From the NCBI GenBank assembly GCA_022616275.1, contig JAKEFB010000081.1, positions 1 through 45,030 of the forward strand: a DNA stretch of 45,030 bases, read 5' to 3'. This document shows, in pieces, positions 1 to 45,030 of the stretch; within the stretch, counting starts at the first letter, position 1; each line of letters starts with the position of its first letter. A program made the position numbers and the translations under genes. The DNA is from Chloroflexota bacterium (lineage in GTDB: Bacteria; Chloroflexota; Anaerolineae; Promineifilales; Promineifilaceae). The notes below the pieces were generated by a model that did not search any database, had not been told where the DNA came from, and saw only the letters and a list, made by a program, of their open reading frames with translations.

Positions 1-126
1 AGTGCAGGTTCACCGGCTGCCCGTAGGACTACTGCCAAGTTTATCCTTGCTTGCGGTATGCAGCTATTCACGATATTCTTGATGCTGGCCCGAGCATTGA
101 TACACTAAGAAATCTTTACCCTGAGT

Positions 127-180
127 AGCTTTGAGTTACACACTGCTGTAGTTTTACTATATTCGAAAAAGCTCAAAGCT
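127..180 (+). other. Stem-loop upstream of the reverse transcriptase
   Basis: AGCTTTGAG at 127-135 and CTCAAAGCT at 172-180 are perfect inverted repeats. The stem extends inward by a G-T wobble and one A-T pair to about 11 bp, enclosing a 32-nt AT-rich loop. It lies 22 bases before the RT start. It has no T-run after it, so it does not look like a terminator. It could be part of a non-coding RNA serving the RT, or a leader structure. This is inference; only the pairing is seen. Confidence 0.5.
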
Positions 181-202
181 TTCAAAAATAAAACCGGATG
201 GT

Positions 203-1495
203 ATGGCTTATCCTAAAAGCTTAGTAGGAAAAGTTGCAACTCGTCCGAATCTTCAAGGGGCTTGGGAGGACATAAGTCGGTCCGCCAAGCCCCTTTCTCA
301 TGGCCCATCCGAGCAGACAATCCAAGATTTCCGCACAAACCTAACCAGCAATTTAGAAACTATTCGGAAAGAGTTGCTCAGTGGAACATATCAATTTGGC
401 AAAGTAAGAGCTGTTGCTGTAAAGAAGAAGGGTAGTAAGAAAAGGCCATTAAGAATCGCTGACATTCGGGATAGAGTCGTTCAACGAGCAATTACTCGAC
501 AACTAGAAAAGCATCTTGAAGAAAAGTTTGATTTACTTAACCCTGCCAGTCATGCATACCTTCGCAATCGGGGAGTTCAATCAGCAATCAAGCGGATGCT
601 ACAATTTCACCGGGAGGGCTGTGGGGTTGTTTTTGAAGCTGATATCGTTAATTTCTTCGATACCGTCAATGTTCATAAACTCTTAAAAGAGAAGATATTC
701 CCATTACTTCAAGACAATACCCTTCACGATTTAATTGAAGACGCCTTCAACATGGAAATTGGAAACAGGGATGATTTACCTGAAGAAGATTGGGGGCTGT
801 TTCCTGAAAGCTCTACAGGATTACCTCAAGGTGGATATCTCTCTCCCCTGTTTTCGAATGTTTACCTTTCAGTTTTTGACCATAAAATGTTGAAGGCTAA
901 GTTTAGACTTATCCGCTATGCTGATGACTTTGTAATAATGTGTCAGACAGTAAAAGAGGCAGAGATGGCTTATGCTCTCTCGTGCGAAATCTTGGAGCAT
1001 GAGCTTGGTCTTAAGCTCCATACAAGAGATGATAAAAGCTCAAATGGACGGACCAGGATTGTTAGCCCGACGCAGACCACCATTCAATTCTTAGGTGTTC
1101 AGTTTAACGGTTCACGTATTTGGCCTGCTAGCGAAAAACGCAAGAAACTTTCTGAGAAATTGACTGACCTTAGCAGCTCTAACGATGTTCGAGCTAACGA
1201 TGTTTTAACGTTACTAAAATCAACGCGCAATTTGATTGAGGGTTGGATCGCTTCATATGGCTTTACGGACATCAACACAACGTACGCAAGTAAGATTGAT
1301 CAAGAGATAAACAGACATCTTTGGCTTGCCTTAACTGAAATGGGTTGGAAACTTGATGGTACTAGCCTATCAGCAAAGCAAAGAGCAAAATCGGGAGTCT
1401 CACACGTTAAATACTACCTACATGAGACGCGCGCGAGACTTAGCGACCAAGAGTTATGGAGGGCTTACTGGACCACGGAAGAAAATAGCAAGTAA
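203..1495 (+). CDS. Stand-alone reverse transcriptase (RVT_1), candidate defence-type RT
   Basis: A 430-aa RNA-dependent DNA polymerase. The fingers/palm motifs appear in order: RPLRIADIRDRVVQRA (81-96), the first catalytic Asp block EADIVNFFD (145-153), the template block LPQGGYLSP (207-215), the catalytic YADD (239-242) and FLGVQF (296-301). The remaining 120 residues look like a thumb; no maturase, HNH endonuclease or protease domain is visible. The block 'SP' rather than 'SQ' argues against a diversity-generating retroelement, and the NAXXH and VTG retron motifs are absent. It is closest to group II intron-like or 'unknown group' RTs, several of which are antiphage (DRT) systems. It is followed at 134 bases by a DUF4145 gene on the same strand. 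Base composition is AT-richer than the sugar locus to the right, which suggests transfer. The class is uncertain; RT activity is nearly certain. Confidence 0.9.
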   Translation: MAYPKSLVGKVATRPNLQGAWEDISRSAKPLSHGPSEQTIQDFRTNLTSNLETIRKELLSGTYQFGKVRAVAVKKKGSKKRPLRIADIRDRVVQRAITRQLEKHLEEKFDLLNPASHAYLRNRGVQSAIKRMLQFHREGCGVVFEADIVNFFDTVNVHKLLKEKIFPLLQDNTLHDLIEDAFNMEIGNRDDLPEEDWGLFPESSTGLPQGGYLSPLFSNVYLSVFDHKMLKAKFRLIRYADDFVIMCQTVKEAEMAYALSCEILEHELGLKLHTRDDKSSNGRTRIVSPTQTTIQFLGVQFNGSRIWPASEKRKKLSEKLTDLSSSNDVRANDVLTLLKSTRNLIEGWIASYGFTDINTTYASKIDQEINRHLWLALTEMGWKLDGTSLSAKQRAKSGVSHVKYYLHETRARLSDQELWRAYWTTEENSK

Positions 1496-1629
1496 GGGAG
1501 CAAAATAATCCGGGAATGAAATCCTTTTTCAAGGGCGGGAGTAATCACGTTGGCTACCATAGGCTGCGCAGTATTCTAGGATGATACTTGCCCTGGTTGT
1601 TAACTGTAACAAATTGTGGGCAACGAGCA

Positions 1630-2343
1630 ATGAATCGAAAAGTTACTCTCACACTTGATAAGACAAAAGATAAGCAATACTGGTTGCCGTGTTCTCAGTG
1701 TGCTACACAAACGGTACATAAGGTCATTATGTCGGCTGAATCGGAAGATAGGCTTGATAGAACCTACGAGGAAGAAGAAGACGAAGAAGATCAGTGGTAT
1801 GTTCGATGGGACCGATATGAAATCGTTGAATGCCAGGGATGCAAACTTTTAGCTGTGCGACGGGAAACAATGGATGAGGATGGCTGGCCTGGCAGTGACG
1901 ACAGCATTACGACGAGAAGCGAAGGGCTTTATCCAAGCCGAATTGCAGGAAGACGGCAGTTACCGTACATTGACCTGACACCCCAAAAGATTTCAGAAAT
2001 CTACAAGGAGACACATGCAGCATTGAGCCACAACATGCTTGTTCTGGCGGGGATTGGCATCCGGGCGATGGTCGAAACCGTATGTAAAGATAAGGGCGCG
2101 AAGGGTCGTAGCCTGGCAACGAAAATAGACAACCTAGTCCAGCAAGGCGTCTTGACCGGACAAGGCGCTGAAATCTTGCATAGTCTCCGATTAATGGGTA
2201 ATAAAGCCGCCCATGAAGTCACACCCCATTCAAGAGGAGATTTGGCCATTGCTTTTGATGTCATAGAAAACCTGTTGAATAGCGTCTATATCTTGCCCTT
2301 TTTTGCAGCCAGATTGCCAAAGCGGAACGAATCTAACGCATAG
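1630..2343 (+). CDS. DUF4145 domain protein, putative partner of the RT
   Basis: A protein of 237 aa. The N-terminal part has a zinc-ribbon-like arrangement: a CSQC-type pair near residues 22-25 and a second CQGC-type pair about 50 residues later, separated by a very acidic stretch. The C-terminal half matches the DUF4145 pattern: a helix ending in an RAMVE-like block, then KIDNLVQQGVLT and a RLMGNKAAHE block close to the end. DUF4145 is a small helical domain common in restriction and other defence loci; its biochemical role is not settled. I take ATG 1630 rather than TTG 1588 because the residues before it do not look like protein and the ATG directly opens the conserved part. It probably forms a two-gene unit with the RT. 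Family call is good; function unknown. Confidence 0.75.
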   Translation: MNRKVTLTLDKTKDKQYWLPCSQCATQTVHKVIMSAESEDRLDRTYEEEEDEEDQWYVRWDRYEIVECQGCKLLAVRRETMDEDGWPGSDDSITTRSEGLYPSRIAGRRQLPYIDLTPQKISEIYKETHAALSHNMLVLAGIGIRAMVETVCKDKGAKGRSLATKIDNLVQQGVLTGQGAEILHSLRLMGNKAAHEVTPHSRGDLAIAFDVIENLLNSVYILPFFAARLPKRNESNA

Positions 2344-2346
2344 TAT

Positions 2347-2402
2347 GGGGTTTATGACAGCCGGTGGAGGGGATGACTGTCCCACTGACTCTCATAAACC
2401 CC
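2347..2402 (+). terminator. Inverted repeat after the RT/DUF4145 unit
   Basis: GGGGTTTATGA (2347-2357) and TCATAAACCCC (2392-2402) are perfect 11-bp arms four bases after the DUF4145 stop codon. There is no T-run, so intrinsic termination is not assured; it may be a transcript end structure or the border of the inserted patch. Confidence 0.4.
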
Positions 2403-2521
2403 TTGAAGCGTGGCCACGATTTGGATCGCCAGGATGTTTTCGCACGATCTGGCCTCCGACTCCATATTAGGAAGGATAGCACCAAGAGCGGACGTCAACC
2501 ATTCGGGGAGTGGCGTTAAGC

Positions 2522-4432
2522 TCAGTCGCGGCCGGCAATGACCACAAGCTGGTGGCCGGCGAGGCGGAGGGGGGTGGCGGCGGCGAAGGGGGCCTGCCGG
2601 CCGGTGTAGGGGTCGAAGAGGAGGCCGTGGCGGCAGTGGGCCAGGGACAGGCGGGTTTCCAGGGGGACCTGGCCTTCGTTGAAGAGGAGATAGTAGCGCC
2701 GGCCGTGCTTGACGACGTGGCGGGCGCGGAGGTTGGGAGCAGCGGGTGTGGCGGTGACGTCGGGGGGGACGAGCTGGTCAATTTGCCGGACGAACGCCGG
2801 CTCGTCCAGGCCGGCCTCGTAGCGCAGGAGCCGGCCGGCCTGCTCTAAGCGCTGCCAGATGGGGCCGGCGGCCAGCGCCGGCTCGTGTTCAGCAATCAGG
2901 GCCTGGTAGCACATCCCGGCCAGGTGCAGGCCGTCCTCCTTGAGTTCGGCCTCCTCAAACAACTGGCGTTCGTCGAGGTAGTTGAAGTCCCGCTGGTGTT
3001 GAAAACAGAGCCGGGCGGCCGGCCAGGGCAGGGCGTTGTAGCCGCCCAGGATGGCCAGGTGGCAGACGTGAAGGGAGCCGGTGTTCAGCCAGGACAGGCG
3101 GCGGCAACCATCAGCGTACTGGCCGTAGCGCGGCCACCAACTGCTGCGCGGGCCAACGTCGGGCGGCCGTTCGTCGCGGCGCGGGCCACGGACGGAGTAA
3201 TAGAAGGCGTGGGGAATGAGCCAGTTGACGCCCCGGACAAAGCACCAGTTGGCCAGCCAGACCATCTCTTCCCAGGTGAATTCGTGGCCGTAAGCGCCGC
3301 AGCATTCGTTGGCGTTGCGCCGCCGGCGGCCGTGAACCATGGCCGAAGAGCTGCATTTGGCCTGGGTGGAGGCCGTACCCTGGAGAGCCGACGGGTGGTC
3401 CGGCAGCACCCAACGCCAGATGAGGTCCTGGCCAGGCACGTGGAAGTAACGCAGGTGGCTGATGTCGTCGTCTTGGGCGGGATGGCCCATGAGGGCCAGG
3501 TCGCGTTCCTGGCACCAGTCATGCAGGGGCGCGTACCAGGTCTCCTCCAGGCGGACGTTAACGGCCTGGAGGTATTGGCGGCGGTAGTAACCGGCCTGGG
3601 GTTCGTCGTCAAACCAGAGGGCCGGCAGGTGGGGGGTGAAGTCGTAGCCGAGGATGCGGTTAACGTGGGCCAGAATGCCGGCCGTGCCAGGGAAGACGGG
3701 CCGCTCGCGGCAGCGGCCCAGGAGGTTTGGCTCGTCGGTGAAGATGCCGGTGATGGTGGAACCAAAGTAAGCGGCAAAGCGGGCGGCGAAGGTGTCGTAG
3801 ACCAGGCGGATAAAACAGCCCACAGCGGCGGGGTTCAACAGGTCGGCCGCCGGCGGTTCGTCTTCGGCCGGTCCCTCCCCCAGGTAGTGGAGGCCGCGGA
3901 TAAAGCTGTCCGCCCGGCGGTCTATGACGGCCAGGCGCTGGCCGTTGGCCCGCTCGACGACGGCCACCAGGTGTTGGTCTTCGGCCAGGGCCGGCTCGCC
4001 GGCCGGGGGGAGGTCTATTTTGGCCAGGCAGCGGCAGTGGTAGGCCGGGTCCTGGGCCACGACCTGGCCGCTGGAGGAGCCGGAGGGGTACATGCCCTCG
4101 TCGTAAAGGATGACCGTCATCTGGCGTCGCCGCGCTTCCTGGATGGCCAAGTCATAGAAATGCAAGAGCCGGCCGGACATCCAGCCCAGGTCACGGGGCA
4201 GGCCGACCCGGGGGTGGATGACGAAGCCGTAGACGCCGTGGGCTTCAAAATCGGCGATCTGGCGGACAATTTCCTCTTCGTCCAGGGCGTCGTTCCAGAA
4301 CCAGAAGGGGGTGACGCTAAACTCGCGCGGCGGCGCCAGGAGGTGGGGATGTATATTCTGTGTCCTCTCTGTGATCTCTGTGTCTCCTGAGAAAATAATT
4401 TGACGCAAAGACGCAGACTTTGGCAAGGCCAA
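2522..4432 (-). CDS. Glycoside hydrolase-like TIM-barrel protein (GH106/rhamnosidase-like), 5' end altered
   Basis: A protein of 636 aa as read. It opens its recognisable part with PFWFWNDALDEEEI (42-55), then GVYGFVIHPRVGLP (66-79), VILYDEGMYPSG (107-118) and ITGIFTDEPNLLG (227-239). This series of beta-strand ends resembles large TIM-barrel glycosidases of the alpha-L-rhamnosidase/GH106 and GHL type; Asp/Glu in DEG and TDEP are candidate active-site residues. No signal peptide is visible. The first 28 residues are encoded by a dispersed ACACAGAG-type repeat and start at a TTG, with no ATG, GTG or TTG between the repeat and the conserved part, so an original start has probably been lost or displaced. 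It is the last gene of the leftward catabolic unit and probably trims the imported glycan. The exact family is uncertain. Confidence 0.65.
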   Translation of the reverse strand: MALPKSASLRQIIFSGDTEITERTQNIHPHLLAPPREFSVTPFWFWNDALDEEEIVRQIADFEAHGVYGFVIHPRVGLPRDLGWMSGRLLHFYDLAIQEARRRQMTVILYDEGMYPSGSSSGQVVAQDPAYHCRCLAKIDLPPAGEPALAEDQHLVAVVERANGQRLAVIDRRADSFIRGLHYLGEGPAEDEPPAADLLNPAAVGCFIRLVYDTFAARFAAYFGSTITGIFTDEPNLLGRCRERPVFPGTAGILAHVNRILGYDFTPHLPALWFDDEPQAGYYRRQYLQAVNVRLEETWYAPLHDWCQERDLALMGHPAQDDDISHLRYFHVPGQDLIWRWVLPDHPSALQGTASTQAKCSSSAMVHGRRRRNANECCGAYGHEFTWEEMVWLANWCFVRGVNWLIPHAFYYSVRGPRRDERPPDVGPRSSWWPRYGQYADGCRRLSWLNTGSLHVCHLAILGGYNALPWPAARLCFQHQRDFNYLDERQLFEEAELKEDGLHLAGMCYQALIAEHEPALAAGPIWQRLEQAGRLLRYEAGLDEPAFVRQIDQLVPPDVTATPAAPNLRARHVVKHGRRYYLLFNEGQVPLETRLSLAHCRHGLLFDPYTGRQAPFAAATPLRLAGHQLVVIAGRD

Positions 4433-4440
4433 AGTTCACG
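4350..4440. repeat. Dispersed short-period repeat with hairpin
   Basis: An 8-9 bp periodic purine/pyrimidine-biased tract (CTCTGTGATCTCTGTGTC type) is followed by a perfect hairpin ACTTTGGC-AAG-GCCAAAGT at 4417-4435. It forms the apparent 5' end of the glycoside hydrolase-like gene. The same composition, short-period tract plus short hairpin, recurs at 7597-7665, 15271-15336 and 40285-40335. Confidence 0.6.
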
Positions 4441-4484
4441 CAAAGGTTGTAAAGAATTTTCATTGTCTTCCCCACATCCGGTGA

Positions 4485-4503
4485 CGCGATTTGGAAAATC
4501 GCG
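4485..4503. repeat. Palindromic REP-like element CGCGATTT/AAATCGCG
   Basis: CGCGATTT (4485-4492), three bases, AAATCGCG (4496-4503). Nearly the same palindrome occurs at 19420-19438, and a weaker version at 6774-6790, all between genes. A second dispersed-looking stretch ending in TTCAGCATGACGG follows at about 4545-4572. Confidence 0.6.
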
Positions 4504-4623
4504 CTGCTCAGAAAGTGATCGTCCTGATTTACTATGCTGTCATAGGGATGCTTCACTCCGTTCAGCATGACGGGTGAACGTTTCTTTACTCATGGAACGG
4601 CGCCAGCGCCGTGGAGACTCTAC

Positions 4624-5625
<1,002 letters not shown>

Positions 5626-5638
5626 CTTTGTCCTCAAC

Positions 5639-5665
5639 CTCCCGGAGGTTCGGAACCTCCGGGAG
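5639..5665. repeat. Intergenic palindrome CTCCCGGAGGTT
   Basis: CTCCCGGAGGTT (5639-5650), loop CGG, AACCTCCGGGAG (5654-5665): a perfect 12-bp stem between two co-directional genes. The same arm sequence forms the outer stem of the long palindrome at 12492-12567. TTT after it lies on the plus strand, so it is not a good terminator for the leftward operon. Confidence 0.7.
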
Positions 5666-5670
5666 TTTGT

Positions 5671-6750
5671 TCATCTGACCGGCGCGCCGTTCATGGCGTG
5701 ATAGAAGGCGTCGGCCGGGGTGATGGAGCCACGGCGGACGGGCTGGCGGGTGGCGGCCGATTTGTAGAGGCTGGCGCTAAATTCGAGGATCCGGCGGGCT
5801 TCCGATCCACTGACAAACGGCCGTTCGCCCCGGTCCAGGCTGTCCAATATCTCCTGCAACTGGACGGCGTGCGAGCCGGACACGTCGCTTTCGATTGTCT
5901 GCCAGCGGGCCAACGCCTCGCCATCCGGCGAGCCGTCGGGGATACTGTAGCGCCAGTTGGCGTTGTTGTAGCGGTATAGAGCGGTCACTTCCACGGTGGC
6001 CCGCTGAAAATCCAGCCGCAGGTGCGATTCCTGGCGGGGCGACAAGGCGCTGTTGATGACGTTGCCCACCGCGCCGTTGGCGAAACGGACCAGCGCCAGA
6101 GAAACGTCCTCGACCTCGATCGGGCGCTCCAGCGTGGCGGCCAGGGCCCAGACCTCCTCCCACTCGCCCATCAGCCACAAAAACAGGTCGGTCAGGTGGA
6201 TGCCCAGCGTCATCGTTGGCCCGCCCACTTCAGTGGCCCACTTGCCGCGCCAGGGCACCTGGTAATAGGCCAGGTCGCGATACCAGAGCGTGTGGCACAG
6301 ACCAAGCAACGGCCGGCCCATCTCTCCGGCGGCCATCAGCCGCTTCAAATGCCGCGCCGCCGAGCCAAAGCGCCATTGGAAGACCGTGCTCACGTACCGG
6401 CCGCTGGCCGCTTCGGCTGCCGTCAGCCGGTCGAAGTCGGCCAGTGAGGCGCACAACGGTTTTTCGCAGTAGACCCAGGCGCCGGCTTCCAGGCAGGCCA
6501 GCGCCAGCGGCAGGTGGGTCGCCGGCGGCGTGACGATGTGGACCAGGTCAGGCTGGACCTCGGCCAGCATCTGGGCCGTGTCCGTGTACCAGCGGGGAAT
6601 GGCGTGTTGGCGGCAAATGGCCTGCACCCGGCTTTCGTCCAGGTCAACGGCCGCCGCCAATTCCGCCCGCTCCCCCGCCTGCCGCACGGCCTCGATGTGG
6701 CTGCCCACCGCGTTGCCCGTGCCGATGATAGCGATGCGATATTGTTTCAT
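5671..6750 (-). CDS. Gfo/Idh/MocA family oxidoreductase (2)
   Basis: A 359-aa protein. It has a classical N-terminal nucleotide fold ([18 protein letters not shown], GxGxxG present), [14 protein letters not shown] at the second half of the fold and the canonical CEKPLC motif, whose Lys is a catalytic residue in this family. The C-terminal domain contains [20 protein letters not shown] with the conserved Asp and His. ATG 6750 is chosen because it opens the Rossmann strand directly; the 15 residues upstream in frame come from an intergenic palindrome. The gene lies 54 bases after the cupin gene in the leftward unit. It is one of three paralogous dehydrogenases here and a candidate for the reduction or oxidation step that is otherwise missing from the uronate pathway. 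Confidence 0.87.
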
Positions 6751-6804
6751 GGTTGCCTTATTACCGGTGTCGAGCGATTTTTCAAATCGTTGCACGGTCG
6801 CACG

Positions 6805-7554
6805 TCACGGCCGGCTGATTCCCTCCGGCGTCAGCGTGGCCGGATCAAAATAGCGGTTGAGGTGGCCGCAAAATCCGGGCTGGCTGTAGCCGGCCGCCGG
6901 AATCAACTGGTGCTGGGCGGCCAACAAATAAGCCACGTTGCCTTCGTCGAGCCGCTGAAGGTTCTGCCGGCCGGCCTCCACTTCGGCCAGCGCGCCGCCG
7001 GCCAGGATGGCGGCCCATTCGGCCCGCCGGGAGGCCACCCGTTTGGCGGCCAGGCTGTAAAATTGTTTCAAGGCGGCCCGGCCGTCCTCCAGCCCCTGTT
7101 CAAAGGCCGCCTTCAAGGCCAGGAACCCTGCGACGCCGCGGTCACGCCGCCGATAAGCGTCGGCCAACGACTCGACCCGCATCGCTTCGGCGTAACGGTC
7201 GCCATCGGCCAGCCACGTCTCCGGGAAACAGACGACGTTATCCCCCCGTTCCGGCAGGCCGCTGTTGGCCATGATCACCAGTATTTCCAGGTTACTGCCG
7301 GGGTTAATCAGGCGGTGGATCGTCCCTGGGCTAAAGAGCAGGGCCGAATAGAGGGCCAGCTCGACCCGGGAGAAGCCCTCACCGTCAATCATCTCCACCG
7401 CCCCGGCGCCTTGCAGGACAAAATACAGCTCCGTACAGAGCAAATGCATGTGGGGCGTGCCGCCACACTGCCCGTCCGGGCCGGCAGTATCGTACACTTT
7501 CAAACGCGTCATCAACGTCGCGCCGGGCATACGTAGTAAGGAACGAGATAACAT
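6805..7554 (-). CDS. Cupin-domain protein
   Basis: A 249-aa protein. The N-terminal half is a cupin barrel: TPHMHLLCTELYFVLQGAG supplies the His/His/Glu metal-ligand pattern of motif 1, and FSPGTIHRLINPG supplies the His of motif 2. The C-terminal half is helical and contains a long region without a known signature. Cupins of this sort bind or isomerise sugars, or act as metal-dependent enzymes on sugar acids. ATG 7554 follows a GGAAGG-like site and is preferred to the GTG just before it. It is the fourth gene of the leftward unit, between the flavin oxidoreductase and the Gfo/Idh/MocA pair, so a sugar-acid isomerase or epimerase role is plausible but inferred. Confidence 0.75.
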   Translation of the reverse strand: MLSRSLLRMPGATLMTRLKVYDTAGPDGQCGGTPHMHLLCTELYFVLQGAGAVEMIDGEGFSRVELALYSALLFSPGTIHRLINPGSNLEILVIMANSGLPERGDNVVCFPETWLADGDRYAEAMRVESLADAYRRRDRGVAGFLALKAAFEQGLEDGRAALKQFYSLAAKRVASRRAEWAAILAGGALAEVEAGRQNLQRLDEGNVAYLLAAQHQLIPAAGYSQPGFCGHLNRYFDPATLTPEGISRP

Positions 7555-7596
7555 CACTAACCTTCCATACGCTAAGGAGCCTCAGATGCAAACAGC

Positions 7597-7665
7597 GGGC
7601 ATCTGAGGATGCCCTACTCCTCCTGTCTCCTTGTCACCTTGTCTCCTTGTCCCCCTGTCTCTTCT
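7597..7665. repeat. Hairpin plus GACAAGG-type tandem repeat
   Basis: A hairpin GGGCATC-TGAG-GATGCCC (7597-7614) is followed by CTGTCTCCTTGTCACC-type octamers (on the minus strand GACAAGGAGACAAGGTG), which run into the 3' end of the flavin oxidoreductase gene and encode its last ten residues. It belongs to the same family as the tracts at 15271 and 40285. Confidence 0.65.
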
Positions 7666-9085
7666 TAGCCTGGGCCAACACCTCCGCTTCCGGCCGTTCC
7701 TTATAAAAAGGGTCCAGCGGATAGCAGCCGGACGGCAGGCCGTTGCGCGGCCCGGTGGTGCAATCGCTGAAGGTCCGGCAAATTTGTTTGCGTTGCAGCA
7801 GCCGGCCCTGCAACATGTCGGCCGCCGCCTGGGGATAAGCCAGGACCATCCGCCCCAGGCCGACAAAGTCCGCCTGTCCTGTCCGAACTATACATTGGGC
7901 CACGTTCGGCAGCCACTCCTGCAAATAAGAGTAGCCGGAACCGACAATGGTGAGGTCCGGGCGATATTGTTTCAGGCGAGCCGTCACCTCAATTTGCCGG
8001 GCGACACCCACCAGTGGGTCTTCCGGCGGCAGGTAGCCATCGGACGGCGGGAACAATGCCGGCCGCTGGATGTGGGGTGTGTAATAAGGGCTGCCGGCGC
8101 TAATGCATACCAGCCGAATATTCAAGGCTGCCAATAAATCGAGAAAGGCACACGGCTCGGTCAAATCAATCCCCACCCCGCTCTCATCGCCGCCGAAGGC
8201 GTGGCGGTAGGGCGCGCCGTCCAGGCGCTCCGGCTCGCCGGCCCCGTCCGCGCCCGGCTGGAAGGGCAGCCAGTCAAAGGCGCTCAGCCGCACGGCAATG
8301 TCCAGCCCCGGCGCGGCGGCGCGAATCCCGGCCACAATTTCCCGCAGAAAACGGGTACGGTTCTCGAAGCTGCCGCCGTAGCGGCCGGCACGGTCAATGG
8401 CGCTCAGAAATTCGTGGCCCAGGTAGCCGTGGCAATGCTTGATGTCCACAAAGTCAAAACCGGCCCGCCGGGCCAGCCCGGCCGCCTGGACAAAATCGCC
8501 GACCAGCGCCTCAATCTCGCCGTCGCTCATGACCGGGTAATCGGCCGGAAGGCCAAATTTGGCGTTGAGGAAGGGATGGGTGTAGAGGATAGACGGCCGC
8601 AACCGGTTGTCCGGTTCGGGGCGGGCAAAGCGGCCGGAGTGGGTCAACTGCAAGCCAATCAGCAGGCCGGCGGTGTTGCCGTGCTGGGCCTGGTGGGCGC
8701 TGACTAATTCGGCGCGCAATTCGGCCAACGACGGCCAGGTCTCCTGGGTAATCATCAACTGGTTCGGGTTGGCCCGGCCGTCGTGGCGCACCGCCACCGC
8801 CTCGCCGCCCCAGATGAGCTTGGCCCCGCTGAGGCCAAAACGCTGCCAGCGGCGCGTCGTCAGCTCGCTGGGCCGGCCCTCGGGCGTGCCGTCCCAGCCT
8901 TCCATCGGCAAAACGGCAAAACGGTTGCCGATGGCGCGCCCGTTCAGTGGGTAGGGCTGGGCCAGCGGCGCGCCAGGACCGGCCTCGACGGTCTCGTCAA
9001 AAGGCAAGGCCACCCCCAGCATCGCCAAATGTTCACGGAACTCCGCGGCCGAGCGGAGTTGAGCCACGCGACGATAGGCGGGCAT
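7634..9085 (-). CDS. NADH:flavin oxidoreductase, Old Yellow Enzyme family
   Basis: A 483-aa FMN-dependent TIM-barrel oxidoreductase. Diagnostic pieces are [12 protein letters not shown] (about 146-157), the substrate-site block [15 protein letters not shown] (214-228) with the paired His, [16 protein letters not shown], and the phosphate-binding region [12 protein letters not shown]-terminal cluster with three Cys (CRTFSDC to SGC, about 441-458) resembles the iron-sulfur site of the multidomain OYE branch, although the second flavin domain is absent. The gene starts with a TGATG overlap with the preceding aldolase-like gene (ATG 9085), a sign of coupled translation. The last residues [10 protein letters not shown] come from an intergenic repeat, so the original stop may have been lost. 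Probable role: reduction or oxidation of a sugar-derived enone or ketone; the substrate is unknown. Confidence 0.85.
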
Positions 9086-10032
9086 CACCCCTCCACCACA
9101 CCCAGGCGTTCTCCAATGTCCTTGAGCACGGCCAGATCGCTCGCCGGCCGGCGTTCGGCCGCCGGATGGGGCGCGTCCGACTGTAACCAGCCCCGCAACG
9201 TCAAGAATTGGGCGGCGCTGTGTTTATAGGCCGGCACGGGCGGCCGGAAGGCGAAGAAGCCCAGGTATTGCAGCAGGTCGTTGAGTTCATAGAAGCCGGG
9301 ATCGCCGGCGGCCCAAAGCGCATCTCGCCGGGCAAACAGGTCAGGGGCAAAGGTGCTCAGCCCCAGCAGGTAATCGCTGCCGTACATGACCATGTCAATG
9401 GCCAGGTCGTTGCCGGTGAACAGCTTGAACTCCGGCCGGCGCTCGTCGCGCAGTTGCAGCCGCTGCCACTCCAGGCGGCGGCTCAGGGACGAATGTTTGG
9501 CCCCCATACATTGGGGGATCTCTAACAGTCCGGCGTAGGTGTCCAGGTCGTAAATCCGGCCGAAAGGGGCAAACATCTGGCCCAATTCAAAGGCAATAAA
9601 GCGTGGGCACTCCCGGCCCAGCTCGGCGTAGGCGGCGACAATGGCCCCCGGCGGCTGCCCGGTCAGACCGAACGACTGGAAGATGACCGGCGTCCCGCCA
9701 TAGTCGTGGATCCATTCGATCTGGCGGCGGTAAGCGCCGGGGTCCCAGGGATCGCCAGGCCGGTCGGCGACGAAGGCGCCGGCGACAAATTCGCCACTGG
9801 CCAGCGTCTCGCGGGTGTGGGCCAGCACCGCTCGCCGGGTAGCGTCGTCCAGCAGGTTGACGTAGCCGGTGTCCATGTTGACGGCCGGAACCAGCCCGGC
9901 GGCGGCCGTGCGGGCCACGTGGTCGCAAAAGCCCGGCCAGTCAACCGCGCCGTCTTCCCTAAACGGCAGCAGCGTGGCCGAAATGCCGGTGATGGCCCGG
10001 CCTGGTTTGAGCAGTGAAACCGGGTTCCTCAT
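9085..10032 (-). CDS. DapA-family (dihydrodipicolinate synthase-like) lyase/aldolase
   Basis: A 315-aa Schiff-base TIM-barrel lyase. The N-terminal [17 protein letters not shown] and the later MGAKHSSLS segment fit the family; Lys179 of that segment is the expected Schiff-base lysine. Family members cleave or dehydrate 2-keto-3-deoxy sugar acids, N-acetylneuraminate or dehydro-deoxyglucarate. The gene overlaps its neighbours at both ends by TGATG junctions (the GntR gene before it, the flavin oxidoreductase after it), so the three are translated as one unit. The usual YNxP motif carrying the catalytic Tyr is replaced by [10 protein letters not shown], which suggests a different substrate from the classical enzymes. 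In this sugar-acid locus, a keto-deoxy-aldonate aldolase or dehydratase is the best guess. Confidence 0.8.
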
Positions 10033-10712
10033 CAACAACCTTCAGGGACGGCCGCCAGATGTCCGGCCAGCCGGAGATGCTCAATGTAAGAAGCCAGAGC
10101 GTTCTGGTTATGGGCGCGGATGAGCCGCTCCACCTCGTCCGTATTACGCCGGCGAAAGGCGGCCATAATCTGCCGGTGTTCCTCCTGCGCCGTGGCAATG
10201 CGCTGCCCCAGCACGTCCTTCAGATAATGCAGCCTCAGTCTGTCCCAGTGATCCAATACTTTCTCCATCATCCCCCGAATTAAGCCGGTGTGGGCATAGT
10301 CAGAGATCAACAGGTGGAAGCGCTTGTTCTGTTCCGACCAGCGATCATGATCAGCCACGCAGGCGTCCATCTGGCGCACCAGGTCGGCCAGCGTTTCCAG
10401 CTCTTCCTGGCTCATACAGCGGCAGGCCGTCCGGCTGCAGGCTGCTTCCATCGTTTCCAACAGGGCGAAAATTTCAAAGATGAAGTCGGCGCTAATCTCG
10501 GTCACAGTCGCGCCGACGTACGGCTCAATGCTAACAAAGCCGTCGGCTTCCAACTGCCGCAGCGCTTCCCGGATGGGAATTTGACTGACGCCCAACTTGC
10601 CGGCCAACTCGTCAATGACCATCCGCTCGCCGGGCCGGTATTCACCCTGAATGATGGACTTGTGTAGCAAGTCGTAAACAACTTCGTTCTTGCTGCGGAA
10701 TAACGTGCTCAT
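10032..10712 (-). CDS. GntR/FadR-subfamily (FCD) transcriptional regulator
   Basis: A 226-aa regulator. The N-terminal winged helix includes [19 protein letters not shown] and the recognition region [19 protein letters not shown]. The C-terminal all-helical FCD effector domain has Asp and His positions ([12 protein letters not shown], then EEHRQIMAA) typical of the metal/effector pocket. FCD regulators of sugar-acid loci usually respond to uronates, aldonates or keto-deoxy sugar acids and repress in their absence. It is the first gene of the leftward unit and diverges from the sugar-binding protein gene; the 212-base gap holds a nested palindrome (10785-10818) that is its likely operator for both directions. 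Confidence 0.9.
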
Positions 10713-10764
10713 AAGGCGCTCTCTCTGTCCTCGCCCGTACCTGCCAGAGGGGTAAATTTCGTAG

Positions 10765-10793
10765 TTGACGAAATGCCTTTTGTTCTATATCCT
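10765..10793 (+). promoter_or_regulatory. Candidate promoter of the rightward transport/catabolic operon
   Basis: TTGACG (10765-10770), 17 bases, TATCCT (10788-10793). The -10 hexamer falls inside the left arm of the palindrome at 10785-10818, so a bound regulator would block RNA polymerase. It is inferred from consensus only. Confidence 0.45.
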
Positions 10794-10818
10794 ATACCCT
10801 ATATCATATAGGATATAG
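10785..10818. promoter_or_regulatory. Nested palindromic operator between divergent units
   Basis: CTATATCCTATA (10785-10796) and TATAGGATATAG (10807-10818) are perfect 12-bp inverted arms. Nested in it, CCTATATCATATAGG (10798-10812) is itself a perfect palindrome around a central C. The unit CCTATA/TATAGG therefore occurs several times in both orientations. The position between the GntR gene and the transporter operon makes it the probable GntR binding site. Confidence 0.75.
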
Positions 10819-10839
10819 GATAATATGTAAAGGAGGTGG

Positions 10840-10929
10840 TTGCTTAAAAACAACAAGAGACAATTTGCCCAGGGTATTTTAAATCTCTATGAAATAACAA
10901 TAAACCTGAAGGAGGAGAGAATCCGATGA
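10840..10929 (+). CDS. Possible 29-codon leader ORF coupled to the binding-protein gene
   Basis: A very strong ribosome site AAAGGAGGTGG (10829-10839) sits about 90 bases before the binding-protein gene. Its only in-frame use is a TTG at 10840 opening 29 codons (MLKNNKRQFAQGILNLYE then ITINLKEERIR) that end in TGA overlapping the downstream ATG as ATGA. The spacing between GGAGG and TTG is short (3 bases), so translation is uncertain. The peptide has no known family. It may instead be a ribosome standby site. Confidence 0.25.
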   Translation: MLKNNKRQFAQGILNLYEITINLKEERIR

Positions 10930-12371
10930 AACGTTTCAGATTGGGCTTGCTTCCAATTCTCATGGTCATGGCCATGCTGCTGTTTGTAGCCTGTGCAGGG
11001 GGCGGCGGGCAGGTTCAGGAAGAGCCGACCGAAGCGGCCGAAGCAGAGCCGACCGAAGCGGCCGAGCCGGAGCCGACCGAAGCGGCCGAGGCAGAACCAA
11101 CCGAAGCGGCCGAGCCGGAACCGACCGAAGCGGCCGAGCCGGAGCCGACCGAAGCGGCCGAGCTAGAGCAGGTGGAAATGCACATGGCCTGGTGGGGGTC
11201 CCAGACCCGGCACGACCGGACTATCGCCGTGATTGACCTGTTTATGGCGGAGCATCCCAACATCATGATCACCTACGAATTTTCGAGTTTTGGCGACTAC
11301 TGGCCGCTGCTGGCCACCAAAGCAGCCGCCGGCGAACTCCCCGACATCATCCAGCAGGATTACGCTTACTTTATCCAATACATCAACGACGAGCTGATCA
11401 TTCCGCTGGATCCCTTTGTCGAAGACGGGACGATTGATTTGTCGGACGTGCCTGACGCCGCCGTTGACGGCGGCCGGGTCAACGGGCAGCTTTACGCCCT
11501 CAACCTGGGCACCAATTCGCAGTCCTTCGTGATTGACCTGGATCTGTTCGAGCAGGCCGGCGTGCCGGTCCCCGAACCCGATTGGACGTGGACCGATTTT
11601 GAAGAGACCGTCCTGGCCATCCACGAAGCCCTCGGGATTTATGGCCTTGATGGCGGCCTCTCCAATCCGCAGATCATTAACGGTTACTTCCTTTCCCTGG
11701 GCCAGGGGTTGTATAATGACGACGGGACGGCCCTCGGCTTCACCGACGCTCAACTGTTGGCCGATTACTTCGCCATGATGGTCCGCCTGCAAGAAGCCGG
11801 CGCCGTGCGCTCGCGCGAGGACGAAGTGGCCGCCCCGGCAACCCTGGAAGATAATACGTTTGTCAGAAGTGAGTCGGCCATGTATTTCGCCCACACCAAC
11901 CAGTATGTCGCCCTGGCTACGGCCGCCGGCGAAGGCCGCAACCTGATGATGGTGCCCATGCCTCGGGCGGAAGGCGCTACGCAGCCGGCCAATTACTACA
12001 AGGCTTCTCAGTTCTTCTCCATTAGCGCCCACTCCGAGCACCCGGTGGAAGCGGCCATGTTCATTGATTTCTTCACCAATTCGATCGAGGCCAATGAAAT
12101 CCTGGGACCGGAGCGGGGCGTGGCCATTTCGACCGTCGTCCAAGAGGCTATTAAACCCAATTTGACGCCGGCCGAAGCAGCGCCCTTTGAATTCCTGGCC
12201 GCGCTGGAGACCAGCCCGATCCGGCCGCCGGACCCGGCCAAGCACGGCGAGATACAGACCAACATTGCCGGGCCTCTGGTCATTGACCCGTTGATGTTTG
12301 GCCAGATCACGCCTGAAGAGGCGGCGCAGATATACATGGACGAGATCAATGCCCTTCTCGCTGCGCCATAA
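10926..12371 (+). CDS. ABC sugar transporter substrate-binding lipoprotein (SBP family 1)
   Basis: A 481-aa lipoprotein. It has a signal peptide with a hydrophobic core (LLPILMVMAMLLFVAC) and lipobox ending at Cys23. Residues 33 to about 80 are a low-complexity linker of EPTEAAE-type heptad/hexad units that should act as a flexible acidic spacer from the membrane. The mature domain (HMAWWGSQTRHDRTIAVID, then LPDIIQQDYAY, VDGGRVNGQLYALN, VIDLDLFEQAGV) is a classic CUT1 binding protein for oligosaccharides. GGAGGAG at 10911-10917 gives it a strong ribosome site eight bases before the ATG. It is the first full gene of the rightward operon and is separated from the permeases by a long palindrome that may keep its expression higher. 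Likely ligand: a uronate-containing oligosaccharide, inferred from downstream genes. Confidence 0.92.
   Translation: MKRFRLGLLPILMVMAMLLFVACAGGGGQVQEEPTEAAEAEPTEAAEPEPTEAAEAEPTEAAEPEPTEAAEPEPTEAAELEQVEMHMAWWGSQTRHDRTIAVIDLFMAEHPNIMITYEFSSFGDYWPLLATKAAAGELPDIIQQDYAYFIQYINDELIIPLDPFVEDGTIDLSDVPDAAVDGGRVNGQLYALNLGTNSQSFVIDLDLFEQAGVPVPEPDWTWTDFEETVLAIHEALGIYGLDGGLSNPQIINGYFLSLGQGLYNDDGTALGFTDAQLLADYFAMMVRLQEAGAVRSREDEVAAPATLEDNTFVRSESAMYFAHTNQYVALATAAGEGRNLMMVPMPRAEGATQPANYYKASQFFSISAHSEHPVEAAMFIDFFTNSIEANEILGPERGVAISTVVQEAIKPNLTPAEAAPFEFLAALETSPIRPPDPAKHGEIQTNIAGPLVIDPLMFGQITPEEAAQIYMDEINALLAAP
11022..11165 (+). repeat. In-gene tandem repeat encoding EPTEAAE linker
   Basis: About eight direct copies of an 18-24 base unit, GAGCCGACCGAAGCGGCC with small variations, encode EPTEAAE/EAEPTEAAEP units. 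The repeat count is likely variable between strains. Confidence 0.85.
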
Positions 12372-12378
12372 AGAGTCT

Positions 12379-12446
12379 CGGCCGCCAATGAGTGACGGCC
12401 GCCAATGAATGGCGGTCGCCAATGAGTGGCGGTCGCCAATGAGTGG
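12379..12446. repeat. Four tandem 17-bp repeats (CGGTCGCCAATGAGTGG)
   Basis: Units start at 12379, 12396, 12413 and 12430, with only single-base differences between copies. They begin eight bases after the binding-protein stop codon. No coding sense; function unknown. Confidence 0.85.
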
Positions 12447-12491
12447 CGGCGCGGGAACAGTTTAGTCTCTAGCCAATAGAGAACAGCCACA

Positions 12492-12567
12492 CCCTCCCGG
12501 AGGTTCAAGCGCTGGATATCGTGGCGATATTTATCGCGGCGATATCCAGCGCCAACCTCCGGGAGGG
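12492..12567. repeat. Long three-tier palindrome between binding protein and permease genes
   Basis: The outer arms CCCTCCCGGAGGTT (12492-12505) and AACCTCCGGGAGGG (12554-12567), the middle arms GCGCTGGATATCG (12509-12521) and CGATATCCAGCGC (12540-12552), and the inner arms CGATA/TATCG (12525-12536) nest into one 76-nt hairpin. The 3' side has no T-run. Like the REP elements between malE and malF, it may stabilise the upstream message. Confidence 0.8.
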
Positions 12568-12653
12568 TAGATGGTTGATTGTGGGGTGACTTCCAATAGA
12601 TGTTATACTCTATGGAGACCGCCCGGGCTACGGCCCGCCACGAATGAATGAAA

Positions 12654-12680
12654 TAGCTGATAGCTTAAAGCTAACAGCTA
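12654..12680 (+). other. Hairpin in the permease leader
   Basis: TAGCTGATAGCTT (12654-12666) and AAGCTAACAGCTA (12668-12680) pair with one mismatch around a single base. It ends 18 bases before the permease start codon, close to its ribosome site GAGG, so it could affect translation. Confidence 0.45.
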
Positions 12681-12698
12681 TTTACGAACGAGGCCTTT

Positions 12699-13685
12699 AT
12701 GGACAGTATAGTCAAGCCCATTGCCAAGCCAGAAAGTATCCCTCTTAAAGAAGAAGAGGCAGCACAAGCCAGACAGAAAGGGCGATCGGCGTTCATGAGG
12801 CGTAATAACATGGCGGGATACCTCTTTATTTCGCCCTGGTTGCTGGCTTTCTTTGCCTTTACGATTATTCCCATTCTGGCCTCGCTCTACCTGGCCTTTA
12901 CCGATTACCACCTCACCGCCGCCCCCCAATGGATTGGCCTGGACAACTTTCAAAGGATGTTTTTTGACGACCGCCGTTATTGGAAGTCGGTGCGGGCGAC
13001 GTTTTTCTACGTCTTTACCGCCGTTCCCCTGCGGCTGATCTTTGCCCTGGGGCTGGCCATGCTCCTCAATAACTACCGGCGGCTGGTCAGCACCTATCGA
13101 GCCGCCTTTTACGCCCCCTCGATCATTGGCGGGAGCGTGGCCGTGGCCATTATGTGGCGCCGCCTGCTGGGCGCCGACGGCCTGGTCAATGCCACCTTCG
13201 CCCCGCTGATGCAATTTCTGGGTATCACCCCGGCCGCCTGGATCGGGCGGCCGGAAACGGCCATCTGGACCCTCATTTTACTGGCCGTCTGGCAGTTTGG
13301 TTCGCCCATGCTCATTTTTCTGGCCGGCCTACGCCAAATCCCCAGCGAATTGTATGAATCGGCGGCCATTGACGGCGGCAATGCCTGGCAGAAATTCGTC
13401 GCTATCACCGTGCCCCTGTTGTCGCCGGTTATTTTCTTTAACTTGATTATTCAAATGATCAACGGTTTTCTGGTCTTTACCCAGGCCCTGATCATTACCA
13501 ACGGCGGCCCCCTGGATACCACCCTGTTTTACGCCCTCTACCTTTACCAACGGGCCTTCGGCACCTTCCAGATGGGCTATGGCACGGCTATGGCCTGGGT
13601 TCTCCTGCTGGTCATTGCCGCTTTTACGGCCCTGGCCTTCAAATTCTCCTCGTACTGGGTCTTTTATGAAGAGGGAGGATATTAA
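12699..13685 (+). CDS. ABC sugar permease, MalF/UgpA type
   Basis: A 328-aa inner-membrane permease of the CUT1 class. A charged 37-residue N-terminal tail precedes the first membrane segment (GYLFISPWLLAFFAFTIIP). Further hydrophobic segments follow at about 105-125, 140-165, 190-210, 245-265 and 300-320. The EAA loop that contacts the ATPase is ELYESAAIDGGNAWQKF, near residue 225. GLDNFQRMF after the first periplasmic stretch is also typical of the family. It pairs with the next permease five bases downstream. No ATPase gene is in the locus, so a shared MsmK/MsiK-like ATPase elsewhere is expected. Confidence 0.93.
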   Translation: MDSIVKPIAKPESIPLKEEEAAQARQKGRSAFMRRNNMAGYLFISPWLLAFFAFTIIPILASLYLAFTDYHLTAAPQWIGLDNFQRMFFDDRRYWKSVRATFFYVFTAVPLRLIFALGLAMLLNNYRRLVSTYRAAFYAPSIIGGSVAVAIMWRRLLGADGLVNATFAPLMQFLGITPAAWIGRPETAIWTLILLAVWQFGSPMLIFLAGLRQIPSELYESAAIDGGNAWQKFVAITVPLLSPVIFFNLIIQMINGFLVFTQALIITNGGPLDTTLFYALYLYQRAFGTFQMGYGTAMAWVLLLVIAAFTALAFKFSSYWVFYEEGGY

Positions 13686-13690
13686 AGCTC

Positions 13691-14575
13691 ATGGAACTCT
13701 CTAAACCGCTGGCCAGCTCGACCGGCCTCACTAAAAAGCAGAAGGACAGGCTTTATGGCCTGCTCTATCATCTCCTGATTGGTGGCTTCTGCCTGGCCAT
13801 GATCTATCCCATCCTATGGTTGGTTGCCAGCTCCCTAAAAGGGCCGTCAGAAATCTGGACCAACGTCACCTCCCTCATCCCCGAGAAATTTGCTTTCGGC
13901 AATTACGTCGAGGGCTGGCAGGGATTTGGCGGCATCACCTACACCACCTTTTTTAAGAACTCCTTTATCTACGCCGGTGTGGGCACGATTTTCTCGGTCA
14001 TGGCCTCGGCCGTCGTGGCTTATGGTTTTGCCCGCATCCACTTTACCGGCCGGAATTTCTGGTTTACCTGCATGCTCTTAACCCTCATGTTACCGGGCCA
14101 GATTCTCATTATTCCGCAATACATCCTCTTCCAAAGGTTGGGTTGGACCAATACCTTCCTGCCGCTTCTCATTCCCCGGTTGGGCGGCGGCGCCTTTTTC
14201 ATCTTTTTGATCATGCAGTTCATCCGGGGCATTCCCCGCGAACTGGACGAGGCGGCCCAAATTGACGGCTGCAGCCGGGCGGGTATCTTTTTGCGCATCA
14301 TCTTCCCGCTTATCCACCCGGCGATCATTACGGCGGCTATCTTTTCCTTTTACTGGACCTGGGACGACTTTCTGGCGCCGCTGGTCTACCTGAGCAATCC
14401 CAAGCTCTACACCGTTTCTCTGGCCCTGCGGGCCATGTCCGATCCCAATTCGGGCACCAATTGGGGAGCGATTTTTGCCATGGCCACCCTGTCGTTGGCG
14501 CCGGTGTTTCTGGTGTTTATCTTTTTCCAGCGCTACCTGGTTCAAGGGATCAGCACGACCGGGTTGAAAGGGTGA
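13691..14575 (+). CDS. ABC sugar permease, MalG/UgpE type
   Basis: A 294-aa second permease of the CUT1 transporter. Six membrane segments are visible, the first at about 24-45 (LLYHLLIGGFCLAMIYPILW) and the last near residues 260-280. The EAA loop is ELDEAAQIDGCSRAGIF near residue 195, with the invariant Gly. VYLSNPKLYTVSLAL near residue 236 is family-typical. It follows the first permease after five bases and its TGA overlaps an ATG (TGATG at 14573-14577) in the frame of the DUF624 protein that comes next, so the three membrane proteins are made together. Substrate is inferred from the downstream uronate enzymes. Confidence 0.93.
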   Translation: MELSKPLASSTGLTKKQKDRLYGLLYHLLIGGFCLAMIYPILWLVASSLKGPSEIWTNVTSLIPEKFAFGNYVEGWQGFGGITYTTFFKNSFIYAGVGTIFSVMASAVVAYGFARIHFTGRNFWFTCMLLTLMLPGQILIIPQYILFQRLGWTNTFLPLLIPRLGGGAFFIFLIMQFIRGIPRELDEAAQIDGCSRAGIFLRIIFPLIHPAIITAAIFSFYWTWDDFLAPLVYLSNPKLYTVSLALRAMSDPNSGTNWGAIFAMATLSLAPVFLVFIFFQRYLVQGISTTGLKG

Positions 14576-14644
14576 TGCTCACTCTGGCACTTCAACTCAT
14601 GCGGACCGCCTCTCCCAGTGGACAAGATCATGCTCAAAGTAGAC

Positions 14645-14659
14645 AAGTGCCAGGCACTT
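14645..14659 (+). repeat. Palindrome AAGTGCC-A-GGCACTT
   Basis: A perfect 7-bp stem with a single-base loop six bases before the preferred start codon of the DUF624 gene. If translation starts at 14575 instead, it lies inside the coding region. Confidence 0.5.
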
Positions 14660-14664
14660 CTGCC

Positions 14665-15270
14665 ATGAACGGCCGTTCCTGGCGCGGCGATCTCTTTGAG
14701 TACCTGGAAAGGGCCAGCGCGCTGATAATGGCCAACCTGCTGTGGGTCATCGTTTCCTTGCCGCTGGTGACCATGCCGGCGGCGACGGCCGGCCTATTTG
14801 CCGCCACGGTCCCCTGGGCGCGCGGCCTCCCGACGGCGCCGCTGGCCGATTTCTTCGGCGGCCTGCGCCGGCACTGGCTCAAGGGGACGGCCCTGGGGCT
14901 GATTGACCTGGCCATCGCCGGGCTAGTGGCGGCCAACCTGGTCATTTTCCGCCTGATGGACCTGGGACAAATACCGGCCTTATTATCGGTGAGCGCCACC
15001 GTCCTGGCCGCCGGGCTGGCCCTGATGGCCAACGTCTACGCCTGGCCACTGCTGGTCATCCAGGACTGGCCGTTGCCGGAGCTGTTAAAGGGTTCGCTCA
15101 AACTGGCCCTGATCCGGCCGGGCTGGACGCTGCTGGTAGCAGTTGCGGCGGCCTGCCCGCTGCTGCTGGGCCTGTTCCTGCCTCGCGCCGTTCTCCTTCT
15201 GGCTTCCTTTGCCGCCTCGGCCGTGATCGTCAACTGGGGAGCGTGGCGGGTCATCCGCCGCTACATTTGA
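14665..15270 (+). CDS. DUF624 (YesL-like) membrane protein
   Basis: A 201-aa integral membrane protein. The start of the conserved domain, EYLERASALIMANLLWVIVS, is followed by LPLVTMPAATAGLFA, the family hallmark, and then three more hydrophobic segments at about 75-95, 105-130 and 155-190. DUF624/YesL proteins accompany CUT1 sugar transporters and pectin or glucuronan degradation genes in many bacteria; their function is unknown. I prefer ATG 14665 because the domain begins there, but an in-frame ATG at 14575 overlaps the permease stop as TGATG and would add 30 residues. The operon context agrees with an accessory role in sugar-acid uptake. Confidence 0.8.
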   Translation: MNGRSWRGDLFEYLERASALIMANLLWVIVSLPLVTMPAATAGLFAATVPWARGLPTAPLADFFGGLRRHWLKGTALGLIDLAIAGLVAANLVIFRLMDLGQIPALLSVSATVLAAGLALMANVYAWPLLVIQDWPLPELLKGSLKLALIRPGWTLLVAVAAACPLLLGLFLPRAVLLLASFAASAVIVNWGAWRVIRRYI

Positions 15271-15336
15271 CAAGGAGACAAGGAGACAAGGGGACAAGGT
15301 GACGGCAACCTACGGTTGCTTGGTGACAAGGTGAAA
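15271..15336 (+). repeat. GACAAGG tandem tract with hairpin
   Basis: Octamers of GACAAGGA type begin immediately at the DUF624 stop, are interrupted by the hairpin GCAACC-TAC-GGTTGC (15305-15319) and resume as GACAAGGTGA. The final AAGGTGA also serves as the ribosome site of the next gene. Confidence 0.7.
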
Positions 15337-16662
15337 ATGAGTCAACGTAAGCGATATGCTATTGTCGGCACGGGCGCCCGCGCCGGGATGTTCGTCGAAG
15401 CCCTGACTGTTACCTACCGGGACACGGCCGAGCTGGTGGCCCTGTGCGACCTCAGCCACAGCCGCATGGAGTGGTACAACCGGCAGTTGACGGCCGCCAG
15501 CCTGGGGCCACGGCCGGCCTACCACGCCAGCCAGTTCGACCAGATGATTGCCGAGACGCGGCCGGACACGGTCATCGTCAGTACGATGGACCGCACCCAC
15601 CACGAGTACATTGTCCGGGCGATGGAGCTGGGCTGCGACGCCATTACCGAAAAGCCGATGACCACCGACCTGGCTAAACTGCAGGCGATTTTTGCGGCCA
15701 TTGAACGGACCGGCCGGTCGTTGCGGGTCACCTTTAACTACCGTTACGCCCCGGCCTACACCAAATTCCGCGAAATGCTGGGCCTGGGTGTCGTCGGCCG
15801 GCCGTTGTGCGTGGACTTTTCCTGGATGCTGGATACCAGCCACGGGGCGGATTATTTCCGCCGCTGGCACCGCCAAAAGGAAAACAGCGGGGGCCTGCTG
15901 GTCCACAAGGCCACCCACCATTTTGACCTGGTCAACTGGTGGATTGACTCCTACCCGCAAAGCGTTTTTGCCCTGGGAGAGCTGAAATTTTACGGCCGGG
16001 AAAACGCCGAAGCGCGGGGCGAGCATTACCCTTATGCCCGCTATACCGGCGTCCCGGAAGCCCAAGACGACCCCTTTGCTTTGTTTCTGGACCAGAAGGA
16101 GGCCATGCGGGGGTTGTACCTGGAAGCGGAAGCGGAAACTGGCTACCTGCGCGACCGCAACGTCTTTGGCGAGCCCATCACCATTGAAGATACGATGACC
16201 GTGACCGCCCGCTACCGGAACGGCGTGCTGCTGTCCTACTGCCTGGTGGCCTACTGCCCCTGGGAAGGGCTGCACGTGGCCGTCACCGGCACGAAGGGGC
16301 GGATTGAGCTGGACATTGAAGAAAATATCACCCACCTGCTGGGCGACGGGGCGGCGGCCGAGGCCAAGGCCAGCAAGGGGCCGTTCAAGCAGGCCAGGCT
16401 ACGCGTCTTCCCCATGTTCAAACCGGCCTACGAGGTGGAGATTCCCCCCGGCCGGGGCGGGCACGGCGGGGCCGACAGTGTGATGCTGGAACAGATATTT
16501 TCCCCCACCCCACCCCCCGACCCCTTTAACCGCGCCGCCTCGCACGTGGACGGCGCCGCTTCCATCCTGGTCGGCATCGCCGCCAACGAGTCTATACGCA
16601 CCGGCCGGCTGGTCCACGTTGACGGGCTGTTTCCGCTCTCAGCCCTGATGGCAACCAGATAG
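15337..16662 (+). CDS. Gfo/Idh/MocA family oxidoreductase (3)
   Basis: A 441-aa dehydrogenase, longer than the two leftward paralogues. [18 protein letters not shown] opens the nucleotide fold with a GxGxxxGM variant; TITEKPMTT-like [13 protein letters not shown] carries the catalytic EKP Lys; [15 protein letters not shown] carries the family His/Asp pair. The C-terminal part has an additional loop region ([15 protein letters not shown]) and a metal-free beta-sheet domain. ATG 15337 directly follows an AAGGTG ribosome site. It sits between the transport genes and the sugar-acid dehydratase, so it is the best candidate for the fructuronate or tagaturonate reductase step that UxaB/UxuB perform elsewhere, or for glycan-end oxidation. 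This assignment is inferred. Confidence 0.88.
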
Positions 16663-16683
16663 GTGGCAGGTGGCAAGGGGCAG

Positions 16684-16715
16684 GTTTGCAAGTAGGCGAG
16701 TTTGCAAGTAGGCGA
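16684..16715 (+). repeat. Two tandem 16-bp repeats (GTTTGCAAGTAGGCGA)
   Basis: Two exact copies at 16684-16699 and 16700-16715 inside a GT- and GGCAGG-rich stretch of 88 bases between two operon genes. Looks like expanded simple sequence; no gene. Confidence 0.85.
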
Positions 16716-16750
16716 GTGGCAGGTGATGGGTGGCGGGGGCAAGTGAGGCT

Positions 16751-17914
16751 ATGAAAATTACCAGGGTCACGCCGATGGTGTTGGGCACCGAGTGGCGTAA
16801 TATCACCTTTGTCAAGGTCGAAACCGACGACGGCCTGATCGGCTATGGCGAGACGCGGGCCGTCAATCGCACCGACGCGGTGCTGGGCTACTTGAACGAA
16901 ATAACCGACCGCTACATCCTGGGCAGCGATCCCTTTGACGTGGAGCGCCTGGTCCAGCGCCTCTTTCGAGAAGATTACGCCAGGGCCGGCGAAACGACGA
17001 TGACGGGCCTGGCCTTGATTGAGCTGGCTTGCTGGGACATTATCGGCCGGGCGCTGGACCAGCCGGTCTACCGCCTACTGGGCGGCGCGGTGCGCGACAA
17101 GGTCAAGGCCTACGCCAACGGCTGGTACACGGTCGAGCGGACGCCGGAAGAATTTCACGCCGCCGCCCGGCAGGTCGTGGCCAGGGGCTACCGGGGGCTG
17201 AAGTTTGATCCCTTCGGCGCCGGGCTGTACGAGTTGAGCCGGGAAGAGAAAAATAAAGCGGTGGCCCTGGTCGAAGCGGTGCGCGACGCCGTCGGGCCGG
17301 AGGCGGACATCCTGGTTGAAATGCACGGCCGCTTTAACCCGGTCACGGCCATAGATATGGCCCACGCCCTGGCCCCTTTCCGGCCGGCCTGGTACGAGGA
17401 GCCGGTGCCGCCGGAAAATTTGCCGGCCCTGAAGAAGGTCGCCGAAGCTATCGCCCCGCTGGGCGTCCCGGTCGCCACCGGCGAGCGGTTGCACACCCTG
17501 TACGAATACCGAGAACTGTTGGAGCTGCAGGCGGCCGACGTCATTCAGCCAGACATCACCCATTTTGGCGGCATTCTGAACACGAAGAAGCTGGCCGCCT
17601 GGGCCGAAGCGTATTATGTGCTCATCGCGCCCCACAACGTCGGCGGGCCGGTCTCGACCGCCGCCGGGCTGCACCTGGCCGCCTGTACGCCTAACTTCAA
17701 GATTCTGGAGTATTTCAACGATTTTGCCGAGCCTTACGTGCGGGAAGCGGCCACGGGGCTGCCAGAGGTCGTGGACGGCTACTTCTCCCTGCCGGCCGGT
17801 CCTGGTTGGGGCCTGGCAGTCAATGAGGACGTGATCCGCGAACACCCCCGCCAGCACATCCATTTCAACCTGTTTACCGAGAACTGGCACAAGCGGAAGG
17901 CCAAAATGGAGTGA
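16751..17914 (+). CDS. Enolase-superfamily sugar acid dehydratase (GalD/mannonate dehydratase-like)
   Basis: A 387-aa mandelate racemase/muconate lactonizing-type enzyme. The barrel has KFDPF at 151-155 in the KxK position, VEMHGRF at 189-195 (metal ligand Glu190 and catalytic His192, where D-galactonate dehydratase has Asp-x-His), EEPVPPEN at 216-223, TGERLH at 243-248 with metal ligand Glu245, QPDITHFGG at 266-274 and APHNVGGP at 293-300 with the second catalytic His295. This two-His set defines the galactonate/mannonate dehydratase branch, which removes water from an aldonate to give 2-keto-3-deoxygluconate or its galacto epimer. It is followed by uronate isomerase, KDPG aldolase and KDG kinase, which fits mannonate or a related aldonate as substrate. 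Exact stereospecificity cannot be read from the sequence. Confidence 0.88.
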   Translation: MKITRVTPMVLGTEWRNITFVKVETDDGLIGYGETRAVNRTDAVLGYLNEITDRYILGSDPFDVERLVQRLFREDYARAGETTMTGLALIELACWDIIGRALDQPVYRLLGGAVRDKVKAYANGWYTVERTPEEFHAAARQVVARGYRGLKFDPFGAGLYELSREEKNKAVALVEAVRDAVGPEADILVEMHGRFNPVTAIDMAHALAPFRPAWYEEPVPPENLPALKKVAEAIAPLGVPVATGERLHTLYEYRELLELQAADVIQPDITHFGGILNTKKLAAWAEAYYVLIAPHNVGGPVSTAAGLHLAACTPNFKILEYFNDFAEPYVREAATGLPEVVDGYFSLPAGPGWGLAVNEDVIREHPRQHIHFNLFTENWHKRKAKME

Positions 17915-17932
17915 TGGGGCGTTTGGATTTTA

Positions 17933-17963
17933 GATTTTGGATTGGGCTGTTGAGTCCAAAATC
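17933..17963 (+). other. Hairpin in the gap before uxaC
   Basis: GATTTTGGA (17933-17941) and TCCAAAATC (17955-17963) form a 9-bp stem with a 13-base loop. It is part of a TTGGATTTTAGATTTTGG-type simple repeat and ends six bases before the first possible uxaC start. Confidence 0.5.
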
Positions 17964-17968
17964 GGGGT

Positions 17969-19408
17969 ATGGTTCAGATGGAGGAGGTAATAATAGGCAA
18001 GGCTTCGTTGGCTCCAGACCGCTATTTTAGTCCTGACGCGGCGCAGAAGGCAGTAGCTTTAGAGCTGTACCAGAGCGTGGCCGGGCTGCCGCTGGTCTGC
18101 CCGCACGGGCACGTTGACCCGCGCCTCTTCGCCGACCCGGAGTATACCTTTGGCTCGCCCACCGAGTTGTTTCTCATCCCCGACCATTACATCTTCAGGA
18201 TGTTATATTCCCAGGGCGTGCCGCTGGAAGCGTTGGGTATTCCCCGGCAGGACAGCCGGGCGACGGAGACCGACCACCGTCAAGCCTGGCAGCTTTTCGC
18301 CAAGCACTTTCACCTCTTTCGGGGCACGCCGACCGGCATCTGGCTGCGGGAAGAGCTGGCCCAGCTCTTTGGCGTGACGGAAAAGCTCGACGGCGGCAAC
18401 GCCCAGGCCATTTACGACCAGATTGCCGCCGGGCTGCAATCGCCGGAATTCAAGCCGCGCCGCCTGTACGAGCGGTTCAACGTCGAGGTCTTGTGTACGA
18501 CGGACGCAGCCACAGACAGATTGGCCCACCACCAGGCCATCCGCGACTCCGGCTGGCCCGGCCGCATCTTGCCCACCTTCCGGCCCGACGCCGTGGTCAA
18601 CCTGGACACGGAGGGGTGGCGCGACCACGTCCTGGCCCTGGGCGAGGTTTCGGGCATCGAAGTAACAGACTACCGTTCGTTTATCCACGCCCTGGAACAG
18701 CGCCGGGCGTTCTTCAAGGACATGGGAGCGAAGGCAACGGACCACGCCGCCCGCTCGGCCTACACCAGCGAGCTGAGTCCGTCCGAAGCCGCGCGGCTCT
18801 TCCAGCGGGCGCTGAAAGGGCAGGCCGGCGACGAGGACGCCTTCCGCTTCACCGGCCACATGTTGCTGGAGATGGCCCGGATGAGCGTCGAAGATGGGCT
18901 GGTAATGCAGTTGCACGTCGGCGCCTACCGCAACCACAACGAGGCCATCTTCCACCGCTTCGGCCGGGATATGGGCGCCGACATCCCGGTGCAGGCCGAA
19001 TTCACCCACAACCTGCGCCCCTTGCTCAACAAATACGGCAACGATACCCGCCTGGCGCTCATTCTCTTTAACCTGGACGAGACGACTTATGGCCGGGAAC
19101 TGGCCCCGCTGGCCGGCCACTACCCGGCCGTCAAGCTCGGCCCGCCCTGGTGGTTCTTCGACAGCCTGAACGGGATACGGCGTTTCTTTGACGAGGTCAT
19201 GGAAACGGCCGGGCTGTACAACACGGCCGGTTTCAACGACGACACGCGGGCCTTCCCTTCCATTCCCGCCCGGCACGACCTGTGGCGGCGGGCTGGCGCC
19301 GATTGGCTGGCCGGACTGGTCGTGCGTGGCGTGGTCGATATGGCCGGCGGCCGGGAGATGGCCCGCGCCCTGGCCTATGACCTGGCCAAAGCGGCCTACC
19401 GGCTGTAG
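17969..19408 (+). CDS. uxaC: Uronate isomerase (glucuronate/galacturonate isomerase)
   Basis: A 479-aa amidohydrolase-fold isomerase. LVCPHGHVDPRLFADP (42-57) is the characteristic UxaC beginning with the metal-site HxH; later GRILPTFRPDAVVN near residue 195, VMQLHVGAYRNHN near 312, KLGPPWWFFDSLNG near 391 and GFNDDTRAFPSIPARHDLWRR near 419 in two conserved blocks complete the family pattern. It converts D-glucuronate to fructuronate and D-galacturonate to tagaturonate. Length matches the family (about 470 residues). Two starts are possible, ATG 17969 and ATG 17978; neither has a strong ribosome site. It is the key gene that fixes this locus as a uronate pathway. Confidence 0.93.
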   Translation: MVQMEEVIIGKASLAPDRYFSPDAAQKAVALELYQSVAGLPLVCPHGHVDPRLFADPEYTFGSPTELFLIPDHYIFRMLYSQGVPLEALGIPRQDSRATETDHRQAWQLFAKHFHLFRGTPTGIWLREELAQLFGVTEKLDGGNAQAIYDQIAAGLQSPEFKPRRLYERFNVEVLCTTDAATDRLAHHQAIRDSGWPGRILPTFRPDAVVNLDTEGWRDHVLALGEVSGIEVTDYRSFIHALEQRRAFFKDMGAKATDHAARSAYTSELSPSEAARLFQRALKGQAGDEDAFRFTGHMLLEMARMSVEDGLVMQLHVGAYRNHNEAIFHRFGRDMGADIPVQAEFTHNLRPLLNKYGNDTRLALILFNLDETTYGRELAPLAGHYPAVKLGPPWWFFDSLNGIRRFFDEVMETAGLYNTAGFNDDTRAFPSIPARHDLWRRAGADWLAGLVVRGVVDMAGGREMARALAYDLAKAAYRL

Positions 19409-19419
19409 GTGCTTTGTAA

Positions 19420-19438
19420 CGCGATTTGGCAAATCGCG
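19420..19438. repeat. Palindromic REP-like element CGCGATTTG/CAAATCGCG
   Basis: CGCGATTTG, a single G, CAAATCGCG: a perfect 9-bp stem eleven bases after the uxaC stop. It is the second clear copy of the palindrome at 4485-4503. No T-run follows. Confidence 0.7.
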
Positions 19439-19470
19439 CGCCGTCTGTCGTCAAAGTGTAAGGTAACCAG

Positions 19471-20100
19471 ATGGATGAAGTAGTCAAAGAGATTGGCCGG
19501 CAGGGGGTGATGGCTATCGTGCGGGGGCGGTTCACGCTGGAGCAGTTGGCGGCCGTGAGCGAGACGCTGGCCGCGGCCGGGGTGACTATCCTGGAGATTA
19601 CGTTGAATACGACCAATGCCTTGGTGGCCATTGAACAGTTGCGCCGCCGCTTTGGCGACTCGGTCCTGGTCGGGGCGGGGACGGTGCGAACGGTTGAGCA
19701 GTTGGACCAGGCCATGAACGCCGGCGCTCAATTCACCGTCGCCCCCAATTTTGACCAAGACACGGTGGCGGGCGCCCTGGCGAGCGGCTTGCTGCACCTG
19801 CCGGGCGTCTTTACGGCGACCGAGGCGGAAACGGCCCACCGGGCCGGCTGCCAGCTTCTGAAGCTGTTCCCCTCGGATATGCTCGGGCCGGGCTACTTGA
19901 AGGCGCTGCGCGCCCCGCTGGACGACGTGGACTTTGTCCCGACCGGGGGTATTTCGGCGGCCAACATTGGCCAGTATCGCCGGGCCGGGGCCTTTGCCTG
20001 CGGCATCGGCAGCGCCCTGGTCAAGGGGCCGGAGCAGCCCCTGGCCGAGCTGGCGGAACGGACTGGCGCGCTGCGCCGGGCCTGGGAGGAAGCGGCTTGA
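19471..20100 (+). CDS. eda: 2-dehydro-3-deoxy-6-phosphogluconate (KDPG) aldolase
   Basis: A 209-aa class I aldolase. Expected catalytic residues are in place: Glu42 in LEITLNT, the phosphate loop GAGTVRT near 68-74, and the Schiff-base Lys131 in LLKLFPSD. GGISAANIGQY near residue 163 is the second phosphate-binding loop. It splits KDPG into pyruvate and glyceraldehyde 3-phosphate, the last step of the pathway. An AAGGTAA ribosome site precedes the ATG. The stop codon overlaps the next gene (TTGA), so aldolase and KDG kinase are coupled. Strong call for the family; KDPGal activity is an alternative if galactonate is the substrate. Confidence 0.93.
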   Translation: MDEVVKEIGRQGVMAIVRGRFTLEQLAAVSETLAAAGVTILEITLNTTNALVAIEQLRRRFGDSVLVGAGTVRTVEQLDQAMNAGAQFTVAPNFDQDTVAGALASGLLHLPGVFTATEAETAHRAGCQLLKLFPSDMLGPGYLKALRAPLDDVDFVPTGGISAANIGQYRRAGAFACGIGSALVKGPEQPLAELAERTGALRRAWEEAA

Positions 20101-21071
20101 CCCGTTTTGAGGTAACGAGTTTTGGCGAGGCGATGCTGCGGCTCAGCACGCCGGCCGGTGCGCGGCTGGAAACGGCCCGCCAACTGGACATCCACCCGGC
20201 CGGGGCCGAGTCGAACGTCCTGGCGGCGCTGGCCAGGCTAGAGCGGCGTTGTGGGTGGGTCAGCAGCCTGCCGGACAACGCCCTGGGGCGGGTGGTAACC
20301 AACCAGTTGCGGCAGGCCGGGGTAGACGTGTCGGCTGTGGTCTGGGCCGGGCAGGGGCGGATGGGGACCTATTTTGTCGAGTTTGCCGGGCCGCCGCGCG
20401 CCATCGAGGTGATTTACGACCGGGCCGGCTCGTGCGTCACCTTCCTGCGGCCGGAGCAGATTGATTGGGAGTACCTGCTGGATACCCGCTTGCTACACCT
20501 GACCGGCATTACCCCGGCGCTGTCGGCCGGCTGCCAGGCCATCGTGGCCGAGGCGATCGGGCGGGCCAGGCAGCAAGGAGTGGCAGTCAGCTTTGACGTC
20601 AATTACCGCAGCAAGTTGTGGCCGGCCGGGGCGGCGGCGGCGGCGTTGCTGCCGTTGATGCAGGAGGTGGAGCTGCTCTTGTGCAGCCGGCGGGACGCCT
20701 GTGCCCTCTTTGGCTGTGAAGGCAGCGCGGAAGTGATCGTCGAGCAACTGGCAGCCCAGACGCGGGCCCGGCAGATCGTGGTCACGCTGGCCGAGGAGGG
20801 GGCCATCGGTTGGGATGGGGGAAAATATTACCACCGGCAGGCGGCCCGGCCGGTCCAGATCGTGGACCGCATTGGGGCGGGGGACGCGCTGGCGGCCGGG
20901 GTGCTGCATGGCTGGCTGGGGGGTGATTTTGCCGCCGGGCTGCGCTACGGGGTGGCCCTGGCGGCGCTGGCCCTGAGCCAGCACGGCGACATGGTCGTGA
21001 CGACGCGCCGGGAGCTGGAGGGGCTGGTGGCAGAGGGTGGGCCGCGAGGAGGGAATAAGGTGGCCAGGTGA
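20097..21071 (+). CDS. kdgK: 2-dehydro-3-deoxygluconate (KDG) kinase, PfkB family
   Basis: A 324-aa ribokinase-like sugar kinase. TSFGEAMLRLSTP (7-19) opens the fold; HPAGAESNVLAALARL (33-48) is the substrate-binding PfkB signature; FDVNYRSKLW (167-176) is typical of KDG kinases; DRIGAGDALAAG (257-268) carries the catalytic Asp263 and anion hole. It phosphorylates KDG to KDPG. The start is a TTG overlapping the stop of eda as TTGA; no better start exists that keeps the first strand intact. It ends the rightward operon. KDG kinase is favoured over fructokinase because of the operon and the FDxNYR block. Confidence 0.9.
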   Translation: MTRFEVTSFGEAMLRLSTPAGARLETARQLDIHPAGAESNVLAALARLERRCGWVSSLPDNALGRVVTNQLRQAGVDVSAVVWAGQGRMGTYFVEFAGPPRAIEVIYDRAGSCVTFLRPEQIDWEYLLDTRLLHLTGITPALSAGCQAIVAEAIGRARQQGVAVSFDVNYRSKLWPAGAAAAALLPLMQEVELLLCSRRDACALFGCEGSAEVIVEQLAAQTRARQIVVTLAEEGAIGWDGGKYYHRQAARPVQIVDRIGAGDALAAGVLHGWLGGDFAAGLRYGVALAALALSQHGDMVVTTRRELEGLVAEGGPRGGNKVAR

Positions 21072-21194
21072 GGCAAATACATACTTTCCCCTATTTACCC
21101 TGTCTCACTGTCGTATTACCATAGGGCCAGACCCGTGCTATTGTCGGGGCCGCTGGCGCCGGTCGCGTTCCGAATGAAAAGGCGGAACGTGAAT

Positions 21195-21575
21195 ATGAGC
21201 TTTGCTGAATCTATTGGGGTTATGGTGGTAGACGATCATAGGCTGGTACGGAAGGCCCTGGCTCACATTATCCAGAAGCAGGACGACTTTGAGCTGGTGG
21301 CTGAGGCGGCCGATGGCGCGGAGGCCGTTCGCCTCTATGCCAAACACCGGCCAGACGTGGTCGTTATGGACCTTGACATGCCCGTCATGGATGGCCTTCA
21401 GGCCACGAGAGAAATTCTCCAGCGCTTCCCCGACGCCTGCATTATCGTCGTGAGCGCTCTGATGGCCGATACTTACGCCAACATGGCCCAGACGGCCGGG
21501 GCGCTTTACTACCTCGACAAAACAGTCTCGCCGGAGATACTTGTAGACGTTATTCATAACGTTCACGACTCTTGA
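21195..21575 (+). CDS. Single-domain response regulator (receiver only)
   Basis: A 126-aa CheY-like receiver. The acidic pair is DD at 13-14, the phospho-acceptor is Asp59 in VVMDLDMPVMDG, the switch Ser is in IIVVSAL, and the Lys is in YYLDKTVS. It ends directly after the last receiver helix, so no DNA-binding output domain is present; the receiver resembles the NarL/LuxR type. ATG 21195 is chosen since the residues before it (from 21135) do not belong to the fold. It is followed at once by a terminator and a small-RNA-like cassette. It could serve the histidine kinase at 23175 as a phosphate sink or diffusible partner, but no direct evidence links them. Confidence 0.85.
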   Translation: MSFAESIGVMVVDDHRLVRKALAHIIQKQDDFELVAEAADGAEAVRLYAKHRPDVVVMDLDMPVMDGLQATREILQRFPDACIIVVSALMADTYANMAQTAGALYYLDKTVSPEILVDVIHNVHDS

Positions 21576-21577
21576 GC

Positions 21578-21593
21578 GGCCGGGCGGCCTTTT
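21578..21593 (+). terminator. Terminator of the receiver gene
   Basis: GGCCG-GG-CGGCC followed by TTTT, three bases after the stop codon. A matching GGCCGGCCGGCCTTTT lies after the PepSY gene at 25195-25210; both belong to a duplicated cassette. Confidence 0.6.
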
Positions 21594-21598
21594 GACTC

Positions 21599-21626
21599 TT
21601 GCACATCTGGCCGGACCTGGTATAAT
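21599..21626 (+). promoter_or_regulatory. Promoter of candidate small RNA, copy 1
   Basis: TTGCAC (21599-21604), 16 bases, TATAAT (21621-21626), a perfect -10 hexamer. The same elements with the same spacing occur at 25215-25242. No protein gene starts downstream before the hairpin terminator. Confidence 0.7.
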
Positions 21627-21630
21627 GATC

Positions 21631-21688
21631 ATGGCTCCCCCCCAGAGGTGCCTGATAGCCTCCCGGTTATTGGGCACCTCATTTTTTA
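21631..21688 (+). ncRNA. Candidate C-rich small RNA, copy 1
   Basis: The predicted transcript of about 57 nt begins ATGGCT, has seven consecutive C (21637-21643), and ends in a 16-bp stem (GAGGTGCCTGATAGCC at 21645-21660 against GGTTATTGGGCACCTC at 21665-21680, using three G-T pairs) with a TCCC loop and six T. From the ATG to past the T-run it is identical to the copy at 25248. The C7 run and the CCTCCC loop are both complementary to Shine-Dalgarno sequences, as in C-rich regulatory RNAs of other bacteria. An RNA product is inferred. Confidence 0.6.
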
Positions 21689-21855
21689 TGTCTCTTACCT
21701 GACCCTGGAGCACCCCACCGACTGCCGTCCGTTAACCCCTGGAATGCACGCCGGGCGGTTCCAGTGGCGGCGCGGCCGCAAAGTCCTTTTTTCCTGTAAC
21801 ATGAATGGATTGTCGCGAAGCCTCAGATTTCGCAGCCCGATCGTGACGGGCTGGC

Positions 21856-22980
21856 TCACTTAGACAGGCCCTTGGACAGGCATACGATGAAAACAAGTGC
21901 TGTTGCCGCTATTGCAGCGAGCGTGCGAACGGCATGCAAGCGCATCCAGGGTGTGCCTGGCCCCTGGAATTCTTTTCTGATTTGGTCAGCTTCTGCTTCA
22001 GGGAGTTGGCTTACCTCAATTTTCGCCAGCTTATTATTCAAGGGGATATTTCCGGCGACGGTAACGCCGTTTGCCCCGATGATGTGTAATACTGCGGCCG
22101 CCGCCAGCAAGGGGAATTGCGGCCCGCCCCAATGCAGAACGGCTGCCAGGGGTAGGCGAACAGGTTCAACAGGAAACTGGATTTCCGTGATCAGATCACG
22201 ACCATCGCTTGCCTGTGGCGCTTGCAGGGTGATTTCACGTGGGGTGCCGGCAAAACGGTAGCCATTGACTTCTGCCCATCTACCAATCTCAGCGTAGCCA
22301 GTGTGTATCGTCTCCAGCGCGCCTTTCACAACGGTCGTCGCCATCGTCGCCACGGCCGGCAGTTCGCGAAAACGGAGCTGCAAGTCGCCATGCAGAGGGA
22401 CAGGCGGATGGGTTTTCGCCTCAATGAGGCGCCCCATTTCCAAATCCATATCGCGCTCGACAATGTCATCATCATGACAGATGAGGAAGCACAAACCATA
22501 GGGGCTTTTCTCTGGCAGCGCTGTCCGGATTTGTCTGAGGATAGCCATTCCCACATCAAAGGATTCGACCACCAGCCTCACGCTCAATACAGGCTGGGCA
22601 GGGATTTGCTTGATGATGACATCAAGGGGTTTGCCTGCCTCGGCATTGCGAATGGATTGCAGCCGGGTTTCGATATTGCGGATACGCTTGAGTTCTCCCT
22701 GTAACTGCTGCTCGATCTCGGCTTTCTTCAGCAGCAGCATCCCTTGTATTTCATCTGTAGATACGTTATCGCTCAGCATCCGTTGAATTTGGTCAAGCGA
22801 TAAGCCCAATTCCTTGAGAGCGAGGATCCAATTTAAATGGGACATTTGCTCGGCGCTGTAATAGCGATAGCCTGTCAGCGGCTCGGTGTGGATGGGCTTC
22901 AACAAACCGATTTCATCGTAGTAGCGCAGCAACCGCTTGGAAACCTGGGCCAGTCGTGAAAATTCACCCACTGTGAACAT
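21856..22980 (-). CDS. MerR-family regulator with GyrI-like domain and DUF1772-like membrane tail
   Basis: A 374-aa protein. FTVGEFSRLAQVSKRLLRYYDEIGLL (2-27, in two motif halves) and TGYRYYSAEQ are the MerR winged helix; residues 80-115 form the dimerisation coiled coil; 120-275 match a GyrI/BmrR-like effector-binding domain (RELPAVATMAT, then AEVNGYRFAG). The C-terminal 95 residues are unusual: a hydrophobic segment (FPLLAAAAVLHIIGANG), VAGNIPLNNKLAKIE, WMRLHAVRTLAAI and a final membrane helix. This resembles the end of DUF1772 (anthrone oxygenase-like) membrane proteins. It thus appears to be a drug-type sensor joined to a membrane piece. Its own promoter has the 19-base spacer typical of MerR control (23011-23041). 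Confidence 0.85.
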   Translation of the reverse strand: MFTVGEFSRLAQVSKRLLRYYDEIGLLKPIHTEPLTGYRYYSAEQMSHLNWILALKELGLSLDQIQRMLSDNVSTDEIQGMLLLKKAEIEQQLQGELKRIRNIETRLQSIRNAEAGKPLDVIIKQIPAQPVLSVRLVVESFDVGMAILRQIRTALPEKSPYGLCFLICHDDDIVERDMDLEMGRLIEAKTHPPVPLHGDLQLRFRELPAVATMATTVVKGALETIHTGYAEIGRWAEVNGYRFAGTPREITLQAPQASDGRDLITEIQFPVEPVRLPLAAVLHWGGPQFPLLAAAAVLHIIGANGVTVAGNIPLNNKLAKIEVSQLPEAEADQIRKEFQGPGTPWMRLHAVRTLAAIAATALVFIVCLSKGLSK

Positions 22981-23010
22981 CGTTGCTACTTCCTCTTCAC
23001 TGATAGCTAT

Positions 23011-23041
23011 ATTATAAACGTTACCGTTACGTGAACCTCAA
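23011..23041 (-). promoter_or_regulatory. MerR-type promoter/operator with 19-bp spacer
   Basis: On the minus strand TTGAGG and TATAAT are separated by exactly 19 bases, the overlong spacer that MerR activators correct by twisting DNA. The spacer holds an imperfect dyad ACGTNACNGTNACGT. It reads toward the MerR-type gene starting at 22980, indicating autoregulation. Confidence 0.75.
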
Positions 23042-23095
23042 GCCTTTCTCATAAATTAATCACAGTTCCCGCTCCAAACCCGTCACAGACAATAT

Positions 23096-23113
23096 GGCCC
23101 AGACGAATGGGCC
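23096..23113. other. Short hairpin in the merR-kinase gap
   Basis: GGCCCA (23096-23101), six bases, TGGGCC (23108-23113). It lies between the divergent promoters; possible boundary or binding site. Little else can be said. Confidence 0.35.
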
Positions 23114-23123
23114 AACCGCATAT

Positions 23124-23166
23124 GGTTACAGGGTTTCATCGTTTTCTTAATTCCTCAGGTTAGAAT
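23124..23166 (+). promoter_or_regulatory. Shared operator/promoter, copy A (histidine kinase)
   Basis: GGTTACA, then TTTCATC, then TTTTCTTAAT, eight bases, and TTAGAAT as -10. The TTCATC/TTTTCTTAAT/N8/TTAG pattern is repeated with the same spacing at 24680-24724 and 25354-25398. The -10 (TAGAAT) ends eight bases before the ATG of the kinase gene, so the transcript should be leaderless or nearly so. Confidence 0.7.
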
Positions 23167-23174
23167 CCATTTGT

Positions 23175-24686
23175 ATGACTAAATTTCTACACAGCCTATA
23201 TTTCCGCATTACTATCCCTGTTATCCTTCTTACTTTGTTCATGACAACAGCCGTGGCCCTCTATAATGCCCGCATTGTCGAACAAGAAGGGCTGGCCCAG
23301 GCGCAGGCAAATGCCCACCTGTTAGCCACTGCCCTGGATGCCGGGATTCAGGAGGAAACAGACCTGGAACCGGCCTCGTTACAGGCCATTATTGACAACC
23401 TGACCATTACCAACCCGGATACCCAAGAATTCAACATTATCTTACGCCAGGGCAATGGCTCAACCATCGTAGCCAGTAATGATCCGCTCAATTTAGAAGC
23501 AACTTCCCCCGAAGAAAATCAGGCTTTGTTGCATAGCCTGGCCGGTAATGAGCCAGTGGTGGTCATTGATACCGAAACCGAACTGGTACCTGTACCGGGA
23601 ACGACCAGACAAGAAGAAGTGTCGTTTCGATACCTGGCACTCACGGCGCCCATTCGCATTGATAATGTGCCCGTCGGCGCTATCAATATCCTGTTCTCAC
23701 TGGCCAAATTAGATGCCGATCTGCAGACAATCACCCGTTCTTTTGTGATTGTGGCCATGTTGGAGACGGTGGGCATTTTTCTCGTGTTGTCTCTTTTATT
23801 GAATCATCAGGTTTTACGGCCGTTGGCTTCGTTAGGCAGAGCGACGACGGCCGTGACCCAAGGCGACCTCTCCAACCACGTCCCTATTTTCGGCCCGGAT
23901 GAAATCACACAGGTAATGGCTGGTTTTAATATGATGACCACGGCCCTGGCGGCTAAAGCCCAGGCTGTGGCCGAGCTGGAGCAGTTGCGTGATGATTTGA
24001 CCAGTATGATCGTCCACGATATGAAGAATCCACTTCATACGATTCAGTTAGCCAACTCATTACTGCAAAACCCGCAAACAGGGAGTTTGACAACTTTACA
24101 ACTGAAAAGTGTGGACCGGAGCCAGCGAGCAACGGATAGATTGCTCAGTATGATCCTCACCCTGTTGGATATTCGTCGCCTGGAAAGTGGACAACTGAAA
24201 CTCGAGCCAGAAAGCCTGGACAGTTATCAGCTTGTCACCGAGGCAATAACGGCCGTGGAAGCCGAGGCGCAAGCAGCCCAACAAATCGTTCAGATAGATG
24301 TTAACGAGGAAGCGCCGCCTATCATGGCCGACAAGGAATTACTGTACCGGGTTCTGATTAACCTGCTGACGAATGCCATCAACCACAGCCAGCCAGCCAG
24401 CCAGACAGTGGTTCAGGTTCAGGTGGTCAATGGCTGGCTTGAATTACGCGTGATTGACGAAGGGGAGGGCATCGCCCCCGAAGATCAGGAGCAGATATTC
24501 AAGAAGTTTACCCAGGCCAGCGGCCGCAAACGAGGTGGTAAAACAGACACCGGGCTTGGGCTGGCCTTCTGCCGATTGGCCGTTGAAGCGCACGGTGGTA
24601 CGATTCACGTCGAAAGCCCTGTCAAAGATGGCATTGGCAGCGCGTTTATTTTACAATTGCCTTTGCTGCCCGATAGCCATTCTTAA
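23175..24686 (+). CDS. Sensor histidine kinase (HAMP)
   Basis: A 503-aa membrane kinase. Two membrane helices (about 11-30 and 189-209) enclose an extracytoplasmic sensing region of about 155 residues. A HAMP domain follows (HQVLRPLASLGRATTAV, 211-227). The dimerisation H-box is MIVHDMKNPLHT with phospho-acceptor His281; the N box is LINLLTNAINHS (394-405), G1 is DEGEG (428-432), the F box is IFKKFT and G2 is TGLGLA (459-464). There is no adjacent DNA-binding response regulator; the nearest receiver (21195) lacks an output domain. The gene shares an operator with the PepSY gene and the secreted-protein gene downstream, so they probably form one regulon with this kinase as autoregulated sensor. 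The signal is unknown. Confidence 0.92.
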   Translation: MTKFLHSLYFRITIPVILLTLFMTTAVALYNARIVEQEGLAQAQANAHLLATALDAGIQEETDLEPASLQAIIDNLTITNPDTQEFNIILRQGNGSTIVASNDPLNLEATSPEENQALLHSLAGNEPVVVIDTETELVPVPGTTRQEEVSFRYLALTAPIRIDNVPVGAINILFSLAKLDADLQTITRSFVIVAMLETVGIFLVLSLLLNHQVLRPLASLGRATTAVTQGDLSNHVPIFGPDEITQVMAGFNMMTTALAAKAQAVAELEQLRDDLTSMIVHDMKNPLHTIQLANSLLQNPQTGSLTTLQLKSVDRSQRATDRLLSMILTLLDIRRLESGQLKLEPESLDSYQLVTEAITAVEAEAQAAQQIVQIDVNEEAPPIMADKELLYRVLINLLTNAINHSQPASQTVVQVQVVNGWLELRVIDEGEGIAPEDQEQIFKKFTQASGRKRGGKTDTGLGLAFCRLAVEAHGGTIHVESPVKDGIGSAFILQLPLLPDSHS

Positions 24687-24724
24687 ACGGACTTCATCAT
24701 TTTCTTAATGTCGGCTGTTAGCCT
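24680..24724 (+). promoter_or_regulatory. Shared operator/promoter, copy B (PepSY gene)
   Basis: TTCTTAA overlaps the kinase stop codon, followed by CTTCATC, TTTTCTTAAT, eight bases and TTAGCCT. Half-sites CTTAA, CTTCA and CTTAA are offset by 10 and 12 bases, as for dimeric OmpR-type regulators. The offsets equal those in copy C. Confidence 0.75.
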
Positions 24725-24792
24725 ATCCATCACGATAACAAGACGCGGAGAGGCAAAAGTTTCTCCAATACACGAAAGGAAGGTGATTGATC

Positions 24793-25173
24793 ATGATGAA
24801 AAGCATAGCGGCAAACAGACGATTAGTAATAGTGGTACTCCTGGCCGGCCTCTTGCTGGGCGCGGTATTCGCCGGGGCGATGGCCTTCAACGGGACACCC
24901 GTGCTGGCGCAGCCCGGCGGAGGTGACGAGACCGAAGATGAAGCCGGCGACGGCGACGATGACGCCGAAGGGCCAGACGTACCTATTACCGGAACCGCTC
25001 TGGAACAGGCCAGCGCCGCCGCCCTGGACTACATTGGCGAAGGGCGCGTAACCGACACCGAAGTTGGCGATGAAGAGGGCTATTACGAGATTGAGATTAC
25101 GCGCGACGACGGCCGTCAGGTTGATGTCCATCTCGACGAGGCGTTCAACGTGCTGGGGCATGAAGATGATTAA
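24793..25173 (+). CDS. Secreted or anchored PepSY-domain protein
   Basis: A 126-aa protein. A signal sequence (RRLVIVVLLAGLLLGAVFAG) is followed by a predicted cleavage near AQPGG, a strongly acidic spacer (DETEDEAGDGDDDAEG) and a single PepSY domain: ALEQASAAALDYIGEGRVTDTE (in two motif halves), YYEIEITRDDGRQVDVHLD and FNVLG at the end. PepSY proteins often inhibit peptidases or accompany two-component systems at the cell surface. AAGGAAGGTG gives a ribosome site before the ATG. It lies 106 bases after the histidine kinase with its own copy of the shared operator, so it is probably a regulated output or modulator of that kinase. Confidence 0.85.
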   Translation: MMKSIAANRRLVIVVLLAGLLLGAVFAGAMAFNGTPVLAQPGGGDETEDEAGDGDDDAEGPDVPITGTALEQASAAALDYIGEGRVTDTEVGDEEGYYEIEITRDDGRQVDVHLDEAFNVLGHEDD

Positions 25174-25194
25174 TCAGGTGGTGGATTTTTGAGC

Positions 25195-25210
25195 GGCCGG
25201 CCGGCCTTTT
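25195..25210 (+). terminator. Terminator of the PepSY gene
   Basis: GGCCGGCCGGCC followed by TTTT, the counterpart of 21578-21593 in the duplicated cassette. Confidence 0.6.
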
Positions 25211-25214
25211 GATC

Positions 25215-25242
25215 TTGCACATCCGGCCGGCCGTGATATAAT
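25215..25242 (+). promoter_or_regulatory. Promoter of candidate small RNA, copy 2
   Basis: TTGCAC (25215-25220), 16 bases, TATAAT (25237-25242). The hexamers and spacing equal copy 1, while the spacer and the bases before the transcript differ at several positions, which suggests selection on the promoter. Confidence 0.7.
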
Positions 25243-25247
25243 CATAA

Positions 25248-25305
25248 ATGGCTCCCCCCCAGAGGTGCCTGATAGCCTCCCGGTTATTGGGCACCTCATT
25301 TTTTA
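25248..25305 (+). ncRNA. Candidate C-rich small RNA, copy 2
   Basis: Same predicted RNA as at 21631: ATGGCT, C7 at 25254-25260, the 16-bp stem at 25262-25297 with TCCC loop and the T-run 25299-25304. The RNA part is identical between copies although the DNA around them has diverged, as expected for a functional transcript. Confidence 0.6.
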
Positions 25306-25353
25306 TGTCTCTCACCTGACCCCGGCACGCCCTGGATTCTACGAGCCCCTCCT

Positions 25354-25398
25354 TTCTTAAACTTATTTCATCCTTTTCTTAATTTCCGGCTTTAGGCT
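25354..25398 (+). promoter_or_regulatory. Shared operator/promoter, copy C (secreted protein gene)
   Basis: TTCTTAA, TTTCATC, TTTTCTTAAT, eight bases, TTAGGCT. Compared with copies A and B the spacing is the same. The start codon of the next gene is 227 bases downstream, behind repeat sequence. Confidence 0.7.
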
Positions 25399-25465
25399 GG
25401 TGAGAACCTGACCTGCTCTGAAAGAGTCTCCAACGGAGCTTAGATCCCGACTCTGGCTGTGGCGT

Positions 25466-25530
25466 GTTTTCGCTGGCGAAAACCAGTCTCCTCTAAAAAT
25501 AGGACGCAGATTACGCAGATAAACGCTGAT
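25466..25530. repeat. Hairpin and 9-bp periodic repeat in the leader of the secreted-protein gene
   Basis: GTTTTCGC-TG-GCGAAAAC (25466-25483) is a perfect 8-bp hairpin. At about 25503-25530 a tract with a 9-base period (ACGCAGATT, ACGCAGATA, ACGCTGATT) follows, a type of dispersed repeat common in environmental bacterial genomes. Nothing else is seen in the 25399-25610 stretch. Confidence 0.6.
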
Positions 25531-25624
25531 TATTTTTGTTTATCGTGGTGCGCCTCGCGCATGTAAACTCCTATGATAACTGACTGGCTGCCACTGCCAG
25601 CCCGGGAATTGGAGGTATTTAGCC

Positions 25625-26416
25625 ATGAAGCTGAACAAAGCATTGACAATTATTTTGATCCTGGTTGGTTTACTCATCGCCAGCCTGGCGGCCGGAGCCG
25701 GCCAGCCCGGCGTCGTCAGCGCCGCGCCGCCTGGAGACGAATGTGATGACGATGATGGCCCTGGTGGTGATGACGACGAGGAGTGCTATACGGTTGACAT
25801 TGACCCGGCCGATTTTGTGGCCGTGGTTGACAACCCGTACTTCCCCCTGACGCCGGGCACAAAGACCATCTTTGAAGGCGAGGTCCATGATGGCCTGGAG
25901 AGGACGGAAGTTGAAGTCCTGGCGGACACGAAAGTGATCATGGGGGTGACGACGACCATCGTGCGCGACACAGTCTATCTCAACGACGAGCTGATCGAAG
26001 ACACCTTCGACTGGTATGCCCAGGACAACGAGGGCAACGTCTGGTACTTCGGCGAAGATACGAAAGAGTATGAAGGTGGCGTGGTGGTCAGCACGTTTGG
26101 TTCTTGGGAAGCCGGGGTGGATGGGGCGCTGCCAGGGATCATCATGTGGGGTGACCCGGCGGCCCATATCGGCGAGATCTACCGGCAGGAATATTATCCG
26201 GGAGTGGCCGAGGACATGGCCGAGGTCCTGAGCCTCAGCGAGAGCGTGACCGTCCCCTATGGCTCGTTTGATGACGTGTTGCAGACAGAGGAAAGCACGC
26301 CCCTGGAACACCGTGTGCGCGAACACAAATTCTACGCCCAGGGCATCGGCTTGATTATGACCGTTGACCTGAGGGGTGGCGACACGGCCGTGCTGGTGGA
26401 AGTCACGGCGCCGTAA
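25625..26416 (+). CDS. Secreted conserved protein (DNPYFPLTPGT family)
   Basis: A 263-aa protein. A signal peptide (KALTIILILVGLLIASLAAG) leads to an Asp-rich segment with two Cys, then the conserved body: VDNPYFPLTPGT near 67-78, DTFDWYAQDNEGNVWYFGED near 126-145, GSWEAGVDGALPGIIMW near 156-172, and YYAQG-like HKFYAQGIGLI near the end. This is a recurring family of unknown function in Chloroflexota and Actinobacteria, usually annotated as hypothetical. GGAGGT with normal spacing precedes the ATG. It carries the third copy of the operator found before the histidine kinase and PepSY genes, so it is likely an output of that signalling system at the cell surface. Confidence 0.8.
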   Translation: MKLNKALTIILILVGLLIASLAAGAGQPGVVSAAPPGDECDDDDGPGGDDDEECYTVDIDPADFVAVVDNPYFPLTPGTKTIFEGEVHDGLERTEVEVLADTKVIMGVTTTIVRDTVYLNDELIEDTFDWYAQDNEGNVWYFGEDTKEYEGGVVVSTFGSWEAGVDGALPGIIMWGDPAAHIGEIYRQEYYPGVAEDMAEVLSLSESVTVPYGSFDDVLQTEESTPLEHRVREHKFYAQGIGLIMTVDLRGGDTAVLVEVTAP

Positions 26417-26418
26417 CC

Positions 26419-26454
26419 GGCGGGCCATAACTGGCGGGCCATAACTGGCGGGCC
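26419..26454. repeat. Tandem 14-bp repeat (GGCGGGCCATAACT)
   Basis: Two full copies (26419-26432, 26433-26446) and eight bases of a third, starting two bases after a stop codon. Confidence 0.85.
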
Positions 26455-26471
26455 TTGATTTCGCGGTTAAC

Positions 26472-26505
26472 GGAAGGTGGGCAAACGGCCGTTTGCCCAC
26501 CTTCC
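26472..26505. terminator. Perfect 34-nt palindrome, possible bidirectional terminator
   Basis: GGAAGGTGGGCAAACGG and its exact complement make an uninterrupted palindrome with no loop bases beyond the centre. TTATTTG follows on the plus strand and TTAAC-type bases on the other side. It could end the transcript of the secreted-protein gene, or be another member of the palindromic repeats of this genome. Confidence 0.55.
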
Positions 26506-27029
26506 TTATTTGTAAGCGGTTGGGGAGCCGGCGAGTTGTTAGCGCCAAACTCCCGGCAAGCCGGTTGGGCCGCTGCCTGTTTCGGGGCTATCCTTTTCAA
26601 ACATGCTCAGGGCAGTGAAGAAAAATTATTGAGACTTCTGAAAAAAGCCACGAATTGCACGAATTTCTCGAATTTTTCTCTGGTATTTCATGGCACTCCT
26701 CGCGGTCTGGATGCTTTTTTCAGTGGACTCATTACTGAACTCATTTGTTACCCCAAAAAGGGCAGCCGCCCATTACTTCAGGCGGCCGTTCATGATACCT
26801 TTATCATTATCCACGCCGCACCACCGGCCGCCATCCGTTGGTCGAGACGTGTGTCGCGCGAGTGGGGGGATTGTACTTTGGGGTGGGGACGGTGGCAATG
26901 CGGGGTACAAACGAAAAGGCCGCCCGGCGGTCAACCGCCGGGCTAGAAAAAGACGCCTGGTGAACCAGGCTAAACTGGAGTTACCCGGTATTGTTCCGGC
27001 TATGTTATAACCGGTTGGCTCCCCGCGTG
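26506..27029. other. Gene-free stretch between the surface genes and the defence operon
   Basis: Open reading frames here are short or made of repeat. Visible content: three 9-mers (CACGAATTG, CACGAATTT, CTCGAATTT) at 26649-26675, and a two-hairpin repeat at 26922-26970. The rest shows no gene, tRNA or transposase. It marks the left boundary of the lower-GC operon. Confidence 0.6.
26922..26970 (+). repeat. Double-hairpin repeat, copy 1
   Basis: Hairpin 1: GCCCGGCGGT-CA-ACCGCCGGGC (26922-26943). An 11-base linker beginning TAG follows. Hairpin 2: GCCTGGT-GA-ACCAGGC (26955-26970). The geometry equals that at 42634-42684, although the stem sequences differ. Confidence 0.7.
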
Positions 27030-27836
27030 TTAGTAGAGGGGAATCGTATGATCTGTTTCAAGAGCCTGCCGCAACCTATCATATAGTTCGGTCACGAAAT
27101 CCTCAAGCCCGTTAAAACATTCCTCTACAAACTCTTTAAGGACGACATCTCGTGGTGGAGTGAAAAAATCTTGATTGAGCCTGAGTTCTTGAAGGTCGGG
27201 AGAAAAATGCAAACTACTATCTTCAACATAGCGACAGATGCGTGTAATTTGTTGGTGTGTGGTTGCATTTCTAATGTCTTTGAGCGGCTTTATCCATAGA
27301 ACACTACTTGGATTACCAGGACGATATTGCATTAAAAAATTATACGTTGTCGTCGCTCGTGTTTGGAGATCGTCCGTAACGTTGGCAAAACTTATTTGAA
27401 TACTCCTACTCTTGCCTGATGAAGTTACTTCAGTACGTGGAAGGTTTAAGTCATACATATCTTTTAGTAGGTGTCCGCAGACGTCAAGCAAAGAAAATGA
27501 AGCTCCTGTCATTGCCTCTAAGAAAAAGGTGAGAAAGAGAACGTAGTCATCGTAATCATGCATCCTGAAAATACAGCGTTGTTTATATTGGGCTGTTCTT
27601 GGCAAATCCGTCGTGTCAAAGAGCTTATACCGATGCTTCCTGAAATCTTCTGCGTTCATCTCTTGGATAAGTCCTGCGTTATAGCGCACAATATTAAGCT
27701 TGTGGTCAATCGAGTAAACGCTATTTTCAATATCCTCTCGCTGCCTAGGACTACTAGCATAAGTTTCGACAGCATGTAAAAAGGGGGAACTGAGTTTGAG
27801 GATGGGGCCATTGCCATACAGTCCATTGGCTGCCAT
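27030..27836 (-). CDS. Putative HEPN-type protein, last gene of the defence operon
   Basis: A 268-aa protein of no recognised family. Its clearest feature is WIKPLKDIRNATTHQQI (181-197), in which RNATTH (189-194) matches the Rx4H active-site motif of HEPN ribonucleases, sitting where HEPN proteins have it, in the second long helix. The region before it (about 93-125) is helical with an FLEAMTGASFSLLDV stretch, also fitting a HEPN four-helix bundle. The C-terminal part has another predicted helix pair. The gene starts three bases after the stop of the FtsK-like ATPase gene, so the two are translated together. If HEPN is right, it would be the RNA-cutting effector; alternatively it is a structural subunit that kept the fold. 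No antitoxin follows. Confidence 0.55.
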   Translation of the reverse strand: MAANGLYGNGPILKLSSPFLHAVETYASSPRQREDIENSVYSIDHKLNIVRYNAGLIQEMNAEDFRKHRYKLFDTTDLPRTAQYKQRCIFRMHDYDDYVLFLTFFLEAMTGASFSLLDVCGHLLKDMYDLNLPRTEVTSSGKSRSIQISFANVTDDLQTRATTTYNFLMQYRPGNPSSVLWIKPLKDIRNATTHQQITRICRYVEDSSLHFSPDLQELRLNQDFFTPPRDVVLKEFVEECFNGLEDFVTELYDRLRQALETDHTIPLY

Positions 27837-27839
27837 GCC

Positions 27840-30800
27840 TTAGTTCTCCGGGTTGTCCAGCAAGTCCACGAATTCATCGTATGAAGCGTAGTAGCCTTGT
27901 AGACGTTGCACTTCATTATTCACCGCCACGAGCATGTCGCCCTGTCCCAACAGGTTCTCTGCACCGGGGCGATCCAAGACAGTGCGGGAATCGATCTGTG
28001 AAGGTAAACGGAAAGAGACACGGGCAGGGATATTAGCTTTAATAGTCCCTGTGATAACCTCAGTTGTTGGCCGTTGTGTGGCAATGACCAAATGGATACC
28101 AACTGCTCGTCCCGTTGCTGCCAGGCGATTGATTTGCTTCTCGAAAGTGCTACGCTCTTTGGGGTTGAGACTCAACATAATGTCGGCAAACTCATCAATC
28201 ACGACAACAATCCAGGGGAGACGTTGTTCTGGATGGCGGCGGTTGTATTCGAGAATGTTGGGGCAGCGCGCTTTGTGGAGTAATTGAGTACGCTCTGGTC
28301 TCTCCTGTTGCAATAGATTTCGCAAAACAGTGACTGCATCTGCCGGTTCATAGAGGACGCGGCCATTATACAAGTGAGACAAATGGGCAAAGATACCAAA
28401 GTCCATCTGTTTGGGATCAACCAAGATGAGGTGCAGTTGATCGGCCGGATGTTGCCAAACGAGACTGGTGATAAGAGTGGCGAGGAAAACCGTTTTGCCA
28501 CTACCCGTCTGACCGGCAACCAGCATATGGGGTAGTCGGGCCAGATCAAGTTGTACAGCTTCTCCAGCCACATTTTCACCCATAGCCACCAGGAGTTGGT
28601 TGGGCTGCCCGGTTGGCAACTGAGCCAGGCCCTTCTTAAGGGGACCGGTCTCAGGCTCTTCTCGCGCCAGATCAATGCCAACGTAGCGTTCGCCGGGGAT
28701 GTTGTCAATGAGTGGGAGCGTTTTGCTGCCTAGCTCACGGGCGATATCCTCGGCGTATTTTTGAATCTCGCTTAAGCGCCCGGCGGGTGGTTGCAGCTTA
28801 ACCCAATAGCGAATAAAACGTGAGCCAACTTGTGATTTTTCTGTATCTATGCTGGCAATGGCAATTCCGTAGGCGATGAGAACTCGACGTAGTTCTTCAG
28901 CCTGTCTTTCAACCTGCTCTCGCACCAATGTTGTCTTCTTCGGCATAATGGCAGGTTGTTCTGTTACCGACTCTGATGGAGTTTTTACCACCTGTTCCTC
29001 TAGCACAAGACGAACTGTTTGTTGATCAGTTACAGTGTCAGTTTCGGTAGGTTGTGTTGGTTGTAGGTAGCTTCCAGGCAGTCTTACGATGAGACGTTGG
29101 TAGTCGTCGTCCCCAGCGCGATAAACTTGTTGATCAACTACCTGGCTTTTTTCCTGAAGGGCAACGCGGATGTCAAGCAGGCGAATATGGGGCATGTAAT
29201 CACCCGAAAACAGCCCATTGATCGCCTGCGCCCACGCCGCTTTGGTCGTGCGCGTTTGTGACATGATGGCGCCAGGTTCAGAACTGGACGATGCGAAAAC
29301 GGCCGTCGTCAATCTTTCACGTAATAAGGCCCGCCGTATGGGGGTGATAATAATTTCATCGGTAAATAAATGCTGCAATGTGGTAGCAAACTGAGACAAG
29401 GCAGTGAGTGGCTGCCGGGCTTGCGCCAGCGGGGGTACCGAATCGTAACCCACTAACAGCGGGTGGACGGTCATAACGTCTACATGCAAAGCATCTGAAT
29501 CCAGCCAGAAGGCGGCATATTTGACCGCCTCTTCCTCTGCATCATACCAATCCGCAAAACCCTCATCCAGCCGAATCAACGCCAAACCTGCTTTGTCCTG
29601 CTGGTACCAGTTCAAAACCACAAGGACACTAAGCAACTCACACAACACGTCGGAAGCAAAGGCTTGATGATAATTATCTCCGAGCGAAGGACGAATCAAG
29701 GCGATTAAGCCCTCAGGCAAAATAGGGAACAGTTCCAGTAGTCGTTCGAGAATATTCTGCGGATCAATTCCCGCCGGTAGTTTCATCTCACGCAGGGCGA
29801 ACACTAACTGTTCTTGCCAGTACTTCTGCCAGTCGCGCTCATTGGTATGTACTGCTAGCGTTCTAGCCCCGACACGATGCCAAGCTAGACGTCGCCCGAT
29901 GCCTGGCGGCAACTCCATTGTGCCGTGGGGCCAATCAATGATAGCGAACCAGTGCGTGCCCTCTTCGTCATCAAGGAACGGCCGCAAATGTTCTGGATTG
30001 ACACCCTTGTTGCCCACACCTAATACCTTGCGCTGTAGTTCGCCGCTCAGCGTATTCCGTACGCCGGCATACGAATCAAATATACCGCCACCAGGAGCGG
30101 GAATCAGCTTGATAGCATCGCTGATGCTGTCATAGCTTAGTTGCACAGGAATGCCAAATGGAGTTGCTGCTTCCTGCACATAGCGATATGTGTCTTGTAC
30201 AATCGCTTCGGACGGATCGCACAGTAGAATAATGTGCGGATATAGTGTCTTTTCGCGTAAATCCCGCTGAATGTCGTCCAATTTATTCTGCTTCAGACTT
30301 ACCTGGAGTATCCAGCGGGGATTCTCTCGAAAAAGCTGAAGAGCTTCATCGTCTTTGCTTTGCCACACATCGTGCGCGGCGATGCGTTCGTTCGTGCGAT
30401 AGACATACACCTTCGCGCTATACAGCATCTCTAATTTTTGTAGTTGCACCAACTTTTGCAAAATTGGCGAAAGTTGAGGTGGGTCAATGAGTACTAATGT
30501 CAGCCCTAACCGGGCGGGAGGGTATAGCGTCAGAAATCTATCAAACAGGTCGACGAATGACTGTAACCCATCCGCAGTCGGCGATTGTTGGGCGACTGGT
30601 TTGTAATAAGGAATTCCAACAGTAAAGGGTGATTGGGAATTGTCAATTTCGCCCGCAAATACGAGCCGCGCCTCTAATAAACGGCGCGGTGGCGCAAACA
30701 TATGCTCATGCAGGAGAAATGTATTCAAGATCGTGGGTAGATGGTGGGCAGCCATCTTAACAGTGGCTAACGCTTTTTCACCTAGCGGTTCCGGATTGTC

Positions 30801-32528
30801 ATACAAAAGGTCATTCAACCGAACCCACTTCCACAAATGCAAAGGGTGCAGTGGGGTTAAAAGAGCGTTGACCGAAGGAGCTTTAGTTGCATACCATAGT
30901 TCGACAATAACCACATCGAGGGCTAAAAACTGTGCCATTGCCCGTTCGGTAGAATCAGGACTTGTTACTTGTTTTTGGCGACAAATCTGTTGTAGCCGTT
31001 GTGCCAGTCTGTGGTACGTTTCTAAGTAGCTTTGAATAGCAGGACGAAGATTGGGAGCCTGGACAGCTTGATCGGGATAGTATAGGAATAGCGTGCGGTA
31101 GTGGGTCAGAAGCTGACGATGCGTGTGCAAGGTCTGTAACAACGTAACCAAAGTGTCACCACCATTTACATCCCCCACCAACCGATCAAGAGCGTCAAAT
31201 AAATTGAACAGACTATGTTCCCTTTGTGTATCCAGTGGCATAAATGGAATGAAGGGGAGTGATGATGACTCATCGGCAACCAAGCCGGCAATATCCAGCG
31301 TTTCATCTGAGAGATTGTCTACCTGAATACGGCCACCCCAACTCTGAGGGTGTACCCAAACCGGGATAAATTCATGGAGCGGGTGCAGTTCCTCTTTTTC
31401 TGTCGGTGGTCTTACACTACCAACCTCAGCCTGTGTCTGAAGATCTATCAGAACCTCATACGACTCGCGTTGCTCGCGCACTTCACTTGTTTCTGCCTCA
31501 CGCACTCGGATGAGGTCCGCTTCATACTCTTCTGCTATATCCTCGTAGAACATATCAGCGATACGTTCTGCCTGATGGTTAATATTGGCGAGAGCCTGTT
31601 GGTAATCGGCGTAGAGCGGATTGAGTTTAAGGAGTTGGTCAACAAGATAAACAGAGGATGGCAAGCTTCTCGGTTGAAATGCACTTGGCTGTTCATCGTG
31701 TGTCTCATCGGCCGACGGCTCTGGCGCTTTCTCTGCTTTGCGGATATGTATGACCGAATCCAATGTGAGTTCGACCAGATGCTCCTGCGTAGGATTCTGT
31801 GTATACTGCTTGATATGACGAAACGTATGGCGGTGGTCGGTATCACCTTCATCGGCCAGAGCACGAGCAAGCATACGGTAGTCTTTACCGTCCAGGGTCA
31901 ATAGCCATATCACATGGTTCCTGTTTTGCTTAATTCTTTGTGCGAACTCGTAATTGGTGATTTCGGGATCGGGAAGCAGGCCAATGTGGGGAAGTGTCGT
32001 GGCTACATCTGCTGTTTGCAGGGCGTGATAGAGTTCGGCCACCTGGCGGGCAACGAGCGGTAGGTACTTTTCAGTGCGGGGCAGCCTCAATTCATGCCAG
32101 AGTTGCTGGCGTAGGGGGTCGTCTTGCGCCTCTTGTTCGGCTTGCCGGCAGATAGCACGACGTAAATCTTCATCGGTAAACGGTTCTAGCACCTCCAACG
32201 AATGCGTCTTTTCTTGTTGTGCGGCTGCATTCAAAATCACAATCAACTTTTCGGTCAATTCGGGATCGTTACGCCAGCCGATGACTGTCTCGACCTGTGT
32301 TGCTACCCGTGACGCCGAGTCAATTGCTATATTGTCAAAATCGATCAAAGCCAGTCGGATTCGACTTAGATGAGATTGCAGCAACTGACAGAGTGTTGAC
32401 ACGTCAAACGGGGGCAACATATTGGCAATAAGGCCAAGGCGAACCTGGTCAACATGTTCGAGCAGAGCATTGACAATGAGACGTGCAGTTGTCACTTCTT
32501 GACTTATTTCAACTGATTCTGGGGCCAC
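27840..32528 (-). CDS. FtsK/HerA-like ATPase, DptH-like (1562 aa)
   Basis: A very large ATPase. The first 1,150 residues or so lack a recognised motif and read as a helical and alpha/beta scaffold. A region at about 1220-1310 resembles the FtsK beta domain, and the motor follows: Walker A GQTGSGKT (1339-1346), Walker B VVVIDEFAD (1441-1449), and IATQRPTTEVITGTIKAN (1483-1500) with the FtsK-type QRP sensor; LDRPGAENLLGQGDML lies near the end. Length, C-terminal motor and operon position (third in a three-gene ATPase/adaptor/ATPase module) match DptH/DndH of phosphorothioation-dependent restriction. The GTG start at 32528 has GGAGGG five bases upstream. It would act as DNA translocase. The specific DptH orthology is inferred. 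Confidence 0.8.
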   Translation of the reverse strand: MAPESVEISQEVTTARLIVNALLEHVDQVRLGLIANMLPPFDVSTLCQLLQSHLSRIRLALIDFDNIAIDSASRVATQVETVIGWRNDPELTEKLIVILNAAAQQEKTHSLEVLEPFTDEDLRRAICRQAEQEAQDDPLRQQLWHELRLPRTEKYLPLVARQVAELYHALQTADVATTLPHIGLLPDPEITNYEFAQRIKQNRNHVIWLLTLDGKDYRMLARALADEGDTDHRHTFRHIKQYTQNPTQEHLVELTLDSVIHIRKAEKAPEPSADETHDEQPSAFQPRSLPSSVYLVDQLLKLNPLYADYQQALANINHQAERIADMFYEDIAEEYEADLIRVREAETSEVREQRESYEVLIDLQTQAEVGSVRPPTEKEELHPLHEFIPVWVHPQSWGGRIQVDNLSDETLDIAGLVADESSSLPFIPFMPLDTQREHSLFNLFDALDRLVGDVNGGDTLVTLLQTLHTHRQLLTHYRTLFLYYPDQAVQAPNLRPAIQSYLETYHRLAQRLQQICRQKQVTSPDSTERAMAQFLALDVVIVELWYATKAPSVNALLTPLHPLHLWKWVRLNDLLYDNPEPLGEKALATVKMAAHHLPTILNTFLLHEHMFAPPRRLLEARLVFAGEIDNSQSPFTVGIPYYKPVAQQSPTADGLQSFVDLFDRFLTLYPPARLGLTLVLIDPPQLSPILQKLVQLQKLEMLYSAKVYVYRTNERIAAHDVWQSKDDEALQLFRENPRWILQVSLKQNKLDDIQRDLREKTLYPHIILLCDPSEAIVQDTYRYVQEAATPFGIPVQLSYDSISDAIKLIPAPGGGIFDSYAGVRNTLSGELQRKVLGVGNKGVNPEHLRPFLDDEEGTHWFAIIDWPHGTMELPPGIGRRLAWHRVGARTLAVHTNERDWQKYWQEQLVFALREMKLPAGIDPQNILERLLELFPILPEGLIALIRPSLGDNYHQAFASDVLCELLSVLVVLNWYQQDKAGLALIRLDEGFADWYDAEEEAVKYAAFWLDSDALHVDVMTVHPLLVGYDSVPPLAQARQPLTALSQFATTLQHLFTDEIIITPIRRALLRERLTTAVFASSSSEPGAIMSQTRTTKAAWAQAINGLFSGDYMPHIRLLDIRVALQEKSQVVDQQVYRAGDDDYQRLIVRLPGSYLQPTQPTETDTVTDQQTVRLVLEEQVVKTPSESVTEQPAIMPKKTTLVREQVERQAEELRRVLIAYGIAIASIDTEKSQVGSRFIRYWVKLQPPAGRLSEIQKYAEDIARELGSKTLPLIDNIPGERYVGIDLAREEPETGPLKKGLAQLPTGQPNQLLVAMGENVAGEAVQLDLARLPHMLVAGQTGSGKTVFLATLITSLVWQHPADQLHLILVDPKQMDFGIFAHLSHLYNGRVLYEPADAVTVLRNLLQQERPERTQLLHKARCPNILEYNRRHPEQRLPWIVVVIDEFADIMLSLNPKERSTFEKQINRLAATGRAVGIHLVIATQRPTTEVITGTIKANIPARVSFRLPSQIDSRTVLDRPGAENLLGQGDMLVAVNNEVQRLQGYYASYDEFVDLLDNPEN

Positions 32529-32530
32529 GA

Positions 32531-34021
32531 TTACCCTCCAACAGTTACGAGCACAACACCATCAGCATAACGACGGGCGTATCCACTCTGTTCTAACAAT
32601 TCTGCTAACGCTGCGACATTCGTCGCAAACTCGCTTCCGTTAACAGGTGCAATTCCCCAAGGGTGTAGACGATCATTTTCGTTCCCCAGAATACCAACCA
32701 GAATCCCATAGCGATCAGCCCAATGTTCCGCCAGGGCACGCAACGTCCAGGTTTCGCCTTTTGGAATCGTGGCTCTGACGAGTACTTCTAAAAAATCGGG
32801 GTGTGGCTGATAGAACTTATTATGACTTCCACTTAATAATCCAATTCGTGTTCCCAAAGCACTGGCGATACGTTGAGGTTTTGAACTCAAAACTAAGCCC
32901 AATGTATCTGTCAAAGCATTGGCCAAAGCCTCAGCCGGGGCGTACGCGGCCGCTTCACCACGATAGCTTTGGTAAAACTGCCAACAGCTATCCTGGTATT
33001 TTTTTACCTTATCCTGACCTTCCTTTGACTGTGCCTCTTTATTGGTGCGATACCAGTTGATTTTGCTGTATATAAGCTCTTTGACTTTGGGTTTATCTAA
33101 GCCCTCAGGCGTGGCCAGTTGTTCCACGATTGCCAGGATTTCACGATACATAAAAGCGTCAATCGAGCGCAATACCCATTGATAGGAAGCAATGCTGGCT
33201 TGGTGCAATGTACGGCCATTCTTATCCAGGCACAAAATCATTGGAATGCGATGAAGTGGCTTGTCATTCCCGGAGTTGGCGAGGTGTAAGTAAACAGAGA
33301 AGCAAGCGAGTGTGGTCATACGTCGTAAAGTGTCCAATTTGCCGTTTTGATAGGCTGTTCGGGCATCGTTGTGGGCCAGTTGGTCGAAGGCCCTGCGAAT
33401 TTCGTTGACGATGGGATCACTGAATTGGCCTCCATCAATTTGGAGACTGATCGGCGACCAATCCTCATACAACTTTAACTTGCGTGGAATCTTTGGGTTA
33501 TCAAGTGGTAGTGTCAGCACAGAGAGTTCATCATTGCGTCGGCGCGGCTCTTGCTGTAGTAATTCCCGCAACAAATCCAAAGCGGGAGTATCTTGAGCGT
33601 GGCTTAAAATTCTGTACAGCCACATTCCCACTTCTCGATCATGATTATCACTTGTGACATGGCTGGCGTGGCTCAGCGAATAACTAGAGGTTGAAACGCC
33701 CTTAAAGACAGTTTTGTCAGCCGACAACAATCCATGCAGCATCGTCCTCTGTAGCTCGTTCTCCTTAAAGAACCGTAGCGCAGTTTGCTGTTGGGGAGTG
33801 AAACTGCTAAATTCATCTTTGCTTTTTTCTGGATCGGGACCTTGTGTCGGATCTCCTTTCGGATACACCACCCAGTGCTGGGCCTCATTATTGACATATC
33901 CACCACACACGACCCGAAAGAAACCATTGGCTAAATGAGCGGGCTTAATTTCAATAGATGGTGTGTAACCCAACTGGCGCTTAACGATAGCTTCAAAAAA
34001 ATCTTTGCGGAAATCCAGCAT
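32531..34021 (-). CDS. DptG-position protein of the defence operon
   Basis: A 496-aa protein without recognisable catalytic motif. The N-terminal half has an alpha/beta look (IEIKPAHLANGFFRVVCGG, GGYVNNEAQHW), the middle is helical and Lys-rich (SKEGQDKVKKYQDSCWQFY), and the last 90 residues look like a winged-helix (LEVLVRATIPKGETWTLRAL, HWADRYGILVGI, LAELLEQSGYARRYADG). In phosphorothioation-dependent restriction loci the gene between DptF and DptH is DptG, of similar length (about 450 aa); position and size are the main reasons for the comparison. It starts 16 bases after the P-loop gene and ends two bases before the FtsK-like gene. Probable adaptor or DNA-binding subunit of the complex. 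Confidence 0.5.
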   Translation of the reverse strand: MLDFRKDFFEAIVKRQLGYTPSIEIKPAHLANGFFRVVCGGYVNNEAQHWVVYPKGDPTQGPDPEKSKDEFSSFTPQQQTALRFFKENELQRTMLHGLLSADKTVFKGVSTSSYSLSHASHVTSDNHDREVGMWLYRILSHAQDTPALDLLRELLQQEPRRRNDELSVLTLPLDNPKIPRKLKLYEDWSPISLQIDGGQFSDPIVNEIRRAFDQLAHNDARTAYQNGKLDTLRRMTTLACFSVYLHLANSGNDKPLHRIPMILCLDKNGRTLHQASIASYQWVLRSIDAFMYREILAIVEQLATPEGLDKPKVKELIYSKINWYRTNKEAQSKEGQDKVKKYQDSCWQFYQSYRGEAAAYAPAEALANALTDTLGLVLSSKPQRIASALGTRIGLLSGSHNKFYQPHPDFLEVLVRATIPKGETWTLRALAEHWADRYGILVGILGNENDRLHPWGIAPVNGSEFATNVAALAELLEQSGYARRYADGVVLVTVGG

Positions 34022-34037
34022 GTCCTATTTGTCCTAG

Positions 34038-35684
34038 CTACAACGGCTGATAGCGCATTTCGTCACGATGAACACGTATGGTCACGACTCGACGCTGCCT
34101 GTAATCGCTCCATTCTACCGTTTCCTCGGCATAAGCACGGCCGACCTCGAAACCGAGGCTACGCAGGAATAGATCGAGCCGCCGCAAAATGTGATAGGGT
34201 TGCACGTCAATGAGCTTCCCTTCTTTGGCAGCAGCCAGGGCTTGGTACATCTCCCAATCAACACGCAAAGCGGGTGCGCCAGGTTCCCATCTTTTGACGG
34301 CCAACAAAATGTGGTCGCGGCGGATCTCAATCGCCTCCTCATACTTCGGATTGAGTGCGGGATAGTAAACGGTCAATTTATCAGAGGAAATAGATCGCAT
34401 CGCCACGTACCCCGGCGATGGACCGACCGAATAGCGATGTTCATTCCACAGGCGCAGGCGAAAACGATACCCTTGATTTTGCCCCTCTCCGTGCCTAAGG
34501 GGCGCATAAAGCAGGTTAATCATTTCCACGAGTTGCTCAACAGCCTGCTGCTCACCCCATCCCCCCTGTACTAATCTGTCGAAATTTTGCTCAGTTACTG
34601 ACAACATGCGCTGTAATTTCTCTTCAACGGGTTCCACGTATTCAAAAAAGTAACGCCGCTTACGGTTTTGCAGGGATTTCAGGTCAGAAGGTCGCTGTTG
34701 GATTTCATCGTTTCGCCACCAGCCGTCCTTTACCTCGTTCATCCATAGAGGCATATCCATTTTGGCATCAGCATATTGACCAGGATCAAAAGTATCTCGT
34801 AACGCCTCAAACAATTTGTTCCGTGCTTTGGGGTTGTAGAGCAAGTTGTAATAGTCATAGTAGTCATGTGCTTCGCCATCGAGCCAGAGCGCCTCACACT
34901 TAACACCTCCTGTTATGGCAAAAGTAAATAACCCTACCAGGTCACGCATCGTGGCGTGAAATCCGCGCCTGGCTACCAGGGCTAGAGCAGCTTTTACATT
35001 CTTGCGAATATTCTCATCAGAGAGGGCCTGGACGTTATATCGAATGGGACAACGTTGACACCCCTCTGGCAAAACATGTTCACAGGAAAGAACAGAGGCT
35101 AAGTCACATAGTTTATTCAGCAATCCGTCAATGATTGTCTCATCTGTCAACAGTTCACGCTGGCTTAGATCAATAATAAGCAGGTTATGGGTGTTTTGGA
35201 CGTAGCGCGCTCTCTGCTCATCGCTGTAGACAACAAAGTTTTCGATCTCAGAATTAGCTTGTTGTTCAGGAAGCATTAACCGATATAAAAAGTCGAATTG
35301 GGCATCTCCTTTAGTTACTTCCGCTAACCGTCTTAAGGGGGCATGATTGATTGCTAACATAAAAGGATGCCTCGCTTGCCTACTCTGCCGCCACTTTTCC
35401 AACACTTCTACGGCCGTTCTCTGGCTGGCGTCCTCTTCATAGCCCGCGTTTAACTGTTGCAACTCATTTTTCAGTATTTGCATTAAGTGGGTCTTGCCAT
35501 CACCGGGGTTGCCTGTCAGGATAATATCTTTCTTCTCGATAAGCCACTGACGTATCTTGCCTTCCAAAGGTGTCGGAATGTGAATATGCTGTAGATGCGC
35601 AGCATCCACTCGCTCGGCAACGGCACTATAGCCATTGTACAGGTTAATCAGGTAATCTATATCTTGGTGTTCCGACTCTGGCAT
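34038..35684 (-). CDS. P-loop ATPase, DptF-like
   Basis: A 548-aa protein. Walker A is ILTGNPGDGKTHLMQIL (55-71), preceded by a plain helical start; the probable Walker B is NLLIIDLS (167-174). A four-Cys group at 193, 201, 209 and 212 (ending CQRCPIRYN) may bind zinc; RGFHATMRDLVGLFTFAITGG follows in two motif halves at 240-260. This order, P-loop, Cys cluster and TFAITGG block, is what I recall of DptF, the ATPase of phosphorothioation-dependent restriction. AGGAGG lies before the ATG, eight bases after the stop of the DUF4338 gene. It probably couples nucleotide hydrolysis to target checking together with the next two gene products. Orthology to DptF is likely but not proven. Confidence 0.65.
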   Translation of the reverse strand: MPESEHQDIDYLINLYNGYSAVAERVDAAHLQHIHIPTPLEGKIRQWLIEKKDIILTGNPGDGKTHLMQILKNELQQLNAGYEEDASQRTAVEVLEKWRQSRQARHPFMLAINHAPLRRLAEVTKGDAQFDFLYRLMLPEQQANSEIENFVVYSDEQRARYVQNTHNLLIIDLSQRELLTDETIIDGLLNKLCDLASVLSCEHVLPEGCQRCPIRYNVQALSDENIRKNVKAALALVARRGFHATMRDLVGLFTFAITGGVKCEALWLDGEAHDYYDYYNLLYNPKARNKLFEALRDTFDPGQYADAKMDMPLWMNEVKDGWWRNDEIQQRPSDLKSLQNRKRRYFFEYVEPVEEKLQRMLSVTEQNFDRLVQGGWGEQQAVEQLVEMINLLYAPLRHGEGQNQGYRFRLRLWNEHRYSVGPSPGYVAMRSISSDKLTVYYPALNPKYEEAIEIRRDHILLAVKRWEPGAPALRVDWEMYQALAAAKEGKLIDVQPYHILRRLDLFLRSLGFEVGRAYAEETVEWSDYRQRRVVTIRVHRDEMRYQPL

Positions 35685-35692
35685 ATAGCCTC

Positions 35693-37768
35693 CTACAGTT
35701 CTATCACCTGCTGCCTGACTGGGATATCATCGGCCGTTTCTAAAAGCTCATTAGAAAGAAGGTAATCGCTCTTATCGAATGAAGCAACTTGCTCAAGCAA
35801 CTCAGCCTTGTTGATTCGTTTCAGAAACCAATGCTTTGCCCAGTAGTGAGCAATATATTGCATTGTCTCTTTGACTTTTTCTGAGGAATTCGCCTCAAAA
35901 AAGTATTCGGGATCATCTGTTTCCCCGCGCAGGAAAGCATAGGTTTTTCGGCCGAGTGGCACACCATAAACAATCCGTTGGGAATGATGCTGTGTAAAAT
36001 TATTGACTGCCTGTAACCCTATTGCTGACAAGCCTGCGCTTACATGACGCAGTTTAGGATTAACACCTTCTCCAAAGCGGTTGTTTATCAGCCGAGCACG
36101 TTGCGTGTATAAAAGAAGTTTATCTAAGGCATTCCGTGTCTCTTCCGAAAAATGCACTGAACCATATCCTTTGGTTAACCCATACTTCACATAACGCACA
36201 CGGGTGTCCTCATAGTTAAGCACGGGAATAGCGATACGATTGTATTGACTGCTGCTAATAGCATAGAGACTAGTCGTCCCTAAGAAAGCAAGCCTCGGCA
36301 TACGTCGCACCGCTTCACCCTTAAGCTTTGAGGCAATCGTGCTCGCATACCCTTCATATTTGCGCTCATAGTCATAGACCACTTGAGGACCAGCCAACAG
36401 CATGGCAACTAACTTTCCGCCTAGCAATACATTATATGGGGGTATGGCACCACAAACGATTAGATCCATCATATTGATGCCTACTTTACGTTTCTTATTC
36501 TCCTGGATAAGAATCCTAATCGCCTTTCGCCCCTTCTCCGTTTGCCACAATGCGCGTAAACCTTCAACGGTCTCAATAGATTTCTCAATAGCACCCAACG
36601 CCATCTTAGCAGATAACAGTCGGTATAATCCTTTGGCACGTTTGGCCCAATAAAGTGATTCCATAGCCAATGCTGCCAATTCTTCCGGCGGCGGCAAGGG
36701 TTGGTTCGTCACCCCATCAATTCCTAATGGAAGTTGGTTTGGTATATTAGTTTGCCCTTCACTTTCACGTTTTTGCCGGAGTAGTTCAATTCGTCTGGCC
36801 TGATTCTGCTGTTCGATTTTTCGCAGACGTTGCATTATGTTCAACGTGGGTGATTCTGCTTCTAATGCTGTGATCAACCCTTCAGTAGCGATGTCGGCTA
36901 ATCCGTCATTAAGGGTCGCCAACAACATACGACCGATTGTTTGCGCCTGAGTTTCATCAAAGTCGTCCGAAAACAACCGTTGTTTAAATGCAGTAGGTGT
37001 CCAGCCAATCTTGTCGTCTCGCACCGTCAATTGCACCAAGCTGCTACCCAGAGCTGCAATGCCGATTATTGGATGAAACGTCTGGTTGGCATCTCGCACC
37101 AGGTAAAACATCTGGCGGCCGGGCGTTGGGTTGTACGGTGTGGCCCACTTGTAACGAAAATAGCGCCAAACGTCCTGCAAGCGCAAACCTGTATAGATAC
37201 AGCGCGCCTCGCTTGTCACCAATTGAAGATACGGCTTGATAGCGCAGACAATCTGTTCTTTCTGTGCCTCTTCATTCAGCCTGCTAATTGCCTGCAACTG
37301 ACAGGCTAGTACTTCGCCATCAGCCATCAACGAACGAATGGAAACGGAATTGCCAGCAAATGCACGCTCACGCTCCATATAGTCAATAAACTCGCGTACC
37401 GACTGTTTTTGAAATTGTGCGCGGCGCTCCCAGCTTAAAGACTTGCGAATGGCTTCTCTGTGTCGATCAACAGCCTCACTATCATCCGTCACCTGCGTCC
37501 ATACGGGTGGGTAGAGATACAAACGCCCCTGTCGTAATTCAGGTTGCCACTCTTGCCGCAGTAAATCGCTTAGCACACGTAGATACGCTTCGTACTTTAA
37601 GCGTGCCTCCTCAGCATTAGGGTAACGAGAAAGCTCGCTCAAGCAAGTTGTAACGTGCTTCAGAAAAAGAGTTGCCTCATTTTCTAAGGTGGCGAGCAGT
37701 TGATTCAAGTCAGATTCATAAGGTCCGATGGCCTGCGGCCAAAATAAGTAAGGTGTGGTATCAGACAT
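35693..37768 (-). CDS. DUF4338 (Druantia DruA-like) protein, first gene of the operon
   Basis: A 691-aa protein. The DUF4338 pattern is spread over the middle: IYTGLRLQDVWRYFRYKWA (191-209), PGRQMFYLVRD (216-226), PIIGIAALGSSLVQLTVRDD (233-252) with GW shortly after, and PPYNVLLGGKLVAML around 450, followed by TTSLYAISSSQYNRI. DUF4338 is the defining domain of DruA in Druantia antiphage systems. Here it is longer than usual, with an N-terminal helical extension of about 180 residues, and no DruE-type helicase is near. ATG 37768 is chosen (GGAGG close before it); ATG 37780 and GTG 37783 are in-frame alternatives. As promoter-proximal gene of the operon it may be the target-recognition or nuclease-like part. 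Biochemical role unknown. Confidence 0.7.
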   Translation of the reverse strand: MSDTTPYLFWPQAIGPYESDLNQLLATLENEATLFLKHVTTCLSELSRYPNAEEARLKYEAYLRVLSDLLRQEWQPELRQGRLYLYPPVWTQVTDDSEAVDRHREAIRKSLSWERRAQFQKQSVREFIDYMERERAFAGNSVSIRSLMADGEVLACQLQAISRLNEEAQKEQIVCAIKPYLQLVTSEARCIYTGLRLQDVWRYFRYKWATPYNPTPGRQMFYLVRDANQTFHPIIGIAALGSSLVQLTVRDDKIGWTPTAFKQRLFSDDFDETQAQTIGRMLLATLNDGLADIATEGLITALEAESPTLNIMQRLRKIEQQNQARRIELLRQKRESEGQTNIPNQLPLGIDGVTNQPLPPPEELAALAMESLYWAKRAKGLYRLLSAKMALGAIEKSIETVEGLRALWQTEKGRKAIRILIQENKKRKVGINMMDLIVCGAIPPYNVLLGGKLVAMLLAGPQVVYDYERKYEGYASTIASKLKGEAVRRMPRLAFLGTTSLYAISSSQYNRIAIPVLNYEDTRVRYVKYGLTKGYGSVHFSEETRNALDKLLLYTQRARLINNRFGEGVNPKLRHVSAGLSAIGLQAVNNFTQHHSQRIVYGVPLGRKTYAFLRGETDDPEYFFEANSSEKVKETMQYIAHYWAKHWFLKRINKAELLEQVASFDKSDYLLSNELLETADDIPVRQQVIEL

Positions 37769-37914
37769 CTGCCTCCACATCACCTGGGGTTAAAGTTGCT
37801 ATAATTGTACCGCCTTCTGGTACGCTTTCCAGCACTGAACTTTGAATAGTGCCGATATGTCTGCGGAAATGTCATTGAATGACGCCAAAAGAAGTAGACG
37901 GAGTGCTGTGCATT

Positions 37915-38007
37915 ATGAGTGCGGACAAGCAGATTCTTGAAACGGCCGAATTCTGGGAGACGCACAGCCTGGCCGGCTACTAGGATCAAACAGAGCTGGC
38001 CGAATAG
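37915..38007 (+). pseudogene. Broken antitoxin-like gene (FWETHSLA type)
   Basis: A 30-codon remnant: MSADKQILETAEFWETHSLA, then GY, an in-frame TAG at 37981, then DQTELAE and TAG. The pattern FWxTHSLADYWDQTE is the N-terminus of a ribbon-helix-helix (CopG/BrnA-like) antitoxin family common in Chloroflexota and cyanobacteria; the TAG stands where Trp (TGG) is expected and the DNA-binding C-terminus is missing. No toxin is adjacent. It lies just beyond the start of the defence operon. Confidence 0.6.
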
Positions 38008-38062
38008 GTGACTCAAAATCGTGGTATACTGAGGGCGACGCCTTGACTTTGGAGACAGACTG

Positions 38063-38299
38063 ATGGAGTACCAAAAGTATATCATTCGTGACCCGAACAT
38101 TAGCGGCGGTACGCCGGTTATCAAAGGCACCAGGGCGCCTATTCGGACAATACTGGCCAGCCTGGCAGAAGGGGCCAGGGTGGAAGAAATATTGGCCGAT
38201 TTTTCCACGTTGGAGGAACGAGACATCTGGGCCGTCATCGCTTTTGCCGCCGCTTCGGCTGAAGAAGATCTGCCTTTGCCCTCTGTGCCGGCCGTTTGA
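38063..38299 (+). CDS. DUF433 protein (VapB-like antitoxin, orphan)
   Basis: A 78-aa protein. The DUF433 core is complete: YIIRDPNISGGTPVIKGTR (6-24), APIRTILASLAEGARVEEIL (25-44) and a final helix with ERDIWAVIAFAA. DUF433 proteins are small DNA-binding antitoxins, usually encoded before a DUF5615/PIN-like toxin. Here no toxin follows; the next gene is a DUF2442 protein 85 bases further. A possible -10 TATACT lies shortly upstream (about 38023). The orphan state next to a broken antitoxin suggests decay of a toxin-antitoxin cluster. Confidence 0.85.
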   Translation: MEYQKYIIRDPNISGGTPVIKGTRAPIRTILASLAEGARVEEILADFSTLEERDIWAVIAFAAASAEEDLPLPSVPAV

Positions 38300-38384
38300 T
38301 TCAGGTTAGCCATCATGCCGGAACTTAGCCGCTTTTTTGGTATCATCTTCAAAAGATTGAGCCGCTGGAGTAAGGAAGAAAATC

Positions 38385-38657
38385 ATGTTTCCACGGATTG
38401 TTGAGGTGCATCACATCGAGGCGTATTGGCTGGAGTTAACGTTTGCCGATGGCGTGAAGGCCAGACTCAATTTCGCCGGTAAGATTGCCGGCCGGGGCGG
38501 CGTTTTTGCGCCTCTGGAAGAGGTGGCGTTCTTCAAGCAGGTTATGGTAGACCCGGAAGCCGGGACGCTGGTCTGGCCTAACGGCGTTGACCTGGACCCG
38601 GACGTGCTTTATAGCGAAGCTACCGGCGCCCCTTTACCCGTTTATGAAACAGTTTAG
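38385..38657 (+). CDS. DUF2442 protein
   Basis: A 90-aa protein of the DUF2442 family: RIVEVHHIEAYWLELTFADG (4-23), VKARLNFAGKIAGRGG, FKQVMVDPEAGTLVWPNGVD and LDPDVLY at the end, the complete family pattern. Such proteins are often paired with DUF4160 proteins and treated as possible toxin-antitoxin or phage-related components; the partner is absent here. A GGAAG ribosome site precedes the ATG. Function unknown. Confidence 0.85.
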   Translation: MFPRIVEVHHIEAYWLELTFADGVKARLNFAGKIAGRGGVFAPLEEVAFFKQVMVDPEAGTLVWPNGVDLDPDVLYSEATGAPLPVYETV

Positions 38658-38670
38658 GCACCCCAAACCC

Positions 38671-38970
38671 CCAGGCACGGTCATGAGACCGGCCTGAGCA
38701 GTTACAACCTCCAGGCGTGGTCAGGAGACCAGCCTGAGCAGTTACAACCTCCAGGCACGGTCATGAGACCGGCCTGAGCAGTTACAACCTCCAGGCGTGG
38801 TCATGAGACCGGCCTGAGCAGTTACAACCTCCAGGCGTGGTCATGAGACCGGCCTGAGCAGTTACAACCTCCAGGCACGGTCATGAGACCAGCCTGAGCA
38901 GTTACAACCTCCAGGCGCGGTCATGAGACCGGCCTGAGCAGTTACGACCTCCAGGCGCGGTCATGAGACC
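38671..38970. repeat. Tandem array of a 40-bp hairpin-bearing unit, about 7.5 copies
   Basis: Units begin CCAGGC at 38671, 38711, 38751, 38791, 38831, 38871, 38911 and 38951 (last one half length). The unit contains CAGGC, GGTC, ATGA, GACC and GCCTG, which fold to a stem with an ATGA loop, then AGCAGTTACAACCT. Copies differ at a few bases only (CGTGG, CACGG, CGCGG; ATGA or AGGA). There are no variable spacers, so it is not a CRISPR array. It fills the gap between the DUF2442 gene and the cNMP-kinase gene. Confidence 0.95.
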
Positions 38971-38977
38971 GTGATGA

Positions 38978-39021
38978 CAGACGACGGACGATAGACGACG
39001 GACGACGGACGACAGACGACA
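38978..39021. repeat. Heptamer repeat (GACGACG/GACGACA)
   Basis: About six imperfect heptamers of GACGACR type directly follow the 40-bp array. No coding sense. Confidence 0.85.
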
Positions 39022-39042
39022 TACTATTCGAACATAATCAGG

Positions 39043-39048
39043 TATAAT
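39043..39048 (+). promoter_or_regulatory. Possible -10 of the cNMP-kinase gene
   Basis: TATAAT at 39043-39048, 23 bases before the ATG. No convincing -35 hexamer is seen upstream, where repeats end. Confidence 0.4.
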
Positions 39049-39071
39049 TCTCTTGATACCAACCTGGTCCT

Positions 39072-40289
39072 ATGGTCGTCCAACAAGCGCTAGAGCAGGT
39101 CCCCTTTTTCAGCCAGTTACCGGCGGCCCAGATCACAGAGCTGGCCCAGATGGGCCGGAATGTCAGCCTGGCGGCCGGAGAAATTGTCTGCCACGAGGGG
39201 GAGTTATCGGACAGCATGTATGTGCTGCTGGGCGGCAAGGTCACGGTTTACCGGCACGACAAAGCGGGCAAGCGGGTTGATTTGCGCCAGTTTGGGGCGG
39301 GCGACTATTTCGGGGAGGTGGCCCTGCTGGACAGCAAGCCACGCACGGCTACGGTTGCCTGCCTGACCGCCTGTGAGCTTTTCGTGCTGGAACAGGCGGT
39401 ATTTAGAGAAGTCCTGACCGCCAATCCATCCCTCATTTTTAGCGTGCTGGTAGCCGTCGCCGACCGGGTGCGGGAGCGGATCGAGCAGCATTATCAGGTC
39501 GAACTCGAAAACCAGGCCCTGGAAGCGCAGGCCGAAATTGAGCGGCACCGCTCCATCGCCCAGATGGTGGCCGGCGTCGCCCACGAACTAAACACACCGC
39601 TGGGGATTACCAACACGGCCGTGGACATGATCGTCAAACGCATCAACCGGCCGGAAATCGCCGCCTTGTTCGAGCAGAGCAGCCAGAGTAAAAAAGTGCT
39701 GGACAATATTCAGGAAGCCACCAGCCTGGCCCAGCGCAACATCGCCCGGGCCCACAAATTGATCCAGGAGTTCAAAAAGATTTCGGTTAACCAGGTGGTA
39801 GATACACTGCAACAAGAAGATCTGCCCGAACTGGTGGCCTGCACGGTTGATTTGTTTACGATCAATGCCCGCCAGGCCAGGTTAACGATCGAAATAGACA
39901 ACCAGTTACCGGCCGGCAGGCAGACCTGGCTGGGCTACCCCGGCTATCTGACCCAGGTCTTGTTGAACCTGCTGACCAATGTCGAGCGGTATGCCTATGA
40001 GCCGGGTAGCGGCGGCAAGGTTGACATTATCTTAACGGCCGATTATCTCCATCCAACACCTACCTTTACCCTGACCGTGCGCGACTTTGGACAGGGGATC
40101 GCCCCGGAAAACCTGGACAGGGTCTTTGAACCGTTTTTTACGACCGGCCGCACCAAAGGAGGCACGGGGCTGGGGTTAGCCATCGTCCACAATATCGTCA
40201 CGGCCGCCCTGCAAGGCGAGATAGGCCTTTCGTCCAAACCAGGAGAGGGTACGGCTTTCACTATTACGTTCCCTCAGACGCTCACTTGA
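39072..40289 (+). CDS. Histidine kinase with N-terminal cyclic nucleotide-binding domain
   Basis: A 405-aa soluble kinase. Residues 10-125 are a CRP-like cNMP-binding domain; its phosphate-binding cassette is FGEVALLDSKPRTAT (80-94), with the Glu and Arg needed for cyclic nucleotide binding. A coiled-coil linker (about 130-165) leads to the kinase: AGVAHELNTPLGIT with His171, LLNLLTNVERYA (298-309) as N box, DFGQGI as G1, VFEPFFTTG as F box and GGTGLGLAI as G2. No membrane segment, so it should sense an intracellular signal, possibly cAMP or another cyclic nucleotide. The response regulator gene 135 bases downstream is its likely partner. Confidence 0.92.
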   Translation: MVVQQALEQVPFFSQLPAAQITELAQMGRNVSLAAGEIVCHEGELSDSMYVLLGGKVTVYRHDKAGKRVDLRQFGAGDYFGEVALLDSKPRTATVACLTACELFVLEQAVFREVLTANPSLIFSVLVAVADRVRERIEQHYQVELENQALEAQAEIERHRSIAQMVAGVAHELNTPLGITNTAVDMIVKRINRPEIAALFEQSSQSKKVLDNIQEATSLAQRNIARAHKLIQEFKKISVNQVVDTLQQEDLPELVACTVDLFTINARQARLTIEIDNQLPAGRQTWLGYPGYLTQVLLNLLTNVERYAYEPGSGGKVDIILTADYLHPTPTFTLTVRDFGQGIAPENLDRVFEPFFTTGRTKGGTGLGLAIVHNIVTAALQGEIGLSSKPGEGTAFTITFPQTLT

Positions 40290-40335
40290 CAAGGTGACAG
40301 GCTAACCGAAGCGGTTAGCTTGGCGGCAGGGTGAA
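40285..40335 (+). repeat. GACAAGG-type tract with hairpin
   Basis: GACAAGGTGACAG, hairpin GCTAACCG-AAG-CGGTTAGC (40302-40320), then TTGGCGGCAGGGTGAAGG. Layout equals 15271-15336, but the stem is different. Confidence 0.65.
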
Positions 40336-40374
40336 GGAAATGTTAGTTTATGACTTTACAGGGTATAGATAATG

Positions 40375-40405
40375 ACGTTGGGCCAATAAATTAGTTGGCC
40401 AACGC
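40375..40405 (+). other. Stem-loop in the leader of the response regulator gene
   Basis: CGTTGGGCCAA and TTGGCCAACG form a 10-bp stem with one bulged G and an AAATTAG-like loop, ending about ten bases before the AAGGAGG ribosome site. Possible attenuator or terminator of the kinase message; unproven. Confidence 0.4.
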
Positions 40406-40424
40406 CGTTATAAGGAGGATATAG

Positions 40425-41267
40425 ATGTTTAACACCAGTTGGCCCATTTTGATCGTTGACGATGAACCGGACGTCTTACAGTTGTCCAAATTGGTGATGG
40501 AGGACTTTACGGTCTATGGCTTGCCGGTCGAACTGCACACGGCCGAGAGCAAAGCCCAGGCGCTTGAATTGATAAAAACCAAGTTGATCCCGGTCTTGCC
40601 CAGTGTCCCGGCGCCACGAGTCTCAGTCGCCTTTATTGACGTGGTGATGGAGAGTGATACGGCCGGCCTGGAGTTGTGCGAATACATCCGGGAAACGATG
40701 GGGAATAAGGTCGTCCAGCTCTTCATTCGTACCGGCCAGCCCGGCGTGGCTCCAGAGCGCGAGGTGATTGACCGCTACGACATCAACGGCTACTTCACCA
40801 AGGCCGAAGCGACCGAGGATAAGCTTTACTCGCTGGTCAAGAGTGGGGTACGCCAGTACCTTTCCTTCACGGCGGCCATGGCATCGTCTATGATCATGTC
40901 AGTCGCCATCGCCGGTTCTGGCTCACGGCAATCACTCAAGGGGGTCTTGCAAGCCCTGCCCATGCTGCGGCGTGATGGTCATTTCCTCTTTGTTGACGGC
41001 GAGCCTATCGTCGGCGGCCTGGACGAGGCCGAAGCGCAAGAGCTGGCGGCCCGGCTCGGCCGCTTAGAAGGACAAGCCATCATGGGTGGCAAATTTGCCG
41101 TAGATAGTGACCGCAATATGCTTTTCGCGGTAGAAGGCAACGCCATGAAAGCCAGCATTCAGCATGTGATCAAGGGCGACTGGAATTTCACGCCACCGGA
41201 CACAGTGAAGACCCTGCTGCTTTCAAGCTGGTCTGCGCTTGGCACCCTTTGGAAGCAAGCTCCCTAG
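40425..41267 (+). CDS. Response regulator with extended receiver (DUF3369-like neighbourhood)
   Basis: A 280-aa protein. The receiver is intact: VDDEPD at 11-16, phospho-acceptor Asp72 in AFIDVVMESD, IRTGQPGVAPEREVIDRYDI in place of the usual switch Thr region, and GYFTKAEAT with the Lys. The RTGQPGxAPE block is characteristic of receivers found with DUF3369 response regulators. The C-terminal 130 residues have no DNA-binding or enzymatic motif; VAIAGSGSRQSLKGVLQAL and GHFLFVDGEPIVGG suggest a small sensor-like fold, perhaps a degenerate roadblock or PAS-type domain. AAGGAGG precedes the ATG at ideal distance. Probable partner of the cNMP-kinase upstream; output unknown. Confidence 0.83.
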   Translation: MFNTSWPILIVDDEPDVLQLSKLVMEDFTVYGLPVELHTAESKAQALELIKTKLIPVLPSVPAPRVSVAFIDVVMESDTAGLELCEYIRETMGNKVVQLFIRTGQPGVAPEREVIDRYDINGYFTKAEATEDKLYSLVKSGVRQYLSFTAAMASSMIMSVAIAGSGSRQSLKGVLQALPMLRRDGHFLFVDGEPIVGGLDEAEAQELAARLGRLEGQAIMGGKFAVDSDRNMLFAVEGNAMKASIQHVIKGDWNFTPPDTVKTLLLSSWSALGTLWKQAP

Positions 41268-41332
41268 TTCCGCTCTTAACCCTGGAGGTTTCTAAACCCC
41301 AGAGGTCTTTATGAAGGGCGAGATGAAGCCAA

Positions 41333-42658
41333 ATGAAGCTCAATTGGAAACAGGCGATTGCCCTGGGTTTTGGCTTTGCCGCCATTTTTCTCATCTGGCC
41401 TGTCTTTAACCAATTTGTGCCCCTCTTTCTTCAGGCGGGCAATCCGCTGGTAGACGAGCAATTGCTGCTGGCCGGCCGGCCGTTACTGGACGTGCGGGGC
41501 TTTGGTCTGTCGCCCACGCTGGCCTTCTTCATCATGACGTGGGACAACCTGATCAACATCTTTGTCCAACCCTGGGTGGGCGTAACCAGCGACAGAACCT
41601 GGACTCGTTTCGGCCGGCGCAAGCCGTGGTTGTTGGCCGGCGTACCGCTGGCGGCTCTCGGCTTCGTCTTTATCCCCCTGGCCGGCACCATCCTGGCCAT
41701 TCTGGTGGCCATCCTGGTCGTCAACGTGGGCATGGCGATTTTTCGAGCGCCAGCGGCCGCTTTGCTCGGCGATCTATTCCCGCCAGGGCAGCGCAGCCAG
41801 GTCAGAGGCATTGCCAGCGTGATGGCCGGCAGCAGCGGCGCGCTGGCCTTAGTCGCCGGCAGCTTCCTTTTTGAGCGGGCCGGCCGGGCAGTCCCGTTTA
41901 TCGCCAGTAGTGTGTTCATGGTCGTCTTTGCTGCGCTTGCCGCCCTGTTGATCATAGAGCCAAACCCTACCGCTCAGGGCAGAGCTACGGCGTTCGGCCC
42001 CGGCAAAATCGTTAGACCTGTCAAAGAGGCTGAAGCAGCAAAACCCACCAGTAGCGTTTTGAGCCTCCTGCGCGCCCTCTGGCAGGCAGAAGACCACCGC
42101 ACCCTCCTGTTTTTACTCACCATTCTGCTCTCGTTTATGGTGTCCGAAAGCCTGCAAGCCGGCCTCTCTTCCTTTGCCGTCTTCACCCTCGGCCTGTCGC
42201 CGGGGGAGGCGGCCCGCTTCGCCGCCCTCTCGGCCGTGGCCATCATCCTCTTTGCCTTTCCCGGCGGGCTGATTGGGGCGCGGATCGGCCGGCAGCGCAG
42301 CATCAGTATTGGTCTGGCCGGACTGTTCCTGGTAGCCGGTGGCGGTGCCTTATTGATTCGCCACCCGGCCACCCTGGCGATTGTGTTGGTACTGGCCGGT
42401 TTCTTTTGGGCGCTGGTTGTCATCAACGACCTGCCCCTCCTCTATGACCTCGGCGACGAAGGCCAGATTGGCGCTTATACCGGCGTCTATTTCGTGGCGA
42501 CCCAGGCAGCGGCCGTGCTTGGCCCCACCCTGGCCGGTTTCTCGATAGACCTTGCTGGCTCCCATCGGGTTCTGTTTGCCTTTGCGGCCGTTTGTGCTTT
42601 GTTGGCCTGGGTGGCGTTACGGCAGGTAAGACCGCCGACGGTTGAAACCGCCGGCTAG
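41333..42658 (+). CDS. MFS transporter, SLC45/GPH-like
   Basis: A 441-aa membrane protein with about twelve hydrophobic segments. The loop SDRTWTRFGRRKPWLLAGVP (83-102) is the A-motif of SLC45/sucrose-proton and GPH-type transporters; FRAPAAALLGDLFPPGQRSQ (about 138-157) is the second typical loop. The first segment begins right at the N-terminus (ALGFGFAAIFLIWPVF). The central cytoplasmic loop (about 205-250) is basic. It probably moves a disaccharide or drug with protons. It stands alone; the next gene is 170 bases away. Its last codons and the TAG are part of a double-hairpin repeat, so the C-terminus may have been shaped by that insertion. Confidence 0.85.
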   Translation: MKLNWKQAIALGFGFAAIFLIWPVFNQFVPLFLQAGNPLVDEQLLLAGRPLLDVRGFGLSPTLAFFIMTWDNLINIFVQPWVGVTSDRTWTRFGRRKPWLLAGVPLAALGFVFIPLAGTILAILVAILVVNVGMAIFRAPAAALLGDLFPPGQRSQVRGIASVMAGSSGALALVAGSFLFERAGRAVPFIASSVFMVVFAALAALLIIEPNPTAQGRATAFGPGKIVRPVKEAEAAKPTSSVLSLLRALWQAEDHRTLLFLLTILLSFMVSESLQAGLSSFAVFTLGLSPGEAARFAALSAVAIILFAFPGGLIGARIGRQRSISIGLAGLFLVAGGGALLIRHPATLAIVLVLAGFFWALVVINDLPLLYDLGDEGQIGAYTGVYFVATQAAAVLGPTLAGFSIDLAGSHRVLFAFAAVCALLAWVALRQVRPPTVETAG

Positions 42659-42684
42659 TAATGGAAAGTGCGTTAAAACGCACT
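42634..42684 (+). repeat. Double-hairpin repeat, copy 2
   Basis: Hairpin 1: GCCGACGGTT-GA-AACCGCCGGC (42634-42655, one A-C mismatch), 11-base linker starting TAG, hairpin 2: AGTGCGTT-AA-AACGCACT (42667-42684). The TAG of the linker is the stop codon of the transporter gene. Confidence 0.7.
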
Positions 42685-42762
42685 GAAGCAACCAGCTTGA
42701 GACTGTTATAATCTCCTGGTATCGGCAGGCAAAGCTTTGTTGATCGAATCGCGAGGTGGCAC

Positions 42763-42831
42763 GTGACCCTACTAGAAAAATCACCAATCTATCAGGAAAT
42801 CCTGGAAAAGGGTGTTGAACAAGGAAGGTGA
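42763..42831 (+). pseudogene. C-terminal remnant of an Rpn-like protein
   Basis: Twenty-two codons from GTG 42763: VTLLEKSPIYQEILEKGVEQ, GR, TGA. The pattern SPIYQEILEKGxEQG is the typical tail of Rpn/DUF4351-type PD-(D/E)XK proteins of Chloroflexota and cyanobacteria. The nuclease part is absent. The stop overlaps the ribosome site of the hydrolase gene (AAGGAAGGTGA). Confidence 0.5.
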
Positions 42832-42836
42832 ACGAG

Positions 42837-43697
42837 ATGATCACCAAACAAGTGATGATCCAGTCGGGCCGCGTGACGACGGAAGGGGATGATCTTTACT
42901 ACGAAGTGCGCGGCCAGGGACAGCCGCTGCTGATGATCGCCCCCGCTGCCGGGGATGGGTGGCATTATTCATTCGTGGCCGATATTCTCGCAAATGAATA
43001 CAAAGCTATCACCTACGACCGCCGCGCCAACGCTCGCAGCACGATGAACGTCCCCCAGAACTTCGAGATCAGCCAGCAGAGCCGCGATGCGGTGGCCGTG
43101 CTGGGCGCGGCCGGCGAGACATCCGCCTTCGTCTTTGGCAACAGCAGTGGTGCGGTCATTGCCCTGGACATGGCGAAAACCCAGCCACAGGCGATCCGCG
43201 CAGTTGTAGTGCACGAAGCGCCGCTTGCACGCATGCATCCAAAGGCCGCGAAATGGCAGCGTTTCTTTGCCAGCGTTTATTTGACCGCATTCCGCTTTGG
43301 CTCGACACTGGGCGCGCTCCGGTTCTTGCTTGGCGCTAAACTTCCGGTTGGACAGATGATCAAGGCTACCAGGGAAGTAAACATTCACAGGGAGCAGAGC
43401 AGCGAACCGTACATCGGCGCGAAGGATGCCGTTGATGTCCTGATAAAGCAGGAATTGCTGCCCGTCGCCAACTACCTGCCGGATATCGAGAGGATCAAGC
43501 AAAACGGGGTCAGGGTGTTCATCGCTGTCAGCAAATGGGGCCTGGATAGAAAGACGTGGTACGCACAGGTGGCTCAAATCCTAGCGGAGAAACTCGGCTG
43601 TGAGCTGGTCACTTTCCCCGGCCATCATGGTTCTTTTTTGGATATGCCGGATGAATTTGCCGCCACGCTGCGCACTGTCTTGCACAAAGCGGACTGA
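42837..43697 (+). CDS. Alpha/beta hydrolase
   Basis: A 286-aa hydrolase. The beta-sheet entry YYEVRGQGQPLLMIAPAAGD (21-40) carries the oxyanion region; the nucleophile elbow is GNSSGA with Ser103; the His is in FPGHHGSFLDMP near residue 263, followed by the usual DEFAATLRTVL. A lid region of about 60 residues (GKLP-type LLGAKLPVGQMIKATREVN) covers the active site. ATG 42837 is better placed relative to AAGGAAGG than GTG 42828. Substrate unknown: esterase, lactonase or haloperoxidase-like. Its 3' end overlaps, in antisense, the extended end of the beta-helix gene by about 117 bases. Confidence 0.87.
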   Translation: MITKQVMIQSGRVTTEGDDLYYEVRGQGQPLLMIAPAAGDGWHYSFVADILANEYKAITYDRRANARSTMNVPQNFEISQQSRDAVAVLGAAGETSAFVFGNSSGAVIALDMAKTQPQAIRAVVVHEAPLARMHPKAAKWQRFFASVYLTAFRFGSTLGALRFLLGAKLPVGQMIKATREVNIHREQSSEPYIGAKDAVDVLIKQELLPVANYLPDIERIKQNGVRVFIAVSKWGLDRKTWYAQVAQILAEKLGCELVTFPGHHGSFLDMPDEFAATLRTVLHKAD

Positions 43698-45030
43698 CGA
43701 CGGCCACATCCCTTCGCCATTCTCGTAGGCGCCGATGTCGCAGCGCTTTTCATCATCGCCATCGCCGTCCAGATGCCTTCCAAAGCCACGCTGGTCGTCT
43801 TCGAGGAGCTGGCCTTGATCGTCAAGGCAGCCGCCGGGGTGGGCTGTCTCCACGGCCGGGCTGCCCAGCGGAATGGCCTGCGTCCAGGTCAACCCGCCAT
43901 TGTCCTGCAACGGGCCTAGCTGGGGGTCCTGGCCGATGATGTTGCCGGTCAGGTCGCCCAGGATGTGGCAGACGCTGTCCGATTCGATGAGGTTGTAGCC
44001 ATCGGAGTACACGTCTCCGAAGCAATCGTCGGGTACGTCGCCGCTGCTATCCGGGTGAAAGTTGTCGGCCAGCAGCGTGTTTTGCAGGCGGACGCCGCCG
44101 CTCTCGTTAAAGATGCCACCGCCGGCGCCGCGCTTGTCCTCGTCGCCGTCGGCCTGGTTGGCGGCGACGGTGGCGCTGTAGAGGGACACGTCCCCCTTGT
44201 GATTAAAGATGCCGCCGCCGTCAATTGTGGCGATATTGCCGGATACGGTAGTGTTGACCAGGACCAGACGGGTATAGCCATAGTCATTGTTGTGGTTGAA
44301 GATGCCGGCGCCGTGTATGGCGTGGTTGTCGCTGACGGTACTCTGGACGAGGGTCATGGCGCCGAACCGGTGGTAGATGCCCCCGCCGTCAGGGAAGGCG
44401 CCGTTATCGCTGATGGTGCTGCGGCTAATGATGGTCTCGCCTCCCTCCTGGAAGAGGCCGCCGCCGAAGGCCGCGCTGTTGCCGCTAATCTGGCTGTCGG
44501 TTATCTCGGCCGTGTCGCCGCCCAGGTAGAGACCGCCGCCGCCATCGCCTACGATGAGGTCGGATACGTTGCCGGTCACGGTGCTCTCGACCAGTTTGAA
44601 GGTGGCGGCCGTGCTGACGAGAATACCGCCACCGGTCGTTGGCGCGTAATTATCCTCGATGGCGCTTCGATAGACGTGCAGCCAGCCGTTAGAGAGGTAG
44701 ATGCCGCCGCCATAGTCGGCCGAGTCGTTATGGACGACCCAGCTTTGGTCTACCACCACGCCACTGCTGACGGCATAGATGGCCCCGCCGTAGCCCCAGA
44801 CGCCGTCGCCGCTGTTCTCCATGAGCACACTCTGGCTGACCAGCAGGTCGGCATTGTCGTTGAAGATGGCCCCGCCAAAACCGAATTCGCCCTGGGCCTG
44901 GTTGTAGGCCAGGTTACTGCCCTTCACGTCGAGCCGGCCGCCGTCGTTATAGATAGCGCCGCCACCCCAATAGGTGGAGGTGCTGTCGAGCACCTGGCTA
45001 TCCTCGAACGTCAGGACCATGCCCTGATTG
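43581..45030 (-). CDS. Parallel beta-helix surface protein (choice-of-anchor Q type), partial
   Basis: An open frame continuing past the right edge; at least 482 residues are in the window. It consists of imperfect repeats of GGGIYN/GGAIFND with TVSGNxA/STISDN blocks every 30 to 40 residues, a right-handed parallel beta-helix like polymorphic outer membrane proteins. Near the end, LLADNFHPDSSGD to DCFGDVYSDGYNLIES, DPQLGPLQDNGGLTWTQAI, GSPAVETAHPGGC and CDIGAYE form the choice-of-anchor Q closing segment. After GAYE about 50 residues follow that do not fit the family and lie antisense to the hydrolase gene, so the natural end was probably replaced by rearrangement. Likely secreted and adhesive; the signal peptide is outside the window. 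Confidence 0.85.
   Translation of the reverse strand, partial: NQGMVLTFEDSQVLDSTSTYWGGGAIYNDGGRLDVKGSNLAYNQAQGEFGFGGAIFNDNADLLVSQSVLMENSGDGVWGYGGAIYAVSSGVVVDQSWVVHNDSADYGGGIYLSNGWLHVYRSAIEDNYAPTTGGGILVSTAATFKLVESTVTGNVSDLIVGDGGGGLYLGGDTAEITDSQISGNSAAFGGGLFQEGGETIISRSTISDNGAFPDGGGIYHRFGAMTLVQSTVSDNHAIHGAGIFNHNNDYGYTRLVLVNTTVSGNIATIDGGGIFNHKGDVSLYSATVAANQADGDEDKRGAGGGIFNESGGVRLQNTLLADNFHPDSSGDVPDDCFGDVYSDGYNLIESDSVCHILGDLTGNIIGQDPQLGPLQDNGGLTWTQAIPLGSPAVETAHPGGCLDDQGQLLEDDQRGFGRHLDGDGDDEKRCDIGAYENGEGMWPSSVRFVQDSAQRGGKFIRHIQKRTMMAGESDQLTAEFLR

Follow-up and report, generated by a model that had tools for sequence, protein, structure and literature searches.

The described systems closest to the locus reported here are the DndFGH complexes, the SspFGH complexes and Druantia type I. 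Rakesh, Aravind and Krishnan (NAR 2024; PMC10853773) treat DndFGH as a standalone defence system, count DUF4338 (DruA) – which they term a GNAT domain – and HEPN among the domains fused to DndF, and read the fused HEPN, NERD, kinase and DUF4338 domains as backup co-effectors; the word 'Druantia' does not occur in their paper. DndG/SspG appears in print as a triple wHTH DNA-binding subunit. According to the published account, SspFGH is toxic to cells without phosphorothioation (PT) and a self mark is required; a PT-less cell must therefore restrain or disarm SspFGH in another way. Within the licence-limited literature we found no paper naming DruA with DndFGH, SspFGH, DptH or FtsK as a system, and to this extent the statement in the preliminary description that no described system holds this set of genes survives; the parts, however, are listed in PMC10853773.

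The window – the whole stretch of 45,030 nucleotides that was analysed, from a Chloroflexota genome – carries at 27030-37768 five minus-strand genes in the order DruA, F, G, H and HEPN. Separated by gaps of 8 (DruA/F), 16 (F/G), 2 (G/H) and 3 bases (H/HEPN), they form a single tight leftward operon, and recomputed coordinates agree with the gene borders and gaps first given for it. The lower G+C claimed for the operon relative to both flanks was likewise recovered (0.484 against 0.606 to the left, 2001-27029, and 0.582 on the right side), and the lowest-G+C 10.7-kb stretch of the whole window, sampled every 50 bases, begins at 27101. PADLOC and Pfam profile matches uphold all five of the original family assignments.

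DruA (35693..37768) is a long-form DUF4338 protein of 691 aa (PADLOC DruA1, E 1.4e-145; Pfam PF14236, E 4.7e-32). Its longest frame opens at GTG 37783 and encodes 696 aa; ATG 37768 appears the better start, because GGAGG precedes it and homology to the second operon described below begins there. A 190-aa frame at 37780-38352, which overlaps the GTG by 4 bases and lies outside the block shared with that operon, is probably spurious. F (34038..35684, 548 aa) is a DndF/SspF-like P-loop NTPase (SspF, E 3.7e-17; DndF, E 2.2e-6) with a Cys cluster and the Walker A motif GNPGDGKT; TGNPGDGKT is invariant across nine aligned F proteins. G (32531..34021, 496 aa) had been called a generic middle adaptor akin to DptG: the kinship stands, but the protein is better described, from its SspG match (E 1.1e-7), as a relative of SspG/DndG; sequence searches with G against Pfam and the PDB gave no match.

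H (27840..32528, 1562 aa) is DndH/SspH-like, although the SspH match (E 3e-73) spans residues 1200-1557 only. A divergent N-terminal part is followed by a degenerate restriction nuclease at about 970-1060 and, in Pfam, by FtsK-alpha (1199-1287, E 1e-7) and an FtsK translocase (1309-1487, FtsK_SpoIIIE E 2.3e-39) whose Walker motifs are intact (A, GQTGSGKT at 1339; B, VVVIDE at 1441). The N-terminal part, where an inactive SWI2/SNF2 domain, beta-sandwiches, a TRD and an inactive methylase are expected in a DndFGH/SspFGH complex, matches H in nine of the ten other DruA-FGH loci tested, the second operon apart; its profile found nothing beyond chance in the PDB by sequence (best E 0.34), where H as a whole drew FtsK/HerA-type ATPases and the rest of the operon weak matches only. 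The HEPN protein (27030..27836, 268 aa) bears an RNATTH motif at residues 189-194 and matches PF18730 (HEPN_Cthe2314, E 2.1e-5) at 25.0 bits, just under the cut-off of 27.1; its orthologue in the second operon reaches E 2.7e-9 and keeps the same RNATTH (RxxxxH) motif. Just 3' of the HEPN gene lies a terminator-like hairpin (26955..26970, minus strand), by consensus match only, one of 14 such matches in a region whose shuffled versions yield about as many (mean 13.0).

That second operon (L050, JACSRF010000620.1, from the Anaerolinea sp. isolate CH6 MAG) holds all five genes in the same order, with proteins 69-76% identical to those of the window and nearly the same spacing (gaps of 8, 21, 2 and 3). 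A single blastn match joins the two, at 27028-37772 and 70.4% identity, with nothing beyond. The grouping is thus not a chance one, since the whole block recurs in another genome and ends at the operon borders, as the proposal that the five genes travel together had anticipated. Nor is the operon decaying, given a dN/dS between the two of 0.07-0.11 in four of the five genes, at saturated dS (for G no dS could be obtained). These data bear on another suggestion, in which the operon is what a decayed DruA-FGH restriction system has left behind, joined by a HEPN gene that has nothing to do with it. The nuclease site of H has been lost, as set out below, and two other loci look damaged (an IS3 element after G in L094; G and H in pieces in L093); however, both genomes, whose blocks are about 70% identical in DNA, have all five frames intact, in unchanged order and with near-identical spacing, and this, together with low dN/dS wherever it could be computed, renders such a remnant very improbable.

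In the flanks repeats, as previously described, are present – a tandem array with a 40-bp unit at 38626-39011 and a perfect 34-nt palindrome at 26472-26505. What had been described as toxin-antitoxin debris reduces to one DUF2442 gene (38385-38657) among the flanking proteins scanned. The notion of a mobile defence island is sustained by the shared block but not in its wider sense: no integrase or transposase was seen among ten flanking proteins, and ARAGORN found no tRNA.

Among named systems, SspABCD-SspFGH (mBio 2021; PMC8092258) supplies the top PADLOC hits of the F, G and H proteins in the window (SspF, SspG and SspH), and the FtsK module of H is related to that of H in two loci that both carry SspC- and SspD-type genes (L041, 46%; L040, 39%). 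The window differs in that its operon contains no SspC- or SspD-type gene, has DruA and HEPN in addition, and has lost the nuclease site. The layout had been likened to PT-dependent restriction, and here the genome speaks against the earlier view: the only PF01507 (PAPS-reductase-family) gene in it, which we read as sitting among sulphate-assimilation genes, is 25% identical to SspD over 104 aa, and no SspD-type gene was found with PF01507 as the only query family in a genome 98.25% complete. An SspD-type gene would have been detected, because that of a relative exceeds the PF01507 cut-off by a wide margin. We therefore reject PT dependence for this genome; that of the second operon contains two PF01507 genes, both distant from SspD.

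With Druantia type I the operon shares the long DruA of the DruA1 model; DruB, DruC, DruD and DruE are all absent from it, and plain Druantia was rejected, there being no DruB-E match among the five proteins. A DruE-like helicase (C292) is encoded elsewhere in the genome, on another contig, next to a 1464-aa protein with no PADLOC match. The standalone DndFGH, or 'HerA-FtsK capture', system of the FtsK-alpha ('clade 2') type comes closer, having in common with the window the F-G-H order and homology, an H that ends in FtsK-alpha and FtsK, and no need of modification genes. In contrast to the published cases, DruA and HEPN are separate genes in the window rather than domains fused to DndF, and H is without the nuclease residues that PMC10853773 says DndH retains. 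We propose that the operon is a DruA-coupled variant of the DndFGH type that works without PT – a known kind, with its parts in print.

The nuclease-derived region of H is central to any interpretation. Alignments of H proteins, 23 at first and 30 later, place K1003, T1020 and H1022 of the window H (29463..29522, minus strand) where the catalytic motif should read D, E and K, and no [DE]xK occurs in residues 951-1100 of H from either the window or the second operon. Of the 30 aligned proteins, D-E-K stands in 25 and D-E-Q in one; K-T-H is found in the window and D-T-H in the second operon, the latter thus having lost E and K but, unlike the window, kept D. D and E are retained in 26 of the other 28, the exceptions being L148 (D-T-R) and L149 (D-K-G). 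The alignments thus indicate that the D/E/K site of H, in a loss newly found here, is gone from both operons that encode HEPN, and the substitution rates indicate that H is under purifying selection despite that loss. Nuclease loss and HEPN constitute one event and not two, because the two operons are sisters. The ruined site is, we consider, the most informative feature of the operon, and it was beyond the view of the preliminary description.

A simpler rule, that a dead H nuclease always comes with HEPN, stood at 23 proteins and was weakened at 30 by L148 and L149, beside whose FGH genes no HEPN gene was seen. The F proteins of these two loci bear NERD and kinase domains; L038, L143 and L151 bear the same domains, yet keep D-E-K.

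These substitutions bear directly on a rival reading, that HEPN plays a secondary part, either regulatory or as a suicide backup, and that it is chiefly the complex itself that acts, through a divergent H nuclease or by a non-cutting block on DNA. The published interpretation of the DndF-fused domains favours it, as does the good conservation of the nuclease-derived region (74% identity over 1001-1100 between window and second operon). Against it, K, E, a conserved Q and, in the window, D have been replaced, and metal binding should consequently fail. We regard this reading as possible but rather unlikely.

If H no longer cuts, attention turns to the gene that follows it. HEPN proteins are commonly toxins, and HEPN might form with a neighbour a toxin-antitoxin pair that merely adjoins FGH; yet HEPN closes the operon, 3 bases past H, and belongs to the shared block, in which it has no small gene as a neighbour, and this leaves such a pair barely credible. 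The gene after H differs among loci: the window has HEPN there, L085 and L086 encode an SfsA-type protein, and L090 and L091 a nuclease-like one. This position may serve as a slot for variable effectors. No broad co-occurrence of HEPN and DruA-FGH emerged. The genome holds one PF18730 match, the HEPN gene of the window itself; at E up to 0.01 relatives occur in three of 400 genomes of the phylum, this one included and the other two weak; in the order of the second operon's genome the sole match among 56 genomes is its own; and the plasmids and viral contigs searched contain none.

The association of DruA with F extends further. DruA adjoins or is fused to F in 14 loci, in six of them as the N-terminal part of F, and G or its start comes next in each; besides the window and the second operon, 12 loci combine DruA with F, as a neighbour or in fusion, and are without HEPN. 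The F profile matches 20 of 400 genomes of the phylum sample, this one included; 15 stretches were fetched from 14 of the 19 others (G052, G059, G068, G108 and G206 were left out). In the class of the second operon's genome 193 of 396 genomes 'match', but most of the matches listed are short ones near Walker A (profile about 43-89), which we did not take for F; stretches were fetched there from 11 genomes, and seven of their H proteins were included in the alignment, the remainder being missing, truncated or of insufficient length. Three viral contigs match the F profile, while none of those searched match that of DruA, and no phage searched matches the DruA-F protein of L085.

The window DruA, 71% identical to its counterpart in the second operon, is the sole PF14236 gene detected in its genome. 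The DruA profile matches 23 of 298 genomes of its class, where the other matches are the shorter DUF4338 core, mostly in frames of 300-480 aa (one of 679), and not long DruA. In a tree of 19 rows (one of six short class DruAs tried gave a row; L154 was left out), 12 of the 13 FGH-linked DruAs fall in one group (support 96/98, drawn open), with L036 outside; the AU test does not reject a common clade for all 13 (p 0.151), and long branches were flagged. On haloarchaeal plasmids a DruE gene set adjoins DruA-FGH in four of five cases, in two arrangements, an association newly found here. Drawing these strands together, we propose tentatively that a DruA-FGH pump with a dead nuclease scans DNA and triggers HEPN in a variable slot after H, and that DruA is a recognition module shared by Druantia and DndFGH, which can be joined, as on the haloarchaeal plasmids.

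We know of no established function for DruA. One suggestion is that it is a modification or self-marking enzyme that replaces PT, with FGH restricting unmarked DNA. The GNAT designation of DUF4338 in print (a GNAT-like acetyltransferase) would fit, as would the self mark that SspFGH requires and the statement of a review that site-specific methylation, promoted by a phage protein, allows escape from type I Druantia; the DruA profile, though, has weak matches only in the PDB, the best (E 0.023) being ribosomal protein L18. We think a marking role unlikely; it is compatible with our preferred explanation and does not exclude it.

That preferred explanation, to which we give about an even chance, is a PT-independent system of DNA interception in which the pump has been kept, the DNA nuclease of H lost, and a HEPN RNase taken as effector. 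G would grip and examine DNA together with the N-terminal portion of H, whose FtsK domain would travel along that of the invader; F would serve as an NTP-binding switch, and DruA might provide recognition or covalent modification. Cutting by the restriction nuclease within H would then follow in most relatives; in the window, with its nuclease site being lost, H would be only a translocating sensor, and the HEPN protein would cleave RNA and so halt the infected cell. Gene content and order, co-travel, purifying selection, the intact FtsK Walker motifs, the lost nuclease motif, the HEPN motif and a genome with no detectable PT-modification gene are observed; that the operon defends the cell, that it intercepts DNA, that the complex switches HEPN on and what DruA does are what we infer. 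Counting against this explanation are the sister relation of the two HEPN operons, the degenerate H nucleases of L148 and L149, and the window HEPN match just under the Pfam cut-off; HEPN might also be a backup effector of the kind that PMC10853773 proposes for domains fused to DndF.

If this is correct, Druantia and DndFGH/SspFGH – defence families usually handled apart – are joined through DruA, and a DndFGH-type complex without its nuclease offers a natural separation of parts, allowing the pump's sensing to be examined independently of cleavage. How such large complexes adapt once phages block their nuclease would find an explanation in a plug-in effector slot. In the operon described here, an anti-virus system may have exchanged a DNA weapon for an RNA weapon.

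The window is a complete contig (C283, 45,030 bases) from a genome of 8.53 Mb, 98.25% complete and 5.5% contaminated by the tool's figures. The tight, leftward unit of five genes recognized in the preliminary description holds: the minus-strand genes at 27030-37768 are separated by gaps of 8, 16, 2 and 3 bases, and the G+C content of the operon is indeed lower (0.484) than on its two sides (0.606 and 0.582). In order of transcription the products are DruA (691 aa; start ATG at 37768), F (548 aa), G (496 aa), H (1562 aa) and a HEPN protein (268 aa), with GGAGG sites ahead of DruA, F and H. Two features lie in the flanks. A 40-bp tandem repeat (38626-39011), between a DUF2442 gene and a gene for a cNMP-binding histidine kinase, is registered in seven frames of 146 nt that share 75-95% identity with a reference copy. 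A perfect 34-nt palindrome with 17-nt arms (26472-26505), followed by TTATTTGTAA, is possibly the terminator of the preceding plus-strand gene.

The families first assigned from the sequence alone were borne out by PADLOC- and Pfam-type profiles for DruA (DruA1, E 1.4e-145, residues 21-668; PF14236, E 4.7e-32), F (SspF, E 3.7e-17; DndF, E 2.2e-6), G (SspG, E 1.1e-7; also BrxC at 0.014) and H (SspH, E 3e-73). The HEPN match (PF18730, E 2.1e-5) falls slightly under the curated cut-off; the orthologue in Anaerolinea sp. isolate CH6 (locus L050) scores 2.7e-9, and both proteins carry RNATTH. The SspH match is confined to residues 1200-1557, comprising FtsK-alpha (1e-7) and FtsK (2.3e-39); residues 1-1190 were covered by no model in the profile scans. 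By BLAST these residues are 64% identical to H of L050 and some 20-27% identical to H of nine of ten other DruA-FGH loci tested, the tenth (L094) giving no match.

Do the five genes travel together? When the species-genome collection was scanned once with DruA, a search that reaches close relatives only, one relative emerged, L050, and there the whole block recurs: DruA, F, G, H and HEPN stand in identical order, with 71, 76, 73, 69 and 74% identity, respectively. The only blastn match between the whole window and L050 spans 27028-37772 (70.4% identity), and hence the shared block is the operon alone. Values of dN/dS for HEPN, H, F and DruA (0.07-0.11, rough because dS is saturated; for G dS was not computable) indicate that these four genes are kept by selection. 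The operon is real and conserved.

A critical issue is the state of the nuclease in H. DndH is said, in PMC10853773, to retain every key residue of its restriction nuclease. In an alignment of 23 H proteins – the window, L050 and 21 others – the D and E columns are invariant in the 21 others, K is present in 20 (Q in L040), and all 21 share a further Q later on. The window has K1003, T1020 and H1022 at the D-E-K positions and A for the later Q; the corresponding residues of L050 are D, T, H and T, and [DE]xK is absent from residues 951-1100 of both. With seven proteins added, the 30 aligned sequences comprise 25 with D-E-K, one with D-E-Q and four that are degenerate: the window, L050, L148 (D-T-R) and L149 (D-K-G), the last two from operons in which NERD and kinase domains are part of F. 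In H of L154 (Hymenobacter sp. HDW8), outside this alignment, the motif is intact (D...EVK). Site loss is thus uncommon and occurs also outside the HEPN operons, both of which have lost it; as window and L050 are sisters, nuclease loss together with HEPN counts as one event. Window and L050 still share 74% identity around the ruined site, so the degenerate domain has been retained, probably in a structural or DNA-contact role.

The suggestion of phosphorothioation-dependent restriction was not borne out by a search of both genomes for PF01507 genes. The one PF01507 gene in the window's own genome lies among genes read as sulphate assimilation, and its product is far from SspD (25% identity over 104 aa to SspD of L040; the latter shares 56-58% with SspD proteins from other loci). 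The L050 genome has two PF01507 genes, neither close to SspD. Since SspFGH is reported to harm cells without the phosphorothioate mark, FGH without modification needs some other restraint: either nuclease loss or gating by DruA would provide it.

The families point to a mechanism in which the FtsK part of H would translocate along invader DNA, F would then switch state, and HEPN would cut RNA. PMC10853773 suggests that F may sense invader nucleotides and that domains fused to it are backup effectors; on that interpretation HEPN would be a backup here. Because the nuclease of H is dead we favour HEPN as the main effector, with confidence that is about even overall.

The position after H may be a variable effector slot, given that the gene there differs by locus. 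Window and L050 have HEPN; L085 and L086 encode SfsA-type proteins with an RE domain (E 6.6e-13 and 7.4e-13; 53% mutual identity). L090 encodes a 368-aa protein, matched in Pfam only by DUF7830 (0.0055), which we take to be a CoiA-like nuclease from its RRADI...GVEVQ stretch; L091 has a gene 95% identical at the same place. Against a slot, SfsA proteins are also found as ordinary cellular genes, the L090 and L091 cases are almost copies of one another, and L035, L089 and L092 lack a comparable gene after H.

DruA adjoins or is fused to F at 14 loci, window and L050 included. Six are fusions: L035 and L036 (from 14 genomes examined of the 19 non-own F-matching ones in a 400-genome phylum sample), L084-L086 (a viral-contig collection) and L094 (a Hymenobacter canadensis plasmid). 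Apart from window and L050, separate genes occur on five haloarchaeal plasmids (L089-L093) and in L154, where DruA is truncated by the record start and two genes, one for the nuclease half and one for FtsK, take the place of a single H. Several loci are incomplete: in L084 DruA is reduced to its C-terminal half and the sequence stops within G, L036 stops within H, G and H are fragmented in L093, and in L094 an IS3 element follows G, before H-like pieces. L094 also encodes a TmtA-like protein (2703-7436; E 4.9e-262), divergent from the fusion.

A DruA match occurs in 14 plasmid records, in seven of which F adjoins DruA; the others (L095-L099, L155, L156) have no F by BLAST. Of these, the Paracoccus and Leisingera plasmids carry DruE1, that of Nitrosococcus a helicase 36% identical to DruE of L090, and those of Pseudomonas putida and Meiothermus a DEAD/DEAH helicase by annotation only; two from Roseivivax have no helicase within the stretch seen. 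In the Rhodobacterales plasmids L095, L096 and L097 an ATP-binding gene matching MzaB (scanned in the first two, from annotation in L097) precedes a long DruA, followed in L095 and L097 by a DruE1 helicase.

DruA-FGH and a DruE set share four of the five haloarchaeal plasmids, in two arrangements. In L090, DruA-F-G-H is divergent from three genes: the last encodes a 1807-aa helicase (DruE1, 1568.8 bits), the neighbouring 608-aa product has a weak match to DruD (7e-6), and a 413-aa gene has no match. The set recurs in L091 and L092 with helicases 97-98% identical, so the three are near copies. In Natribaculum longum (L089/L160) a more diverged set (helicase 57%, other two genes 33-37% identical) lies on the opposite side, downstream of H and in convergent orientation; Halobaculum (L093), with an apparently broken cassette, has none in the stretches seen. 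The window's own genome encodes, on contig C292 (L108, 3801-13161), a 1647-aa DruE-like helicase (DruE1, 648.7 bits) adjoining a 1464-aa protein for which PADLOC gives no match, a pair like a Druantia or ARMADA system of unclear type.

FGH operons vary more widely. Of 15 phylum-sample stretches, two have DruA-F fusions; in nine, F is fused to NERD-kinase domains (recognized by Pfam in L038 and by BLAST against L038 in the other eight); and in four, F is preceded by SspC- and SspD-type genes (L040 through a profile match, the remaining three through BLAST). In a second sample F of L143, L148, L149 and L151 has NERD and kinase domains. The ATPase part of H shares 67% (L143) and 60% (L145) identity with its counterpart in L035; the remaining listed match, over the N-terminal part, is to L038, and an ATPase exchange is likely. 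Judged from such sequences the H ATPase is an exchangeable part, in agreement with the 'capture' theme of PMC10853773.

The claim that no described system has this set stands in part. Within the accessible text of PubMed Central papers under certain licences we found no description of DruA-FGH as a system or of the five-gene set, but PMC10853773, in which the word Druantia does not appear, already describes DndF fused to DUF4338, there called a GNAT domain, and to HEPN, given as an RNase domain. The operon is probably a defence system, and it belongs with DndFGH rather than being a new kind. What is new is a ruined nuclease together with a HEPN gene, the possibility of a variable slot, and, in haloarchaea, the physical association of DruA-FGH with DruE.
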